Assembly: GCA_012799905.1 (NCBI GenBank)
Contig: JAAZKI010000587.1
Location: 1 to 41,956, forward strand
DNA: 41,956 bases
Reading direction: 5' to 3'
DNA from: Lentisphaerota bacterium
GTDB taxonomy: Bacteria; Verrucomicrobiota; Lentisphaeria; Oligosphaerales; Oligosphaeraceae
Part shown: one piece after another, positions 1 to 41,956 of the stretch
How positions within the stretch are numbered: position 1 is the first letter of the stretch
Layout: each line of letters begins with the position of its first letter
The notes under the pieces: model-generated
The model's database searches: none
Told to the model about the DNA's origin: nothing
Seen by the model: the letters and a program-made list of their open reading frames with translations, nothing else
Made by a program: the position numbers and the translations under genes

Positions 1-63
1 AGGGGCGAGGGGCGAGGGGCGAGGGGCGAGGGGCGAGAATTAGGGGCGAGGGGCGAGGGGCGA
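1..63. repeat. GGGGCGA heptamer tandem array
   Basis: Five perfect GGGGCGA units occupy 2-36 and three more occupy 43-63, separated by GAATTA. The G4 tracts spaced by CGA fit the classic intramolecular G-quadruplex pattern. The same unit recurs at 4962-5010, 11699-11723 and 24020-24040 (both as CCCC/TCG on this strand) and at the right end of the window. Confidence 0.95.
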
Positions 64-212
64 GAGTGAATTTGGGCTCCACTGACCGCCATGTCCACAC
101 CGTCCACATCTTTTTGCGCCGTAGGCGCTTAACCATGCTTAACCCCTGGCTTTAGCCTGGGGGGAGGCATACCCCAAAACTGGCGCCTTGCAGAGGCGCT
201 ACAGAAGACTGC
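64..212 (+). repeat. hairpin-rich dispersed element, copy A
   Basis: This 150-bp stretch follows the heptamer array directly and resembles 5011-5152 over its whole length and 20731-20832 over its right part. It holds three palindromes: GCGCC/GGCGC, CCCCTGGCT/AGCCTGGGG and GCGCCT/AGGCGC. There is no open frame worth calling. It resembles REP-like intergenic units that fold as RNA or cruciform DNA. The 213-341 remainder holds only the hisI promoter region. Confidence 0.75.
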
Positions 213-259
213 CACATTACGATGGCTAGCCGCCTTTTCGTCATCAACAGGGTACGCGC

Positions 260-298
260 TTGAACTTCCGAAAACAATGAATAAATTTAATGTTTTCG
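260..298 (+). promoter_or_regulatory. putative hisI-hisG promoter with inverted repeat
   Basis: TTGAAC (260-265) and TAAATT (282-287), 16 nt apart, make a plausible sigma-70 promoter upstream of hisI. An inverted repeat, CGAAAACA (269-276) and TGTTTTCG (291-298), brackets the -10 box, as an operator would. The promoter match is moderate and the operator reading is inference. Confidence 0.4.
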
Positions 299-341
299 AT
301 CATTATTATTCGTTCACCCCGACCAGATTCCGGGAGACACT

Positions 342-725
342 ATGTTTCAACTCGATTTCAGCAAAAGCGCCGATGGTCTGATTCCGGCCATTGCCCAGGA
401 CTGGCAGACCGGCGAGGTTCTCATGCTCGCCTATATCAACCAGGAGGCTTGGGAAAAAACTCTGCAAACCGGCATTGCCACCTATTGGACCCGGTCGCGC
501 CGCAAACTCTGGGTGAAAGGCGAAACCTCCGGAAACGTCCAGAAGGTCAAGGAAATCCTGGTCGATTGCGATCTTGACACTGTCATCTTTAAAATCGAGC
601 AAGTCGGCGACGCCGCCTGCCATGAGGGTTATCGCAGCTGCTTCTTCCGCCGCGTTGAAGCTGACGGCAGCCTGACTGTGGTCGGCGAACGCGTCTTTAA
701 CCCGGATGACGTCTACAAGAAATAA
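342..725 (+). CDS. hisI: phosphoribosyl-AMP cyclohydrolase (HisI)
   Basis: The 127-residue product opens the purine ring of phosphoribosyl-AMP in histidine biosynthesis (cytosol). The length fits the monofunctional cyclohydrolase; there is no HisE pyrophosphohydrolase domain. The family's metal sites are visible: DCDLD at residues 75-79 supplies the Mg-binding aspartates, and Cys76, Cys93 and Cys100 ([13 protein letters not shown] region) match the zinc-binding cysteines. The ATG at 342 is preceded by GGGAG at 332-336. hisG starts 52 nt downstream on the same strand, so the pair is probably co-transcribed. The remaining his genes are not in the window. Confidence 0.96.
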
Positions 726-777
726 CCACCCGTCTTACTTCTCCCCCCGCAGCGATTCACCATTTCGGAGTCCAACC

Positions 778-1650
778 ATGCCAGTTTTACGTCTTGGCCT
801 TCCTAAAGGCAGTCTTGAAGAAACCACGGTCGACATGTTCCGCCGCGCCGGCTATAAAATTGACATTCAGTCCCGTTCCTACTATCCGACCATTGATGAC
901 CCGGAAATCGAATGCGTCCTCATCCGAGCCCAGGAAATGGCTCGCTATGTCCAGGAAGGCGTGCTTGACGCTGGTCTGACCGGCTATGACTGGGTCTTGG
1001 AAACCGGCGCGGATGTGGTGGAAATCGCTGAATTGGTCTATGGCAAAGTCGGCCGCAAGCCGTTGCGTTGGGTTCTGGCCGTGCCGAACAACTCCGACAT
1101 CAAGAGCGCTAAAGACCTGGAAGGCAAGCGCATTGCCACCGAGGCCGTGGGCATGACTAAACGCTATCTGGAGAAGCACGGCGTCAATGCCTCAGTCGAA
1201 TTCAGCTGGGGCGCCACGGAAGTCAAGCCGCCGCGCCTGGCGGACGCGATTGTCGAAATCACCGAAACCGGCTCCAGTCTGAAGGCCAATAACCTCAAGA
1301 TCATCGACACCCTGTGTGAGACGACGACCCGCTTCATCGCCAACCACGAGGCTGCTCAAGACCCGTTCAAGCGCCGCAAGATGGATCGCCTCGCCCTGCT
1401 GCTGAAGGCAGTCCTGGCGGCAGAGACCAAGGTCGGCCTCATGCTCAACGTCCACAAGGACAACCTGGAACGGGTGCTGGCGATTCTACCGGCGCTGCAA
1501 CGCCCCACGGTCGCGCATCTGTCTGATCCGGATTGGTATTCTCTCACCACGGTCATTGACCAGCATGTCGCACGTGACATTATCCCGGAACTGATGGCGG
1601 TCGGCGGCGAAGGACTGGTCGAATACAGCCTTAACAAGGTCGTCATCTGA
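778..1650 (+). CDS. hisG: ATP phosphoribosyltransferase, long form (HisG)
   Basis: This enzyme catalyses the first step of histidine synthesis, joining ATP and PRPP. The 290-residue length with a C-terminal ACT-like regulatory part (from about residue 215, including the KVGLMLNV stretch) matches the long, histidine-inhibited HisG that needs no HisZ. Typical sequence is seen at the N-terminus ([12 protein letters not shown]) and in the central [10 protein letters not shown] and [10 protein letters not shown] segments. The frame is open from 706, inside hisI. The ATG at 778 is preferred because family homology begins there and GGAG lies at 766-769. The extra 24 residues of the longer reading look like noise. 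Confidence 0.96.
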
Positions 1651-1876
1651 GCAGAAAACAGTCTGACTCAGGACGGCACGGCAACTCGCCAATACGGGGA
1701 ACAATGCGCCATTGACTTTGTCGATATCGGCGACCTTTGCGAGCCATCGGCTGGCTTATTGCGCCGGACATGGATAATTTCCATATCTATTCGGCTGGCA
1801 ATCGGTCAGCCGTTGAGAATGTTCGTTTCTATTTGCTTGCGCGAAGCATGCGGAAGACCCGTATCTTCGCACCTTA
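1651..1876. other. intergenic, no gene seen
   Basis: This stretch between hisG and the GTCCAC array shows no convincing coding frame, terminator or RNA. The whole gap up to the aconitase gene (1651-2114) contains only the repeat array and the dyad motif listed separately. Confidence 0.6.
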
Positions 1877-1994
1877 GTCCACTAAAGTCCACTTCCGTCC
1901 ACAGTCCACTCTCCATTAAAGTCCACTTCCGTCCACAGTCCATTGTCTACTGGCGTCCACTAAAGTCCACTAGCGTCCATTGTCCATTGTCCAC
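1877..1994. repeat. GTCCAC short-repeat array
   Basis: GTCCAC recurs about every 6-10 bp with variable AT-rich linkers (TAAA, TTCC, AGC), and a 40-bp block is itself nearly duplicated. Similar arrays lie at 11641-11659 (short), 20547-20669 and 23780-23896, the last two in inverted orientation (GTGGAC). The spacing is irregular and there are no unique spacers, so it is not CRISPR. Confidence 0.85.
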
Positions 1995-2044
1995 TAGAGC
2001 GTCTTACCCGGAGTGCTCTGCGCCGCAGCTTAGGGGAACCGCGA

Positions 2045-2069
2045 GTATCAATTGGTGACCGACTACCAT
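2045..2069 (+). promoter_or_regulatory. dyad motif upstream of aconitase
   Basis: This is one of four copies of TATCAATNNGTGACNGA plus a TACC-like end (others at 5185-5208, 9840-9864 and 24073-24095). Here the central dyad is imperfect (TTGGTGACCGA). It ends 45 nt before the ATG and may overlap the promoter; TATATA at 2079-2084 is a possible -10. Operator function is inferred from placement. Confidence 0.5.
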
Positions 2070-2114
2070 CAAAAATTGTATATAGCCATAACAATAATGC
2101 CACAAGGAATGACC

Positions 2115-4061
2115 ATGTCTGCCCAGACCCTGATCGAAAAAATCATTGCTCAGCACCTCGTTGAAGGCGAATGCAAGCCCGGCGCCGAAGTCAAAATTCG
2201 CATTGACCAGACCCTTTGTCAAGACGCAACCGGGACGATGGCCTTCCTTGAGCTGGAGGCCCTGGGCATCGACCGCGTCAAGACCGAGTTGTCCATCCAA
2301 TATGTCGACCACAACACCGGCCAAATGGGACCGGAAAACCCCAACGACCATCTCTACTTGCAAAGCGTCTGCGCCAACAAGGGCGTCCTCTTCTCCCGCC
2401 CTGGCAATGGCATCTGCCACCAGGTTCACCTCGAACGCTACGGCATCCCCGGAAAAACCCTGCTGGGTGCAGACTCGCATACCCCGACCGGCGGCGGCAT
2501 CGGCATGCTCGCCATCGGCGCCGGCGGCCTGGATGTGGCTCTCGCCATGGCCGGCAAACCGTTTAAACTGACTTTCCCGCGCGTCATCGGCATTCGGCTC
2601 ACCGGCCAGCTCCAGCCGTGGGTGGCAGCCAAGGACGTCATCCTGACTGTCCTCTCCATTCTTGGCTCCAAGGGCAATGTCGGCACTGCCATCGAATACT
2701 TTGGCCCCGGCGTCGAAAGCCTCAGCGTCCCGGAACGCGCCACCATCACCAACATGGGCGCAGAACTGGGCGCGACCACATCGATTTTCCCGTCTGACAA
2801 TGCCACCCGCGCCTTCCTCCAGGCTGAAGGCCGACTGTACTCCTGGCGCCCCTTGGCCGCTGACAGCGACGCCGTCTATGACCGCGTCATCGACATCGAC
2901 CTCACCAGCGTTGTGCCGATGGCCGCCTGCCCGTCCAACCCCGGCAATGTGAAGCCGGTCGCGGAGATTGCCGGCATCGCCGTCTCCCAGGTCGCCATTG
3001 GCTCCTGCACCAACAGCTCGCTCAAGGACCTCCGCATGGTCGCTCAGACCATCAAAGGCAAAACCGTGTCCCCAGAAGTGTCCTTGGCCATCGCGCCAGG
3101 CAGCCGGCAGGTGCTGGCCATGCTCTCGGCAGATGGTTCCCTCGCTGACATGGTGACAGCCGGCTGCCGCATCCTGGAAGCTGCCTGCGGCCCATGCATT
3201 GGCCAAGGCTTCAGCCCGGCGGACGGAACCGTCAGCGTCCGGACTTTCAATCGAAACTTCCTCAATCGGACTGGCACCAAAAACGACCAGTCCTACCTGG
3301 TCAGCCCGGAAACCGCCGTGGCGACTGCCCTGACCGGCAAAATCACTGATCCACGCACCCTTGGCATTGAGTACCCGAAATGGGAAATGCCGGAACGATT
3401 CCTGATTGATGACGGCATGGTCATCGTGCCGCCTCCAGCTGGAAGCGCTGCACCAATCATACGCAAGGAAACCATCGGCGAACCGCCCAGCTGCACCCCC
3501 CTGCCGGATGACATCGACGCCGAAGTCTTGATCAAGGTCGGAGACAAAATCACCACTGACCACATCATGCCAGCCGGAGCCTTCCTCAAATACCGCAGCA
3601 ACATCCCGAAATACGCCCGCTATGTGTTCGATTGCTTCAACCAGGAAGGACAGCCGAGCTTTGCTGACCGCGCCCTCGCTGTCCGCGACAGCGGTCGAAT
3701 CGGCCTGATTGTGGCTGGGGACAGCTTTGGCCAAGGCTCTTCGCGCGAACACGCCGCCATCTGCCCCATGTACCTCGGCGTCCGCCTTGTCCTCGCCATC
3801 AACGTCGAACGCATCCTGGCCGCCAACCTGGTCAACTTCGGCATCCTCCCGCTCCTGTTCCAGAACCCGGCGGACTTGGAAGCCATCCAGCCGGGCCAGA
3901 AACTGACTATCGCCGGTCTGCGGGCACAGCTCGCCCCAGGCAAAACCATCGCCGCTTCTCTGACCGACGCTGACGGCAACCGGCGCGACCTGACTTTAAA
4001 ACACAACTTGTCGCCTGAGGACATCGCGACCGTCCTGCAAGGCGGCAAACTCGGAGGATAA
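2115..4061 (+). CDS. aconitate hydratase, Aquifex type
   Basis: The 648-residue iron-sulfur enzyme interconverts citrate and isocitrate in the TCA cycle. It belongs to the compact aconitase group rather than the ~890-residue AcnA/AcnB forms. Visible family features are DSHT at 120-123, the three 4Fe-4S cysteines at 298 (GSCTNSS), 358 and 361 (CGPC), and the swivel-domain motif GDSFGQGSSREHAA. The ATG at 2115 is chosen because AAGGA (2104-2108) sits 6 nt upstream; upstream in-frame starts, including a TTG at 2052, lack spacing or homology. A kinase gene begins 9 nt after the stop. A homoaconitase/isopropylmalate-isomerase role is less likely given the complete single-chain length. Confidence 0.93.
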   Translation: MSAQTLIEKIIAQHLVEGECKPGAEVKIRIDQTLCQDATGTMAFLELEALGIDRVKTELSIQYVDHNTGQMGPENPNDHLYLQSVCANKGVLFSRPGNGICHQVHLERYGIPGKTLLGADSHTPTGGGIGMLAIGAGGLDVALAMAGKPFKLTFPRVIGIRLTGQLQPWVAAKDVILTVLSILGSKGNVGTAIEYFGPGVESLSVPERATITNMGAELGATTSIFPSDNATRAFLQAEGRLYSWRPLAADSDAVYDRVIDIDLTSVVPMAACPSNPGNVKPVAEIAGIAVSQVAIGSCTNSSLKDLRMVAQTIKGKTVSPEVSLAIAPGSRQVLAMLSADGSLADMVTAGCRILEAACGPCIGQGFSPADGTVSVRTFNRNFLNRTGTKNDQSYLVSPETAVATALTGKITDPRTLGIEYPKWEMPERFLIDDGMVIVPPPAGSAAPIIRKETIGEPPSCTPLPDDIDAEVLIKVGDKITTDHIMPAGAFLKYRSNIPKYARYVFDCFNQEGQPSFADRALAVRDSGRIGLIVAGDSFGQGSSREHAAICPMYLGVRLVLAINVERILAANLVNFGILPLLFQNPADLEAIQPGQKLTIAGLRAQLAPGKTIAASLTDADGNRRDLTLKHNLSPEDIATVLQGGKLGG

Positions 4062-4070
4062 CGATTCTTC

Positions 4071-4883
4071 ATGTCGTCGCGGTTTACTTATTCCGTGCTC
4101 GGCCACTTCGCCACCGGCGGCATGGCCGATCTCTATAGCATCATCCTCAATGACGGCCAGAGAGCCCTGTTGCGAGAACTCCAGGCCGCCAAGGTCTTCC
4201 GTCTCCGCCTGCACCGGCGTTTCCGCTTTGGGCTGAAGGTCAGGGAAACTCTCTCCCCCCATGACCATATCGCTAACTCCCTGGAATGGGGATATAGCAA
4301 ATTGCGACCCTATGAACTCATCGAATGGGTCGAGGGTCAGAACCTGAAAAGCCTCTTTAATGCCCGCAGCACGGCGCTGACTGACCAAATCATGGATATC
4401 CTGTTCCAGGCCGCAACCGCCCTCGCCTGGGTTCATGAACATGACCTGATGCATCTTGACGTGAAGCCGGAAAACTTCCTCTGCCGAAACGATAAAGATG
4501 ATGTCATTACCATCAAACTGACGGATTTCGACTTGACGCGGCCGGCTGACGACAACGCACCCAAAAAACAGCTGGGGACCCCGGCCTACATGGCGCCAGA
4601 GCAATTCAAGGAGAAAACAGCGTTCATGGCTTCTGATGTCTTCGCGTTCAATGTCATGGCCTATCAGCTCCTGACCGGCAAAATGCCATTTACCGGCAGC
4701 ACACAGAAAAAGACTTGGCGTAACCAGGCTAGTGACAACGTCCTGCCCCGGCCGCCTATAGAGCTGGTTCCCGAACTTCCGGAGAAAGTGAACCGCATTA
4801 TCATGCGCGGCCTGGTCAAGCGCCCGCAACAACGCTTGCCAGATATGCGAGCCTGGCTGCATGAATGGAAGTACAGCAACTGA
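4071..4883 (+). CDS. atypical Ser/Thr protein kinase
   Basis: The 270-residue protein is one Hanks-type kinase domain with no transmembrane segment. Glycine loop: LGHFATGGMADLY (10-22). Catalytic loop: HLDVKPEN (128-135), keeping Asp130, Lys132 and Asn135 but with Leu in place of the Arg of HRD. The metal loop is DFD (152-154) instead of DFG, and APE is intact (MAPEQ). The usual VAIK lysine position reads Arg35 (ALLREL), and I see no clear helix-C glutamate. It may therefore be weakly active or a pseudokinase. The start follows GGAGGA at 4053-4058 and lies 9 nt after the aconitase stop, so the two are probably co-transcribed. No substrate is evident. Confidence 0.85.
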   Translation: MSSRFTYSVLGHFATGGMADLYSIILNDGQRALLRELQAAKVFRLRLHRRFRFGLKVRETLSPHDHIANSLEWGYSKLRPYELIEWVEGQNLKSLFNARSTALTDQIMDILFQAATALAWVHEHDLMHLDVKPENFLCRNDKDDVITIKLTDFDLTRPADDNAPKKQLGTPAYMAPEQFKEKTAFMASDVFAFNVMAYQLLTGKMPFTGSTQKKTWRNQASDNVLPRPPIELVPELPEKVNRIIMRGLVKRPQQRLPDMRAWLHEWKYSN

Positions 4884-4961
4884 ACAGGAACAGCCAGACA
4901 GAACAGCGTAATGGGGCACTGATTCATACTCGGAAATCCGACGAGCTGCGGTCTCAGGAAA

Positions 4962-5010
4962 GGGGCGAGGGGCGAGGGGCGAGGGGCGAGGGGCGAGGGG
5001 CGAGGGGCGA
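4962..5010. repeat. GGGGCGA heptamer tandem array, seven units
   Basis: Seven perfect GGGGCGA units fill 49 bp, directly followed by dispersed element copy B, the same arrangement as at the left end of the window. It has strong G-quadruplex potential on the plus strand. Confidence 0.95.
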
Positions 5011-5152
5011 GAGTGAGTTTGGACTACACTGGCAGTCACGTCCACGCCGCCCATATCTCTCTGCGCTGCAAGCACTTAGTAATGCTTAGCCTCAGACTTC
5101 ATCCTGGGAAAGGCATACCCCAAAACTGGCGCCTTGTAGAGAGGCGCTACAA
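5011..5152 (+). repeat. hairpin-rich dispersed element, copy B
   Basis: This is a second, more diverged copy of the element at 64-212. The left ~50 bp (GAGTGAGTTTGGACT...) and the right end (ACCCCAAAACTGGCGCC) are well conserved, while the central palindromes are partly decayed. It forms most of the 517-bp gap between the kinase and lipoprotein genes. Confidence 0.7.
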
Positions 5153-5184
5153 TTAGCGCTGAAAACATGCTGTCGGGCTGATCG

Positions 5185-5208
5185 TTATCAATCTGTGACA
5201 GAATACCA
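5185..5208 (+). promoter_or_regulatory. dyad motif upstream of small lipoprotein
   Basis: The flanks TATCAAT and ATACCA match the other three copies. The central dyad is CTGTGACAG rather than CGGTGACCG, so both half-sites changed together and the symmetry is kept. That pattern suggests a protein-binding site. It lies 192 nt before the lipoprotein ATG. Confidence 0.45.
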
Positions 5209-5400
5209 GACAATCGCGATAAGAGGCGCGCCAGGCGGTTTTTACCCCAACCAAACCACACCGATTCTTTCCTTAACATAATTATTTTCATTTTCGACTT
5301 GCAGAGCTGAAAACCCCGTCTACATTAACTCTTTATCCAACCCGATTATTACAATCCCAGAGAGGTTGGAGGTTGTTGAAACCTTATGAAAGGAATGACC

Positions 5401-5565
5401 ATGAAAAAGATGATGCTTCTCGTTCTCGCCGCAGCGCTGGCCCTCCCCCTCTTCGGCTGCAAAAAGAAAGAACCGACCCTCGGTGAAAAGCTGGATGCCG
5501 CCGTTGAAGGCGCCGCTGACGCTGCCGCCGAAGCCAAGAAAGAAGCCAAGAAAGCCCTCGAATAA
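5401..5565 (+). CDS. small lipoprotein, 54 residues
   Basis: MKKMMLLVLAAALALPLFGC is a textbook lipoprotein signal with Cys20 as the lipidated residue. The mature 35 residues are Lys/Ala/Glu-rich (KKKEPT, then DAAAEAKKEAKKALE) and should form an amphipathic helix. It resembles entericidin or short Lpp-like peptides in plan, not in demonstrable homology. The family is not recognised. Alternative ATGs at 5386 and 5395 are possible, but the ATG at 5401 directly starts the signal peptide. A strong terminator follows 25 nt after the stop, which suggests a separately and perhaps highly expressed monocistronic gene. Confidence 0.8.
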   Translation: MKKMMLLVLAAALALPLFGCKKKEPTLGEKLDAAVEGAADAAAEAKKEAKKALE

Positions 5566-5590
5566 GCTTGTCTTGACAGACTTTTTTGCC

Positions 5591-5635
5591 AGCCGCCCGG
5601 AACCATCTCAAGATGGCAAGTGGGCGGCTTTTTTT
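5591..5635 (+). terminator. rho-independent terminator after lipoprotein gene
   Basis: AGCCGCCC (5591-5598) pairs perfectly with GGGCGGCT (5622-5629), with an inner stem CCATCT/AGATGG (5603-5616), followed by a run of seven T. Confidence 0.92.
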
Positions 5636-5678
5636 ATTGTTTCAACTTGTTTCAACTAACTTCCCCGGGAGAACAGCG

Positions 5679-6413
5679 ATGAGCCAGGATATCCGAGTCA
5701 TGACCTACAATATCCATTTCACAATCGGTACCGACAAGGTCGCCGACTGGCGCCGCACAGCAGCTATGATCAGGCAATATCACCCAGATGTGGTCGGCTT
5801 GCAGGAAGTGACGGTCTTCCACCACGGCTCCCCGGATGTGGACGTGCCCAAAGTCCTCAGCCGTGAACTGGACATGAATATTTTCTTTGGACGCACCCTG
5901 TTCTACCCGTCCGGACGCGGCGAATACGGCATTGCCGCCATGGCCAAAAACGACATCACGGTGAAAGAGAAAATCATTCTGGCTACACCGGAAGGCATTG
6001 AGCCCAGGTGCGCCATCATCGTCAAGGTTCATGCCGAACAGCCCTACTATTTCATCGTCACCCACTTCTCCTACCAGGGCGAATTTGAAGGCGATGAACA
6101 GTACCGCACCATTAACGCCAAGCTGATCACCGACACGGTCATCGCCAAAGAGTACTTCCCGGCTATCTGGGTCGGAGACTTCAATACCTTCGAGGGAACT
6201 TCGACCCTGGATTATGTCCACAAGCATTGGGCCGTCGCCAATGACTTAGACCGAGAAACGCCGACTTGTGAAACCGGCAAATTCGGCATGAAACAGATCG
6301 ACTTCATCTGCACTTACCCGAAAAACGCCTTTACCGTCAAGGACTTCACAGTCGTCGGCGACCATCTGGTCTCAGACCATAGCCCCGTCCTCGCAACCCT
6401 GAGCCGGAATTGA
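5679..6413 (+). CDS. endonuclease/exonuclease/phosphatase family protein
   Basis: This 244-residue metal-dependent phosphoesterase of the EEP fold has the active-site set in order: Asn11 (YNIH), Glu43 (GLQE), Thr128-His129 (THF), Asp167/Asn169 (GDFN), Asp208 (QIDFI) and Ser232-Asp-His234 (SDHSP). All catalytic residues are present, so it should be active. There is no signal peptide or membrane segment. The substrate (nucleic acid, phosphoinositide-like or sugar phosphodiester) cannot be read from the sequence. The ATG at 5679 follows GGGAGAA (5667-5673). The upstream open frame runs back through the lipoprotein terminator and is discarded. It converges with the AlkD-like gene, 33 nt away. Confidence 0.88.
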   Translation: MSQDIRVMTYNIHFTIGTDKVADWRRTAAMIRQYHPDVVGLQEVTVFHHGSPDVDVPKVLSRELDMNIFFGRTLFYPSGRGEYGIAAMAKNDITVKEKIILATPEGIEPRCAIIVKVHAEQPYYFIVTHFSYQGEFEGDEQYRTINAKLITDTVIAKEYFPAIWVGDFNTFEGTSTLDYVHKHWAVANDLDRETPTCETGKFGMKQIDFICTYPKNAFTVKDFTVVGDHLVSDHSPVLATLSRN

Positions 6414-6446
6414 CCAAAACAACGGCAAAGCGCCCGCCCCCAGCAT

Positions 6447-7127
6447 TCAGCGGCGCTTCCGTTGCCGCATGGCTGCCCGCGTCTCCTCCGTGACCTGGCG
6501 GGATTCGATGATCTTCTGCAACGTCTTGTTGTAGGTCCAGTCATCCAGACAGTTGTCCGCCAAATACGGCGTCACCAGTGCCGGAAAGTTGACATAAGCG
6601 ATGGAAACTGCCCAGGCGACCGCCATGCGGGCATAATAGCCCTCGTGCCGGACGCTGTCCCAGGCCGCCAGCAGCCGGGATACATACGACTCACGCAGAA
6701 ACGCCTCCAACAGCCCGACGACGCCAAAGCGTACTGCGAATTCATCGTCATGGCCGAGATAGGAAGCGAGGAACTCCCAGCCGGCCTCGGCTTCCTCCTC
6801 CGCAAATTGTAAGCGTGCGCAGACCGAATCACAGACAGCCCAGCTGTCGATTTTCGGCACAAAGCCGCGCAGGCGTTGCAAGCGTTCGGCCAGCGGCATC
6901 GGTGCGCTGACGATTACCAGGCCAAGCAGCACCAGCTCCTCATGCACGTCGCCGGATGACATCTCCAGAAACGTCCGCCAGTCACCTGCCAGAACCTCCT
7001 TCAGGAGTTTCTGTATTCCAGCCGACTTCACCCCGAGTATCGGCGCCCCGCCCTTGATGATTTTTTCCGCGAAAGCCCGATGCTCCGGCGTCACCATCGC
7101 TTCCAGACGCCGCCTGACATTGTCCAT
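6447..7127 (-). CDS. AlkD-like DNA alkylation repair protein
   Basis: This 226-residue all-helical HEAT-like-repeat protein belongs to the DNA alkylation repair family (AlkC/AlkD type), which excises bulky or cationic alkylated purines. Family signatures are SWAVCD at 95-100 (Trp96 and Asp100 in the position of the DNA-contact and catalytic aspartate region), EFAVRFGVVGLLEAF, YYARMAVAWAVS and the C-terminal NKTLQKIIES. It lies 17 nt downstream of the gene at 7145-7966 on the same strand, so the two are likely co-transcribed. It could be one of the non-catalytic AlkD paralogues; the aspartate assignment is by eye. Confidence 0.85.
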   Translation of the reverse strand: MDNVRRRLEAMVTPEHRAFAEKIIKGGAPILGVKSAGIQKLLKEVLAGDWRTFLEMSSGDVHEELVLLGLVIVSAPMPLAERLQRLRGFVPKIDSWAVCDSVCARLQFAEEEAEAGWEFLASYLGHDDEFAVRFGVVGLLEAFLRESYVSRLLAAWDSVRHEGYYARMAVAWAVSIAYVNFPALVTPYLADNCLDDWTYNKTLQKIIESRQVTEETRAAMRQRKRR

Positions 7128-7144
7128 CGTTGCTCAATCCTTTC

Positions 7145-7966
7145 CTATCGGCCGGACGGCACTTTAACATGCTTTGCAGTACGCAGCCAATCACGCAGCC
7201 AGAGTTCCGACGGCAGGCCAACGCCCATAACGGAATTGGCTTCAAAAATCATGCCGTCCAACCGCCCCTCTTGCAGCAGCCGCAACCCCAGTTCGCATTG
7301 ATGCTCCATCAACGACGTTTCCACCGGTTGGCGATTGGAAAAATCATACATGTAAATCCCCAGCATCTTCTGATGCCGCGGGAAGTCCTTTTCAATCTGT
7401 TCGAAGCGTTTTTCCAATTGCGGCAATTCCTTCGAATTCCACGTCCACAAAGTCAATCCGTCAATATAGTCAAAGACGGCTTTCGGCACGGCGCTGACTT
7501 CATGGGTGTACCAGACGACATGCAGTTCCAGCGGTCGGCAAGCGGCGTCCAGGCCGGCCCGGATTGTTTGCAGCAGCACCTGCGCTTGCCTCTCACCATC
7601 TGCCGCTGACCGGAATTTGCCAAAAAAGTCATCCATGAATGCCCCGGTGATATTGGGGTATTTCTCAGCCAACTGGCAGATGAAGGCTTCCTCATTGCCG
7701 ACGCGGAAGCCGCCGCTGCCGGTTGCCCCCCAGAGGACTTTTTGCATAGTGCAAAACGACTCACAGTACTGGATGGCATGTGTCGAAAAGGGCACTGGAA
7801 TGCCATCGCAATTGACCATGATCATGTTCGGCACATCCAGCATCAAGGCGCCCTCGGCCGGCGTGATCTGTGAGCCGTTGCGCGCCCCCCGCCAGCCATG
7901 CAGCAAACTGTCGTCTTGATGCGCCCTGACCCCAAACATCCAGAATTTGTCTCGCGCTGTTGTCAT
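7145..7966 (-). CDS. uncharacterised protein, glycosidase-like barrel features
   Basis: This is a 273-residue cytosolic-looking protein of a family I do not recognise. The start MTTARDKFW at 7966 is chosen because AGGAG lies about 9 nt upstream; the open frame extends to 8131 but that part is basic and unrelated in composition. Acidic motifs GAFMDDFFG, LHVVWYTHEV and GMIFEANSVMG are spaced as beta-strand ends of a TIM barrel, reminiscent of glycoside-hydrolase-like proteins that lack a signal. This is a structural impression only. It is probably in an operon with the AlkD-like gene downstream. Confidence 0.7.
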   Translation of the reverse strand: MTTARDKFWMFGVRAHQDDSLLHGWRGARNGSQITPAEGALMLDVPNMIMVNCDGIPVPFSTHAIQYCESFCTMQKVLWGATGSGGFRVGNEEAFICQLAEKYPNITGAFMDDFFGKFRSAADGERQAQVLLQTIRAGLDAACRPLELHVVWYTHEVSAVPKAVFDYIDGLTLWTWNSKELPQLEKRFEQIEKDFPRHQKMLGIYMYDFSNRQPVETSLMEHQCELGLRLLQEGRLDGMIFEANSVMGVGLPSELWLRDWLRTAKHVKVPSGR

Positions 7967-8172
7967 TTGCCCCGCTCCTGTTGTTGTTTGCCCATCGACC
8001 TGGCCGCGCAATAATCTCTGGAGGGCTTGCTGACTTACGGCCTTCCACGCTGCCCTGCTCTGCCTGCTTTTCATTATACAGCCCCATCCCGTGCCTGTAA
8101 AATCGCCTCGACTGAATTTGGACGGAATCAATCTTGTCCACTATTTCCTTAGGGTGGACTATCCGTCCACAA

Positions 8173-8214
8173 CCTATTTTTTTTAACCACGGATGGACAC
8201 GAATGAACACTGAT
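8173..8214 (+). repeat. dispersed repeat (AACCACGGATGGACACG type)
   Basis: CCTATTTTTTTTAACC followed by ACGGATGGACACGAATG is the reverse complement, with small changes, of 25451-25488. Sequences of this form are familiar as intergenic repeats in PVC and related genomes (recalled, not searched). Confidence 0.7.
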
Positions 8215-8373
8215 TTTTTGTAGGGTTGCTCTCATGGTGGATGAAATTGCCGGTGGATAGTGCGGTCTTGCCTGCTGGGTTTCTTTGGCTGTCCTGTCTG
8301 GAAGTTCGGACAGGATGGGGAGGCATTGCAGGTCATCGCCCGCTTGGCCCGAATGACCTGATAGCCACCCCAA

Positions 8374-8426
8374 CCTCGTAGAGGTGGCACCATGAGTAAC
8401 CCCGGGTGAAGCGGAGCGGAACCTGG
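8374..8426 (+). repeat. 53-bp dispersed inverted repeat, left copy
   Basis: CCTCGTAGAGGTGGCACCAT continues through GAGTAACCCC to GCGGAACCTGG. A 53-bp copy in reverse orientation lies at 25243-25295 with only a few differences. The shared part contains a CC(C/A)GGTGAAGCG/CGGAACCTGG hairpin. Confidence 0.85.
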
Positions 8427-8585
8427 AGCAAGAGATTGGCCGATAGTATTCCTACGTCCACCGCATCCACGACCTGGGACTGGCCACGAATATCTTTATT
8501 TTGATACTTTCCAGCTTTTTATAGAAACCCAAGCATGTAAAAATTGTCAATTATAATTGCCGGGCGTAGTCCGGCTTAATGGTTC

Positions 8586-8615
8586 GTCTGCGCTTGAGTT
8601 TAACCAAGCGCAGAC
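8586..8615 (+). promoter_or_regulatory. perfect 10-bp inverted repeat upstream of thioredoxin gene
   Basis: GTCTGCGCTT and AAGCGCAGAC are separated by 10 nt. A possible promoter, TTGAGT (8594-8599) and AATATT (8617-8622), overlaps it, so it could be an operator. The AAATATTTTT that follows also allows a reading as a weak terminator or a leader hairpin. Confidence 0.5.
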
Positions 8616-8664
8616 AAATATTTTTAGGGTATTATTTAACTTTTCTGCAATGGAGGTTTTAATT

Positions 8665-9135
8665 ATGGGTACTTGCACTGTATGTCCTTTTGTCAAGTAT
8701 TGGTATCTGGTTGTGGCTCTCTTAGTGGTAGTTTGGCTTTGGAGCCGAATGTTTACCACATCTAAGCACCCTGTTCAGCCGGAGATAACCGGTGTGGAGA
8801 ACCTGACTGAAGACAGTTTTGCAGCAGCTGTTGCCTCGGGGCCGGTGCTGGTTGACTTCTGGGCCGGCTGGTGCGGCCCCTGCCGGTCACAGATGCCTAT
8901 CATCGCCGAAACCGTGGCAGATTTGCCCGAAGGCGTTCGCATCGCCAAGGTGAATGTCGATGAGCAAAAAGCTCTGGCGAAACGCTATCAGATCAGCGGC
9001 ATACCCGCCTGGGTGCTGTTTAAGGACGGCAAAGAAGTGAAAAGAGTCAGCGGCGTACAAAGCAAAGAAAGCTTGCTTGCCTTGGCGGCTTCCATGAAGG
9101 ACGCAGCGCCAGCGGATAACGCCGAGACGCCTTGA
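8665..9135 (+). CDS. membrane-anchored thioredoxin-domain protein
   Basis: The 156-residue protein has one N-terminal membrane helix (about 12-28, WYLVVALLVVVWLW) and a thioredoxin fold from about residue 40. The active site WCGPC is at 69-73 and the cis-proline segment is GIPAW, so it should be redox-active. A second cysteine pair, CTVC at 4-7, precedes the membrane helix. Charges flanking the helix are ambiguous, so the side of the membrane is not certain; periplasmic thiol exchange is the likelier role. The ATG at 8665 has GGAGGT 7 nt upstream; two earlier in-frame ATGs lack this. It stands alone, with a terminator downstream. Confidence 0.88.
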   Translation: MGTCTVCPFVKYWYLVVALLVVVWLWSRMFTTSKHPVQPEITGVENLTEDSFAAAVASGPVLVDFWAGWCGPCRSQMPIIAETVADLPEGVRIAKVNVDEQKALAKRYQISGIPAWVLFKDGKEVKRVSGVQSKESLLALAASMKDAAPADNAETP

Positions 9136-9221
9136 GGCAGAGCAACCAAAATGCCGCTGCGCTCGAAATCAAGCCCATCCGAGCGTTTTTAAGCCGAAAA
9201 GAAATAGACGGGTTTTGTGAG

Positions 9222-9258
9222 GGGGAGAAAAGGGCCCACGGTCCTTTCCGCCCCTTTT
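9222..9258 (+). terminator. probable terminator after thioredoxin gene
   Basis: AAAGGGCC (9229-9236) pairs with GGTCCTTT (9240-9247, one G-U), the outer GGGG (9222-9225) with CCCC (9251-9254), then TTTT. It lies about 90 nt after the stop. Confidence 0.5.
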
Positions 9259-9273
9259 GCAAAACCCAAATGC

Positions 9274-9477
9274 GACAAAGTGATGGGCGGCGGAATGCCC
9301 TCAAAACAACGAGATAACTTCTGGAATGGCGATATTCCTTGGATTGCGCCCAAGGAGATGAAAACCTTTCGGATTATGACCTCTTCCTTGCAAATCAGCG
9401 AGGCAGCAATTTCTGAATCTTCCGCAAAGCTTATTCCGGCTCACTCTGTACTCTTTTTTGAAAAAGGGCGTGTGGCG
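9274..9477 (+). pseudogene. hsdS fragment (type I restriction specificity subunit)
   Basis: About 65 codons read DKVMGGGMPSK, NFWNGDIPWIAPKEMKTF, ISESSAKLIPAHSVLFF, which match the conserved start of a target-recognition domain in HsdS subunits (family form GGTPS...YW.G.IPW..PKDM...S.AKL.P..SVL). Complete HsdS has about 400 residues with two such domains; nothing further upstream or downstream fits, and no hsdR or hsdM is in the window. The Thr of GGTPS is Met here. It is a decayed remnant, probably left by a lost or transferred restriction system. Confidence 0.75.
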
Positions 9478-9782
9478 ACCTATTTTTCCTGCGGGCTTAG
9501 AAATCAAACCCCACCCACCCATAGGGGGGCCACCCTCCCAAATTTTGTCACGTGCGCGGGGGCGACGATTTATGTGTCACCCCTTCCGGGGCTCAAAATT
9601 ATTATACGCCTCACCCAGGGCTTCGCTGCGCTCACCCTGGGCTTTTATGTTGTTTGCCCCCCGGGCCGCCAGTACGACGTACGTCAACCGGATTCTGTAC
9701 TGCAAGCGCTTATCAACAAAACTTCACACAATAACAAAAACTTCCGTGTATTCCGTGTGTTCAGTGGTTCAAAATAAGTTAT
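9478..9782. other. repeat-rich intergenic DNA
   Basis: This stretch contains short palindromic blocks (e.g. CACCCAGGGCTTCGCTGCGC followed by TCACCCTGGG, and a GTACGACGTACGT block). It ends with an ACTTC(A/G)CACAATAA...TTCCGTGTATTCCGTG stretch that also occurs in altered form near 25370-25425. No gene is seen. Confidence 0.6.
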
Positions 9783-9830
9783 GAGTGGGGAATCTGCCCT
9801 AAGAGAGAGTGGGGAATCTGCCCTAAGAGA
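9783..9830. repeat. 24-bp perfect tandem duplication
   Basis: Two identical, directly adjacent copies of GAGTGGGGAATCTGCCC + TAAGAGA. They sit just before the dyad motif upstream of uxaA. Confidence 0.95.
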
Positions 9831-9839
9831 GAACTCCAC

Positions 9840-9864
9840 GTATCAATCGGTGACCGATTACCAT
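9840..9864 (+). promoter_or_regulatory. dyad motif upstream of uxaA (best copy)
   Basis: The 15-bp palindrome AATCGGTGACCGATT is perfect here, flanked by GTATC and ACCAT as at the other three sites. It lies 29 nt upstream of the putative -35 box of uxaA, a placement that would suit an activator. Confidence 0.55.
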
Positions 9865-9892
9865 TTTTCTGCTTGCCGCAGGCTTTTCCGGA

Positions 9893-9922
9893 TTGATTTT
9901 CAGCTATACGGGAATATACTAT
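9893..9922 (+). promoter_or_regulatory. putative uxaA promoter
   Basis: TTGATT (9893-9898) and TACTAT (9917-9922) are 18 nt apart. This would give a leader of about 170 nt before the uxaA ATG; no riboswitch is recognised in it. Confidence 0.4.
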
Positions 9923-10101
9923 ATCTACGTAGGCGGATCACTCATGCGATCTGCGCCAGACAGAGGCGCAATTTCTAATCCAGACATTCATTTCCTTGCC
10001 AGAGGCCACTCGAAAAGCCCTGGCTAATATTTTTCCACAACCACGGTCTTCCCTGACGCATGGTCTTGCATACGTTGCAACCCGCCATAGACAAAACACA
10101 C

Positions 10102-11583
10102 ATGCGCCATATTCAAATCACCCAACAGGACAACGTCGCCATCGCTTTGCAGGACCTCGCTGCTGGCGAAACCGTCGCTGGCCTCAAACTGCGTGACGCC
10201 ATCCCCCGCGGCCACAAATTCGCCATCAGCGCCATTCCGATCGGCGGCCTGGTCATCAAATACGGCCTGCCCATTGGCAGCGCCAGCGCGGCCATTGCGC
10301 CAGGCGAACACGTCCATTCCCACAATCTCAAAACCAGACTGAGCGGCATTGTCGAATATCACTACGACGGCCCGCCCGCGCCCGTCACCCTGCCGACCTT
10401 CCCTGAAGCAACCTTTCAAGGCTATCGGCGCGCCGACGGCCGGATCGGCATCCGCAATCATCTGTTCATTGTGCCGACAGTCGGCTGCATCAACAAGCTG
10501 GCCGAGGGCCTGGCTGCGGCTTTCAACCGACAGAAGCCAGCGAGTTCAGCCATCGACCGCGCCATTGCCCTGACTCATCCCTACGGCTGCTCACAACTCG
10601 GGGACGACCATGAGACAACCCGCGCCATTCTCGCCGCCCATGTCCGTCACCCCAACGCTGCTGGTGTTCTGGTGCTGGGGCTGGGCTGCGAAAATAATAC
10701 TATCGAATCATTCCGCGAATTAGTCGGAGCAGGCGTTCCCCAGCGCCGGCGCTTCCTGGTCTCGCAGGAGGTAGACGACGACTTCGCGGTCGGCTTACAG
10801 GCGCTGCATGACTTGGCCGCCGCCGCTGCCAATGACCGCCGCGAACCGATTTCCGCTTCAGAACTGATCATCGGCCTCAAATGCGGCGGCTCCGATGGCC
10901 TGAGCGGCATCACCGCCAATCCCCTGCTCGGGCGCTTTTCCGACCGTCTCGTCGCCTTGGGCGGCACGACCCTCCTTGGCGAAGTCCCGGAAATGTTCGG
11001 CGCTGAGACGCTTTTGATGCAACGCTGCGAGACCGCAGAAGTCTTCCAAAAATGCGTGGCCATGATCAACGACTTCAAGAATTACTTCACCCGACATGGC
11101 CAGGTCATCTACGAAAATCCCTCGCCTGGCAATAAGGCCGGCGGCATCTCCACCCTGGAGGACAAATCCCTTGGCTGCACCCAGAAAGGCGGCAGCACTA
11201 ACGTCGTTGACGTGCTCAGCGCCGGCGAAACGCCGAGCCGTCGCGGTCTCAACCTGCTTTCCGGCCCAGGCAACGACATGGTCGCCACCACCCTGCTCTC
11301 AGCCGCTGGCGCTCACCTGGTCTTGTTCACCACCGGCCGCGGCACTCCCTTTGGCGGCGTTGTCCCGACCCTTAAAATCGCTACCAACACCGCCCTGGCT
11401 GAACGCAAGCCGCATTGGATTGACTTTGATGCCGGCCGTATCTTAGAAGAACACGCTGACCGCAACGCTATTGACCAGGCCTTTTTCCAACTCGTCCTTG
11501 ACACCGCCTCGGGCCAGGTCGCCCGCAACGAAATCCACGGCCATGAAGAAATCGCTATCTTCAAGGATGGCGTCACCCTATAA
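10102..11583 (+). CDS. uxaA: UxaA-family altronate dehydratase
   Basis: The 493-residue protein matches the full length of D-altronate dehydratase, which converts altronate to 2-keto-3-deoxygluconate in galacturonate breakdown. An N-terminal SAF domain (about 1-80, with DLAAGETVAG and GEHVHSHN) is followed by the large UxaA domain beginning GYRRADGRIGIRNHL. The family blocks HPYGCSQLGDDHE, GLGCENN, LKCGGSDGLSGITANP and GNKAGGISTLEDKSLGC supply the likely Fe/Mn ligands. The ATG at 10102 starts the SAF domain; the open frame begins 42 nt earlier, and the ribosome site is weak. No UxaB or UxaC is in the window. A galactarate or other sugar-acid dehydratase of the same family is the alternative. 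Confidence 0.9.
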   Translation: MRHIQITQQDNVAIALQDLAAGETVAGLKLRDAIPRGHKFAISAIPIGGLVIKYGLPIGSASAAIAPGEHVHSHNLKTRLSGIVEYHYDGPPAPVTLPTFPEATFQGYRRADGRIGIRNHLFIVPTVGCINKLAEGLAAAFNRQKPASSAIDRAIALTHPYGCSQLGDDHETTRAILAAHVRHPNAAGVLVLGLGCENNTIESFRELVGAGVPQRRRFLVSQEVDDDFAVGLQALHDLAAAAANDRREPISASELIIGLKCGGSDGLSGITANPLLGRFSDRLVALGGTTLLGEVPEMFGAETLLMQRCETAEVFQKCVAMINDFKNYFTRHGQVIYENPSPGNKAGGISTLEDKSLGCTQKGGSTNVVDVLSAGETPSRRGLNLLSGPGNDMVATTLLSAAGAHLVLFTTGRGTPFGGVVPTLKIATNTALAERKPHWIDFDAGRILEEHADRNAIDQAFFQLVLDTASGQVARNEIHGHEEIAIFKDGVTL

Positions 11584-11640
11584 TATAAACCAACAACTAA
11601 CAACTAACCCGTCCTTTGAGTAAATCACCCCTTACCCACT

Positions 11641-11723
11641 GTCCACTAACGTCCACTAACCCTTCTCGTCACCTTTAAACCAACAACAACCTACCCGTCC
11701 CCTCGCCCCTCGCCCCTCGCCCC
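11641..11723. repeat. GTCCAC and heptamer (CCCC/TCG) arrays before nagB
   Basis: Two GTCCACTAAC units at 11641-11660 are followed, after 39 bp, by four CCCC tracts spaced by TCG (11699-11723). The latter is the GGGGCGA heptamer on the opposite strand. The array ends about 45 bp before the nagB start. Confidence 0.85.
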
Positions 11724-11767
11724 TAAAAAAAACCTCAACCCCAACCTTTCCACCACAGGAGCAGCAC

Positions 11768-12517
11768 ATGCACGTCAAAATCTTCTCTGACAAAGTCAGC
11801 CTGGGCAAAGCCGCAGCCGCGACCGGTGCTGGCTACATCCGCCGCGCTCTGGCCGCCAAAGGCAATGCCAACCTGGTCGTCGCCACGGCCGCCAGTCAAT
11901 TCGAATTGCAGGACGCCCTGATCGCCGAACCGGACATTGACTGGTCCAAAATCACCATCTTCCACTTGGATGAGTACATCGGCCTGCCAGCCGACCATCC
12001 GGCCGGCTTCCGCTACAACCTGCGCAAACGCCTGATCGACCGCCTGCCCACCCCGCCAGCCAATTTCTTCCCGGTTGACGGCAATGCCCCAGACCTGAAA
12101 AAAGTCATTGCCGACCTGGGAAAAGCCCTTGAGAAGCATCCGCTGGACGTCGCTTTCATCGGCATTGGCGAAAACGGCCACATTGCCTTCAACGACCCGC
12201 CGGCTGACTTCGACGCCGAAGACCCGTTCCTGGTCATCACCCTGGACGAGGTATGCCGCCGCCAGCAACTCGGCGAAGGCTGGTTCCCCACCCTCGACGA
12301 CGTGCCCAAGCGCGCCCTCACCATGAGCGTTCCGCAGATCATGAGCAGCGCTGCCATCATCAACGTGGTGCCGGACCTGCGCAAGGCCGAGGCAGTCAAA
12401 AACGCCCTCGAAGGCCCGCTGACCAACATGTGCCCTGCCTCCATCCTGATGACCCATCCTGATTGCCATACTTTCCTGGATGATGCATCCGCCTCCCTGC
12501 TCAAACGCAAACCGTAA
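11768..12517 (+). CDS. nagB: glucosamine-6-phosphate deaminase-like protein (NagB family)
   Basis: The 249-residue sugar-phosphate isomerase/deaminase has LDEYIGLP (Asp of the active site) and GIGENGHIAFNDPP, the signature loop with the catalytic His. Relative to the E. coli enzyme the loop GNDGHIAFNEP reads GENGHIAFNDP, and the GTPL substrate loop reads ATAASQF. These changes are common in PVC and Bacteroidetes homologues (recalled), but they mean the exact amino-sugar phosphate is uncertain. AGGAG lies just before the ATG. A sugar ABC importer follows after 107 nt, so it may process the imported sugar. Confidence 0.85.
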   Translation: MHVKIFSDKVSLGKAAAATGAGYIRRALAAKGNANLVVATAASQFELQDALIAEPDIDWSKITIFHLDEYIGLPADHPAGFRYNLRKRLIDRLPTPPANFFPVDGNAPDLKKVIADLGKALEKHPLDVAFIGIGENGHIAFNDPPADFDAEDPFLVITLDEVCRRQQLGEGWFPTLDDVPKRALTMSVPQIMSSAAIINVVPDLRKAEAVKNALEGPLTNMCPASILMTHPDCHTFLDDASASLLKRKP

Positions 12518-12524
12518 ACCCGGC

Positions 12525-12604
12525 CGCCAGGCTAATCCTGGCGCGCCATTCTACGCTGCTGGACGGTCTCGCGCCGAGCTGAAAATGCCTGGCCGAGACC
12601 GTCC
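12525..12604 (+). promoter_or_regulatory. two stable hairpins between nagB and the ABC genes
   Basis: Hairpin 1: CGCCAGG (12525-12531) / CCTGGCG (12537-12543). Hairpin 2: GGACGGTCTCG (12561-12571) / CGAGACCGTCC (12594-12604), extended by GCC/GGC. Neither has a T-run, so an mRNA-processing, stability or attenuation role is likelier than simple termination. Confidence 0.55.
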
Positions 12605-12624
12605 ACGTTACTACCTTGCCATCC

Positions 12625-14133
12625 ATGTTGAGCGTCTCTGACACTATCATCGCCACCGAGGGCATCGGCAAGACTTATGGCACTGTTCCGGTTCTGCGTG
12701 AGATTGACCTGCGCCTGCGTCCAGGCGCCATTCTCGGGCTAATCGGCGAGAACGGCGCTGGCAAGTCCACCCTCATCAAATGCCTCAATGGCATGGTAGC
12801 GCCGACGACCGGGACGGTTTATTTTGACGGCAAGCCCTGCCGCTCGTTGACCGTAGCAAACGCCATTGCGCGGGGCATCGTCACCGTGCCGCAGGAATTC
12901 AACCTGGTCAATGACCTCACTGTCGCTGAGAACATCTTCCTGGGCCAGGAACTAACCTCGGGATTCGGACTGCTTCGCCGTCAAGAGATGGCGGACCGAA
13001 CCCAAGCCATACTGAACCGGCTCAACGTCACCCTTGAACCGACGCAGCGTGTCGGCGCGCTCAGCGTCGCGGAAAAGCAATGCGTCGAAATCGCCAAGGC
13101 ATTGACCACTCCCTGCCGTGTTCTAATCATGGACGAGCCGACCACCGTGCTCAATCAACGCGAGGTCAAGACGCTTTTCCAGCTTTTGCGTCAGTTCAGC
13201 CAACAAGGCACTGCTATCATCTTCGTCTCCCACAAACTGCACGAAGTCCGCGCCATCAGCACGGAGGTCGCTATCCTCCGCGATGGCGAACTGGTCGCCC
13301 AAGCGCCGACTTCTGAACTCACCGAGGCCGATATGGCCCGACGCATGGTAGGGCGGGAATTGAACCAGCTGTTCCCAGAGCTGCCGGCAGCGCCAGGAGC
13401 CGAGTCAGCGCCAGTCCTGGAAGTCGAGAACGTGTCGGTTCCCGGCTTGTTGCATGACATCTCCTTTACGCTCCGACAGGGCGAATTGCTCGGCTTGGCC
13501 GGACTAGTCGGCGCTGGACGCACGGAGCTGGCTGAGACGCTCTACGGACTCCACCGCCCCTCAAGCGGAACTATACGCCTGTTCGGCCGCCGCGTCCGAT
13601 TTCATTCACCGGCCGACGCTGTCCAGGCCGGCATTGCTTATCTATCCGAAGACCGCCAAGGCGCTGGCATCCTGACCGATTTCGCCCTCACCGCCAACAT
13701 CACGCTCACCTCCCTGGCGCGCTACTGCCATCCGTTTATCTCACGCCGCGAAGAACAGCACCGAGCCGAGCATTTTATCAGTCGGCTCGCCATCAAAACC
13801 ACCTCCACCCAAACACCGCTGCGTCACCTCAGCGGCGGCAATCAGCAAAAAACCGCCATCGCCAAAGGCCTTGACCACGACCCCAAAATCTTCCTCTTTG
13901 ATGAGCCGACGCGAGGCATTGACATCAAGGCCAAGACTGACGTCTATCGGATCATCCATGCTCTGCTCGGCCAGGGCTTGTCCGGCATTTTTATTTCGTC
14001 TGACTTGGAGGAAGTCATTGGCCTGTGCAGGCGCGTCGCGGTCATGCGCAGCGGCCGCATCGCCGGCTTTTTGGAAGACGACCAGATCACGGAAGAGGAA
14101 ATCATGTACCTGGCCACTGGCGTGAAAGCATAG
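12625..14133 (+). CDS. sugar ABC transporter ATP-binding protein, RbsA/MglA type
   Basis: The 502-residue protein has two fused ATPase domains, as in ribose- and galactose-type importers. Domain 1 (about 5-240): Walker A GENGAGKST, a degenerate signature LSVAEKQCVEIAKAL, Walker B VLIMDEPTTVL. Domain 2 (about 260-500): altered Walker A GLVGAGRTE, which is typical of this family, signature LSGGNQQKTAIAKGL, Walker B IFLFDEPTRGID. An ATG at 12625 is preferred to the TTG at 12616. No clear ribosome site is seen. The permease gene follows after 4 nt. Confidence 0.92.
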   Translation: MLSVSDTIIATEGIGKTYGTVPVLREIDLRLRPGAILGLIGENGAGKSTLIKCLNGMVAPTTGTVYFDGKPCRSLTVANAIARGIVTVPQEFNLVNDLTVAENIFLGQELTSGFGLLRRQEMADRTQAILNRLNVTLEPTQRVGALSVAEKQCVEIAKALTTPCRVLIMDEPTTVLNQREVKTLFQLLRQFSQQGTAIIFVSHKLHEVRAISTEVAILRDGELVAQAPTSELTEADMARRMVGRELNQLFPELPAAPGAESAPVLEVENVSVPGLLHDISFTLRQGELLGLAGLVGAGRTELAETLYGLHRPSSGTIRLFGRRVRFHSPADAVQAGIAYLSEDRQGAGILTDFALTANITLTSLARYCHPFISRREEQHRAEHFISRLAIKTTSTQTPLRHLSGGNQQKTAIAKGLDHDPKIFLFDEPTRGIDIKAKTDVYRIIHALLGQGLSGIFISSDLEEVIGLCRRVAVMRSGRIAGFLEDDQITEEEIMYLATGVKA

Positions 14134-14137
14134 TCCC

Positions 14138-15121
14138 ATGGCCACGACCCCATCCAGCCAAAACCAATTTATCCATCGTTTGCGTCGCCTGGCTGCTTCG
14201 CAGGGACCCTATCTGGCCTTGGCGCTTCTCCTGCTGGTCTGCGCTGCTTCCAGCCCGGCCTTTCGGCGACCGCAGAACCTTCTTAACATCACCCGCCAAG
14301 TCTCTTACAGCGGAATCATCGCTCTTGGCATGACCGCTGTCATCATCGGCGGCGGCATCGACCTCTCGGTCGGCGCACTGCTGGCTTTTGCCGGCACGGT
14401 CGGCATCATGGCGATGAATACCTGTGACAATCCTACCGCTGGCCTGACCGTTGCCATCGTCGTTATGCTGCTGACCGGCGCGGCCGGGGGCGCTATCAAT
14501 GGCGCACTCGTCACCATCGGCCGGCTGCCGCCGTTCATCGCCACCCTGGGAACGCTGTCAATCTTCCGCTCCCTCAGCCTGTACTTAGCCGGCGCCGGCC
14601 TCACCACGGCTCGCCATGACGTCTTTATGCAAGTCGGCGGCGCTGTCATCGGCGGCGTCCCCTTGCCCGCCTGGATTCTGCTGCTGCTCACCGCCCTTGG
14701 CGCCGTGCTGATGACCTGCACCAAGCTCGGTCGGCACATCTGCGCGGTCGGCTCCAACCAACGCGTTGCCCGCTATGCCGCCATCAACACCGGAAAAGTC
14801 ACCTTGATCACATACGTCCTCATCGGGTTATTGGCTGGCGTCAGCGCCTTTCTGCTCGGCGGTCGCCTCGGCTCGATCAGCTCCAGCACGGCTGGCAACG
14901 CTTACGAGCTGGACGCCATTGCCGCCGTCATCATCGGCGGCGCCTCCATGGCCGGCGGCCGCGGTTCCATGACCGGCACCCTGGCCGGAATCCTCATCCT
15001 CGGCATCATCGCCAATATCCTGGACATGTGGGGCGTTTCCGTGTATCTGCAGGGCGCTGTCAAAGGCGTCGTCATCATCATCGCTGTCCTGTTGCAACGG
15101 CCGCAAAACCAACAAGCCTGA
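14138..15121 (+). CDS. sugar ABC transporter permease, RbsC type
   Basis: This 327-residue polytopic inner-membrane protein has about 8-10 hydrophobic segments. Family blocks include ALGMTAVIIGGGIDLSVGAL (the binding-protein-dependent permease loop), GRLPPFIATLGTLSIFRSL, and RVARYAAINTGKVTLITYVL, followed by IIGGASMAGGRGSMTGTLAG. It starts 4 nt after the ATPase stop and should be translationally coupled to it. It forms the channel of the importer with its neighbours. Confidence 0.93.
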   Translation: MATTPSSQNQFIHRLRRLAASQGPYLALALLLLVCAASSPAFRRPQNLLNITRQVSYSGIIALGMTAVIIGGGIDLSVGALLAFAGTVGIMAMNTCDNPTAGLTVAIVVMLLTGAAGGAINGALVTIGRLPPFIATLGTLSIFRSLSLYLAGAGLTTARHDVFMQVGGAVIGGVPLPAWILLLLTALGAVLMTCTKLGRHICAVGSNQRVARYAAINTGKVTLITYVLIGLLAGVSAFLLGGRLGSISSSTAGNAYELDAIAAVIIGGASMAGGRGSMTGTLAGILILGIIANILDMWGVSVYLQGAVKGVVIIIAVLLQRPQNQQA

Positions 15122-15183
15122 GCATCGTATTCATCCATTCCCGGTTTGTCTTCCCAATTCACCATTCTATCAGGATCCACACT

Positions 15184-16158
15184 ATGACCACATCCATCCG
15201 CCGCCTGGGCCGACTGGCCCTTGTCCTCATCCTCTTCGCAGGCGCTGCCGCTTGCAAAAAGCAACCGGCCGCTGACCAGGCCACCGTGACCATCGGCATC
15301 TCTATCCCTGGCATGGACCACGGGTGGACGGGGGGCGTCGTCTGGTGGGCTGAACAAGCCAAGAAAAAGTGGAAGGCTGAAGACCAGAACATCCGCGTCA
15401 TCCTGTCTACAGCCAAGGATTCCAGCGAACAGGTTGACAAAGTCGAAAACCTCTTAGTCCAAGGCATTGACGCTTTGGTCATCTTGCCCCACGAACCCGG
15501 CCCGCTGACCAGAGTCTGTGAACAAGCCTCCAGCCAGGGCGTCTACCTCGTGGTGGTTGACCGCGGCTTGGACAAGCCGATTCACGACTTCTTCGTGGCT
15601 GGCGACAATCCCGGCTTTGGCCGAGCCTGCGGCGAAGCCTTGGCCAAGCAACTCGGCGGCAAAGGCAAAATCGTGATCATGGAAGGCATCCCCTGCCCGG
15701 TCAACAGCGACCGCGTCAACGCCTTCATGGAAGTGATCAAAAAACACCCCGGCATTGAGGTGCTTGACTCCCAGGCGGCCTATTGGGACCCTGAAAAAGG
15801 CCTCCGCCTGATGGAGAACTTCCTGCAGAAATACCCGTCCATTGACGCTGTTTGGACTGGTGACGACGATGTCCTGCTCGGCGCTTTAAAGGCGTATGCG
15901 GAATCCGGCCGCAAAGACATCAAGTACTTCATCGGCGGCGCGGGCAGCAAGGCCATTGTCAAGATGATTCTGGAGCGTGATCCGGCCATCCCCTTCAATG
16001 TCACCTATCCGCCGGCCATGATCTCCACCGCCGTCGACTTTGCGGTCAAGGGACTGCGCGGTGAAATCCCGGAGGGACAGAAAACCCACATCATGCCGGC
16101 CGAGGTCATCACGCCGGAAAACGCCAAGGATTTCTATTTCCCTGACTCCATCTATTGA
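15184..16158 (+). CDS. sugar-binding lipoprotein of ABC importer (RbsB-like)
   Basis: The 324-residue protein has a signal peptide (about 1-25, RRLGRLALVLILFAGAAAC) ending in Cys, so it is likely a lipid-anchored periplasmic binding protein of the periplasmic-binding 4 family. Visible family features: GISIPGMDHGWTGGVVW at the first strand, an NLLVQGIDALVILP core, and YPSIDAVWTGDDDVLLGAL. The lipobox is imperfect (AAAC). AGGAT lies before the ATG at 15184. It is the third gene of the importer, 62 nt after the permease. The ligand is unknown; a monosaccharide or amino sugar fits the neighbourhood. Confidence 0.9.
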   Translation: MTTSIRRLGRLALVLILFAGAAACKKQPAADQATVTIGISIPGMDHGWTGGVVWWAEQAKKKWKAEDQNIRVILSTAKDSSEQVDKVENLLVQGIDALVILPHEPGPLTRVCEQASSQGVYLVVVDRGLDKPIHDFFVAGDNPGFGRACGEALAKQLGGKGKIVIMEGIPCPVNSDRVNAFMEVIKKHPGIEVLDSQAAYWDPEKGLRLMENFLQKYPSIDAVWTGDDDVLLGALKAYAESGRKDIKYFIGGAGSKAIVKMILERDPAIPFNVTYPPAMISTAVDFAVKGLRGEIPEGQKTHIMPAEVITPENAKDFYFPDSIY

Positions 16159-16167
16159 GTCGGCGAC

Positions 16168-16205
16168 GCCAGGCCTGGCGAACTTAAGCTGCAGCCAGGC
16201 CTGGC
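16168..16205. terminator. twin palindromes between convergent genes
   Basis: The 12-bp palindrome GCCAGGCCTGGC occurs twice (16168-16179 and 16194-16205), 14 nt apart, between the converging importer operon and yebC. The copies can pair with each other or fold alone. There is no long T-run, so a bidirectional terminator is likely but not certain. Confidence 0.5.
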
Positions 16206-16216
16206 TGAAAAGCGCA

Positions 16217-16984
16217 TCAATCGTCGTCAGCCGCCATCAATTCAGCGACTTCATCACTGATTTCCATGTCAGTGAACACTTCCTGGGCGTCGTCATAGTC
16301 TTCCAGGACTTCGATGAACTTCTGCACCTGGCGGGCGACGTCCACGTCTTCAATCAGCGTCACATTCTCCGGAATCAAAGCGATGTTCGACTCGCTCACC
16401 GGAATCGACGCATTCTCCAAAATCTCCAGAATGCTGCCGAAAGCTTCTGGAGCGCCGAGGATTTCCGCGACGTCCTCATCAACCGAGATGTCCTCGACGT
16501 CAGCGCCGCCACCCAGCAGAATCTCAAACAGCTTCTCTTCGTCTGCCGCTTCGCCCTCAATGACAAAACGCGCCTTGCGATGGAATTTCCAGGACACAGC
16601 GCCGCTGCTGGCCAAGCTGCAATTATACTTGTTGAAAAAAGACCGGATTTCAGCTGCGGTGCGGTTACGGTTGTCAGACAAGCAGTTGACGATGACGGCA
16701 ACGCCGCCGGCTGCATACCCTTCGTAGCTGAGCGTCTCCATTTGGACGCCTTCGCCGCCGCCCGTGCCCTTCTTGATGGCGCGGTCGATGTTGTCATTAG
16801 GCATGTTCGCAGCCTTGGCTGACGCGATCGCCGAACGCAGGCGAGCATTCAATTCCGGATCGCCGCCACCTTCTTTTGCCGCCAAGATGATTTCCTTGGC
16901 AATCCGAGAGAAAATTTTTCCGCGCTTCGCGTCAGCAGCGCCTTTTTTGTGTTTGATAGATGACCATTTATTGTGGCCTGACAT
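16217..16984 (-). CDS. yebC: YebC/PmpR family protein
   Basis: The 255-residue protein begins MSGHNKWSSIKHKKGAADAK, the near-invariant start of the YebC/TACO1 family, and continues with AANMPNDNIDRAIKKGTGG and YEGYAAGGVAVIV. The C-terminus is very acidic (MAADDD). Members were long called DNA-binding regulators; recent work also describes a role in easing translation of proline-rich stretches. It is transcribed alone, with AAGGAG before the ATG and an inverted repeat about 60 nt upstream. Confidence 0.95.
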   Translation of the reverse strand: MSGHNKWSSIKHKKGAADAKRGKIFSRIAKEIILAAKEGGGDPELNARLRSAIASAKAANMPNDNIDRAIKKGTGGGEGVQMETLSYEGYAAGGVAVIVNCLSDNRNRTAAEIRSFFNKYNCSLASSGAVSWKFHRKARFVIEGEAADEEKLFEILLGGGADVEDISVDEDVAEILGAPEAFGSILEILENASIPVSESNIALIPENVTLIEDVDVARQVQKFIEVLEDYDDAQEVFTDMEISDEVAELMAADDD

Positions 16985-17043
16985 AGGCAGCTCCTTTTTC
17001 TTCTTTTTGTTTCCAGACTTCTATTTCTGTTACTGAGTAAACG

Positions 17044-17062
17044 TTATTGTGATAGACAATAA
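17044..17062 (-). promoter_or_regulatory. inverted repeat upstream of yebC
   Basis: TTATTGT and ACAATAA flank a 5-nt centre (GATAG on the plus strand). The repeat is AT-rich, perfect in both 7-bp arms, and centred about 70 nt before the yebC ATG. It may be an operator, but no promoter is clear enough to anchor it. Confidence 0.35.
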
Positions 17063-17165
17063 ATCTAATGCATGAAACATGTTTCTGCCAGTAGTGCAAG
17101 CGCAAAGAAAATGCCACGCCGCGCCAGTGCGCCTAGTCAAGGCGGTCATGACAGCGCTGGCATGA

Positions 17166-18323
17166 TCACAGCAAGACCATGGCGTCCCGGTGCACGACCT
17201 CCTGGGAGTTCACCGGCCTGTCCAACAGACGCTCCAGATCGCCGCTTTTCGCGCCGCAAATCCGGGAAACGTCCTCATGGCTGAAATTCACCGTGCCGCG
17301 AGCGATTTCCTGACGGGCCAGATTGACAATGCTGACCGTGTCGCCAGCCTTGAAGACACCGCGCAGGCCGACGATTCCCCCCGGCAGAAGACTGCGCCCC
17401 TGGCTGATCAAGGCCTTCGCAGCGCCCTCGTCGACGATCAGCTCGCCTTGCGGCTCAGAAAAGAAAGCCAAGAAACGCTGCCGGGCGTGCATGCGCCGAT
17501 GCCGGGACGGCAGGAAGATTGTGCCGACGTCTTCAGCAGCCATGATGCGCGGCAGGATGGCAAAGTCGAATCCCTCCGCGATGATAAGCGGTTCACCGCT
17601 GCGGGTGACCATGGCAGCTGCGCGCAATTTGGTGATCATGCCGCCGACTGAGAAGCGATTACCGTCCGTGCCTTGGGCCATATTATAGATTTCACTGCCC
17701 AGTTCGCGTACGACGCTCATGCGTTTGCCCAGCTCGCCGGTCGTTTCGTCACGTTCGCGCATGCCGTCGATGGTGGTCAGCAGGATGGTCAAGTCAGCCC
17801 GGGCCATGCCAGCCACCAGGGCCGCCAGGGTGTCATTATCCCCGACCTTGATCTCATCCACGCACACGGAGTCATTTTCATTGATGACCGGCAGCACTTC
17901 GCGGGCGAGAAGTTCGTTGAGGCATTGGGCAACGCGCAGGTGTCGGCTGCGGTCATGCAGATCAGCGGCGGTCAGCAGCAGTTGTCCGCAATGAAAGCCC
18001 AGCTCAGAGCTGGCCTCCTCGTACAGCGTCATCAGCTGGCACTGGCCGACCGCAGCCAGGGCTTGCAAAGCCGCCATGCCTTTAGGCCGACGCCGCAGCT
18101 TTAAAAGCTCCATGCCGGCGCCAATCGCCCCAGACGTCACCACCACGACTTCCAAGCCGCTCTGGCGAAGTTCGCCAACAACCTTCATCAACTGTCGGAT
18201 GCGTTCTGCCGGGCTCTGGCCCTTGACGTCCATCAACAGGCGCGTCCCGATCTTGATCACCACCCGCCGCACCTGCGCCAGGACCTCGCCCCTGGTCCCG
18301 TTGTCCGCATAATCATATTGCAT
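17166..18323 (-). CDS. proB: glutamate 5-kinase (ProB) with PUA domain
   Basis: This enzyme phosphorylates glutamate in the first step of proline synthesis. The 385 residues comprise an amino-acid kinase domain (VVIKIGT, VVVVTSGAIGAGM, INENDSV...GDNDTLAALVAGM, GGMITKLRAA) and a C-terminal PUA domain from about residue 285 (GELIVDEGAAKAL, LLPGGIVGLRG, VVHRDAMVLL). The start at 18323 (MQYDYADNG) is the first ATG before the kinase fold; the open frame reaches 18455 but the extra residues look non-coding. No proA is adjacent. Confidence 0.95.
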   Translation of the reverse strand: MQYDYADNGTRGEVLAQVRRVVIKIGTRLLMDVKGQSPAERIRQLMKVVGELRQSGLEVVVVTSGAIGAGMELLKLRRRPKGMAALQALAAVGQCQLMTLYEEASSELGFHCGQLLLTAADLHDRSRHLRVAQCLNELLAREVLPVINENDSVCVDEIKVGDNDTLAALVAGMARADLTILLTTIDGMRERDETTGELGKRMSVVRELGSEIYNMAQGTDGNRFSVGGMITKLRAAAMVTRSGEPLIIAEGFDFAILPRIMAAEDVGTIFLPSRHRRMHARQRFLAFFSEPQGELIVDEGAAKALISQGRSLLPGGIVGLRGVFKAGDTVSIVNLARQEIARGTVNFSHEDVSRICGAKSGDLERLLDRPVNSQEVVHRDAMVLL

Positions 18324-18484
18324 AGCCAAATGCCTGTCCTCAAAACATATTTCAGAATCGGAAAAGAAAGATATAAATTTACCGGCAAAATCCCGGGATG
18401 CAACAGGACTGGGCGCAAAATGGGTGCAGTGCGCCTGCCTGGCAGCGCTTATCAAGTGGGCAAAGGCTCCGTCGCCGTGCGTAT

Positions 18485-19378
18485 TCAGTCCTTAATTCCG
18501 AACAGTTTACGGGCATTTCCGCGGGCGATCTTCTCGAATACTTCAGCCGTAATCTCGCCGTTGTCACGCATTTCCAGCAGGAAGCTGATGTAGTTGCGGG
18601 CAAAGTCAAAATTCCGCGTCGAGCAGATGTCAGTGCCGAAATAGAGCTGATCCTGGAATTCGGTCATGAATTTGGCGGCGTATTCGCGGTCACGCATAAG
18701 GGCATTGCAGCCGCTGCCGGCCGAGAGGTCTCCGTGCAGGTTTGGATATTTACGCATCAGGAATGGCAGGCGCCCTTCCTTCTCAATCTTGCCCTTAGGA
18801 TAGCCCAGGCGGTCTTGCTCTGACTTAATCGGGCCGATTTCCGCCCAGAAGGCCTGGGAGTGCCCAAGGAAGGTCAAGTTGCGGAACAGCTTGAGAACCA
18901 ACTCCAGCCGCGGCAGTCCCTCGTTATCAGCAATGCCATAGCGGTATCCTGGTCGGATGGAAATATGAAAAGTGACCGGCATATCATACTCTTCGCAGGC
19001 CGCAAACATATTCAGCATCAGCGGGTCGTCAAACCAGAAGTTGGAGCAGACCTCGCCAACGCCCTTGCAGCCGATGCTCTTATAGTACTGCACCATGCGC
19101 TCCATGCCGTCGGTATAGGCGCTATTGTCCACCATCTCCGGGGCGATGTTGCAATACGGGATCATCCAAGGGTATTTAGTCTTGGCCATCTGCGCCAGCT
19201 CCTCTATCGACTGACCCCCATGCGAACAGGCTTCGCTGAGACCTGGCAGAATGACGGCCTTCTCAATCCCGACCTCTTGGTAGAATTTCTCCAATTCATC
19301 TGGCGAGGCATAGGTAGACCCGTCACGTCGCGGCATAACCGGAACAAATCTGGTGTGGACGTGGATGTCGATGAACAT
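18485..19378 (-). CDS. amidohydrolase (amidohydrolase_2 family)
   Basis: The 297-residue TIM-barrel hydrolase starts MFIDIHVHT, whose HxH (His6, His8) is the first metal-binding pair. Further likely ligands are the His of VTFHISIR, the His of FLGHSQAFW and the Asp of YFGTDICS. There is no signal peptide. Reaction and substrate are unknown; the family includes decarboxylases and lactone or amide hydrolases. AGGAGG lies upstream of the ATG at 19378. It lies 91 nt downstream of the N-acetyltransferase-like gene on the same strand and could be co-transcribed. Confidence 0.85.
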   Translation of the reverse strand: MFIDIHVHTRFVPVMPRRDGSTYASPDELEKFYQEVGIEKAVILPGLSEACSHGGQSIEELAQMAKTKYPWMIPYCNIAPEMVDNSAYTDGMERMVQYYKSIGCKGVGEVCSNFWFDDPLMLNMFAACEEYDMPVTFHISIRPGYRYGIADNEGLPRLELVLKLFRNLTFLGHSQAFWAEIGPIKSEQDRLGYPKGKIEKEGRLPFLMRKYPNLHGDLSAGSGCNALMRDREYAAKFMTEFQDQLYFGTDICSTRNFDFARNYISFLLEMRDNGEITAEVFEKIARGNARKLFGIKD

Positions 19379-19469
19379 AGGAACCTCCTGACCATGCTGT
19401 TGTGGGAAATGACAACTTTTAGCCGGAAAACTCACTTCAAGGCGTCTCTGATGGCGTTAATGCAACAAC

Positions 19470-20279
19470 TCATCCTTTCCAATCAATCCCAAAATAGTCC
19501 AACAGGCCCGCCTGGAATTCTGTTTCGGTCCGGGCCAGGAATTCCTTGATTTTGCCTTCGCCCAGTCCGATTCGGAACAGGCGCGCCTTCATGCCGGTTT
19601 CCGGATCAAATGCGTCAACGACGCTGTTGCGACCCAGGGGCGTTGCCATGTGCACCATTGTCTTTGCCAAAAACGGCGAATTAGGATGAGTGGCGCAGTA
19701 GTAATGCGGATAGGCAAAGTCAATGGCCTGCTGCGGATCCTCGGTGAACGAATAAAAATTGGCATAGCCGGCATCGGTTTCGACCTGTACGACCCAGCCG
19801 AGGATGGGGTCGGTAACGATGCGGTAGTTGGTGCCTTCGCGCTCCTGGATGATATCAGCCTCAAAGCGCAAGGGAGTCTGCGGGCAGGCCCGTCCCACGC
19901 CGACATCGGCCACATACGGCCCTTCCGGCAGGTCAACGCGGAGAATGCGATGGCGCCGTTTCGGCACAGAGAGGGATTCGCCTAAAAGCCAGCGGCCGAA
20001 GAATTCGGTCACTTTAAAGCCTAGTTCACGCAGCAGCCAAGTGTACAGGCCATTCAATTCAAAGCAGTAGCCGCCGCGACGACGGTTGACAATCTTGTCA
20101 TACATCACCTCGACCGCCAACGAGCATTCGCGACGGTACAGCAGGTCAAGGTTTTCGTATGGGACGCTGGTGAGATGGGCTTTCTGCACTCCATTCAAGG
20201 TCGCCAGCGTCGGCTCCTGCGAACCGTCATAGCCAATGCGCCGCAAATACTTGTCAACCGTCATCATACTGTTGTTCAT
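19470..20279 (-). CDS. arylamine N-acetyltransferase family protein
   Basis: The 269-residue protein has the NAT fold signature RRGGYCFELNGLYTWLL with catalytic Cys72, then His110 (KRRHRILRV) and Asp125 (YVADVGVG), the complete Cys-His-Asp triad. Family members move acetyl groups from acetyl-CoA to arylamines or hydrazines, and some act as amide synthases in natural-product pathways; no such pathway is next to it. The start MNNSMMTVDKYL at 20279 follows a GGCGG-type site; the open frame reaches 20438 but that includes the leader. Confidence 0.9.
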   Translation of the reverse strand: MNNSMMTVDKYLRRIGYDGSQEPTLATLNGVQKAHLTSVPYENLDLLYRRECSLAVEVMYDKIVNRRRGGYCFELNGLYTWLLRELGFKVTEFFGRWLLGESLSVPKRRHRILRVDLPEGPYVADVGVGRACPQTPLRFEADIIQEREGTNYRIVTDPILGWVVQVETDAGYANFYSFTEDPQQAIDFAYPHYYCATHPNSPFLAKTMVHMATPLGRNSVVDAFDPETGMKARLFRIGLGEGKIKEFLARTETEFQAGLLDYFGIDWKG

Positions 20280-20417
20280 ACCACCGCCTTTTCTAAGCAA
20301 AAAACCATCTACAGTTGAATCATACATCCAAAAAGACGACCCCACCAATTGAGAATCATCTCTGCTTGCGGGCGTCCGCGCACAGCCAGCGACAAACTCC
20401 GCACTCAACGCCTGTTG

Positions 20418-20445
20418 AGTATAATGGAATTCCGCCAAAAGTCAA
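20418..20445 (-). promoter_or_regulatory. putative promoter of the N-acetyltransferase gene
   Basis: On the minus strand, TTGACT (20445-20440) and TATACT (20423-20418) are 16 nt apart, each 5 of 6 to consensus. The leader to the ATG would be about 130 nt. Confidence 0.6.
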
Positions 20446-20546
20446 TCGGCCAAGCTACGTTTCCCGGCAGTCAAGGCAAACCGCCAGCGATTGATATTCG
20501 GAGTCCCGACAAGCTATGGGGTTCGGCACCCGGATAAGACACTTTA

Positions 20547-20669
20547 GTGGACAGTGGACAATGGACGGAAGTGGACTTTTATGGACATCAGTAGACGATG
20601 GACTGTGGACGGAAGTGGACATTAGTGGTGAGTGGACGTGGACGGAAGTGGACGTTAATGGACAGTGGA
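20547..20669. repeat. GTGGAC short-repeat array (inverted relative to 1877)
   Basis: GTGGAC/ATGGAC units recur with short linkers. A central part (GTAGACGATGGACTGTGGAC) is shared with 23780-23896 in the same orientation, showing copying of the whole array. Together with the next element it fills most of the 604-bp gap 20280-20883. Confidence 0.85.
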
Positions 20670-20730
20670 GCGAAGGCACGTGTCCTGCCCAGGCTTCCAG
20701 CCGGCAAAATTGTATCATGCTTACAGTCAT

Positions 20731-20832
20731 GCCCTTTGCGCCGCAGGCACTTAACCATGCTTAACCCCTGGCTTCAGTCTGGGGATAGGCATACCCCAAG
20801 CCTGGTGCCTTGCAGGGGCACTACAGAAGGCT
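20731..20832 (+). repeat. hairpin-rich dispersed element, copy C
   Basis: This copy matches the right two thirds of copy A (TTAACCATGCTTAACCCCTGG, then GGCATACCCCAAG and TGCCTTGCAGGGGCA). It lies just past the 3' end of the minus-strand gene that stops at 20884, where its hairpins could help end transcription. Confidence 0.75.
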
Positions 20833-20883
20833 GACCGATTGCCCCTGCCCTCCCCTTGCCGGGAGTCCGTCGTCTGCGTGAGA

Positions 20884-23679
20884 TCAGGGAGTTATGACTT
20901 TGACCTCGTAGCGTTTAAAGGTCATGGTTGTGGGTTCCTGGCCAGGAATGGGTATGGCTGCTTCGAACTCGTCTTCACTGGTATTGACGGCAATGACCGT
21001 TTGCTTGCCGTTGACGGTCTTTGCCCACCATTCGACGCGGGCGTCTTTTTTGACTTCGACAGTGCCTGCCTCAGTGGCGCCAGGAGCGAGGAGCAGTGGA
21101 CGGAGATCACGGATGTCCTTGACGACCGCGCAGAGGGCGTCCCACGCATGGGGAACGTGGGCAACGGTGTAGAACTGCTGCTGGTGGGATGCATACCACC
21201 ACCACCATAGACCATTGACGGACTTGACGACGCCGACGAAGGCAGCAGCACGCATCCAGTCAGCGTCCGGTTCAAATCGCGTGGGGTCAACGGGCATTTT
21301 ATTCCGGAAGGCCTTGCTCTGACTCTGGTCGTAGCAATGGATGAGGAGGGTAATCGGCGAGTCGTTGAGCAGGAGTTCGCGGTGGCTGGCAATGGTTTTG
21401 ACGATTTGCGCAGGTTTGTGGTAGCTCTGGGTCCAGTGAGTGTCCCAAGTGCGCCGGTACTTGTTCATGCCCCTGCCCCAGGTGGTCATCACCACGGGAT
21501 GATAGGGATCGAGTTCACGGACTAGTTCAGCCAGGCTGGTCAACAAGGCCGGCGAGACGTACTGCTTGGCGATTTCCGGCTCGTCGTACAGATACCAGCA
21601 AAAGAGGCCGGGATGATCCGCCAGCGCGCCAACACGTTTAACGAGGTGTTCGAAGTTGCCTTGAACCATACCGCTGCCGCTGCCCACGCCGCGGTCAAAG
21701 CCGATGAAAGCCCGCAGGCCATTGGCGGCGCAGGCGTCAAGGTATTCGCGGCAGGCGACGTCGTCCTGACTGCTCTCCCAGCGGTAGGTGTGGATGACTT
21801 CGAAGCCAGCGCCCTTGATCAACGGCATGTCATTCGGCCGCACTTCGTAGATACCCAGGGGGAAGATTTTCTGGCCGTTCTGATTGTAGTTGCCGTCGCT
21901 GTCAATGATGACGACGTCAGCCGGTTTGGCTGCGTGGAGCAGCCAGAGGACTTGTTCGGCGCAGTTGCCGCTGGGATCGGTCGCGGTGACGTGCAAGGTA
22001 TTCAAGCCGCGCGGCCAGCCGCCGGGCATGCCCAGGGTGTATTCGAAGCGCTTTTCGCCCAAGGTGCGCGGTGCACTTACGCTGACGGCCTGATTGTCGC
22101 CAATGCTGGCAGCGATGGTCGGCGCCTGCGCGTCTTCGTCGCTGACAACGAGAGTGACGCTGCTGTCCGGCGTGGTGACGCGCCAGGCGCGCCCCGCGAT
22201 GATGGGCGGCAGGCAGTCGCGCTCCACTGGCACGTCGTGGGTGAAAGACCACGGCTGCACATCAGTACAGCCCACGGTGGTGACGCGCCAATGCCAAGTG
22301 CCGGGCGGCAGCGGCTCGCGCAGCTGCCATTTGGTGTCAACTCCGAGCTCGTAGCGGCGGGTGGCGTCACCGACGGGGAAGCTTTCGTCGCGGGACAATT
22401 CGAGGACGTAAGAGTTGACACCCATCATCAAAGGCGTCCACTGGAAGAATGGCGTGTTGGTGGCCAGGACGGCATCGGGTTCAGGCCTGAGCTTGTTCAC
22501 CGAGATGTCAACTTGGCGCATGCTGAAATCATCAAACCAGGCTTTACCCGCGCCGCGGAGGGCGAGAAAGACAGAAGCAAATCCGGCGTCAAGGGGAGCG
22601 CGCAGCCCCTTGCATTCCTTGAGTTGCCAGTCCTTGGTGCCGAAGATATCGCAGGCGTACTGGCCGGAGTCGAGCCATTTGCCGTTTTTGTCAGCCCATT
22701 CCACGATAAGACCTGCGCCGACAGATGGCATTCTGCCGGCCTTGGGCACGACATTCTCGGTTTTAACGAAACAGGAGGCATCGTAAACCCTACCACCGAC
22801 GATAGGCACCCGGCGCGTGATATAAAATTCTTCAGTCATGGGGTCATTGACGGTCAGGCAGGCGGACTGTTCACCGGAGTGGACGTTATCGCGGTCGAGG
22901 CTCCCCGTCTTGCCGAATGACCAGTTGTCCTTACCGTCTTCGAAGCCGGCATTAGCCAGCGCTATGGGCGTCACCCGGCGCAGTGGCACGCGCAAACGGC
23001 GCTGGCGCCTAGCGACTTCGGCAGGGGCGAAGTCCTCTACAGTGAGTTCCACGGTGGTGGCGATGGCTTTGGCTTGGTCAGTCACATGGGTGGACATGAT
23101 GTAGCGGATGGCTTTTTCGTAGTCGCGGCGTTTATCCTGAAGCATAAAAACAAAGGGGCCTTCAGTCCGGGCAAGAGTGTAGCGGTGTTCGGGCAAGTCA
23201 AAAACCAGCGTACTGACTCCGCGGTTGGAGAATTTTTCCTCGTCATTGATGCTGATGGGTTGACCATCGCCGCAGAGGAAAATCAGGCCATCGCTGGTCT
23301 TCGGGCTATCTGGCGGGATGTAAATGCCGAATTCGACGGGGCCGGTGGGCTGGGCGAGCATATTGAGGGCTATGCACAGGGTTTTATCAGTGAATGTGAG
23401 GGTCAGTTTAGCGTCGGCTTGTTGGTCCTGTTTATGCCAGGTGAAGGCATTGCCGTCTCGTGTCATGGCAGCATTCCGGAAGTTGAAGCTCTGCTGCTTC
23501 CAGCCTGGTGTGAAGGCCGCAAGGCTGAAGCGGCTGATGAGAGTCTTGCCGGCGTAAGACACAGCGATGTTGCTGGCAGCATCGACATTGAGCTGCCAGT
23601 TGCCGATGGCGGTGCTAACTTCCTGCGCAGAGAGCAGACCAGCGCTGAGCAACAAGGACATGAACAGCTTTTTCAACAT
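20884..23679 (-). CDS. large secreted multidomain protein, glycoside-hydrolase-like
   Basis: The 931-residue protein has a signal peptide (MLKKLFMSLLLSAGLLSA). In order: an N-terminal beta-rich region (about 20-225); a carbohydrate-binding-like jelly roll (about 235-390, NAGFEDGKDNWSF...FVKTENV); a fibronectin-like domain (about 400-480, NTPFFQWTP...GTWHWRV); an Ig-like domain (about 490-590, TATDPSGN); and a C-terminal barrel (about 600-930) starting KIFPLGIYEV with WYLYDEPE as a probable acid pair. The barrel plan resembles GH42/GH2-like hydrolases; activity is unproven. AAGGA precedes the ATG. It is transcribed alone and likely acts on a polysaccharide outside the inner membrane. Confidence 0.82.
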   Translation of the reverse strand: MLKKLFMSLLLSAGLLSAQEVSTAIGNWQLNVDAASNIAVSYAGKTLISRFSLAAFTPGWKQQSFNFRNAAMTRDGNAFTWHKQDQQADAKLTLTFTDKTLCIALNMLAQPTGPVEFGIYIPPDSPKTSDGLIFLCGDGQPISINDEEKFSNRGVSTLVFDLPEHRYTLARTEGPFVFMLQDKRRDYEKAIRYIMSTHVTDQAKAIATTVELTVEDFAPAEVARRQRRLRVPLRRVTPIALANAGFEDGKDNWSFGKTGSLDRDNVHSGEQSACLTVNDPMTEEFYITRRVPIVGGRVYDASCFVKTENVVPKAGRMPSVGAGLIVEWADKNGKWLDSGQYACDIFGTKDWQLKECKGLRAPLDAGFASVFLALRGAGKAWFDDFSMRQVDISVNKLRPEPDAVLATNTPFFQWTPLMMGVNSYVLELSRDESFPVGDATRRYELGVDTKWQLREPLPPGTWHWRVTTVGCTDVQPWSFTHDVPVERDCLPPIIAGRAWRVTTPDSSVTLVVSDEDAQAPTIAASIGDNQAVSVSAPRTLGEKRFEYTLGMPGGWPRGLNTLHVTATDPSGNCAEQVLWLLHAAKPADVVIIDSDGNYNQNGQKIFPLGIYEVRPNDMPLIKGAGFEVIHTYRWESSQDDVACREYLDACAANGLRAFIGFDRGVGSGSGMVQGNFEHLVKRVGALADHPGLFCWYLYDEPEIAKQYVSPALLTSLAELVRELDPYHPVVMTTWGRGMNKYRRTWDTHWTQSYHKPAQIVKTIASHRELLLNDSPITLLIHCYDQSQSKAFRNKMPVDPTRFEPDADWMRAAAFVGVVKSVNGLWWWWYASHQQQFYTVAHVPHAWDALCAVVKDIRDLRPLLLAPGATEAGTVEVKKDARVEWWAKTVNGKQTVIAVNTSEDEFEAAIPIPGQEPTTMTFKRYEVKVITP

Positions 23680-23779
23680 GGCGATTTTCCTTGGACTAGC
23701 TGGGTTGAAGATGCTTATTGAGGAAAGTGTGGTGGCTGGAACAGGCTGAGGCGCCAGGCGCCCAGGCTAAGGCAATTTA

Positions 23780-23896
23780 GTGGGCAATGGACAATGGACT
23801 CAAGTGGACTTTAATGGACGTTAGTAGACGATGGACTGTGGACAGAAGTGGACTTTAGTGGAGAGGGGACGTGGACGGAAGTTGACATGATGGACG
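23780..23896. repeat. GTGGAC short-repeat array, second inverted copy
   Basis: This array aligns along its length with 20547-20669. It is followed by a small hairpin, CAAACT/AGTTTG (23921-23934), and then the heptamer array. These repeats occupy much of the 657-bp gap 23680-24336, in which no gene is seen. Confidence 0.85.
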
Positions 23897-24019
23897 GCGG
23901 CTGCGGCATCGTACGTAGTTCAAACTTTAGTTTGCCGTATGTTTCGTGCTTTTAGTGTTTCTGCCGCTGCGCGTCGGTGAACGCGAGAGCCATGGCGGAC
24001 AACGTAATCCAAGCTCAAC

Positions 24020-24040
24020 TCGCCCCTCGCCCCTCGCCCC
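24020..24040. repeat. heptamer array (TCGCCCC, three units)
   Basis: Three perfect TCGCCCC units are the complement of the GGGGCGA array, placed 33 bp before the dyad motif upstream of the isomerase gene. Confidence 0.9.
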
Positions 24041-24072
24041 TTTCCTGACTCCGCTGTGCGTCAAAACCTCGA

Positions 24073-24095
24073 GTATCAATAAGTGACCGATTACC
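24073..24095 (+). promoter_or_regulatory. dyad motif upstream of isomerase gene
   Basis: GTATCAATAAGTGACCGATTACC keeps the right half-site ACCGATTACC intact while the left half is altered (AATAAGT). It lies about 240 nt before the ATG, as in uxaA. The preceding bases (AACCTCGAG) resemble those at the aconitase copy (AACCGCGAG). Confidence 0.5.
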
Positions 24096-24336
24096 TACCT
24101 TGCCTGTAATCAAATATTGCTATTGCTTGCGCAATATGAATGTATGACTACATTAACGGATGTCAAACGAGGTCGTTAAAACAACACTTTTCCTGCTGTG
24201 TAAACTTTATTACCTTACAAGCCTTATATTATTCTTGTCACTCAAGCCGTCTACAACCAGGCCGTCCGGTTCGAGGCGTTGTTCCCGACAGGCCAGGCGG
24301 CGCGTTCCTTTCACCCCGCAGACAAGGACAGTCCAC

Positions 24337-25131
24337 ATGAAGTACTCGTTCATGAGCTTTTCCACCCCGGAGGCCACCTTAGAGGAGATGCTGGCCATTG
24401 CCAAACGCTTCGGCTATGACGGCATTGAGCCGCGACTCGACTCCAAGCACGCCCACGGCATCGAAGTCGCCACGTCCCCGGCGCGGCGGCAGCAAATCAA
24501 AGATCGCATCAATGCGAGCGGCATCAAACTGGCCTGTCTGGCTGCCTCATTGTCGTACGCTGACCCCGAAAAGACCGCGTCCATGGTCTTGCAGACGCAC
24601 GACCGCATCGACTTGGCCGGCGACCTCGGCGCCCCGGTCATCCGCGTGTTCGGCGGGCCTTTCCCAGACCAAATCGACCGCGAAGCCGCGACTGCCCACG
24701 TTGCTGATGCGTTGTTGAAAGTCGCCGCGCATGCAGCTGATCGAGGTGTGACTCTCTGCCTGGAAACGCATGACGCCTGGTGCAACCCGGAACACGTCGC
24801 GGCCATCATGGAGCGCGTCAACCATCCAGCCATTGCCGTCAACTGGGACATCATGCATCCGGTGCGGCGCGGCAATGCCACCATGGACAGCGCTTTCCAG
24901 GCTCTCAAAAACTGGATTCGGCACCTGCACATCCACGACGGCCCCAAAGAAGCCTCTGGTCTGCTCCCAATCGGCGAAGGCGACATCGACCACAAACGCG
25001 CCCTTGAGCTGCTCAAAACCATTGACTACCAGGGCTTTATCTCAGGAGAATGGATCAACTGGGAAGACTACAACGTCCATCTGCCCCGAGAAATCGCCAC
25101 CATGCGGAGATACGAAGCCGAAATCGCCTGA
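24337..25131 (+). CDS. sugar phosphate isomerase/epimerase-like TIM barrel
   Basis: The 264-residue protein belongs to the xylose-isomerase-like/AP endonuclease 2 superfamily. Typical features: FSTPEATLEEMLAIAKRFGY at the first strand-helix, RVFGG, LCLETHDAW with the metal-binding Glu and His, AVNWDIMHP with Asp and His, LHIHDG with the third ligand set, and GEGDIDHKRALELLKTIDYQG at the end, followed by GEW. All metal ligands look present. The substrate is unknown; the family includes hexulose and inosose epimerases and dehydratases. The ATG at 24337 has AAGGA 8 nt upstream; the open frame extends to 24160 but that part is unrelated. It is a single gene with its own terminator. Confidence 0.88.
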   Translation: MKYSFMSFSTPEATLEEMLAIAKRFGYDGIEPRLDSKHAHGIEVATSPARRQQIKDRINASGIKLACLAASLSYADPEKTASMVLQTHDRIDLAGDLGAPVIRVFGGPFPDQIDREAATAHVADALLKVAAHAADRGVTLCLETHDAWCNPEHVAAIMERVNHPAIAVNWDIMHPVRRGNATMDSAFQALKNWIRHLHIHDGPKEASGLLPIGEGDIDHKRALELLKTIDYQGFISGEWINWEDYNVHLPREIATMRRYEAEIA

Positions 25132-25164
25132 CCTACAGCAATGGCGACCGGGGGGGCTGCGCTA

Positions 25165-25201
25165 CTATTTTGGGGAAAATTTTTCTCAAAATAGCATTTT
25201 T
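25165..25201 (+). terminator. probable terminator after isomerase gene
   Basis: CTATTTTG (25165-25172) pairs with CAAAATAG (25187-25194), with an inner GAAA/TTTC stem, followed by CATTTTTG. It is AT-rich but perfectly paired. Confidence 0.6.
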
Positions 25202-25242
25202 GTGTCGCCTCGCCGAGGCTCAGGCTTAGGGGGCATCCACCC

Positions 25243-25295
25243 CCAGGTTCCGCTTCGCTTCACCTGGGGTTACTCATGGTGCCGCCTCTACGAGG
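25243..25295 (-). repeat. 53-bp dispersed inverted repeat, right copy
   Basis: This is the reverse complement of 8374-8426 with few changes. It contains a CCCCAGGTTCCGCTTCGC-TTCACCTGGGG hairpin. The 368-bp gap 25132-25499 consists of this, the terminator, and the element at 25451. Confidence 0.85.
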
Positions 25296-25450
25296 CTAGG
25301 GGCGGCCTTCCGGCCGCCAGGTTTACAGCCGACAGCCGAAAGTCAGTACAGCAAGCGTCCATCGTAAGACTTCGCACAATAAAAAGAAATTTCTGTGTAT
25401 TCAGCGTATTCAGTGGTTACAGCAGCAACCCAAAAACAAAAAACAAAAAT

Positions 25451-25488
25451 TTCGTGTCCGTTCGTGTTTTTCGTGGTTAAAAAATAGG
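25451..25488 (-). repeat. dispersed repeat, partner of 8173-8214
   Basis: TTCGTGTCCGTTCGTGTTTT then CGTGGTTAAAAAATAGG is the inverted partner of 8173-8214. Both 25243-25295 and this element are inverted relative to 8.2-8.4 kb. Confidence 0.7.
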
Positions 25489-25499
25489 TTATGGCCTGC

Positions 25500-26225
25500 T
25501 CACTTCACCACGCCGACCTTGATATTGAGGTCTTCTCGGCGTTCGAGGCGGTCAACGGCGCCGTCCTTAATCCACAGAATCCGGTCTGAGGTCGCCAGCA
25601 TTTTGTGGTCATGCGTCGCGGTCACCACGGTCACTCCCAGTCGCCTTGACAAGTCAGCGATCAGGTTGATGATTTCCTCGCCGGTCACCAGGTCGAGGTT
25701 CGCAGTCGGCTCATCCGCCAGGATAATTGCCGGCTCATTGGCCAGCGCCCGCGCAATGGCCACCCGTTGTTGCTGGCCGCCGGACATTTCGTCCGGTCGA
25801 TGCGTCAAGCGATGACCCAGGCCGACCATTTCAAGCACTTCAATGGCGCGCTTGCGCGCCTTTTCGGGTTCGACTCCACTGAACAACAGCGGCAGAATGA
25901 CATTGGAGATGGCGTCATAGGCGGGCAGCAGGTTGTAGGCCTGGAAGATGTAGCCGATGTGATTGCCGCGGAAATGCGCCAGCTGCCGCGGCGTCAGCTT
26001 AGTCAAGTCGACGCCAGCGACTTCGACCAGGCCGGAGGTCGGCCGGTCCAAGGCGCCAATCATGTTGAACAAGGTGCTTTTGCCGGAGCCGGACGGGCCC
26101 ATGATCGACATATATTCGCCCCGGTAAATCTCCAGATTGATGTCACGCAAGGCGTGCACAACCGCTTTGCCGAGGTTGAACTCCTTGTTCACTTTTTGAA
26201 CTCTGATCAGGACTTCCTGACTCAT
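25500..26225 (-). CDS. LolD/MacB-type ABC transporter ATP-binding protein (2)
   Basis: The 241-residue ATPase has Walker A GPSGSGKSTLFN, signature MSGGQQQRVAIARAL, Walker B IILADEPTANLD and the H-loop TATHDH. It belongs to the class that powers FtsX-like permeases to move lipoproteins or peptides or do mechanical work, rather than importers. The ATG at 26225 has GGGGA 8 nt upstream; an alternative ATG is at 26246. It is the last gene of the minus-strand transporter cluster, 60 nt after the OPT gene, and is the likely partner of the large FtsX fusion upstream. Confidence 0.92.
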   Translation of the reverse strand: MSQEVLIRVQKVNKEFNLGKAVVHALRDINLEIYRGEYMSIMGPSGSGKSTLFNMIGALDRPTSGLVEVAGVDLTKLTPRQLAHFRGNHIGYIFQAYNLLPAYDAISNVILPLLFSGVEPEKARKRAIEVLEMVGLGHRLTHRPDEMSGGQQQRVAIARALANEPAIILADEPTANLDLVTGEEIINLIADLSRRLGVTVVTATHDHKMLATSDRILWIKDGAVDRLERREDLNIKVGVVK

Positions 26226-26285
26226 GTTTGCAGTCCCCTTATCCATGTCTGCCAGCACCGGTCTACCCGGGAACTGTCCCTGAAC

Positions 26286-28304
26286 TTAAAACGGCAGCTT
26301 GATGACAGCCTTGCTCAAAAAAGTAACGCCGACGCCGACGGTCGTAATCAGCCCCATGCCGCACGAAAATCCGGCCGCGACCACTGGAATGTACTGCCGC
26401 CACTTCAATTTCAGGCGCTTCTTGAAATAGAACTGCCCAATCAGCGCACCCAGGAATTGCGGCAAAATCGAATGCGGCAGGCTCTGTCCCAGACCTCGGA
26501 CCACGCCATACGTCAACATAATCGGCGCTCCTAAAAGCTGCATGCCGCCGAACAGGACGACTCCGGCTACAGCTCCAACGCTAAGGTAGGTGACATTAAA
26601 AGCCTGCTCGAACATGGAGAATTCGCCCATGGTCGAGGAATACATAATGCACCTGTTAGCCGCAGTCAGCTCCCACATCCGCTGTGCAAACGGATACGCT
26701 ACCGAAGGAATCCGATCCAGGCCCCAGATGAAATTCATGAAGAAAATCGTGCTGAGCAGAATCAGTGGAAAGAGTATGATCTTGGTTTTCCAGATGCTGG
26801 TGAATTTCGTCCCCGTCAATTCGCATTGCCGGTAGAACACGGTCATCGTGCCGTAATTGGCGATCGGCAACGGCAGGAACCAGACGGCGACGCCGTGATA
26901 GCCGCTCAAAATCAGCGCGGCTTCACGAATCATCGGCACTTCGACGACTTGGCCGACCATGCCTTCCAGCCGCGCCGTGACGTAGCTGGTCAGCGGCGTG
27001 TAGAAGAAGCCAAGAATCAACAGCACAATCAGGACGTTGCGGATGTCCTTGGTCCAGCCGCCATGATGCCACATCAGCAGCCCGATTGAAACACCGATGT
27101 AGGAGCAGGTGATGACAAAATAACAGAGCAGGATTATCCAGCCTTTGATATCGCCGCGGCCAGGTGGAACGTCTTTCCAGGTGCCGCGCTTGGGGCCGCC
27201 GCCGGGCTGCCGGGAGGCACGACGGCTTTTGAGCACGCTGCGCACGACCTGGTAAATCCCAGCCAGGGCAATCGCGACCGCAATGCCGATGTGCAGGCTA
27301 AAATAAAAGTCGATGTTGTTCTTGAACAGTGTCGACACTGTGTCATCGCCGAATTTCCAATTGCTGAGGATGCCGTGATTGTACAAGATGGGATTGGCGA
27401 CCACGGTGATGATCAGGCCGATGAAGCTGCCGACCATGCCATAGAACGGCATCACCATGCCGGTAATGATGTTGCCGAAATCCCACGAGATGCCGGTCGC
27501 CACCGCCTTCAGGTACAAACCAGTCTTGCTGGTGAAATCAGAAAATGGAATCGGGAAAATCTGGATAGCGGTACCGGTCAGTGCGCCGCTGATGACCGGC
27601 AGGAAAAGATAGATAGAGCCGAAAGCCAGTCCCAGCGCCCCACCGATCGCAAACACCCGCCAGCGCCAGGATTCCTCGGCCGTCTTAGCATCCTTGGCCT
27701 CAATGTCCTCGGCCATCGCCATGATGCCCTGGGCGCCAATCGGCGCCATGGGAAACGGCAGTCTCTCCATGTCGCTGGCAATGCGGAACAAGCCATAGCC
27801 CAGGACGACGTTCGAAAGCTGACCGACAAAGGAACCGAATATCATCATCAGAATCGCCGGCAGCCAGTCGATGTGGAAAAAAGTCCGCTTTGCGTATGAG
27901 TCCGACCCCAGGGGCGCTGCCCACCAACGCGGCAACTGGTCAGCCAGGCCGTTGGCGGCCGCCGCGTCGCTCTGAGCGAAAAATTGCTGCCAAAGCAGGC
28001 CGCCGGTCGTGGCTGCGCCCATCATCGACCCGGCCATGAAGAACAGCACGAAGATTTCCGAGCGGTTCAAGTAACGGTGCGCCCGGCGCGCCACTTCAAT
28101 GAACAGGATGACAGTCACCCACTGCGCTGCCGAACCAATGCCGGTGCCGGCCAGGAGCCCCATGTAAATCGCCCCAGGCACCATGAGCAGGGCCACAAAA
28201 ATCGCGCCAAATAGCGACGACCAACGGAAGCCCTCCTCAAAGGTGGAAGGCACTTCCATGATGCGCCGAAATTCTTCAAGCTCGCGGTCAACTCGATGTT
28301 CCAT
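26286..28304 (-). CDS. OPT-family oligopeptide transporter-like protein
   Basis: This 672-residue polytopic protein has roughly 14-16 hydrophobic segments and a cytosolic N-terminus (MEHRVDRELEEFRRIMEVP). Blocks such as LPFPMAPIGAQGIMAMAED, GYGLFRIASDMERLPFP and VRGLGQSLPHSILPQFLGA fit the OPT family of proton-driven peptide or metal-chelate transporters, close to forms annotated in planctomycetes. The Arg/Pro-rich loop near residue 365 (RRASRQPGGGPKRG) should be cytosolic. It sits between the FtsX fusion and its probable ATPase, unusual company for a secondary carrier. The substrate is not readable. Confidence 0.85.
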   Translation of the reverse strand: MEHRVDRELEEFRRIMEVPSTFEEGFRWSSLFGAIFVALLMVPGAIYMGLLAGTGIGSAAQWVTVILFIEVARRAHRYLNRSEIFVLFFMAGSMMGAATTGGLLWQQFFAQSDAAAANGLADQLPRWWAAPLGSDSYAKRTFFHIDWLPAILMMIFGSFVGQLSNVVLGYGLFRIASDMERLPFPMAPIGAQGIMAMAEDIEAKDAKTAEESWRWRVFAIGGALGLAFGSIYLFLPVISGALTGTAIQIFPIPFSDFTSKTGLYLKAVATGISWDFGNIITGMVMPFYGMVGSFIGLIITVVANPILYNHGILSNWKFGDDTVSTLFKNNIDFYFSLHIGIAVAIALAGIYQVVRSVLKSRRASRQPGGGPKRGTWKDVPPGRGDIKGWIILLCYFVITCSYIGVSIGLLMWHHGGWTKDIRNVLIVLLILGFFYTPLTSYVTARLEGMVGQVVEVPMIREAALILSGYHGVAVWFLPLPIANYGTMTVFYRQCELTGTKFTSIWKTKIILFPLILLSTIFFMNFIWGLDRIPSVAYPFAQRMWELTAANRCIMYSSTMGEFSMFEQAFNVTYLSVGAVAGVVLFGGMQLLGAPIMLTYGVVRGLGQSLPHSILPQFLGALIGQFYFKKRLKLKWRQYIPVVAAGFSCGMGLITTVGVGVTFLSKAVIKLPF

Positions 28305-28375
28305 GTGCTGTCTCTATAGCGTCTTGCTGGTTCGCGTTAATTCTGTTTCCAACGTCTTGTCTAAGCCGACGTCCC

Positions 28376-31300
28376 TCACGCCTGCTGCTTCGTATCTTCC
28401 CCGTTCCCATTCATAATCTGCAAGGCCTCCAGGGTCTGCTGGCGATAATGCTCCATGGTCTCTGGCGAAATGGAGCGCCAGATGAGGAATTGCTGCCGGA
28501 GGTCGTCCAGGAAGACCTTATTTAGGCGCTGCCAATCCTTTGGCTGTCCGGACAGACGATGCAGCACCACCCGAACCTCGTCAATGCCTTCGATTTCGCT
28601 TGGCGTGCTGCGCAGCGCGAAGGTCTGGCTCACCCCCAGGTCAAACGGCGCCAAAGCCAAGCGCGCATCCAGGCCAAGGTCGCCGTTGGGTTCCTGTACC
28701 AGCTTCACGTCGCTCGTCATGAACCGCCCCAGGCCAGTGTCGGTATGATTGCCAAAATGCTCTTTCAGGAAAGACACCACTCCGGTAATGTCGTATTGCG
28801 ACACTGTAAACGGGAACACTAGGTCCATCAGGTCGCCGACTGGCGGCGGCGGGCGCCATGTCCGCATCAAACCCGGGTTAGCTGATTTCGAGGCTTTGAT
28901 CGCCGGGTAGACCGACGAGAGCAGCACCGTCACCATGACAATCAGAATCGTCGCAATTGTATTCGTTGACGACATATTCATCTCCGGCACTCGCACCAGG
29001 CCGTATTCCGCAGCCACCCCCAGCACCTTCAAGGTTCCTTGCGCCAGCAGATATCCGCCCAGGCCGCCGATAAGGGCGTAGACCATGGACTCGGCAAAAA
29101 ACAGCGTTGCCACGTGGCGGGGCGCCAGGCCAAGGGCGCTGAAGGTGTAGATTTCCTTTTGCCGGTCCGCCACTGATCCGAGCATGGTGCCGAAGATCAC
29201 CAGGCCGCCCAGGACTATCGGGAAAAACAGATCGCGGGCGCCGCTTGCCTTCAACACTGTTCCCAGGAGGTGCCGGTAGACGCCGTTGTCGCCGGTGGCC
29301 GGGATTGGGAACGGCAGCATCCGAGCCAGGTTCTCCGCTGTCTCCACTGCGGCCGTGCTGTCAGCCGTATACACGGTCAGCGCATACAGGGCGCCGCCGA
29401 TCGCCTTGGCTGTGTCCGCCGTCACCACTGCCACCTGGTCAACCGGCAGACTCGCCCAATTGCGCTGCGACATCGACTCCATTGCCTCGTCATCCTCCTC
29501 CAGCGCTGCCGCTGTCGGCTGCGAGGACGAGGTTATCTCCGTGAAGTCAGCCGGCAGAATGCTGCTCATATCCATGTCCTTGGCTGCCGAGACCTGCACG
29601 GCGTCCAGCAGTGGACCTACCCGGAGCCGCCGACCGCGCAGCAGCACCTCGTCCCCAGCGACGACGCCCAGCGCCTCGGCTACGGCCTCTGTGATCAGCA
29701 CCGTATCTTCCTTCAAGCCGCTGAAATGCTCCTGGAGATCAGGCCGATTGGCGATTTCTTCCTGCTCAATGCCGAGGATGCCCCGCACTGTCACCGGCCG
29801 GGACGCATCCGTACGGCTCATCAACAGCCCGGGGTTGTCTTGCGTGGACGGCGACACCCACAGGCGTCGGCAGACGGTCAAATCCGGCCATCGGCCGCGG
29901 ATGATGTCCTGCAAGTCCTCGCTGAGCGGATTCCAGTTGACATTATGCACAAAGGCGCCGCAGTAGTTGGGATTCGGCGCTGCAAAGATCGTGACGATGC
30001 CGGACTGGGTGCCAAAAGACGCGAAGCACAGGATGGTAAAGGTGAGGAGGATAATCGTGATGGCGGTCAAAGCGGTGCGCGTGGGTCGGCGGCGCATGGT
30101 CGAGATGCCCATCTGCATTGCTGCCATGAAGGTGTTCACATTTGACACGTCGTTGACGTGCACTGTCGTGGTCATGCCCTGAATCGCTTTGAGCTCATAC
30201 TCGAATTTCCGCATGATGATGAAAATCACCATGACCGACATCACCACGATGGCGAAGCCTAAAAAGATGATGATCGGCGTGTTGGCGATGGCAAAGGCCG
30301 GATGTGACAGGTACAAGACGAGGAAGGTGACCGCAAAAAAGAAAACAAACCAGTAGATTTGCTTGTAGATGGTGGTGGCGCCGATCAAAACCCGCTCCAA
30401 GGCGAACGCAAACGGCACTGACAATCCCAACAGAATCAGGACTGCGAACACCAGATCGTCCAGCATGGCCCTGACTTTCTGGTACACCGGCCGGGAAACC
30501 CAGAACGACGTGGTCGCCAGCGCTTCCCGCCGCATTGGCGACGTGCCTGGCCGAGCCGCTTCCAGGAGGATATCCTCGGAACGGCCGTGCATCTCGGCCA
30601 AGGAGGAATCCAGGATGCCCTTGGCCCGCAGGATTTCCATCCGGGACTCGTTCAGCCGCCAGAGGTCGGCCGCCGAGCGCGCCGCTGCATTCAGGGTTAG
30701 GGGTTCGTCGCTCATCGGGAAGCCTTCGCCAATCTGCTCTTCGCCAGGCTCGAACGTCTCCAGGAACTCAGGCCCATTGTTCAGGCCGACCATCTGTCTT
30801 ATGCTGAACAACTTAACGCCCTTCTCCCGCTCCTCGGCATACCAGCACACCACGCCGTCAACCGTCTCAGTGAACGACTTAGCGCGGTCAAGGTCAGAGT
30901 TAGCCCGAGCCGACAACACCTTCACATTATCGCCTGGCAGCCTATGCGTCCGCTGCTGCGATGGCAGCACTATGCAGCCGGAATTGGCCCGGAAGGTGTT
31001 GAGGCGCCAGCGGATCGTCGTGTATGAGTTGTTTCCGGAGACTTCTGCTGGCAGGCCCTGGGGATCGAAGATTACGGCAAAGCCGCCGCGGGCGCCCCAG
31101 GCGTTGGTGACCGGCCCCAGGGCGTAGCTGCCGTTCCGGTTTGTTCGCAGCACCTGGAAGTTATCAAAGGCGGGCGGTTTGCTTTCCTCATAGGCGAGGG
31201 ACATGTTCCGGGTCAAGCGGAATTGGATGATAGCGCCAGACATGGGAGTATTGGGGATTGAGGTTCCGGGCAGCATGCCCATGACCATGGGGCCCTTGAC

Positions 31301-33247
31301 GCTGTTGTCACTGTCAAAACTTGGCAGCACGTATTCCTTGCTGGTGACGATGCTGCGGCGCAAGGACAGCCCTGGATGGCTGCCGACCGTTTCCGCAGCC
31401 AATTCAGGAGACATGGCGCCAATCGGGAACAGGAATGCAGCGATATCCTCGACCTGGCTAAAAAGGCGCGACAGGTTCAAGCGGTCCAGGGTGTCGTGCG
31501 GCGTGCCCTCGTACTGGGCGGATTCCTGCACCGTGCCCAGGCACAAGTTGTAAATGCCAAACAGACCGGCCGGCTCGCCGCTGTGGATGAGCGCCTGAGA
31601 AGCCCACAGCACCCGCGTCTGCGACAAGGTCTGGTCTGCCGACTCCGGCAGAAACAGGCTGTCCAGGCCGGCCTCGGTGCGCTTTTGGTGCGTGCGCAGG
31701 AAGACCGCCTGAATTTTGCCATACAGCCCGGGGTTGTCCTGATGCGAATGCATGGCCGACTCCCCGCCAATGACCAATCCCCAGCGCTCACTGGTATCAC
31801 CCAGCAGCAGCGACGTATGAAGGGCGATCCAACGATCCCCCAACAGCCGCACAATCGCGGCGTCTGCGTCCAGCGCCGCCCGTTCCTGCTCAAGTTCACG
31901 GGCTCGGGCATCAATATCATCCTGGACCTGGGCGACGATCAGCTCCAGGTTAGCCTGCACTTCCGGGCTAAGGGTGATCGGCTCGCCGCCAGACTGACGT
32001 TTCTGCCGACCAATCACCCGTTGCAGCTCGTTCCAGGACTGCTTGACCGGAAGAACCTCCGCCTTGGCAGCGGCGATTTCCTCGACCCGCTCCCGCAAAC
32101 TCTCGGGCAGCTGCGTGCCATACGTCTTGCGGTAGTTCAAAAGTTCGTCATTTAAGCGGTATTCCTTATCCTTGTAGATATGAGCCTGCTGCTGCGCCTT
32201 GTCCGTCAAACGGTCGAGAAAGCGCCGCCGGGCGTCCTTGGAACGCGCAGTCAGCGGCGCCGGACTGGTCAGAATCTTCCTCATTTCGCTGATAAAGGTC
32301 ATTTCATTGGCATATGATTCCTCCCGCTTCGCCAACGTGACGTCAGGCTTATCCGCTTCCAGGGCGCGGTAGAAATAACTGCTGCCGAGATGTCCGCGCG
32401 CTTGCTGGTCAAAAAAGGCAATCAGGGTATGGCGGCGAGGCCGATTGCGGCTGACTTCGCCAGCCAGATGGAGCAGCGCCGCGGCATTGGCTGCGCTGCG
32501 CGCGCCAGGCGACAGCCAGGGCACCTCGCCATAACTGTCGAGGTTGGCCGCCAAAATCACCACTTCCTCCTTGCTCTGCGCAAACACAGGGTCGGTGCCT
32601 TGAAAGAAAGCGAAAAGGTTGCGACCGACGGCTGGCGCCCAGACGACGCTGCTGTGCAAAGTCGCGGTCGCGCCGGCCGGAATATCCGCTGCCGGGCCGT
32701 CATAGTAGAAGCGCAGGAGATTGACATTGCTCATGACATAATGCGAATGGCGTGCGTCTGCTTCGGATGGCCGCGTAAAGATGACGGCCTTGGCGCCCAG
32801 GCGCAAAGCCCTCAGCCAGCCCTGTCCGCAATTGTAGTCCAGGACAACCAGCGCCCCTTCCACTGACTCGCGTTCATAGTCAGCAGCGGCGCCCTGGCCC
32901 ATGTGGACGATCTTGCCGGTCACCCCGGCCTCGGGAGTCACCGGCGGGATGATGCCGTTCGGCCGCATCGGATGCAGCGCCAGCGTCCGACCATCCGTCA
33001 AAACCAGGTCAGCGCGCTGTTTCTTGATCTGAACCGTTGCAAACGGCTGTTCAATGATCTCATCTGGGGACAAAGCCTGGAGCCGCGCCAGGACATAGTC
33101 GGCGGCGCGATTATACTCTGGCGTGCCGCTCAGCCGGTGCGGTTCGGCGCTCAGCCGCTCACAGTCCGAGATAAACTCCGGGGGCGGCGCTGCCGACCAA
33201 GCCGCCGCCGTCAACCACATCGCTAAGATAAATGTCCAACGCTTCAT
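28376..33247 (-). CDS. M28-peptidase-like ectodomain fused to FtsX/MacB permease
   Basis: The 1,623-residue protein has a signal-like N-terminus (1-20), then an M28 aminopeptidase-like domain with an inserted PA-like region (about 25-330). The M28 metal-site motifs are altered: HxD reads NLD (235-237), the bridging Asp is Ser251 (GARSAAN), and the Glu pair is QQ (281-282). A coiled-coil stretch (about 340-490) and a beta-rich region follow. Membrane helices start near 930; an FtsX-type helix lies near 1055-1075, a second extracytoplasmic part at about 1080-1330, and the final FtsX helices at about 1340-1460, then a ~160-residue soluble tail. I infer a substrate-binding, catalytically dead ectodomain coupled to an ABC permease. 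The start at 33247 has GGAAA upstream. Confidence 0.85.
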   Translation of the reverse strand: MKRWTFILAMWLTAAAWSAAPPPEFISDCERLSAEPHRLSGTPEYNRAADYVLARLQALSPDEIIEQPFATVQIKKQRADLVLTDGRTLALHPMRPNGIIPPVTPEAGVTGKIVHMGQGAAADYERESVEGALVVLDYNCGQGWLRALRLGAKAVIFTRPSEADARHSHYVMSNVNLLRFYYDGPAADIPAGATATLHSSVVWAPAVGRNLFAFFQGTDPVFAQSKEEVVILAANLDSYGEVPWLSPGARSAANAAALLHLAGEVSRNRPRRHTLIAFFDQQARGHLGSSYFYRALEADKPDVTLAKREESYANEMTFISEMRKILTSPAPLTARSKDARRRFLDRLTDKAQQQAHIYKDKEYRLNDELLNYRKTYGTQLPESLRERVEEIAAAKAEVLPVKQSWNELQRVIGRQKRQSGGEPITLSPEVQANLELIVAQVQDDIDARARELEQERAALDADAAIVRLLGDRWIALHTSLLLGDTSERWGLVIGGESAMHSHQDNPGLYGKIQAVFLRTHQKRTEAGLDSLFLPESADQTLSQTRVLWASQALIHSGEPAGLFGIYNLCLGTVQESAQYEGTPHDTLDRLNLSRLFSQVEDIAAFLFPIGAMSPELAAETVGSHPGLSLRRSIVTSKEYVLPSFDSDNSVKGPMVMGMLPGTSIPNTPMSGAIIQFRLTRNMSLAYEESKPPAFDNFQVLRTNRNGSYALGPVTNAWGARGGFAVIFDPQGLPAEVSGNNSYTTIRWRLNTFRANSGCIVLPSQQRTHRLPGDNVKVLSARANSDLDRAKSFTETVDGVVCWYAEEREKGVKLFSIRQMVGLNNGPEFLETFEPGEEQIGEGFPMSDEPLTLNAAARSAADLWRLNESRMEILRAKGILDSSLAEMHGRSEDILLEAARPGTSPMRREALATTSFWVSRPVYQKVRAMLDDLVFAVLILLGLSVPFAFALERVLIGATTIYKQIYWFVFFFAVTFLVLYLSHPAFAIANTPIIIFLGFAIVVMSVMVIFIIMRKFEYELKAIQGMTTTVHVNDVSNVNTFMAAMQMGISTMRRRPTRTALTAITIILLTFTILCFASFGTQSGIVTIFAAPNPNYCGAFVHNVNWNPLSEDLQDIIRGRWPDLTVCRRLWVSPSTQDNPGLLMSRTDASRPVTVRGILGIEQEEIANRPDLQEHFSGLKEDTVLITEAVAEALGVVAGDEVLLRGRRLRVGPLLDAVQVSAAKDMDMSSILPADFTEITSSSQPTAAALEEDDEAMESMSQRNWASLPVDQVAVVTADTAKAIGGALYALTVYTADSTAAVETAENLARMLPFPIPATGDNGVYRHLLGTVLKASGARDLFFPIVLGGLVIFGTMLGSVADRQKEIYTFSALGLAPRHVATLFFAESMVYALIGGLGGYLLAQGTLKVLGVAAEYGLVRVPEMNMSSTNTIATILIVMVTVLLSSVYPAIKASKSANPGLMRTWRPPPPVGDLMDLVFPFTVSQYDITGVVSFLKEHFGNHTDTGLGRFMTSDVKLVQEPNGDLGLDARLALAPFDLGVSQTFALRSTPSEIEGIDEVRVVLHRLSGQPKDWQRLNKVFLDDLRQQFLIWRSISPETMEHYRQQTLEALQIMNGNGEDTKQQA

Positions 33248-33416
33248 TCGCGTTCCGTTTCCTGTTGTCTTGGTGACAGGCGCTGTTCTGACCACAACTC
33301 ATTGACGCTGTCAGGCCGTTCTCAGCCGCTATCTCCGTTCCAAATTACTTAAAATGACTATATTCCTGCCAGGCGCCCGCCCCCGAATCTTCCAGCGACG
33401 GGCGTCTGGAATGTCC

Positions 33417-34202
33417 TCATTCAATGGTGCCGACTTCGATATGCACCTCACTGCGGTCTGCCATGCGGTCAATGCGTCCATCCCGAATCCACATCAGCCG
33501 GTCGCAGATATTCATCATGCGGTGGTCATGCGTGGCGCAGATAACCGTCACGCCCTTTTCCTTGTTCAAGCGTTGCAGCAGTTCCAGAATCTCCTGTCCG
33601 GTGTTCAGGTCCAGGTTAGCGGTCGGCTCGTCGCAAAGCAGCACGCTCGGGTTATTGGCCAAGGAGCGTGCAATGGCCACGCGTTGCTGCTGGCCGCCCG
33701 ACATCTCAATCGGCCGGTGATGCCAGCGTTCCTTCAGACCGACTATTTCCAGGATGCCCATGCCGCGCTCCCGGGCCTGGTCAGGCATCACTCCGCCAAA
33801 CGCCATGGGCGTGGTCACATTCTCCAAGGCAGTCATATATTTAATCAAATTGTAGCTCTGGAAAATATAGCCGATTTTATGGCAGCGCAGATACGCCAGC
33901 TCTTCGGCCGTCAACTGAGCCACATCGACTTCGTCAATGAAGACGCGCCCTACCGACGGGCTGTCCAATGCGCCGATCATGTTGAAAAACGTCGATTTAC
34001 CGGAGCCGGACGGCCCCATCACGGCGATGAACTCACCCTGGAAAATCTCAATATCAACCCCTCGCAGGGCCTCGGTCAGAACGCCTTTCATCATGTACGT
34101 CTTTTTCAAGCCCACCGTCCTGATGATGACGCGGCGGTCGCCGTTGCCGTTTGCGACGGCCGAATTCTGCCCGTTGGTTTGTTCTGCTGTCACTGCCGCC
34201 AT
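33417..34202 (-). CDS. LolD/MacB-type ABC transporter ATP-binding protein (1)
   Basis: The 261-residue ATPase has a low-complexity N-terminus of about 22 residues (AEQTNGQNSAVANGNGDRR), then Walker A GPSGSGKSTFFN, signature MSGGQQQRVAIARSL, Walker B VLLCDEPTANLD and the H-loop CATHDH. It is clearly paralogous to the product of 25500-26225. It lies 51 nt downstream of the FtsX permease gene and is its likely motor. The ribosome site (AGAG) is weak; translation may depend on the upstream gene. Confidence 0.92.
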   Translation of the reverse strand: MAAVTAEQTNGQNSAVANGNGDRRVIIRTVGLKKTYMMKGVLTEALRGVDIEIFQGEFIAVMGPSGSGKSTFFNMIGALDSPSVGRVFIDEVDVAQLTAEELAYLRCHKIGYIFQSYNLIKYMTALENVTTPMAFGGVMPDQARERGMGILEIVGLKERWHHRPIEMSGGQQQRVAIARSLANNPSVLLCDEPTANLDLNTGQEILELLQRLNKEKGVTVICATHDHRMMNICDRLMWIRDGRIDRMADRSEVHIEVGTIE

Positions 34203-34253
34203 ACTCTAATTCCCTATTCTACGCCTGCCCTATCTCCGCACCTGGCCCGGCCA

Positions 34254-35729
34254 TCACTCCACTCGCATCGCCTCCATGGGTGCCAGCCGCGCCGCTTTAT
34301 ACGACGGCACAACTGCTGCCACGGCTGCCAGCAAGGTTCCTAGAATCACCGAGACGACCATGCCCAGCAAAATGTCGCCAACCGGAATCGCACTGAAGAA
34401 ATTGACTCCGAAGGCCGCCATCACCCGCCCTAGGCCGATGATGGCGCCGAGAAGCGCCCCAATGGCGCCGCCGACAAGCCCCATAAAGCAGCTTTCCAAC
34501 ACAAACATCAACATAATAAAACCATCCAACGCTCCGAGGCATTTCAAGGTTGCAATCTCGTTGAAGCGCTCGGTCACGGACATCATCATGGCATTGGTGA
34601 TGCCGATGCCGCAGACCAGCATGGACACGAACAACAGCCAGGTCAGCCGTTCGCCCAGTCCCATGAAGCCGCGGCCCGCGTCCACCGTCAACCGCGCCGC
34701 CTTGTTCAGGGCGGTGTTTTCCTTGCGTCCCCGCGCCAGGCTCACCAGCCGCTCCGCGTCCAGGCCGGTCACATCAAGGCCGGCAGAGGTCATTCGCTCC
34801 AGGTAACGGTCGGCAAACCGCCCGCTGTCGAGATAGTCCCACATCATGATGACATTGACGTCCGCCGGCAGAATGTTAGCCTGCTGAGCAATCAGCTGTC
34901 GACAAGGGCGCTCCTCCATGCTTTTTTCCAGGTGCAGGGTGTCGATAAGGCGCTGCGCCTGGACGGCAATGATTGGCGCCAGTTTTTCCGAGTCAAAGAC
35001 AAAGCCAGCCTGGCGGATGACGTCGCCGAAACGGTGATCAGCCTCGGCCAGGCATGCCAGCAAGTCCTTGTTCTTGACCTCGCGGTTGATTTCGGCTATG
35101 GCGCGGCCGCGGGCTGTCAGAATCTTATTGAGTTGAACCGTGACTGCTGGCGTCGCCTCTAGAAGCGCGTCCAGTTTCTCTTCCGGAAGGTCAAAATGCA
35201 CGGATTTAATCCGCGCCAGCGCCGTCTCGAACTGCTCCCGGCCGGCTGGCGTCCGCAGCCGATTTAAGATGCCCATGCCTGTCGCGGTGTGAATCATCGA
35301 ACGGCGTTTCGCATAATCGAGGCCATTGAAAAATGAAAAGACGAAAGCGATTTCCGCCGCCTGCTGGCGCAGTTCTGTCATCTCACGGTCGGAAAAGTCC
35401 CCAAAGCCCTGGATTTCCTGGATGATCGCGGACTCTGGCGGGTTGTTGGCCAAATCAGCGACCACTGACTCCAAGCTGCCTGGCGACGTCAACTTGGCAG
35501 ACCAGGCATAGATCAGACGGGCATTCTGAATCCGCTCCCTGGTATTGGCAGCCACTGAGCGCTTAATCAGGCTTTCCGACAAGATGTTCATCAGGAAAGC
35601 CACGGCAACAACGATGACCGCCACTGTCACCGAGGCCCGAAACAGCCGGTAGCGGATGCCGTCAACCGTGATCCGGATGGTGCGATGCAAGCTGAGCCAT
35701 GGCTGCTCTGCAATCTTGATTTCCTTCAT
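34254..35729 (-). CDS. FtsX-like ABC permease
   Basis: This 491-residue MacB/LolE-type permease has one membrane helix near the N-terminus (about 33-50, VTVAVIVVAVAFLMNIL), a large extracytoplasmic domain of about 300 residues, mostly helical and charged, and three C-terminal helices (about 355-480). The FtsX core includes MMSVTERFNEIATLKCLGA, and the C-terminal tail PSYKAARLAPMEAMRVE is typical. It should pair with the ATPase just downstream. The extracytoplasmic domain is not the usual MacB periplasmic domain, so the partner or substrate is unclear. Confidence 0.9.
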   Translation of the reverse strand: MKEIKIAEQPWLSLHRTIRITVDGIRYRLFRASVTVAVIVVAVAFLMNILSESLIKRSVAANTRERIQNARLIYAWSAKLTSPGSLESVVADLANNPPESAIIQEIQGFGDFSDREMTELRQQAAEIAFVFSFFNGLDYAKRRSMIHTATGMGILNRLRTPAGREQFETALARIKSVHFDLPEEKLDALLEATPAVTVQLNKILTARGRAIAEINREVKNKDLLACLAEADHRFGDVIRQAGFVFDSEKLAPIIAVQAQRLIDTLHLEKSMEERPCRQLIAQQANILPADVNVIMMWDYLDSGRFADRYLERMTSAGLDVTGLDAERLVSLARGRKENTALNKAARLTVDAGRGFMGLGERLTWLLFVSMLVCGIGITNAMMMSVTERFNEIATLKCLGALDGFIMLMFVLESCFMGLVGGAIGALLGAIIGLGRVMAAFGVNFFSAIPVGDILLGMVVSVILGTLLAAVAAVVPSYKAARLAPMEAMRVE

Positions 35730-35734
35730 AATAT

Positions 35735-35746
35735 TCTCACTTGAGA
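35735..35746 (-). promoter_or_regulatory. small inverted repeat at the FtsX ribosome site
   Basis: TCTCA-CT-TGAGA overlaps the region just before the permease ATG and shares the core TCACTTGA with the longer palindrome at 38129-38146. It may be coincidence; arms are only 5 bp. Confidence 0.25.
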
Positions 35747-35906
35747 GTACTGAGTTTATTTTACAGCAGATAAGACGTTAAGTTACTGGCACCGTCATTT
35801 TTTGCAAATGCGGCATCAAGGATTCCCACGATGTTTTTTTGAAATCAGGCCTTTTTTGACAATGAAATCACGCACGCCTTGAGTGCAAACTATTTCCCAT
35901 TCCTGG

Positions 35907-37994
35907 TTAACCGGGCAGCACCCCGAATCCTTTCGGCGGCATGCCAGTAACAATATAATATATTACGCCAGATGCAGTTATAGTAAGACCGGCCAGTATG
36001 TCGCCGGCAATCAGCCCGATCATCAAAGGCTTTAATTTCTGGACAAATTTACTGCCGCCGTAATGGTTGGCGATAATCTTGATGGTTCCGCCGATGATGA
36101 AAGACCAGGCCATCATATAGCCGGCATAGCCAGGCCAGAGGCAGAAGAGGACGGGGTGGATGGGCCAGCGCGCGAACCGGAGCCTGGCCACGCTGAACAG
36201 GAGGGTGGCGGCAAACGTCGCCCCAAAAGCGATCATGAAGCGCTTGTTTGGTTTGATGGCGGCAAAGCGTTGGAAGCCCTTGCAGCTCTCAGAGGCCGCC
36301 AGGGTGTCCTGAGCCTGGAGGCGCTGGCGAGCCGCGACAACGGAGTTGATGGCGTAGCGCGGCACGCTGGAGGTGGCAAAGCCGTCCCGCCAGTTGGCGC
36401 CGCGGTCATAGTTGAAGTAAAGCGTCACGGGTATGGCGATGCAAAGGCCGACGATGATGGCGATGGCCGTTAACGGCAAAACCCGCGAGAAGCGGAGCCG
36501 AGAACTTGCAGAGAAATGCAATGCGTTGACCATGAATGGCATGAAGCATTCACGCGGATCAATAAAGAAAATTGTAGTCAGAAAAAACATGATGGCCAAG
36601 GCGGAGGGGCCAAGGGCCTGTTCGCCAAGGATGGCGACAACCAGGGCGCAAGGATAGATTCCCGGCGAAAGGTAAAAGACACCGGCTTCCGCGATGATTC
36701 GGCCTAACACCGTAAACAGCGCGATGGCAATGGCCGTGTAGAGCAAGGCCAGCTGCCAGTCAAGGCCAAGCACTGTCAGGCTGACGATGAAGGCGGTAGC
36801 GGCAAGCAAAAAGCAGCGGACGCCCCAGACTGCGGCGGCAGGCACGTCCCGACTAGGGCCGAGCCGCAGCGCACCTTTCAGGGCGCTGAGATAGTAGTGG
36901 CGCCCAGTGTAGAGCAAAGTAGCAAAAAAGGCCAGGAATCCACCTAAGATGAAGCCGCTGGAGATACGGCCGGAAAAGATGTAGCCGGCATGCATGGGCA
37001 TGCCAATCTTGGCGAGGACACCGGCAATGTAGAAGAAGACAAAGGGGCCGATGCCGACGGCCATGGACACGTCAACAGGAATCAGGAAGGCAATGCCGAT
37101 GGCGGTAAAATAAAGCCTGATAGTGAGGAGGGTACGGCCGCCGCCGCGCATGAAGGTGGGGAAAAGCTTGGAGAGAGGCCATAAGCTGATGAAGCGCCGG
37201 AAGGGAATCAGATATTCAGAATGATAGAGGTAGAGATAGTTGTTGAGATGGATGGCATAGACCAACAGGCAGGAAAGCCAGAACCATTTGTTGCGGAGAA
37301 CCTGGCTGACAGCGCCATCGGCTTCGGGCATGATGGTGCGAGCGAATTGGACGATTGGGTAGGGCAAGAGTTCGTTGTTGGCCCATTGGTGGTGACAGGC
37401 GACGGCGATGCCGCCAAGGGCGAGCCATAGCAACAGAAAAAGTGGAATCCAGAGGGAGAGGGTGTCTTTCCAGGCGCCCCAGGGGATGTCAGCTGGGCTG
37501 ACATGCTTTTGGCCCGGCTTGGTGGGCATGCCCTGAGCCATGGCCAGCAAGGCGTTGCCATCGGCGTACTCTGGGTCTGCGAGCATGCGCTTAGGCAGGA
37601 GGTCGGTCGCGGGCGTGAACGTCGGGCTGTCCTTGCTGTCTTGCAGTTTCCAATTGGCGTTGGTTTTGGCGTAGTGGTGCGGAAGCATGAGGGCGTTGGG
37701 CAAAAGGCGCATCATACTGCTGTAGGGGATGCAGCAGGTGGGAAGGACAATGGCGAGGATAAAACAGAGTTCGCGCGAGGAAAATGGCCGCAACCACGAA
37801 GACGGCTTGCCCCGGCTGAGACGGCGCAAGATGGGATTGACCGTAATTAGAAAAAGGAACAATCCGCCAAACACGGACATGGGCATGTGATTGCCCACGA
37901 ACAAGGATTGATAAAGGATAGCGTCATTGAAATATGTGAAGCCGCAGATGAAGGCGACAGCTGCAAAGGCCAGGAAGAAAGCACGCAAAGTCAT
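35907..37994 (-). CDS. OPT-like polytopic membrane protein (DUF6785/DUF6784 type), copy 2
   Basis: The 695-residue membrane protein has about 14 helices and is paralogous to the product of 39600-41669. Shared blocks: RELCFILAIVLP...IPYSSM (N-third), LLPYPIVQFARTIM (middle), and the C-terminal RWPIHPVLFCLW...KLKPLMIGLIAGDI, which fits the DUF6784 end. Such proteins are known from PVC bacteria as OPT-superfamily-like with no proven substrate. It follows the PqqD-like gene by 272 nt, a gap containing its own putative promoter and a palindrome. GAGAG lies about 11 nt before the ATG. The next gene (FtsX) starts 177 nt downstream. Confidence 0.82.
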   Translation of the reverse strand: MTLRAFFLAFAAVAFICGFTYFNDAILYQSLFVGNHMPMSVFGGLFLFLITVNPILRRLSRGKPSSWLRPFSSRELCFILAIVLPTCCIPYSSMMRLLPNALMLPHHYAKTNANWKLQDSKDSPTFTPATDLLPKRMLADPEYADGNALLAMAQGMPTKPGQKHVSPADIPWGAWKDTLSLWIPLFLLLWLALGGIAVACHHQWANNELLPYPIVQFARTIMPEADGAVSQVLRNKWFWLSCLLVYAIHLNNYLYLYHSEYLIPFRRFISLWPLSKLFPTFMRGGGRTLLTIRLYFTAIGIAFLIPVDVSMAVGIGPFVFFYIAGVLAKIGMPMHAGYIFSGRISSGFILGGFLAFFATLLYTGRHYYLSALKGALRLGPSRDVPAAAVWGVRCFLLAATAFIVSLTVLGLDWQLALLYTAIAIALFTVLGRIIAEAGVFYLSPGIYPCALVVAILGEQALGPSALAIMFFLTTIFFIDPRECFMPFMVNALHFSASSRLRFSRVLPLTAIAIIVGLCIAIPVTLYFNYDRGANWRDGFATSSVPRYAINSVVAARQRLQAQDTLAASESCKGFQRFAAIKPNKRFMIAFGATFAATLLFSVARLRFARWPIHPVLFCLWPGYAGYMMAWSFIIGGTIKIIANHYGGSKFVQKLKPLMIGLIAGDILAGLTITASGVIYYIVTGMPPKGFGVLPG

Positions 37995-38069
37995 AAATAA
38001 TGAAACTCTCTGTGAAAGATGGGGATGACAAAGTATGCTTTTGTGGCACTAATTTATTCGCAAAGAAAT

Positions 38070-38098
38070 ATCCTAATCGTCATCAAGCAGATTTGCAA
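38070..38098 (-). promoter_or_regulatory. putative promoter of OPT-like gene copy 2
   Basis: On the minus strand TTGCAA (38098-38093) and TAGGAT (38075-38070) are exactly 17 nt apart. The leader would be about 70 nt. It suggests that the downstream five or six genes can be expressed apart from the first three. Confidence 0.55.
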
Positions 38099-38128
38099 GC
38101 TTAGGCCGAAATATTTAGCAAACTTTTA

Positions 38129-38146
38129 ATCAATCACTTGATTGAT
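38129..38146 (-). promoter_or_regulatory. perfect 18-bp inverted repeat, candidate operator
   Basis: ATCAATCA-CT-TGATTGAT lies 30 nt upstream of the putative -35 box at 38093-38098, an activator-type position. No regulator gene is adjacent. Confidence 0.55.
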
Positions 38147-38266
38147 ATTCATTTTATTCTTTCAAGCGGCGGAGCCAAGCCCTCAGCAGGGGCAAGGCGC
38201 TCCAGTGGACAGAACTCGGCACTCTCGACATTCTCACTGCTCTGGCCAATTCACCGCTTAATGTCC

Positions 38267-38683
38267 TCACTTGGCGTCGTTTTCGGCTTGATTCTCCTGA
38301 CTGTCTGGCGCCATCATGACGGCCAGGATGCCGCGTTGAATCAACTTGCGCAGATAATCGACTACCGCCGCCCGCGCCTCGTGAAAGCTCAAATCATACG
38401 TATCCTTGAACAAATCAATGACGTCTTCAACCGTTCGCTGGCCATCGCACCAGCGCCACAGCCGAGTGCCGATGGCGTCCAAGTCGATTTCCCGCTCGGG
38501 AGAATAGGGCACAAACCAACTTATCGGTGGTACCATATATTTCGGTTTTTGTGTTTTGACAACCACAGTCACGGTGTTTTCGCCTTTTTCGCGCACAGCT
38601 GCCGCAATATTGCGGACCGGATAAGCTGCCAACATCGCCCGCCAGTCCCCGCTGCCAAGGCCGGCTGAGTCACCACGCTTCAT
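38267..38683 (-). CDS. PqqD-like protein
   Basis: The 138-residue protein's C-terminal half (about 72-130) is a PqqD-type small winged-helix domain: IDLDAIGTRLWRWCDGQRTV, then EDVIDLFKDTYDLSFHEA and VVDYLRKLIQRGIL. PqqD domains bind leader peptides in modified-peptide (RiPP) pathways, but no radical-SAM enzyme or precursor gene is seen here, so another peptide- or protein-binding role is likely. The N-terminal ~70 residues are unrecognised. Its ATG overlaps the stop of the upstream gene (ATGA), and GGAGGT lies just upstream of the ATG. Two further in-frame Met codons upstream are ignored. Confidence 0.85.
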   Translation of the reverse strand: MKRGDSAGLGSGDWRAMLAAYPVRNIAAAVREKGENTVTVVVKTQKPKYMVPPISWFVPYSPEREIDLDAIGTRLWRWCDGQRTVEDVIDLFKDTYDLSFHEARAAVVDYLRKLIQRGILAVMMAPDSQENQAENDAK

Positions 38684-39603
38684 AGCAGCACCTCCAATCC
38701 GGAGCAGCAGGACAAGGCAACGTCCAAGCCAGCAGCCTGCTGCCCGCGCCGTTGGTGCATCCAACGCGACACGCAGTACAGACGGCGGTCGCCCGGGCAA
38801 ATCCAGGCGCAGGCCTCATACTGCCGTCGGCCATACAGCCAATCCTTCAGCACGGAGCGTTCTCGACGCGCAACCAGGCTGCAAACGTCATGCCCAGACT
38901 GCCCTGCATGGGTCACGCTCTCCTGCGCATACCCGGCGGGAATCGTCTGCACCAGCCATTCCGACACCGACGTTGTCAGCCATTCCGACACCATGCCCCG
39001 GCGCGCAAAGGTCGCCGCGCCGCGATTATTGCGGAGAGCGAAAACAGCCTCAGCCTGCGCCGGCTCAACGGCGCAGGAGGCGAAGACGGTTGTTGCTGGG
39101 ACGTGCCAAGTCATGCCGAACGCCTGCCAACGCTGGCGACCATCCTCTGACCTGGTCAAAACCCGCAGCATATCCAGCACCCGCCCTTCGAACGACGGTT
39201 TCGACTTCTCACCCGGAGGCCACAGGAAAACCGCCTCTAAAATCTGGCGACTCTCAGCCGAATACATCCCGTAACGGCAGATATCGCGCTCGCCATCCTG
39301 ACCGGACGTCCCCAACCAGGGGGAATGACCGAGCGGCCGAACGTCGCTCAGGCCGTCCTCCGACAACTTGGCGCGGTAATCGCTGACCATCCGTTCCATA
39401 TCTGGAGGCGCTTGCATGCGCTTCCAGTCCAGTTCAAAACGATACTGGTAGCGGTCGCCGAACACGCAGCGTCCGACTTCCGGATTGCGGGTGAATTGCA
39501 GCATTTCCCAGTCTGGGGGCAGCGTCACCGACAGCCCTTGCCAGACCCATGTCTGCCAGGCTGGGGAAATCTGTCCTGAACGTGGCAAGCGCGGCGGCTT
39601 CAT
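38680..39603 (-). CDS. uncharacterised soluble protein between OPT-like and PqqD genes
   Basis: This is a 307-residue protein I do not recognise, with no signal peptide or membrane helix. The N-half has TWVWQGLSVTLPPDWEM and YQYRFELDWKRM. The C-half, WQAFGMTWHVPATTVFASC, has a similar cadence, so two related lobes are possible (by eye). Trp- and Cys-rich, ending ALSCCSGLEVLL. The start MKPPRLP at 39603 is fixed by the 4-bp ATGA overlap with the OPT-like gene; its own stop overlaps the PqqD start in the same way. Strict coupling implies fixed proportions and a shared job with those two proteins. Confidence 0.85.
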   Translation of the reverse strand: MKPPRLPRSGQISPAWQTWVWQGLSVTLPPDWEMLQFTRNPEVGRCVFGDRYQYRFELDWKRMQAPPDMERMVSDYRAKLSEDGLSDVRPLGHSPWLGTSGQDGERDICRYGMYSAESRQILEAVFLWPPGEKSKPSFEGRVLDMLRVLTRSEDGRQRWQAFGMTWHVPATTVFASCAVEPAQAEAVFALRNNRGAATFARRGMVSEWLTTSVSEWLVQTIPAGYAQESVTHAGQSGHDVCSLVARRERSVLKDWLYGRRQYEACAWICPGDRRLYCVSRWMHQRRGQQAAGLDVALSCCSGLEVLL

Positions 39604-41669
39604 CGTGGGAACCATCTGTAAGGCAATGGCTTCTGTCCTGTATTGAGGTAATACAGGAAGCCGACGATCATAAAGATGACGGCGGCGATGATTTCACCGG
39701 TAATGATGCCGATCATCAGCGGCCGCAGCTTCCGCGCCATGCGAATGCCGCCGAAACGCACAGCCGCCTTTTTCAACATCCAGCCGATGAAGAAAGAATG
39801 GCAGGTCATCGCCATCGGATAAGTGGCCCACAGCAAAAACATGACAGGGTGCAACGGCCATTTGGGAACCCGCAGACGCAGAAAACTGAAGAACAGCACG
39901 ACGATGATGCCAAAGCTAAAAGCGCCCACGAACATATCTTTAGGCGCGATCTGCGACAGGCGCTTCCACCAGGGCAGCGCCGCCACCTCCTCCAGGCAGC
40001 CGATTGCCTTCAGCTGCAAGACTTCCGGCAAGGCCGAGCGGAAGCTCATCGTGGGAATCCGCTGGTAATGCCAGTTCATGTTAGTCGGCGCCCCGAATTC
40101 ATAGATGGCCACGAGGATGACTGCCACCGCGATCACGACTGCGACCGTGTACATGATCATGCTGGTCACTCCAGCCTTGGCCGGCTTCACCCCGGCTCGG
40201 TCGCACAACCGCAGGCCATTCGTCAAAAACGGCATGAATGCCTGGCATTGGTCAATGCACAGCATGACGCAGACCAGGCCGCAGATCACCTGCGCTTCCG
40301 GCGAAAACGTGTAGGTGCCCAGGCCAGCCAGCAACAGCCCGAAAATCGTCCACCGAGGCTGGATAAAGAACAGCCCGGTCTCAGCGCTGATCCTGGACAC
40401 GACCACAAAGGACAGCAGAGTCAAAAAGACCGTGATCAAGGCAAACGGCAGTTCCAGCCCCAGGCGCCAGATCAGGTATGTCATCAACACGAAGGCCACC
40501 ATCAGCAGACGGGTCGCCCAGATGTTGGCGCGCTCCGGCTCGTCCGCAGCCAGTGGTCGAAACGCCTTGACCAGCAAATACCGATAGTAGTTCCGGCCCG
40601 TGTATAACAGCATAAAGAACATAGCGATGTACGACCCGGCTCGCTGCCAGCCCTGCCAGCCGCCAATCCAGTCGGTGGACAAATTCATGCCAACGGTCAC
40701 CATCGGCAACGCGGTCAGAACCCAGCATAGCTGCGACAGCCCCAAGGTCAACGATATCTCCGTGCTCAGGAAAAACGCAAAAGCGACGACCAGCGGAAAC
40801 ACTGACAGCGCCAGCAGGTTGGAGCCGTATTGCACCCGGAACAGCTGCGGCCAGACCTGGGCGAACGGCGTCAGACTCCAGTTCAGTCGAATGGGAATAT
40901 AGTAATCCGGAAACCACACGCAAAGGCCATTGTTGACCCGGATGACAACCAAAAGGATAAATCCGATCCAGAACAGCCGGCTCCGGAACACCGCCGGCCA
41001 TAGGCGACCGGGCGATTGCTCGATGAGAGTGGCGTTGAAATCGGCAATCGGAAAACTGAGGAATTCATGGGCTGACCACTGCTTGTAGGTAATCAACGCC
41101 AAACAGACGCTGGCCAAGGCGCTGAGCAGCACAAGCGGCATCCAAGTTTTTAGCGGCGGCCACCAGGCTCGCCAGGGCACTCGGGTAATCTTGGTCCACA
41201 TCCAAGCGTGCCAGGGCCGCTCATCCACCACGCCTTTTGGCGCTCCCATGATGTAGCCGCCGACCGTCTGATCGTAATTCTCCTCGGTGACATCGACCAG
41301 GGCTTCCTTCGGCGCATAGCTGAGAATGTCATTCTGCTGCCAGCCGGGCGTCACGCGGTTCCAGTGGAACGGCATTATCATCGTATGCGTGAACTGCTCC
41401 AACAAGCCGCGCCCGGGAATGCTGCAAGACGCGCTCCACAGCAGCACAATCAGCGCCAATTCACCAGTCCGGAAAGCATAGCGCGGCCGCCATAAGCCAA
41501 TCAACGGATTGACCAGCAAGACCACCAACGCCATCAAGCCGATGACGATAATCGGCAATAACTGGCCGTTGGTGAAACTCTCCAACCCTAAAACGCAGTC
41601 GTTGATATAACCGCAGGAGGCAATGAAAATAGCCCCCAGAAAACCGATAATGAGACTGCGCACTGACAT
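39600..41669 (-). CDS. OPT-like polytopic membrane protein (DUF6785/DUF6784 type), copy 1
   Basis: This 689-residue protein with about 14 membrane helices is the first gene of the minus-strand cluster. Blocks: GELALIVLLWSASCSIPGRG, HEFLSFPIADFNATLIE, RISAETGLFFIQPRW, and near the C-terminus KWPLHPVMFLLWATYPMAM and ARKLRPLMIGIITGEI. It shares its plan with the gene at 35907-37994, but the two are well diverged. AAGGT lies 8 nt before the ATG at 41669, and a near-consensus -10 box lies just upstream. Transported substrate is unknown; the OPT superfamily suggests peptides or metal complexes. Confidence 0.83.
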   Translation of the reverse strand: MSVRSLIIGFLGAIFIASCGYINDCVLGLESFTNGQLLPIIVIGLMALVVLLVNPLIGLWRPRYAFRTGELALIVLLWSASCSIPGRGLLEQFTHTMIMPFHWNRVTPGWQQNDILSYAPKEALVDVTEENYDQTVGGYIMGAPKGVVDERPWHAWMWTKITRVPWRAWWPPLKTWMPLVLLSALASVCLALITYKQWSAHEFLSFPIADFNATLIEQSPGRLWPAVFRSRLFWIGFILLVVIRVNNGLCVWFPDYYIPIRLNWSLTPFAQVWPQLFRVQYGSNLLALSVFPLVVAFAFFLSTEISLTLGLSQLCWVLTALPMVTVGMNLSTDWIGGWQGWQRAGSYIAMFFMLLYTGRNYYRYLLVKAFRPLAADEPERANIWATRLLMVAFVLMTYLIWRLGLELPFALITVFLTLLSFVVVSRISAETGLFFIQPRWTIFGLLLAGLGTYTFSPEAQVICGLVCVMLCIDQCQAFMPFLTNGLRLCDRAGVKPAKAGVTSMIMYTVAVVIAVAVILVAIYEFGAPTNMNWHYQRIPTMSFRSALPEVLQLKAIGCLEEVAALPWWKRLSQIAPKDMFVGAFSFGIIVVLFFSFLRLRVPKWPLHPVMFLLWATYPMAMTCHSFFIGWMLKKAAVRFGGIRMARKLRPLMIGIITGEIIAAVIFMIVGFLYYLNTGQKPLPYRWFPR

Positions 41670-41685
41670 GTAACTACCTTAACAC

Positions 41686-41715
41686 ATTATAGATATCAAT
41701 ACATGGAATGGTCAG
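41686..41715 (-). promoter_or_regulatory. putative promoter of the transporter cluster
   Basis: On the minus strand TATAAT (41691-41686) is perfect to consensus. CTGACC or TGACCA, 17-18 nt upstream (41709-41715), is a weaker -35. The leader would be short, about 10-15 nt. Confidence 0.6.
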
Positions 41716-41891
41716 CAAGCCGTATGCCGGGACTGCCTCACACCCGAGAATGTGGCGGAATGCCTGACCACAGCCGCAATGCCGTGGAATTTCAGTAAAA
41801 TACAGGGAAATATACAAAAAACAAGAGCCGCGATGCCCTTTGCCGCAAAAAAGCGAATAATTTCTGCAAGCTGATACGAAGGGCTTTGTTT

Positions 41892-41956
41892 AGGGGCGAG
41901 GGGCGAGATTAGGGGCGAGGGGCGAGATTAGGGGCGAGGGGCGAGATTAGGGGCGA
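41892..41956. repeat. 19-bp tandem repeat with GGGGCGA core at window end
   Basis: The unit AGGGGCGAGGGGCGAGATT is repeated 3.4 times and runs off the window end. It is two GGGGCGA heptamers plus GATT, like the junction at the left end (37-42). Confidence 0.97.

Follow-up and report, generated by a model that had tools for sequence, protein, structure and literature searches.

A giant Type VII ABC permease with an M28 peptidase-fold ectodomain that has lost its metal site, and the conserved gene module around it, in a Lentisphaerota bacterium

Introduction

M28 folds serve as non-catalytic scaffolds in the transferrin receptor (TfR1) and in nicalin, whose M28/PA-fold ectodomains have non-catalytic roles. 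In nicastrin, another dead M28 protein, the peptidase-derived site is used as a substrate receptor (PMC2647162). Among bacterial envelope systems, the coiled coil of EnvC passes motion from FtsEX to a LytM domain without catalytic residues (PMC7668044), the Type VII permease of YbbAP-TesA hands material to a hydrolase fold (PMC12646458), and DipM of Caulobacter, which joins LysM to a dead LytM domain, regulates autolysins (PMC10336132). In the literature searched, the only dead peptidase domains that relay the force of a Type VII motor, or are acted on by it, are M23 (LytM) regulators.

Here we describe a locus in a window of 41,956 nucleotides (contig JAAZKI010000587.1) of a Lentisphaerota bacterium, which encodes a 1,623-aa permease that we label M28X (open reading frame 28376-33247, reverse strand). 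Like FtsEX-EnvC of Escherichia coli, it would combine a Type VII permease and a cytoplasmic ATPase with a long periplasmic coiled coil and a dead peptidase-fold domain. EnvC, however, is a protein of its own with the fold of M23 (LytM), whereas the dead domain of M28X belongs to M28 and lies inside the permease chain, and the M28X module adds OPT-like and DUF6785 proteins; judged by its predicted components, the module is not FtsEX-EnvC. YbbAP-TesA of E. coli shares the hydrolase-fold partner above a Type VII permease, and YbbP is among the Foldseek matches of M28X, but TesA is a separate and active lipid hydrolase and YbbP has ten transmembrane helices and a pair of like periplasmic domains. 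Nicastrin, nicalin and TfR1 have M28/PA ectodomains in non-catalytic roles and all three match the ectodomain profile of M28X; they are, however, eukaryotic and carry no ABC permease. Nearest by profile and fold are the PA-containing M28 aminopeptidases (2ek8, YwaD/BSAP and the carboxypeptidase-Q-like L137-L144), which have the same build of PA and catalytic domain, but with intact metal-ligand motifs and with neither insertion nor permease. DipM resembles a LysM-bearing subtype of M28X in its LysM and dead peptidase domain, but is soluble, of M23 fold and without apparent link to FtsEX.

Results

Gene module and its distribution

All genes of the window from 41669 to 25500 share one direction (Table 1), and the promoter-like site (41715-41686) and the hairpin (25165-25194) at the two ends of this run are consensus matches only. 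The module consists of two LolD-type ATPases, a second FtsX permease, M28X, an OPT-like protein and a DUF6785 protein. In all subtypes with known neighbourhoods, M28X was accompanied by the OPT-like protein, DUF6785, one or two LolD-type ATPases and the small FtsX permease, in varying order; the few loci that miss one module part lie mostly at contig ends. Pfam confirmed the DUF6785 assignment for all aligned neighbours (23/23). Among 48 genomes of the window's order, 31 contain both M28X and the OPT-like protein, 15 contain neither, and in two (G021, G030) the M28X match stops at a contig edge. Lentisphaerae bacterium ADurb.Bin082 has a protein 94% identical to M28X, and Oligosphaera ethanolica one that is 74% identical. 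From gene order and co-occurrence we infer that the module proteins may form a complex. M28X would be the hallmark of a conserved ATP-driven machine of six parts that recurs across the phylum of the window genome, the genomes covered being from the same phylum.

Table 1. Coordinates of the module genes and of the regions of M28X within the window
Feature	Position	Strand	Basis or remark
Second DUF6785/DUF6784 membrane protein, apparently opening the operon	39600..41669	-	Pfam
311-aa protein, no Pfam match	38680..39615	-	Many clusters of this subtype have it conserved upstream of the gene for FtsX
DUF6785/DUF6784 membrane protein	35907..37994	-	Pfam
Second, smaller FtsX/LolCE-type permease, 491 aa	34254..35729	-	Pfam/profile
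ABC2, LolD-type ATPase	33417..34202	-	Motifs intact
M28X, giant permease, 1,623 aa	28376..33247	-	Single open frame; ATG at 33247, stop at 28376
M28X signal peptide, residues 1-20 (MKRWTFILAMWLTAAAWSAA)	33188..33247	-	Read from sequence
M28X PA domain and first half of M28 fold, residues 21-316	32300..33187	-	2ek8/YwaD profile match, AF2, Foldseek
N235-L236-D237 in place of HxD; His ligand lost, Asp retained	32537..32545	-	Alignment
Former bridging Asp = R250/S251; loop shorter by one residue	32495..32500	-	Alignment
Q282 (in place of catalytic base) and A283 (in place of metal ligand) at former Glu-Glu	32399..32404	-	Alignment
M28X coiled-coil insertion (long helices) inside M28 fold, residues 317-465	31853..32299	-	AF2 helices
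M28X second half of M28 fold, residues 466-640	31328..31852	-	Alignment, AF2
Former ligand in second M28 half, L481	31805..31807	-	Alignment
Former ligand in second M28 half, G581	31505..31507	-	Alignment
M28X beta-rich region and helical stalk, residues 641-925	30473..31327	-	AF2 secondary structure
M28X three extra transmembrane helices, residues 926-1010	30218..30472	-	Hydropathy, AF2
M28X Type VII permease module with one TM helix, a periplasmic domain and three further TM helices, residues 1058-1450	28898..30076	-	Pfam FtsX; Foldseek MacB/LolCDE/HrtB/YbbP
M28X residues 1465-1623, C-terminal domain in the cytoplasm, possibly of helix-grip (START/Bet v1-like) type	28379..28855	-	AF2, weak Foldseek
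OPT-like polytopic membrane protein, neighbour of M28X wherever contig allows	26286..28304	-	Pfam OPT
ABC1, LolD-type ATPase	25500..26258	-	Walker A/B, signature, H-loop intact

The marginal match of Pfam OPT (PF03169) to the protein encoded at 26286-28304 (27.6 bits against a gathering threshold of 25.8) covers the C-terminal 110 residues only, and 10 of 25 OPT-like relatives match the family at E<=0.1. No solved structure matching the OPT-like protein was found by sequence. For the OPT-like and DUF6785 proteins as one superfamily, hhalign gave probabilities of 7-16% only. Spread of the module on plasmids was rejected, with no plasmid match for M28X or the OPT-like protein. The NCBIfam equivalog cut-offs for FtsE and FtsX were not reached. 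The literature searched, in which few subscription journals were covered, gave no description of the module and no mention of DUF6785 or DUF6784, which is weak evidence of novelty.

Architecture and fold of M28X

The start codon of M28X is preceded by AGGAAA. Behind an N-terminal signal peptide, the protein has some 900 residues in the periplasm, then three transmembrane helices, an FtsX/MacB module with four transmembrane helices and a cytoplasmic domain. A single-sequence Pfam scan of M28X returned FtsX only and not M28, which is seen through profiles and relatives. Thus a profile built from 45 ectodomains matched the 2ek8 aminopeptidase (2.6e-20) and YwaD (4.3e-18) in the PDB, as well as nicastrin, TfR1 and nicalin, and among the 45 ectodomains themselves Pfam recognized M28 in 20, Nicastrin in 15 and PA in 6. 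The AlphaFold2 model of the ectodomain, computed from the same alignment, reached a pLDDT of 91 and a pTM of 0.89, and its best 50 Foldseek matches were all PA/M28 proteins. According to profile and model, the ectodomain is a PA and M28-aminopeptidase fold with a coiled-coil insertion, so that the structure prediction yielded M28 and no other fold. The insertion (residues 317-465) is the least conserved part of the ectodomain.

In the C-terminal half, PF02687 (FtsX-like permease C-terminus) was found at residues 1342-1454 (2.1e-12), and Pfam, Foldseek and hydropathy agree on a periplasmic domain between the first two transmembrane helices of the FtsX/MacB module. The AF2 model of this half (pLDDT 82) matched LolCDE, MacB, HrtBA, YtrEF and YbbP in Foldseek (MacB 5lil, 3.7e-9; LolE, 1.9e-9), and it is therefore assigned to the Type VII ABC permeases. 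M28X is predicted to serve as the large subunit of the permease in a Type VII ABC machine of the MacB/LolCDE/FtsEX superfamily. The sequence-only reading, which had proposed a peptidase fold with a lost metal site fused to an FtsX permease, is borne out by profile, alignment, AF2 and Foldseek. Residues 1465-1623 gave weak Foldseek matches (E about 0.03) to helix-grip (START/Bet v1-like) ligand-binding proteins.

The erased metal site

The former site was located by alignment with 2ek8 (HMMER), with genuine M28s (hhalign) and by hmmalign, the genuine set being L137-L144 of the same phylum with intact HFDS / D / EE / NLD / HD motifs. In M28X all five metal ligands and the catalytic Glu are replaced (N235, R250/S251, Q282, A283, L481, G581). 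The change of HxD to NLD had already been read correctly from the sequence and falls at N235-L-D237. The bridging Asp had been placed at Ser251; its loss stands, but hhalign and hmmalign put the position at R250, because the loop is one residue shorter, with S251 as the alternative and Asp at neither. Likewise, the Glu-Glu pair is lost as proposed, but it corresponds to Q282-A283 in all three alignments (HMMER against 2ek8, hhalign, hmmalign) and not to Gln281-Gln282. The earlier list of three altered motifs was right about the losses and incomplete, since it omitted L481, which replaces the Asp of the 'NLDM' strand, and G581, which replaces the His of 'YHxxxDT/HTPxDT' (multiple alignment and motif). 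H477 as a direct substitute for the fourth ligand was rejected, as the alignment puts this ligand at L481. Taken by these alignments, M28X is a member of the M28 fold that lacks what defines an active M28 peptidase.

Homologues and selection

An intact M28 metal site was found in none of 83 aligned homologues, nor does any of them have a set of metal ligands at other places of the aligned domain. All 83 lack the second metal-ligand Glu, the base Glu is present in six and the first His in nine; the Asp of HxD is kept in 81 and replaced by Glu in two. Because the motif losses recur in every homologue examined, they are not due to chance, and an artefact of sequencing or strain was rejected on the same grounds. 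The replacements at the old site vary between subtypes. Active versions of the family, for which the homologues had been proposed as a check, were not found among the 83, the least degraded being L134 (G161:C7). This sequence, on a long branch, keeps three of five ligands and the base (first His, bridging Asp, catalytic Glu, acidic fourth ligand). In a tree of 92 rows, the 83 homologues lie on one side of a branch with SH-aLRT 99 and nine genuine M28s on the other; since the genuine M28s are few, the tree supports this grouping and is not a full family tree.

Within the window's subtype (28 sequences), several residues at and around the old site are strongly conserved (R250 96%, Q282 86%, H286 96%, H477 100%, D484 96%), the motif G581-T-P-x-D585 is conserved to 100%, and N254, W489 and E558 are near-fixed too. 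Between the window and its nearest relative, dN/dS was 0.09 over the ectodomain, 0.031 over residues 226-316 and 0.058 over the membrane half; segments of the ectodomain ranged from 0.03 to 0.12, with the lowest values around the erased site. A value of 0.03 at this place argues for conversion rather than decay, as the sequence-only reading had held, and a pseudogene was also rejected on account of the frame being open in distant relatives. By these comparisons the loss of the metal site is old and phylum-wide, and has been under strong purifying selection since. Near-fixed residues at the old site and low dN/dS together suggest that the old face was rebuilt with other residues, a pattern that would be expected of a binding surface.

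Discussion

A non-catalytic binding or adaptor role appears to be the likeliest one for the pseudo-M28 domain, and we consider it probable that this domain is moved by the Type VII ABC permease in the manner of FtsEX-EnvC. The dead M28 domain would not cut. Instead, ATP binding and hydrolysis in the cytoplasm would drive the periplasmic parts of the permease (mechanotransmission), and the motion would pass via the stalk and the coiled coil to the pseudo-peptidase domain, whose former active-site face would bind or release a partner or ligand in the periplasm. The same motion would gate the substrate passage or the activity of the OPT-like and DUF6785 proteins, which would be the partners in the membrane. 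FtsEX-EnvC would be the nearest analogue, and we infer from the comparison with known systems that M28X may combine the principles of FtsEX-EnvC and nicastrin in one chain. For the module as a whole we propose, more tentatively and at somewhat short of even chances, a six-component envelope machine, at least phylum-wide in the group to which the Lentisphaerae belong. Its Type VII motor, with the dead M28 domain built in, would drive or gate the OPT-like and DUF6785 proteins, and an OPT-type carrier would in this way be used with ATP coupling.

The sequence-only reading had suggested a peptide as the ligand, which would make the ectodomain a receptor feeding an OPT-type importer. This idea derives from the M28 ancestry and the OPT-like neighbour with its Pfam OPT matches only. 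OPT transporters, however, need no ATPase, the OPT-like protein is far from known OPTs, and some clusters adjoin sulfatase and glycosidase genes instead. The Type VII permeases characterised to date, moreover, act on lipids or periplasmic partners and not in import (PMC12646458), and we regard a peptide receptor as rather unlikely. One subtype (L118, L119, L120/L160, L121, L122) has LysM inserted within the M28 fold, directly ahead of the strand with HxD, in 5/5 tested. The insert places the ectodomain of this subtype, as far as domain content can tell, near peptidoglycan, and the ligand could therefore be wall material as well as peptide.

The LysM inserts, the coiled-coil insert and the Type VII fold, with FtsX of FtsEX-EnvC among the weak Foldseek matches, would also suit a system of cell-wall control, in which the ATP-moved domain, like EnvC, switches a peptidoglycan hydrolase on or holds it back, and products of the wall are handled by the OPT-like and DUF6785 proteins. 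Yet neither the window cluster nor the flanking proteins tested include an amidase or other wall hydrolase, most subtypes are without LysM, and the machine is missing from 15/48 genomes of the order and is therefore not a core division system, so that we judge such control to be unlikely. We have similarly little confidence that the pseudo-M28 domain is a structural scaffold which holds the complex together or spaces it from the cell wall, with no ligand at the old face. The scaffolding M28 folds of the transferrin receptor and nicalin offer a precedent, and the differing replacements between subtypes would agree with it, but in the window's subtype conservation at and near the replaced positions is among the higher in the ectodomain, and dN/dS is lowest around the erased site. 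A rebuilt site, metal-binding or catalytic, could be made up of H286, H477, H555, D280 and D484, all of which reach at least 93% conservation in that subtype; it is improbable, as H286 and H477 are not kept across other subtypes.

If the proposed binding or adaptor role holds true, M28X would be a second, independent case of a dead peptidase domain coupled to a Type VII motor, from another peptidase family and fused to the permease itself, and it may newly exemplify how an inactive enzyme is put to use for binding or as a lever. It would moreover be linked with polytopic membrane proteins of two families, one of which (DUF6785) is of unknown function and is given a functional context by the module. 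Since the cultured species Oligosphaera ethanolica carries the cluster (L040), the question is testable there.

The genes flanking the clusters gave no consistent hint of a substrate, as sulfatases, GH20, fucosidase, heparinase-like and metabolic genes are mixed. Several clusters (L162, L163, L167, L005) lie beside sulfatase, GH20, alpha-L-fucosidase or heparinase-like genes, in genomes that are possibly just rich in them. In the window, 20884-23679 encodes a 931-aa secreted glycosidase-like protein with no significant Pfam match, which adjoins the cluster only in the same genus. The window's own genome carries a second, diverged copy of the module on another contig (L005; G000:C334:1-20000, 5293-17778), in which the M28 site is degenerate too and differently altered.

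Follow-up and report, generated by a model that had tools for sequence, protein, structure and literature searches.

The three coupled genes at 38267-41669 of a 41,956-nucleotide stretch of DNA from a Lentisphaerota bacterium (GCA_012799905.1, JAAZKI010000587.1:1-41956; the window) probably head a multicomponent transport machine of the inner membrane. Judging from the genes that follow them and from their relatives, this machine would combine an ABC/FtsX motor, membrane carriers of the OPT and DUF6785 families, and a cytosolic adaptor made of a 307-residue protein and a PqqD-domain protein. The parts are of known kinds and the assembly is new. The operon has apparently never been described, and nothing relevant to DUF6785 or to this gene combination was found in the open-access literature.

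Gene fusion here links the PqqD domain to a new protein family, and the domain is associated with transporters, not with tailoring enzymes; genome mining would misread such a set as a RiPP cluster. The system gives DUF6785/DUF6784 and the new soluble family their first functional context, and it includes what appears to be an ABC permease carrying a dead peptidase domain. If the proposed role is correct, it would be an example of the RRE fold working outside peptide maturation, in a system compact enough for expression and testing.

A nine-gene operon and its coupled head

The sequence-only reading described a trio of genes, which turn out to be the first of a nine-gene ABC/FtsX/OPT operon that continues with six further genes on the same strand to position 25500 (Table 1). 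Because the operon comprises nine genes instead of three, the partner of the PqqD protein may be any of eight proteins.

Table 1. Genes of the nine-gene run (41669-25500), in gene order, followed by the two overlapping junctions
Feature	Coordinates	Strand	Basis
DUF6785/DUF6784 polytopic membrane protein, 689 aa, about 12 TM segments	39600..41669	minus	PF20581 3.8e-68, PF20580 5.9e-22; hydropathy
307-aa soluble protein, new family u307, 0 TM segments	38680..39603	minus	no Pfam or NCBIfam match
PqqD-domain protein, 138 aa, conserved N-terminal extension of about 55 residues	38267..38683	minus	PF05402 3.1e-12, above curated cut-off; alignment
Second DUF6785/DUF6784 protein, 695 aa	35907..37994	minus	PF20581 1.2e-63
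FtsX-type ABC permease, 491 aa	34254..35729	minus	PF02687 1.7e-13
LolD/MacB-type ABC ATPase 1	33417..34202	minus	PF00005 2.8e-30; TIGR02211 216 bits, below cut-off 307.75
1639-aa permease: M28/nicastrin-like N-terminal domain, FtsX permease, conserved tail	28376..33295	minus	profile and structure-database homology
OPT-family transporter, 672 aa	26286..28304	minus	PF03169 27.6 bits, cut-off 25.8
LolD/MacB-type ABC ATPase 2	25500..26258	minus	PF00005 2.7e-35; TIGR02211 232 bits, below cut-off 307.75
ATGA overlap, DUF6785/307-aa	39600..39603	minus	sequence, tcat on the plus strand
ATGA overlap, 307-aa/PqqD	38680..38683	minus	sequence, tcat on the plus strand; ATGA/GTGA here in many homologues

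Both of the successive ATGA overlaps noted earlier are present. Where exactly the 307-aa protein starts is uncertain because a second in-frame ATG lies 12 nt upstream (39615), which would give a 311-aa product and a 16-nt overlap. The tight coupling of the three genes is supported, and the 3' end of the 307-aa gene forms ATGA or GTGA in 21 of 40 homologous loci, two of which (L087 and L095) are 307-aa/PqqD fusions whose ATGA joins the gene that follows. Coupling at this end of the gene is beyond chance.

Between the PqqD gene and the second DUF6785 gene there are only about 270 nt in the window (37995-38266). A sister species, in which the 307-aa protein is 93% identical, has about 7 kb more at this point (L048:4516-11660), encoding a LacI-type regulator, a glycosidase-like protein, a protein with a prepilin motif, and a 647-aa protein without a Pfam match.

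The soluble pair

The 307-aa and PqqD genes sit side by side in nearly all relatives, and in two families they are fused as one uninterrupted frame with a linker (L087, a 503-aa ORF, and L095), with the PqqD domain of the fusion ORFs confirmed by Pfam. A frameshift error might mimic one fusion; two in different families are less easily explained in this way. Fusion in two families indicates that the two proteins very likely act together. Neither protein contains a hydrophobic segment. Given the adjacency of the genes, their ATGA/GTGA coupling, the fusions, and the absence of hydrophobic segments, we infer that the pair forms a cytosolic two-domain unit.

The 138-aa protein is a PqqD-domain protein by Pfam (PF05402, 47.1 bits against a cut-off of 23.4), and its matches to more specialized models are weaker. 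It stays below the cut-off of the PQQ-pathway equivalog TIGR03859 (29.2 bits against 46), 18-19 of 21 family members match PqqD subfamily models weakly, and a structure-database search matched PqqD and lasso B1 structures weakly. These matches are what it shares with the PqqD/RRE domains of RiPP pathways. It differs from them in its fusion to the 307-aa family, its conserved N-terminal extension, and the absence of a linked tailoring enzyme or precursor.

A profile check of the 307-residue protein, as proposed in the sequence-only reading, assigned no Pfam, NCBIfam, or PDB family. AlphaFold models calculated from the window sequences and two close relatives were too poor (mean pLDDT of 41 for the 307-aa protein and 54 for PqqD), and Foldseek found no match with the low-confidence PqqD model. 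Two candidate folds for the 307-aa protein, a PsbP-like fold (a single member, E 0.034) and a tandem-repeat fold (a weak match between its N- and C-terminal halves), offered too little to claim.

Proposed carriers and motor, and the M28-like domain

The 672-aa protein scores above the cut-off of PF03169, the family of the OPT/YSL transporters of oligopeptides and metal chelates, and is 73-89% identical within the order, with one member at 52%. OPT proteins are generally stand-alone symporters. In contrast, the OPT gene here lies inside an ABC operon, and the DUF6785 proteins found with it fall outside PF03169. The 689-aa protein at the head of the operon was originally called OPT-like. It belongs to the DUF6785 family and does not match PF03169, and a profile comparison with the operon's own OPT protein (hhalign) gave a weak collinear match over 176 columns (E 0.001 for a single comparison, probability 21%). 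OPT-like is therefore a weakly supported description of DUF6785.

The FtsX permease domains and the LolD/MacB-type ATPases are features shared with the LolCDE, MacB, and ADOP type VII ABC systems. Unlike those systems, the operon has two ATPases and adds an M28-like domain, OPT and DUF6785 proteins, PqqD, and the 307-aa protein. All of the curated cut-offs are missed: the ATPases fall short of LolD (216 and 232 bits against 307.75) and of the darobactin exporter DarD (207 and 195 bits, cut-off 375), and the scores for LolCE (52.8 against 362) and MacB (218 against 966) are also short of their thresholds. Membership in the ECF transporters is likewise not indicated, with ECF ATPase models far below cut-off and no EcfT or S family among the Pfam matches. 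By analogy only, the system resembles the group II ECF transporters, in which a shared motor serves many S components, in that each genome has few motor loci but numerous dispersed DUF6785 genes. It differs in its permeases and in lacking any ECF family above cut-off, and sharing of the motor is here an inferred property.

The 1639-aa permease starts with what reads by eye as a signal peptide. Residues ~49-377 are homologous to the M28 aminopeptidase 2ek8 (E 4.2e-10) and to nicastrin (2e-6), a relationship at the level of the fold, and the Pfam M28 model PF04389 does not match the protein. The M28 metal ligands and catalytic glutamate have been lost in nearly all homologues: HxD is mostly NxD, GA(D)DN is replaced by GARSAAN, and AEE by DNQ or DQQ. 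With these residues gone, the domain is most likely a noncatalytic binding domain. Nicastrin itself is an inactive relative of M28. The present domain is homologous to nicastrin and the M28 aminopeptidases (2ek8, 3iib, 5a63) over the same residues, and it differs from them in the replacement of most metal and catalytic positions and in being fused to an ABC permease. The C-terminal part comprises the FtsX permease followed by a strongly conserved tail, for which kinship with the 307-aa or PqqD proteins was considered and none was detected.

There are hints of two kinds of substrate. A peptide is hinted at by the peptide-binding relatives of the OPT, M28-like, and PqqD domains. The neighbors of 20 dispersed DUF6785 genes are mixed and include four ROK and three sialidase-like (BNR) genes, and in one genome (G001) a LacI regulator and a glycosidase-like gene adjoin the second DUF6785 gene, which hints at a sugar. 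The sugar substrate is a mere hint because the ROK neighbors are probably one orthologous pair.

Conservation and co-occurrence in Verrucomicrobiota

Among named relatives, the MAGs Lentisphaerae bacterium ADurb.Bin082 (93% identity in the 307-aa protein) and Verrucomicrobia bacterium RA.bin70 (79%) come closest. The block running from the 307-aa gene through PqqD, FtsX, ATPase, M28/FtsX, and OPT to the second ATPase is kept in at least 12 relatives of the same family or order, and it is also found in other orders and classes. It is preserved gene for gene in L049-L059 and L062 and in part in L048, L060, L061, and L066.

The position of DUF6785 is more variable. It lies directly upstream of the 307-aa gene within the genus (L048, L066), and the order DUF6785-307aa-PqqD is found again in distant families (L059, L060, L061, L081, L088, L089, L095). 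In two loci (L082, L087) it instead follows the last ATPase. In 24 genomes a DUF6785 gene lies on the same strand as the 307-aa gene and no more than 2.5 kb from it; in genomes whose 307-aa gene lies elsewhere, DUF6785 adjoins the motor genes. In paralogous loci the order differs but the set is retained: DUF6785, OPT, M28/FtsX, FtsX, two ATPases, and usually PqqD. Retention of the set while the order is reshuffled speaks for a single machine and against a frozen neighborhood. The genome under study has a second, divergent copy on another contig (L099, G000:C334), with a long DUF6785 protein, OPT, M28/FtsX, PqqD, and an ATPase; the 307-aa gene is not adjacent to it.

Co-occurrence was examined in 387 Verrucomicrobiota genomes, using the identical set for each component. 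The 307-aa family is found in 61 of them, the 1639-aa permease in 71, and DUF6785 in 72, and the conserved set occurs in about one-sixth of the sample. The 307-aa protein and the 1639-aa permease occur together in 60 of the 61 genomes with the former, where 11 would be expected (Fisher p 9e-58, ignoring shared ancestry). DUF6785 and the permease coincide in 67 genomes against an expectation of 13 (p 8e-64, again ignoring shared ancestry). DUF6785 is also absent from three genomes without the system (G004, G011, G053), and in two genomes with a single DUF6785 gene (G344, G372) that copy sits in the operon. Losses within one family, where G004 and G011 lack everything, indicate that the components come and go together.

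The association is looser for some parts. At a few divergent motor copies (L125, L126, L133, L137, L144) no PqqD was found, and it is thus not indispensable to every version of the system. In L080, L083-L086, and L091-L094 the 307-aa gene, whether accompanied by PqqD or not, stands apart from the motor genes, which lie elsewhere in the genome. A search for relatives in viral contigs and plasmids found none.

The proposed machine and its alternatives

In the machine that we favor, the two LolD/MacB-type ATPases and two FtsX-type permeases would form the ABC motor. The M28/nicastrin-like domain on one permease, presumably periplasmic, would capture or sense substrate outside the inner membrane, and the OPT protein with one or more DUF6785 proteins would be the polytopic carrier parts that supply the path. 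The 307-aa/PqqD unit would dock on a carrier or permease and select the substrate or gate the complex, instead of passing a precursor peptide to a tailoring enzyme. Since genomes have one or two motor loci and from one to about 15 dispersed DUF6785 copies, the DUF6785 proteins may be exchangeable carriers that share one motor. A possible but tentative extension of this proposal is a new class of machine, with many such carriers served by a small number of ABC/FtsX/OPT motor loci and with PqqD, fused or coupled to the 307-aa protein, as docking or gating adaptor.

A rather doubtful alternative is an envelope exporter of the LolCDE/MacB sort, with the motor extracting or exporting a lipoprotein, lipid, or surface polymer, the OPT/DUF6785, 307-aa, and PqqD proteins as auxiliaries, and no role in nutrient uptake. 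The best-scoring models are LolD for the ATPases and LolC/E, MacB, and ADOP for the permeases, and the strong conservation of the OPT and 1639-aa proteins would suit a housekeeping envelope role. Yet the LolD, LolCE, and MacB cut-offs are all missed, the system is missing from most genomes of the phylum, and the many dispersed DUF6785 genes fit carriers for many substrates better than a single export path. It is very improbable that the PqqD domain regulates the operon by binding DNA or RNA as a winged helix. RRE domains are indeed similar to the winged-helix domains that bind DNA, and a regulatory role has been discussed for some PqqD-like proteins that are not part of RiPP loci (PMC7470986), but here PqqD remains in the transport operon despite shuffled gene orders, is translationally coupled and fused to the 307-aa protein, and has the profile scores of PqqD and not of a regulator family. 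Chance adjacency of three unrelated genes has next to no probability: ATGA overlaps are frequent in compact bacterial genomes, but the junction, order, and gene set kept across the phylum, along with the fusions and co-occurrence, refute it.

A PqqD-like protein next to a transporter is usually the sign of a RiPP locus (PMC7470986). A further alternative is a RiPP system in which PqqD would carry a leader peptide, the tailoring enzyme and precursor would be encoded elsewhere, and the ABC/OPT proteins would export the product. The resemblance of the ATPases to DarD fits such a system, as does the presence of radical-SAM genes somewhere in all ten genomes checked. Among the matches listed for those ten genomes, however, none is near the system; the shortest distances are 55 kb in G008, a complete genome, and about 32 kb in G344. 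A motif check of ORFs found no CxxxCxxC radical-SAM protein in loci with motor genes. The only real radical-SAM gene among the motif-match loci (L085:8268-9869, B12-binding, with DUF4080) belongs to a locus that lacks the motor genes, where it is about 3 kb away from a 307-aa gene standing alone. The observation in the sequence-only reading that PqqD lacks a modifying enzyme thus extends to the system loci, as judged by radical SAM, the one type of tailoring enzyme tested, and the RiPP locus that it named as evidence to the contrary was not seen with the trio there. The linked small-peptide genes that it suggested looking for did not materialize: when 612 small ORFs around 307aa-PqqD were compared, in a comparison that could miss a fast-evolving core peptide, the largest cluster spanned three loci and overlapped a neighboring gene. 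The fusion partner of PqqD is the 307-aa protein and not an enzyme, and no PqqD subfamily model of RiPP pathways is matched over cut-off. With neither a radical-SAM gene in the system loci nor a conserved small-peptide gene, an ordinary RiPP locus is unlikely, and we consider the RiPP system as a whole quite improbable. The set looks like an exception to the rule.

Other features of the window

A sugar-uptake cluster can be read at 10060-16158, with altronate-dehydratase-like and glucosamine-6-phosphate-isomerase-like genes and a ribose-type sugar ABC importer. The contig ends at 41890-41956 in a tandem repeat of about 19 bases (ttaggggcgaggggcgaga), possibly an assembly break point, and a related-looking repeat is readable around 4950-5020.
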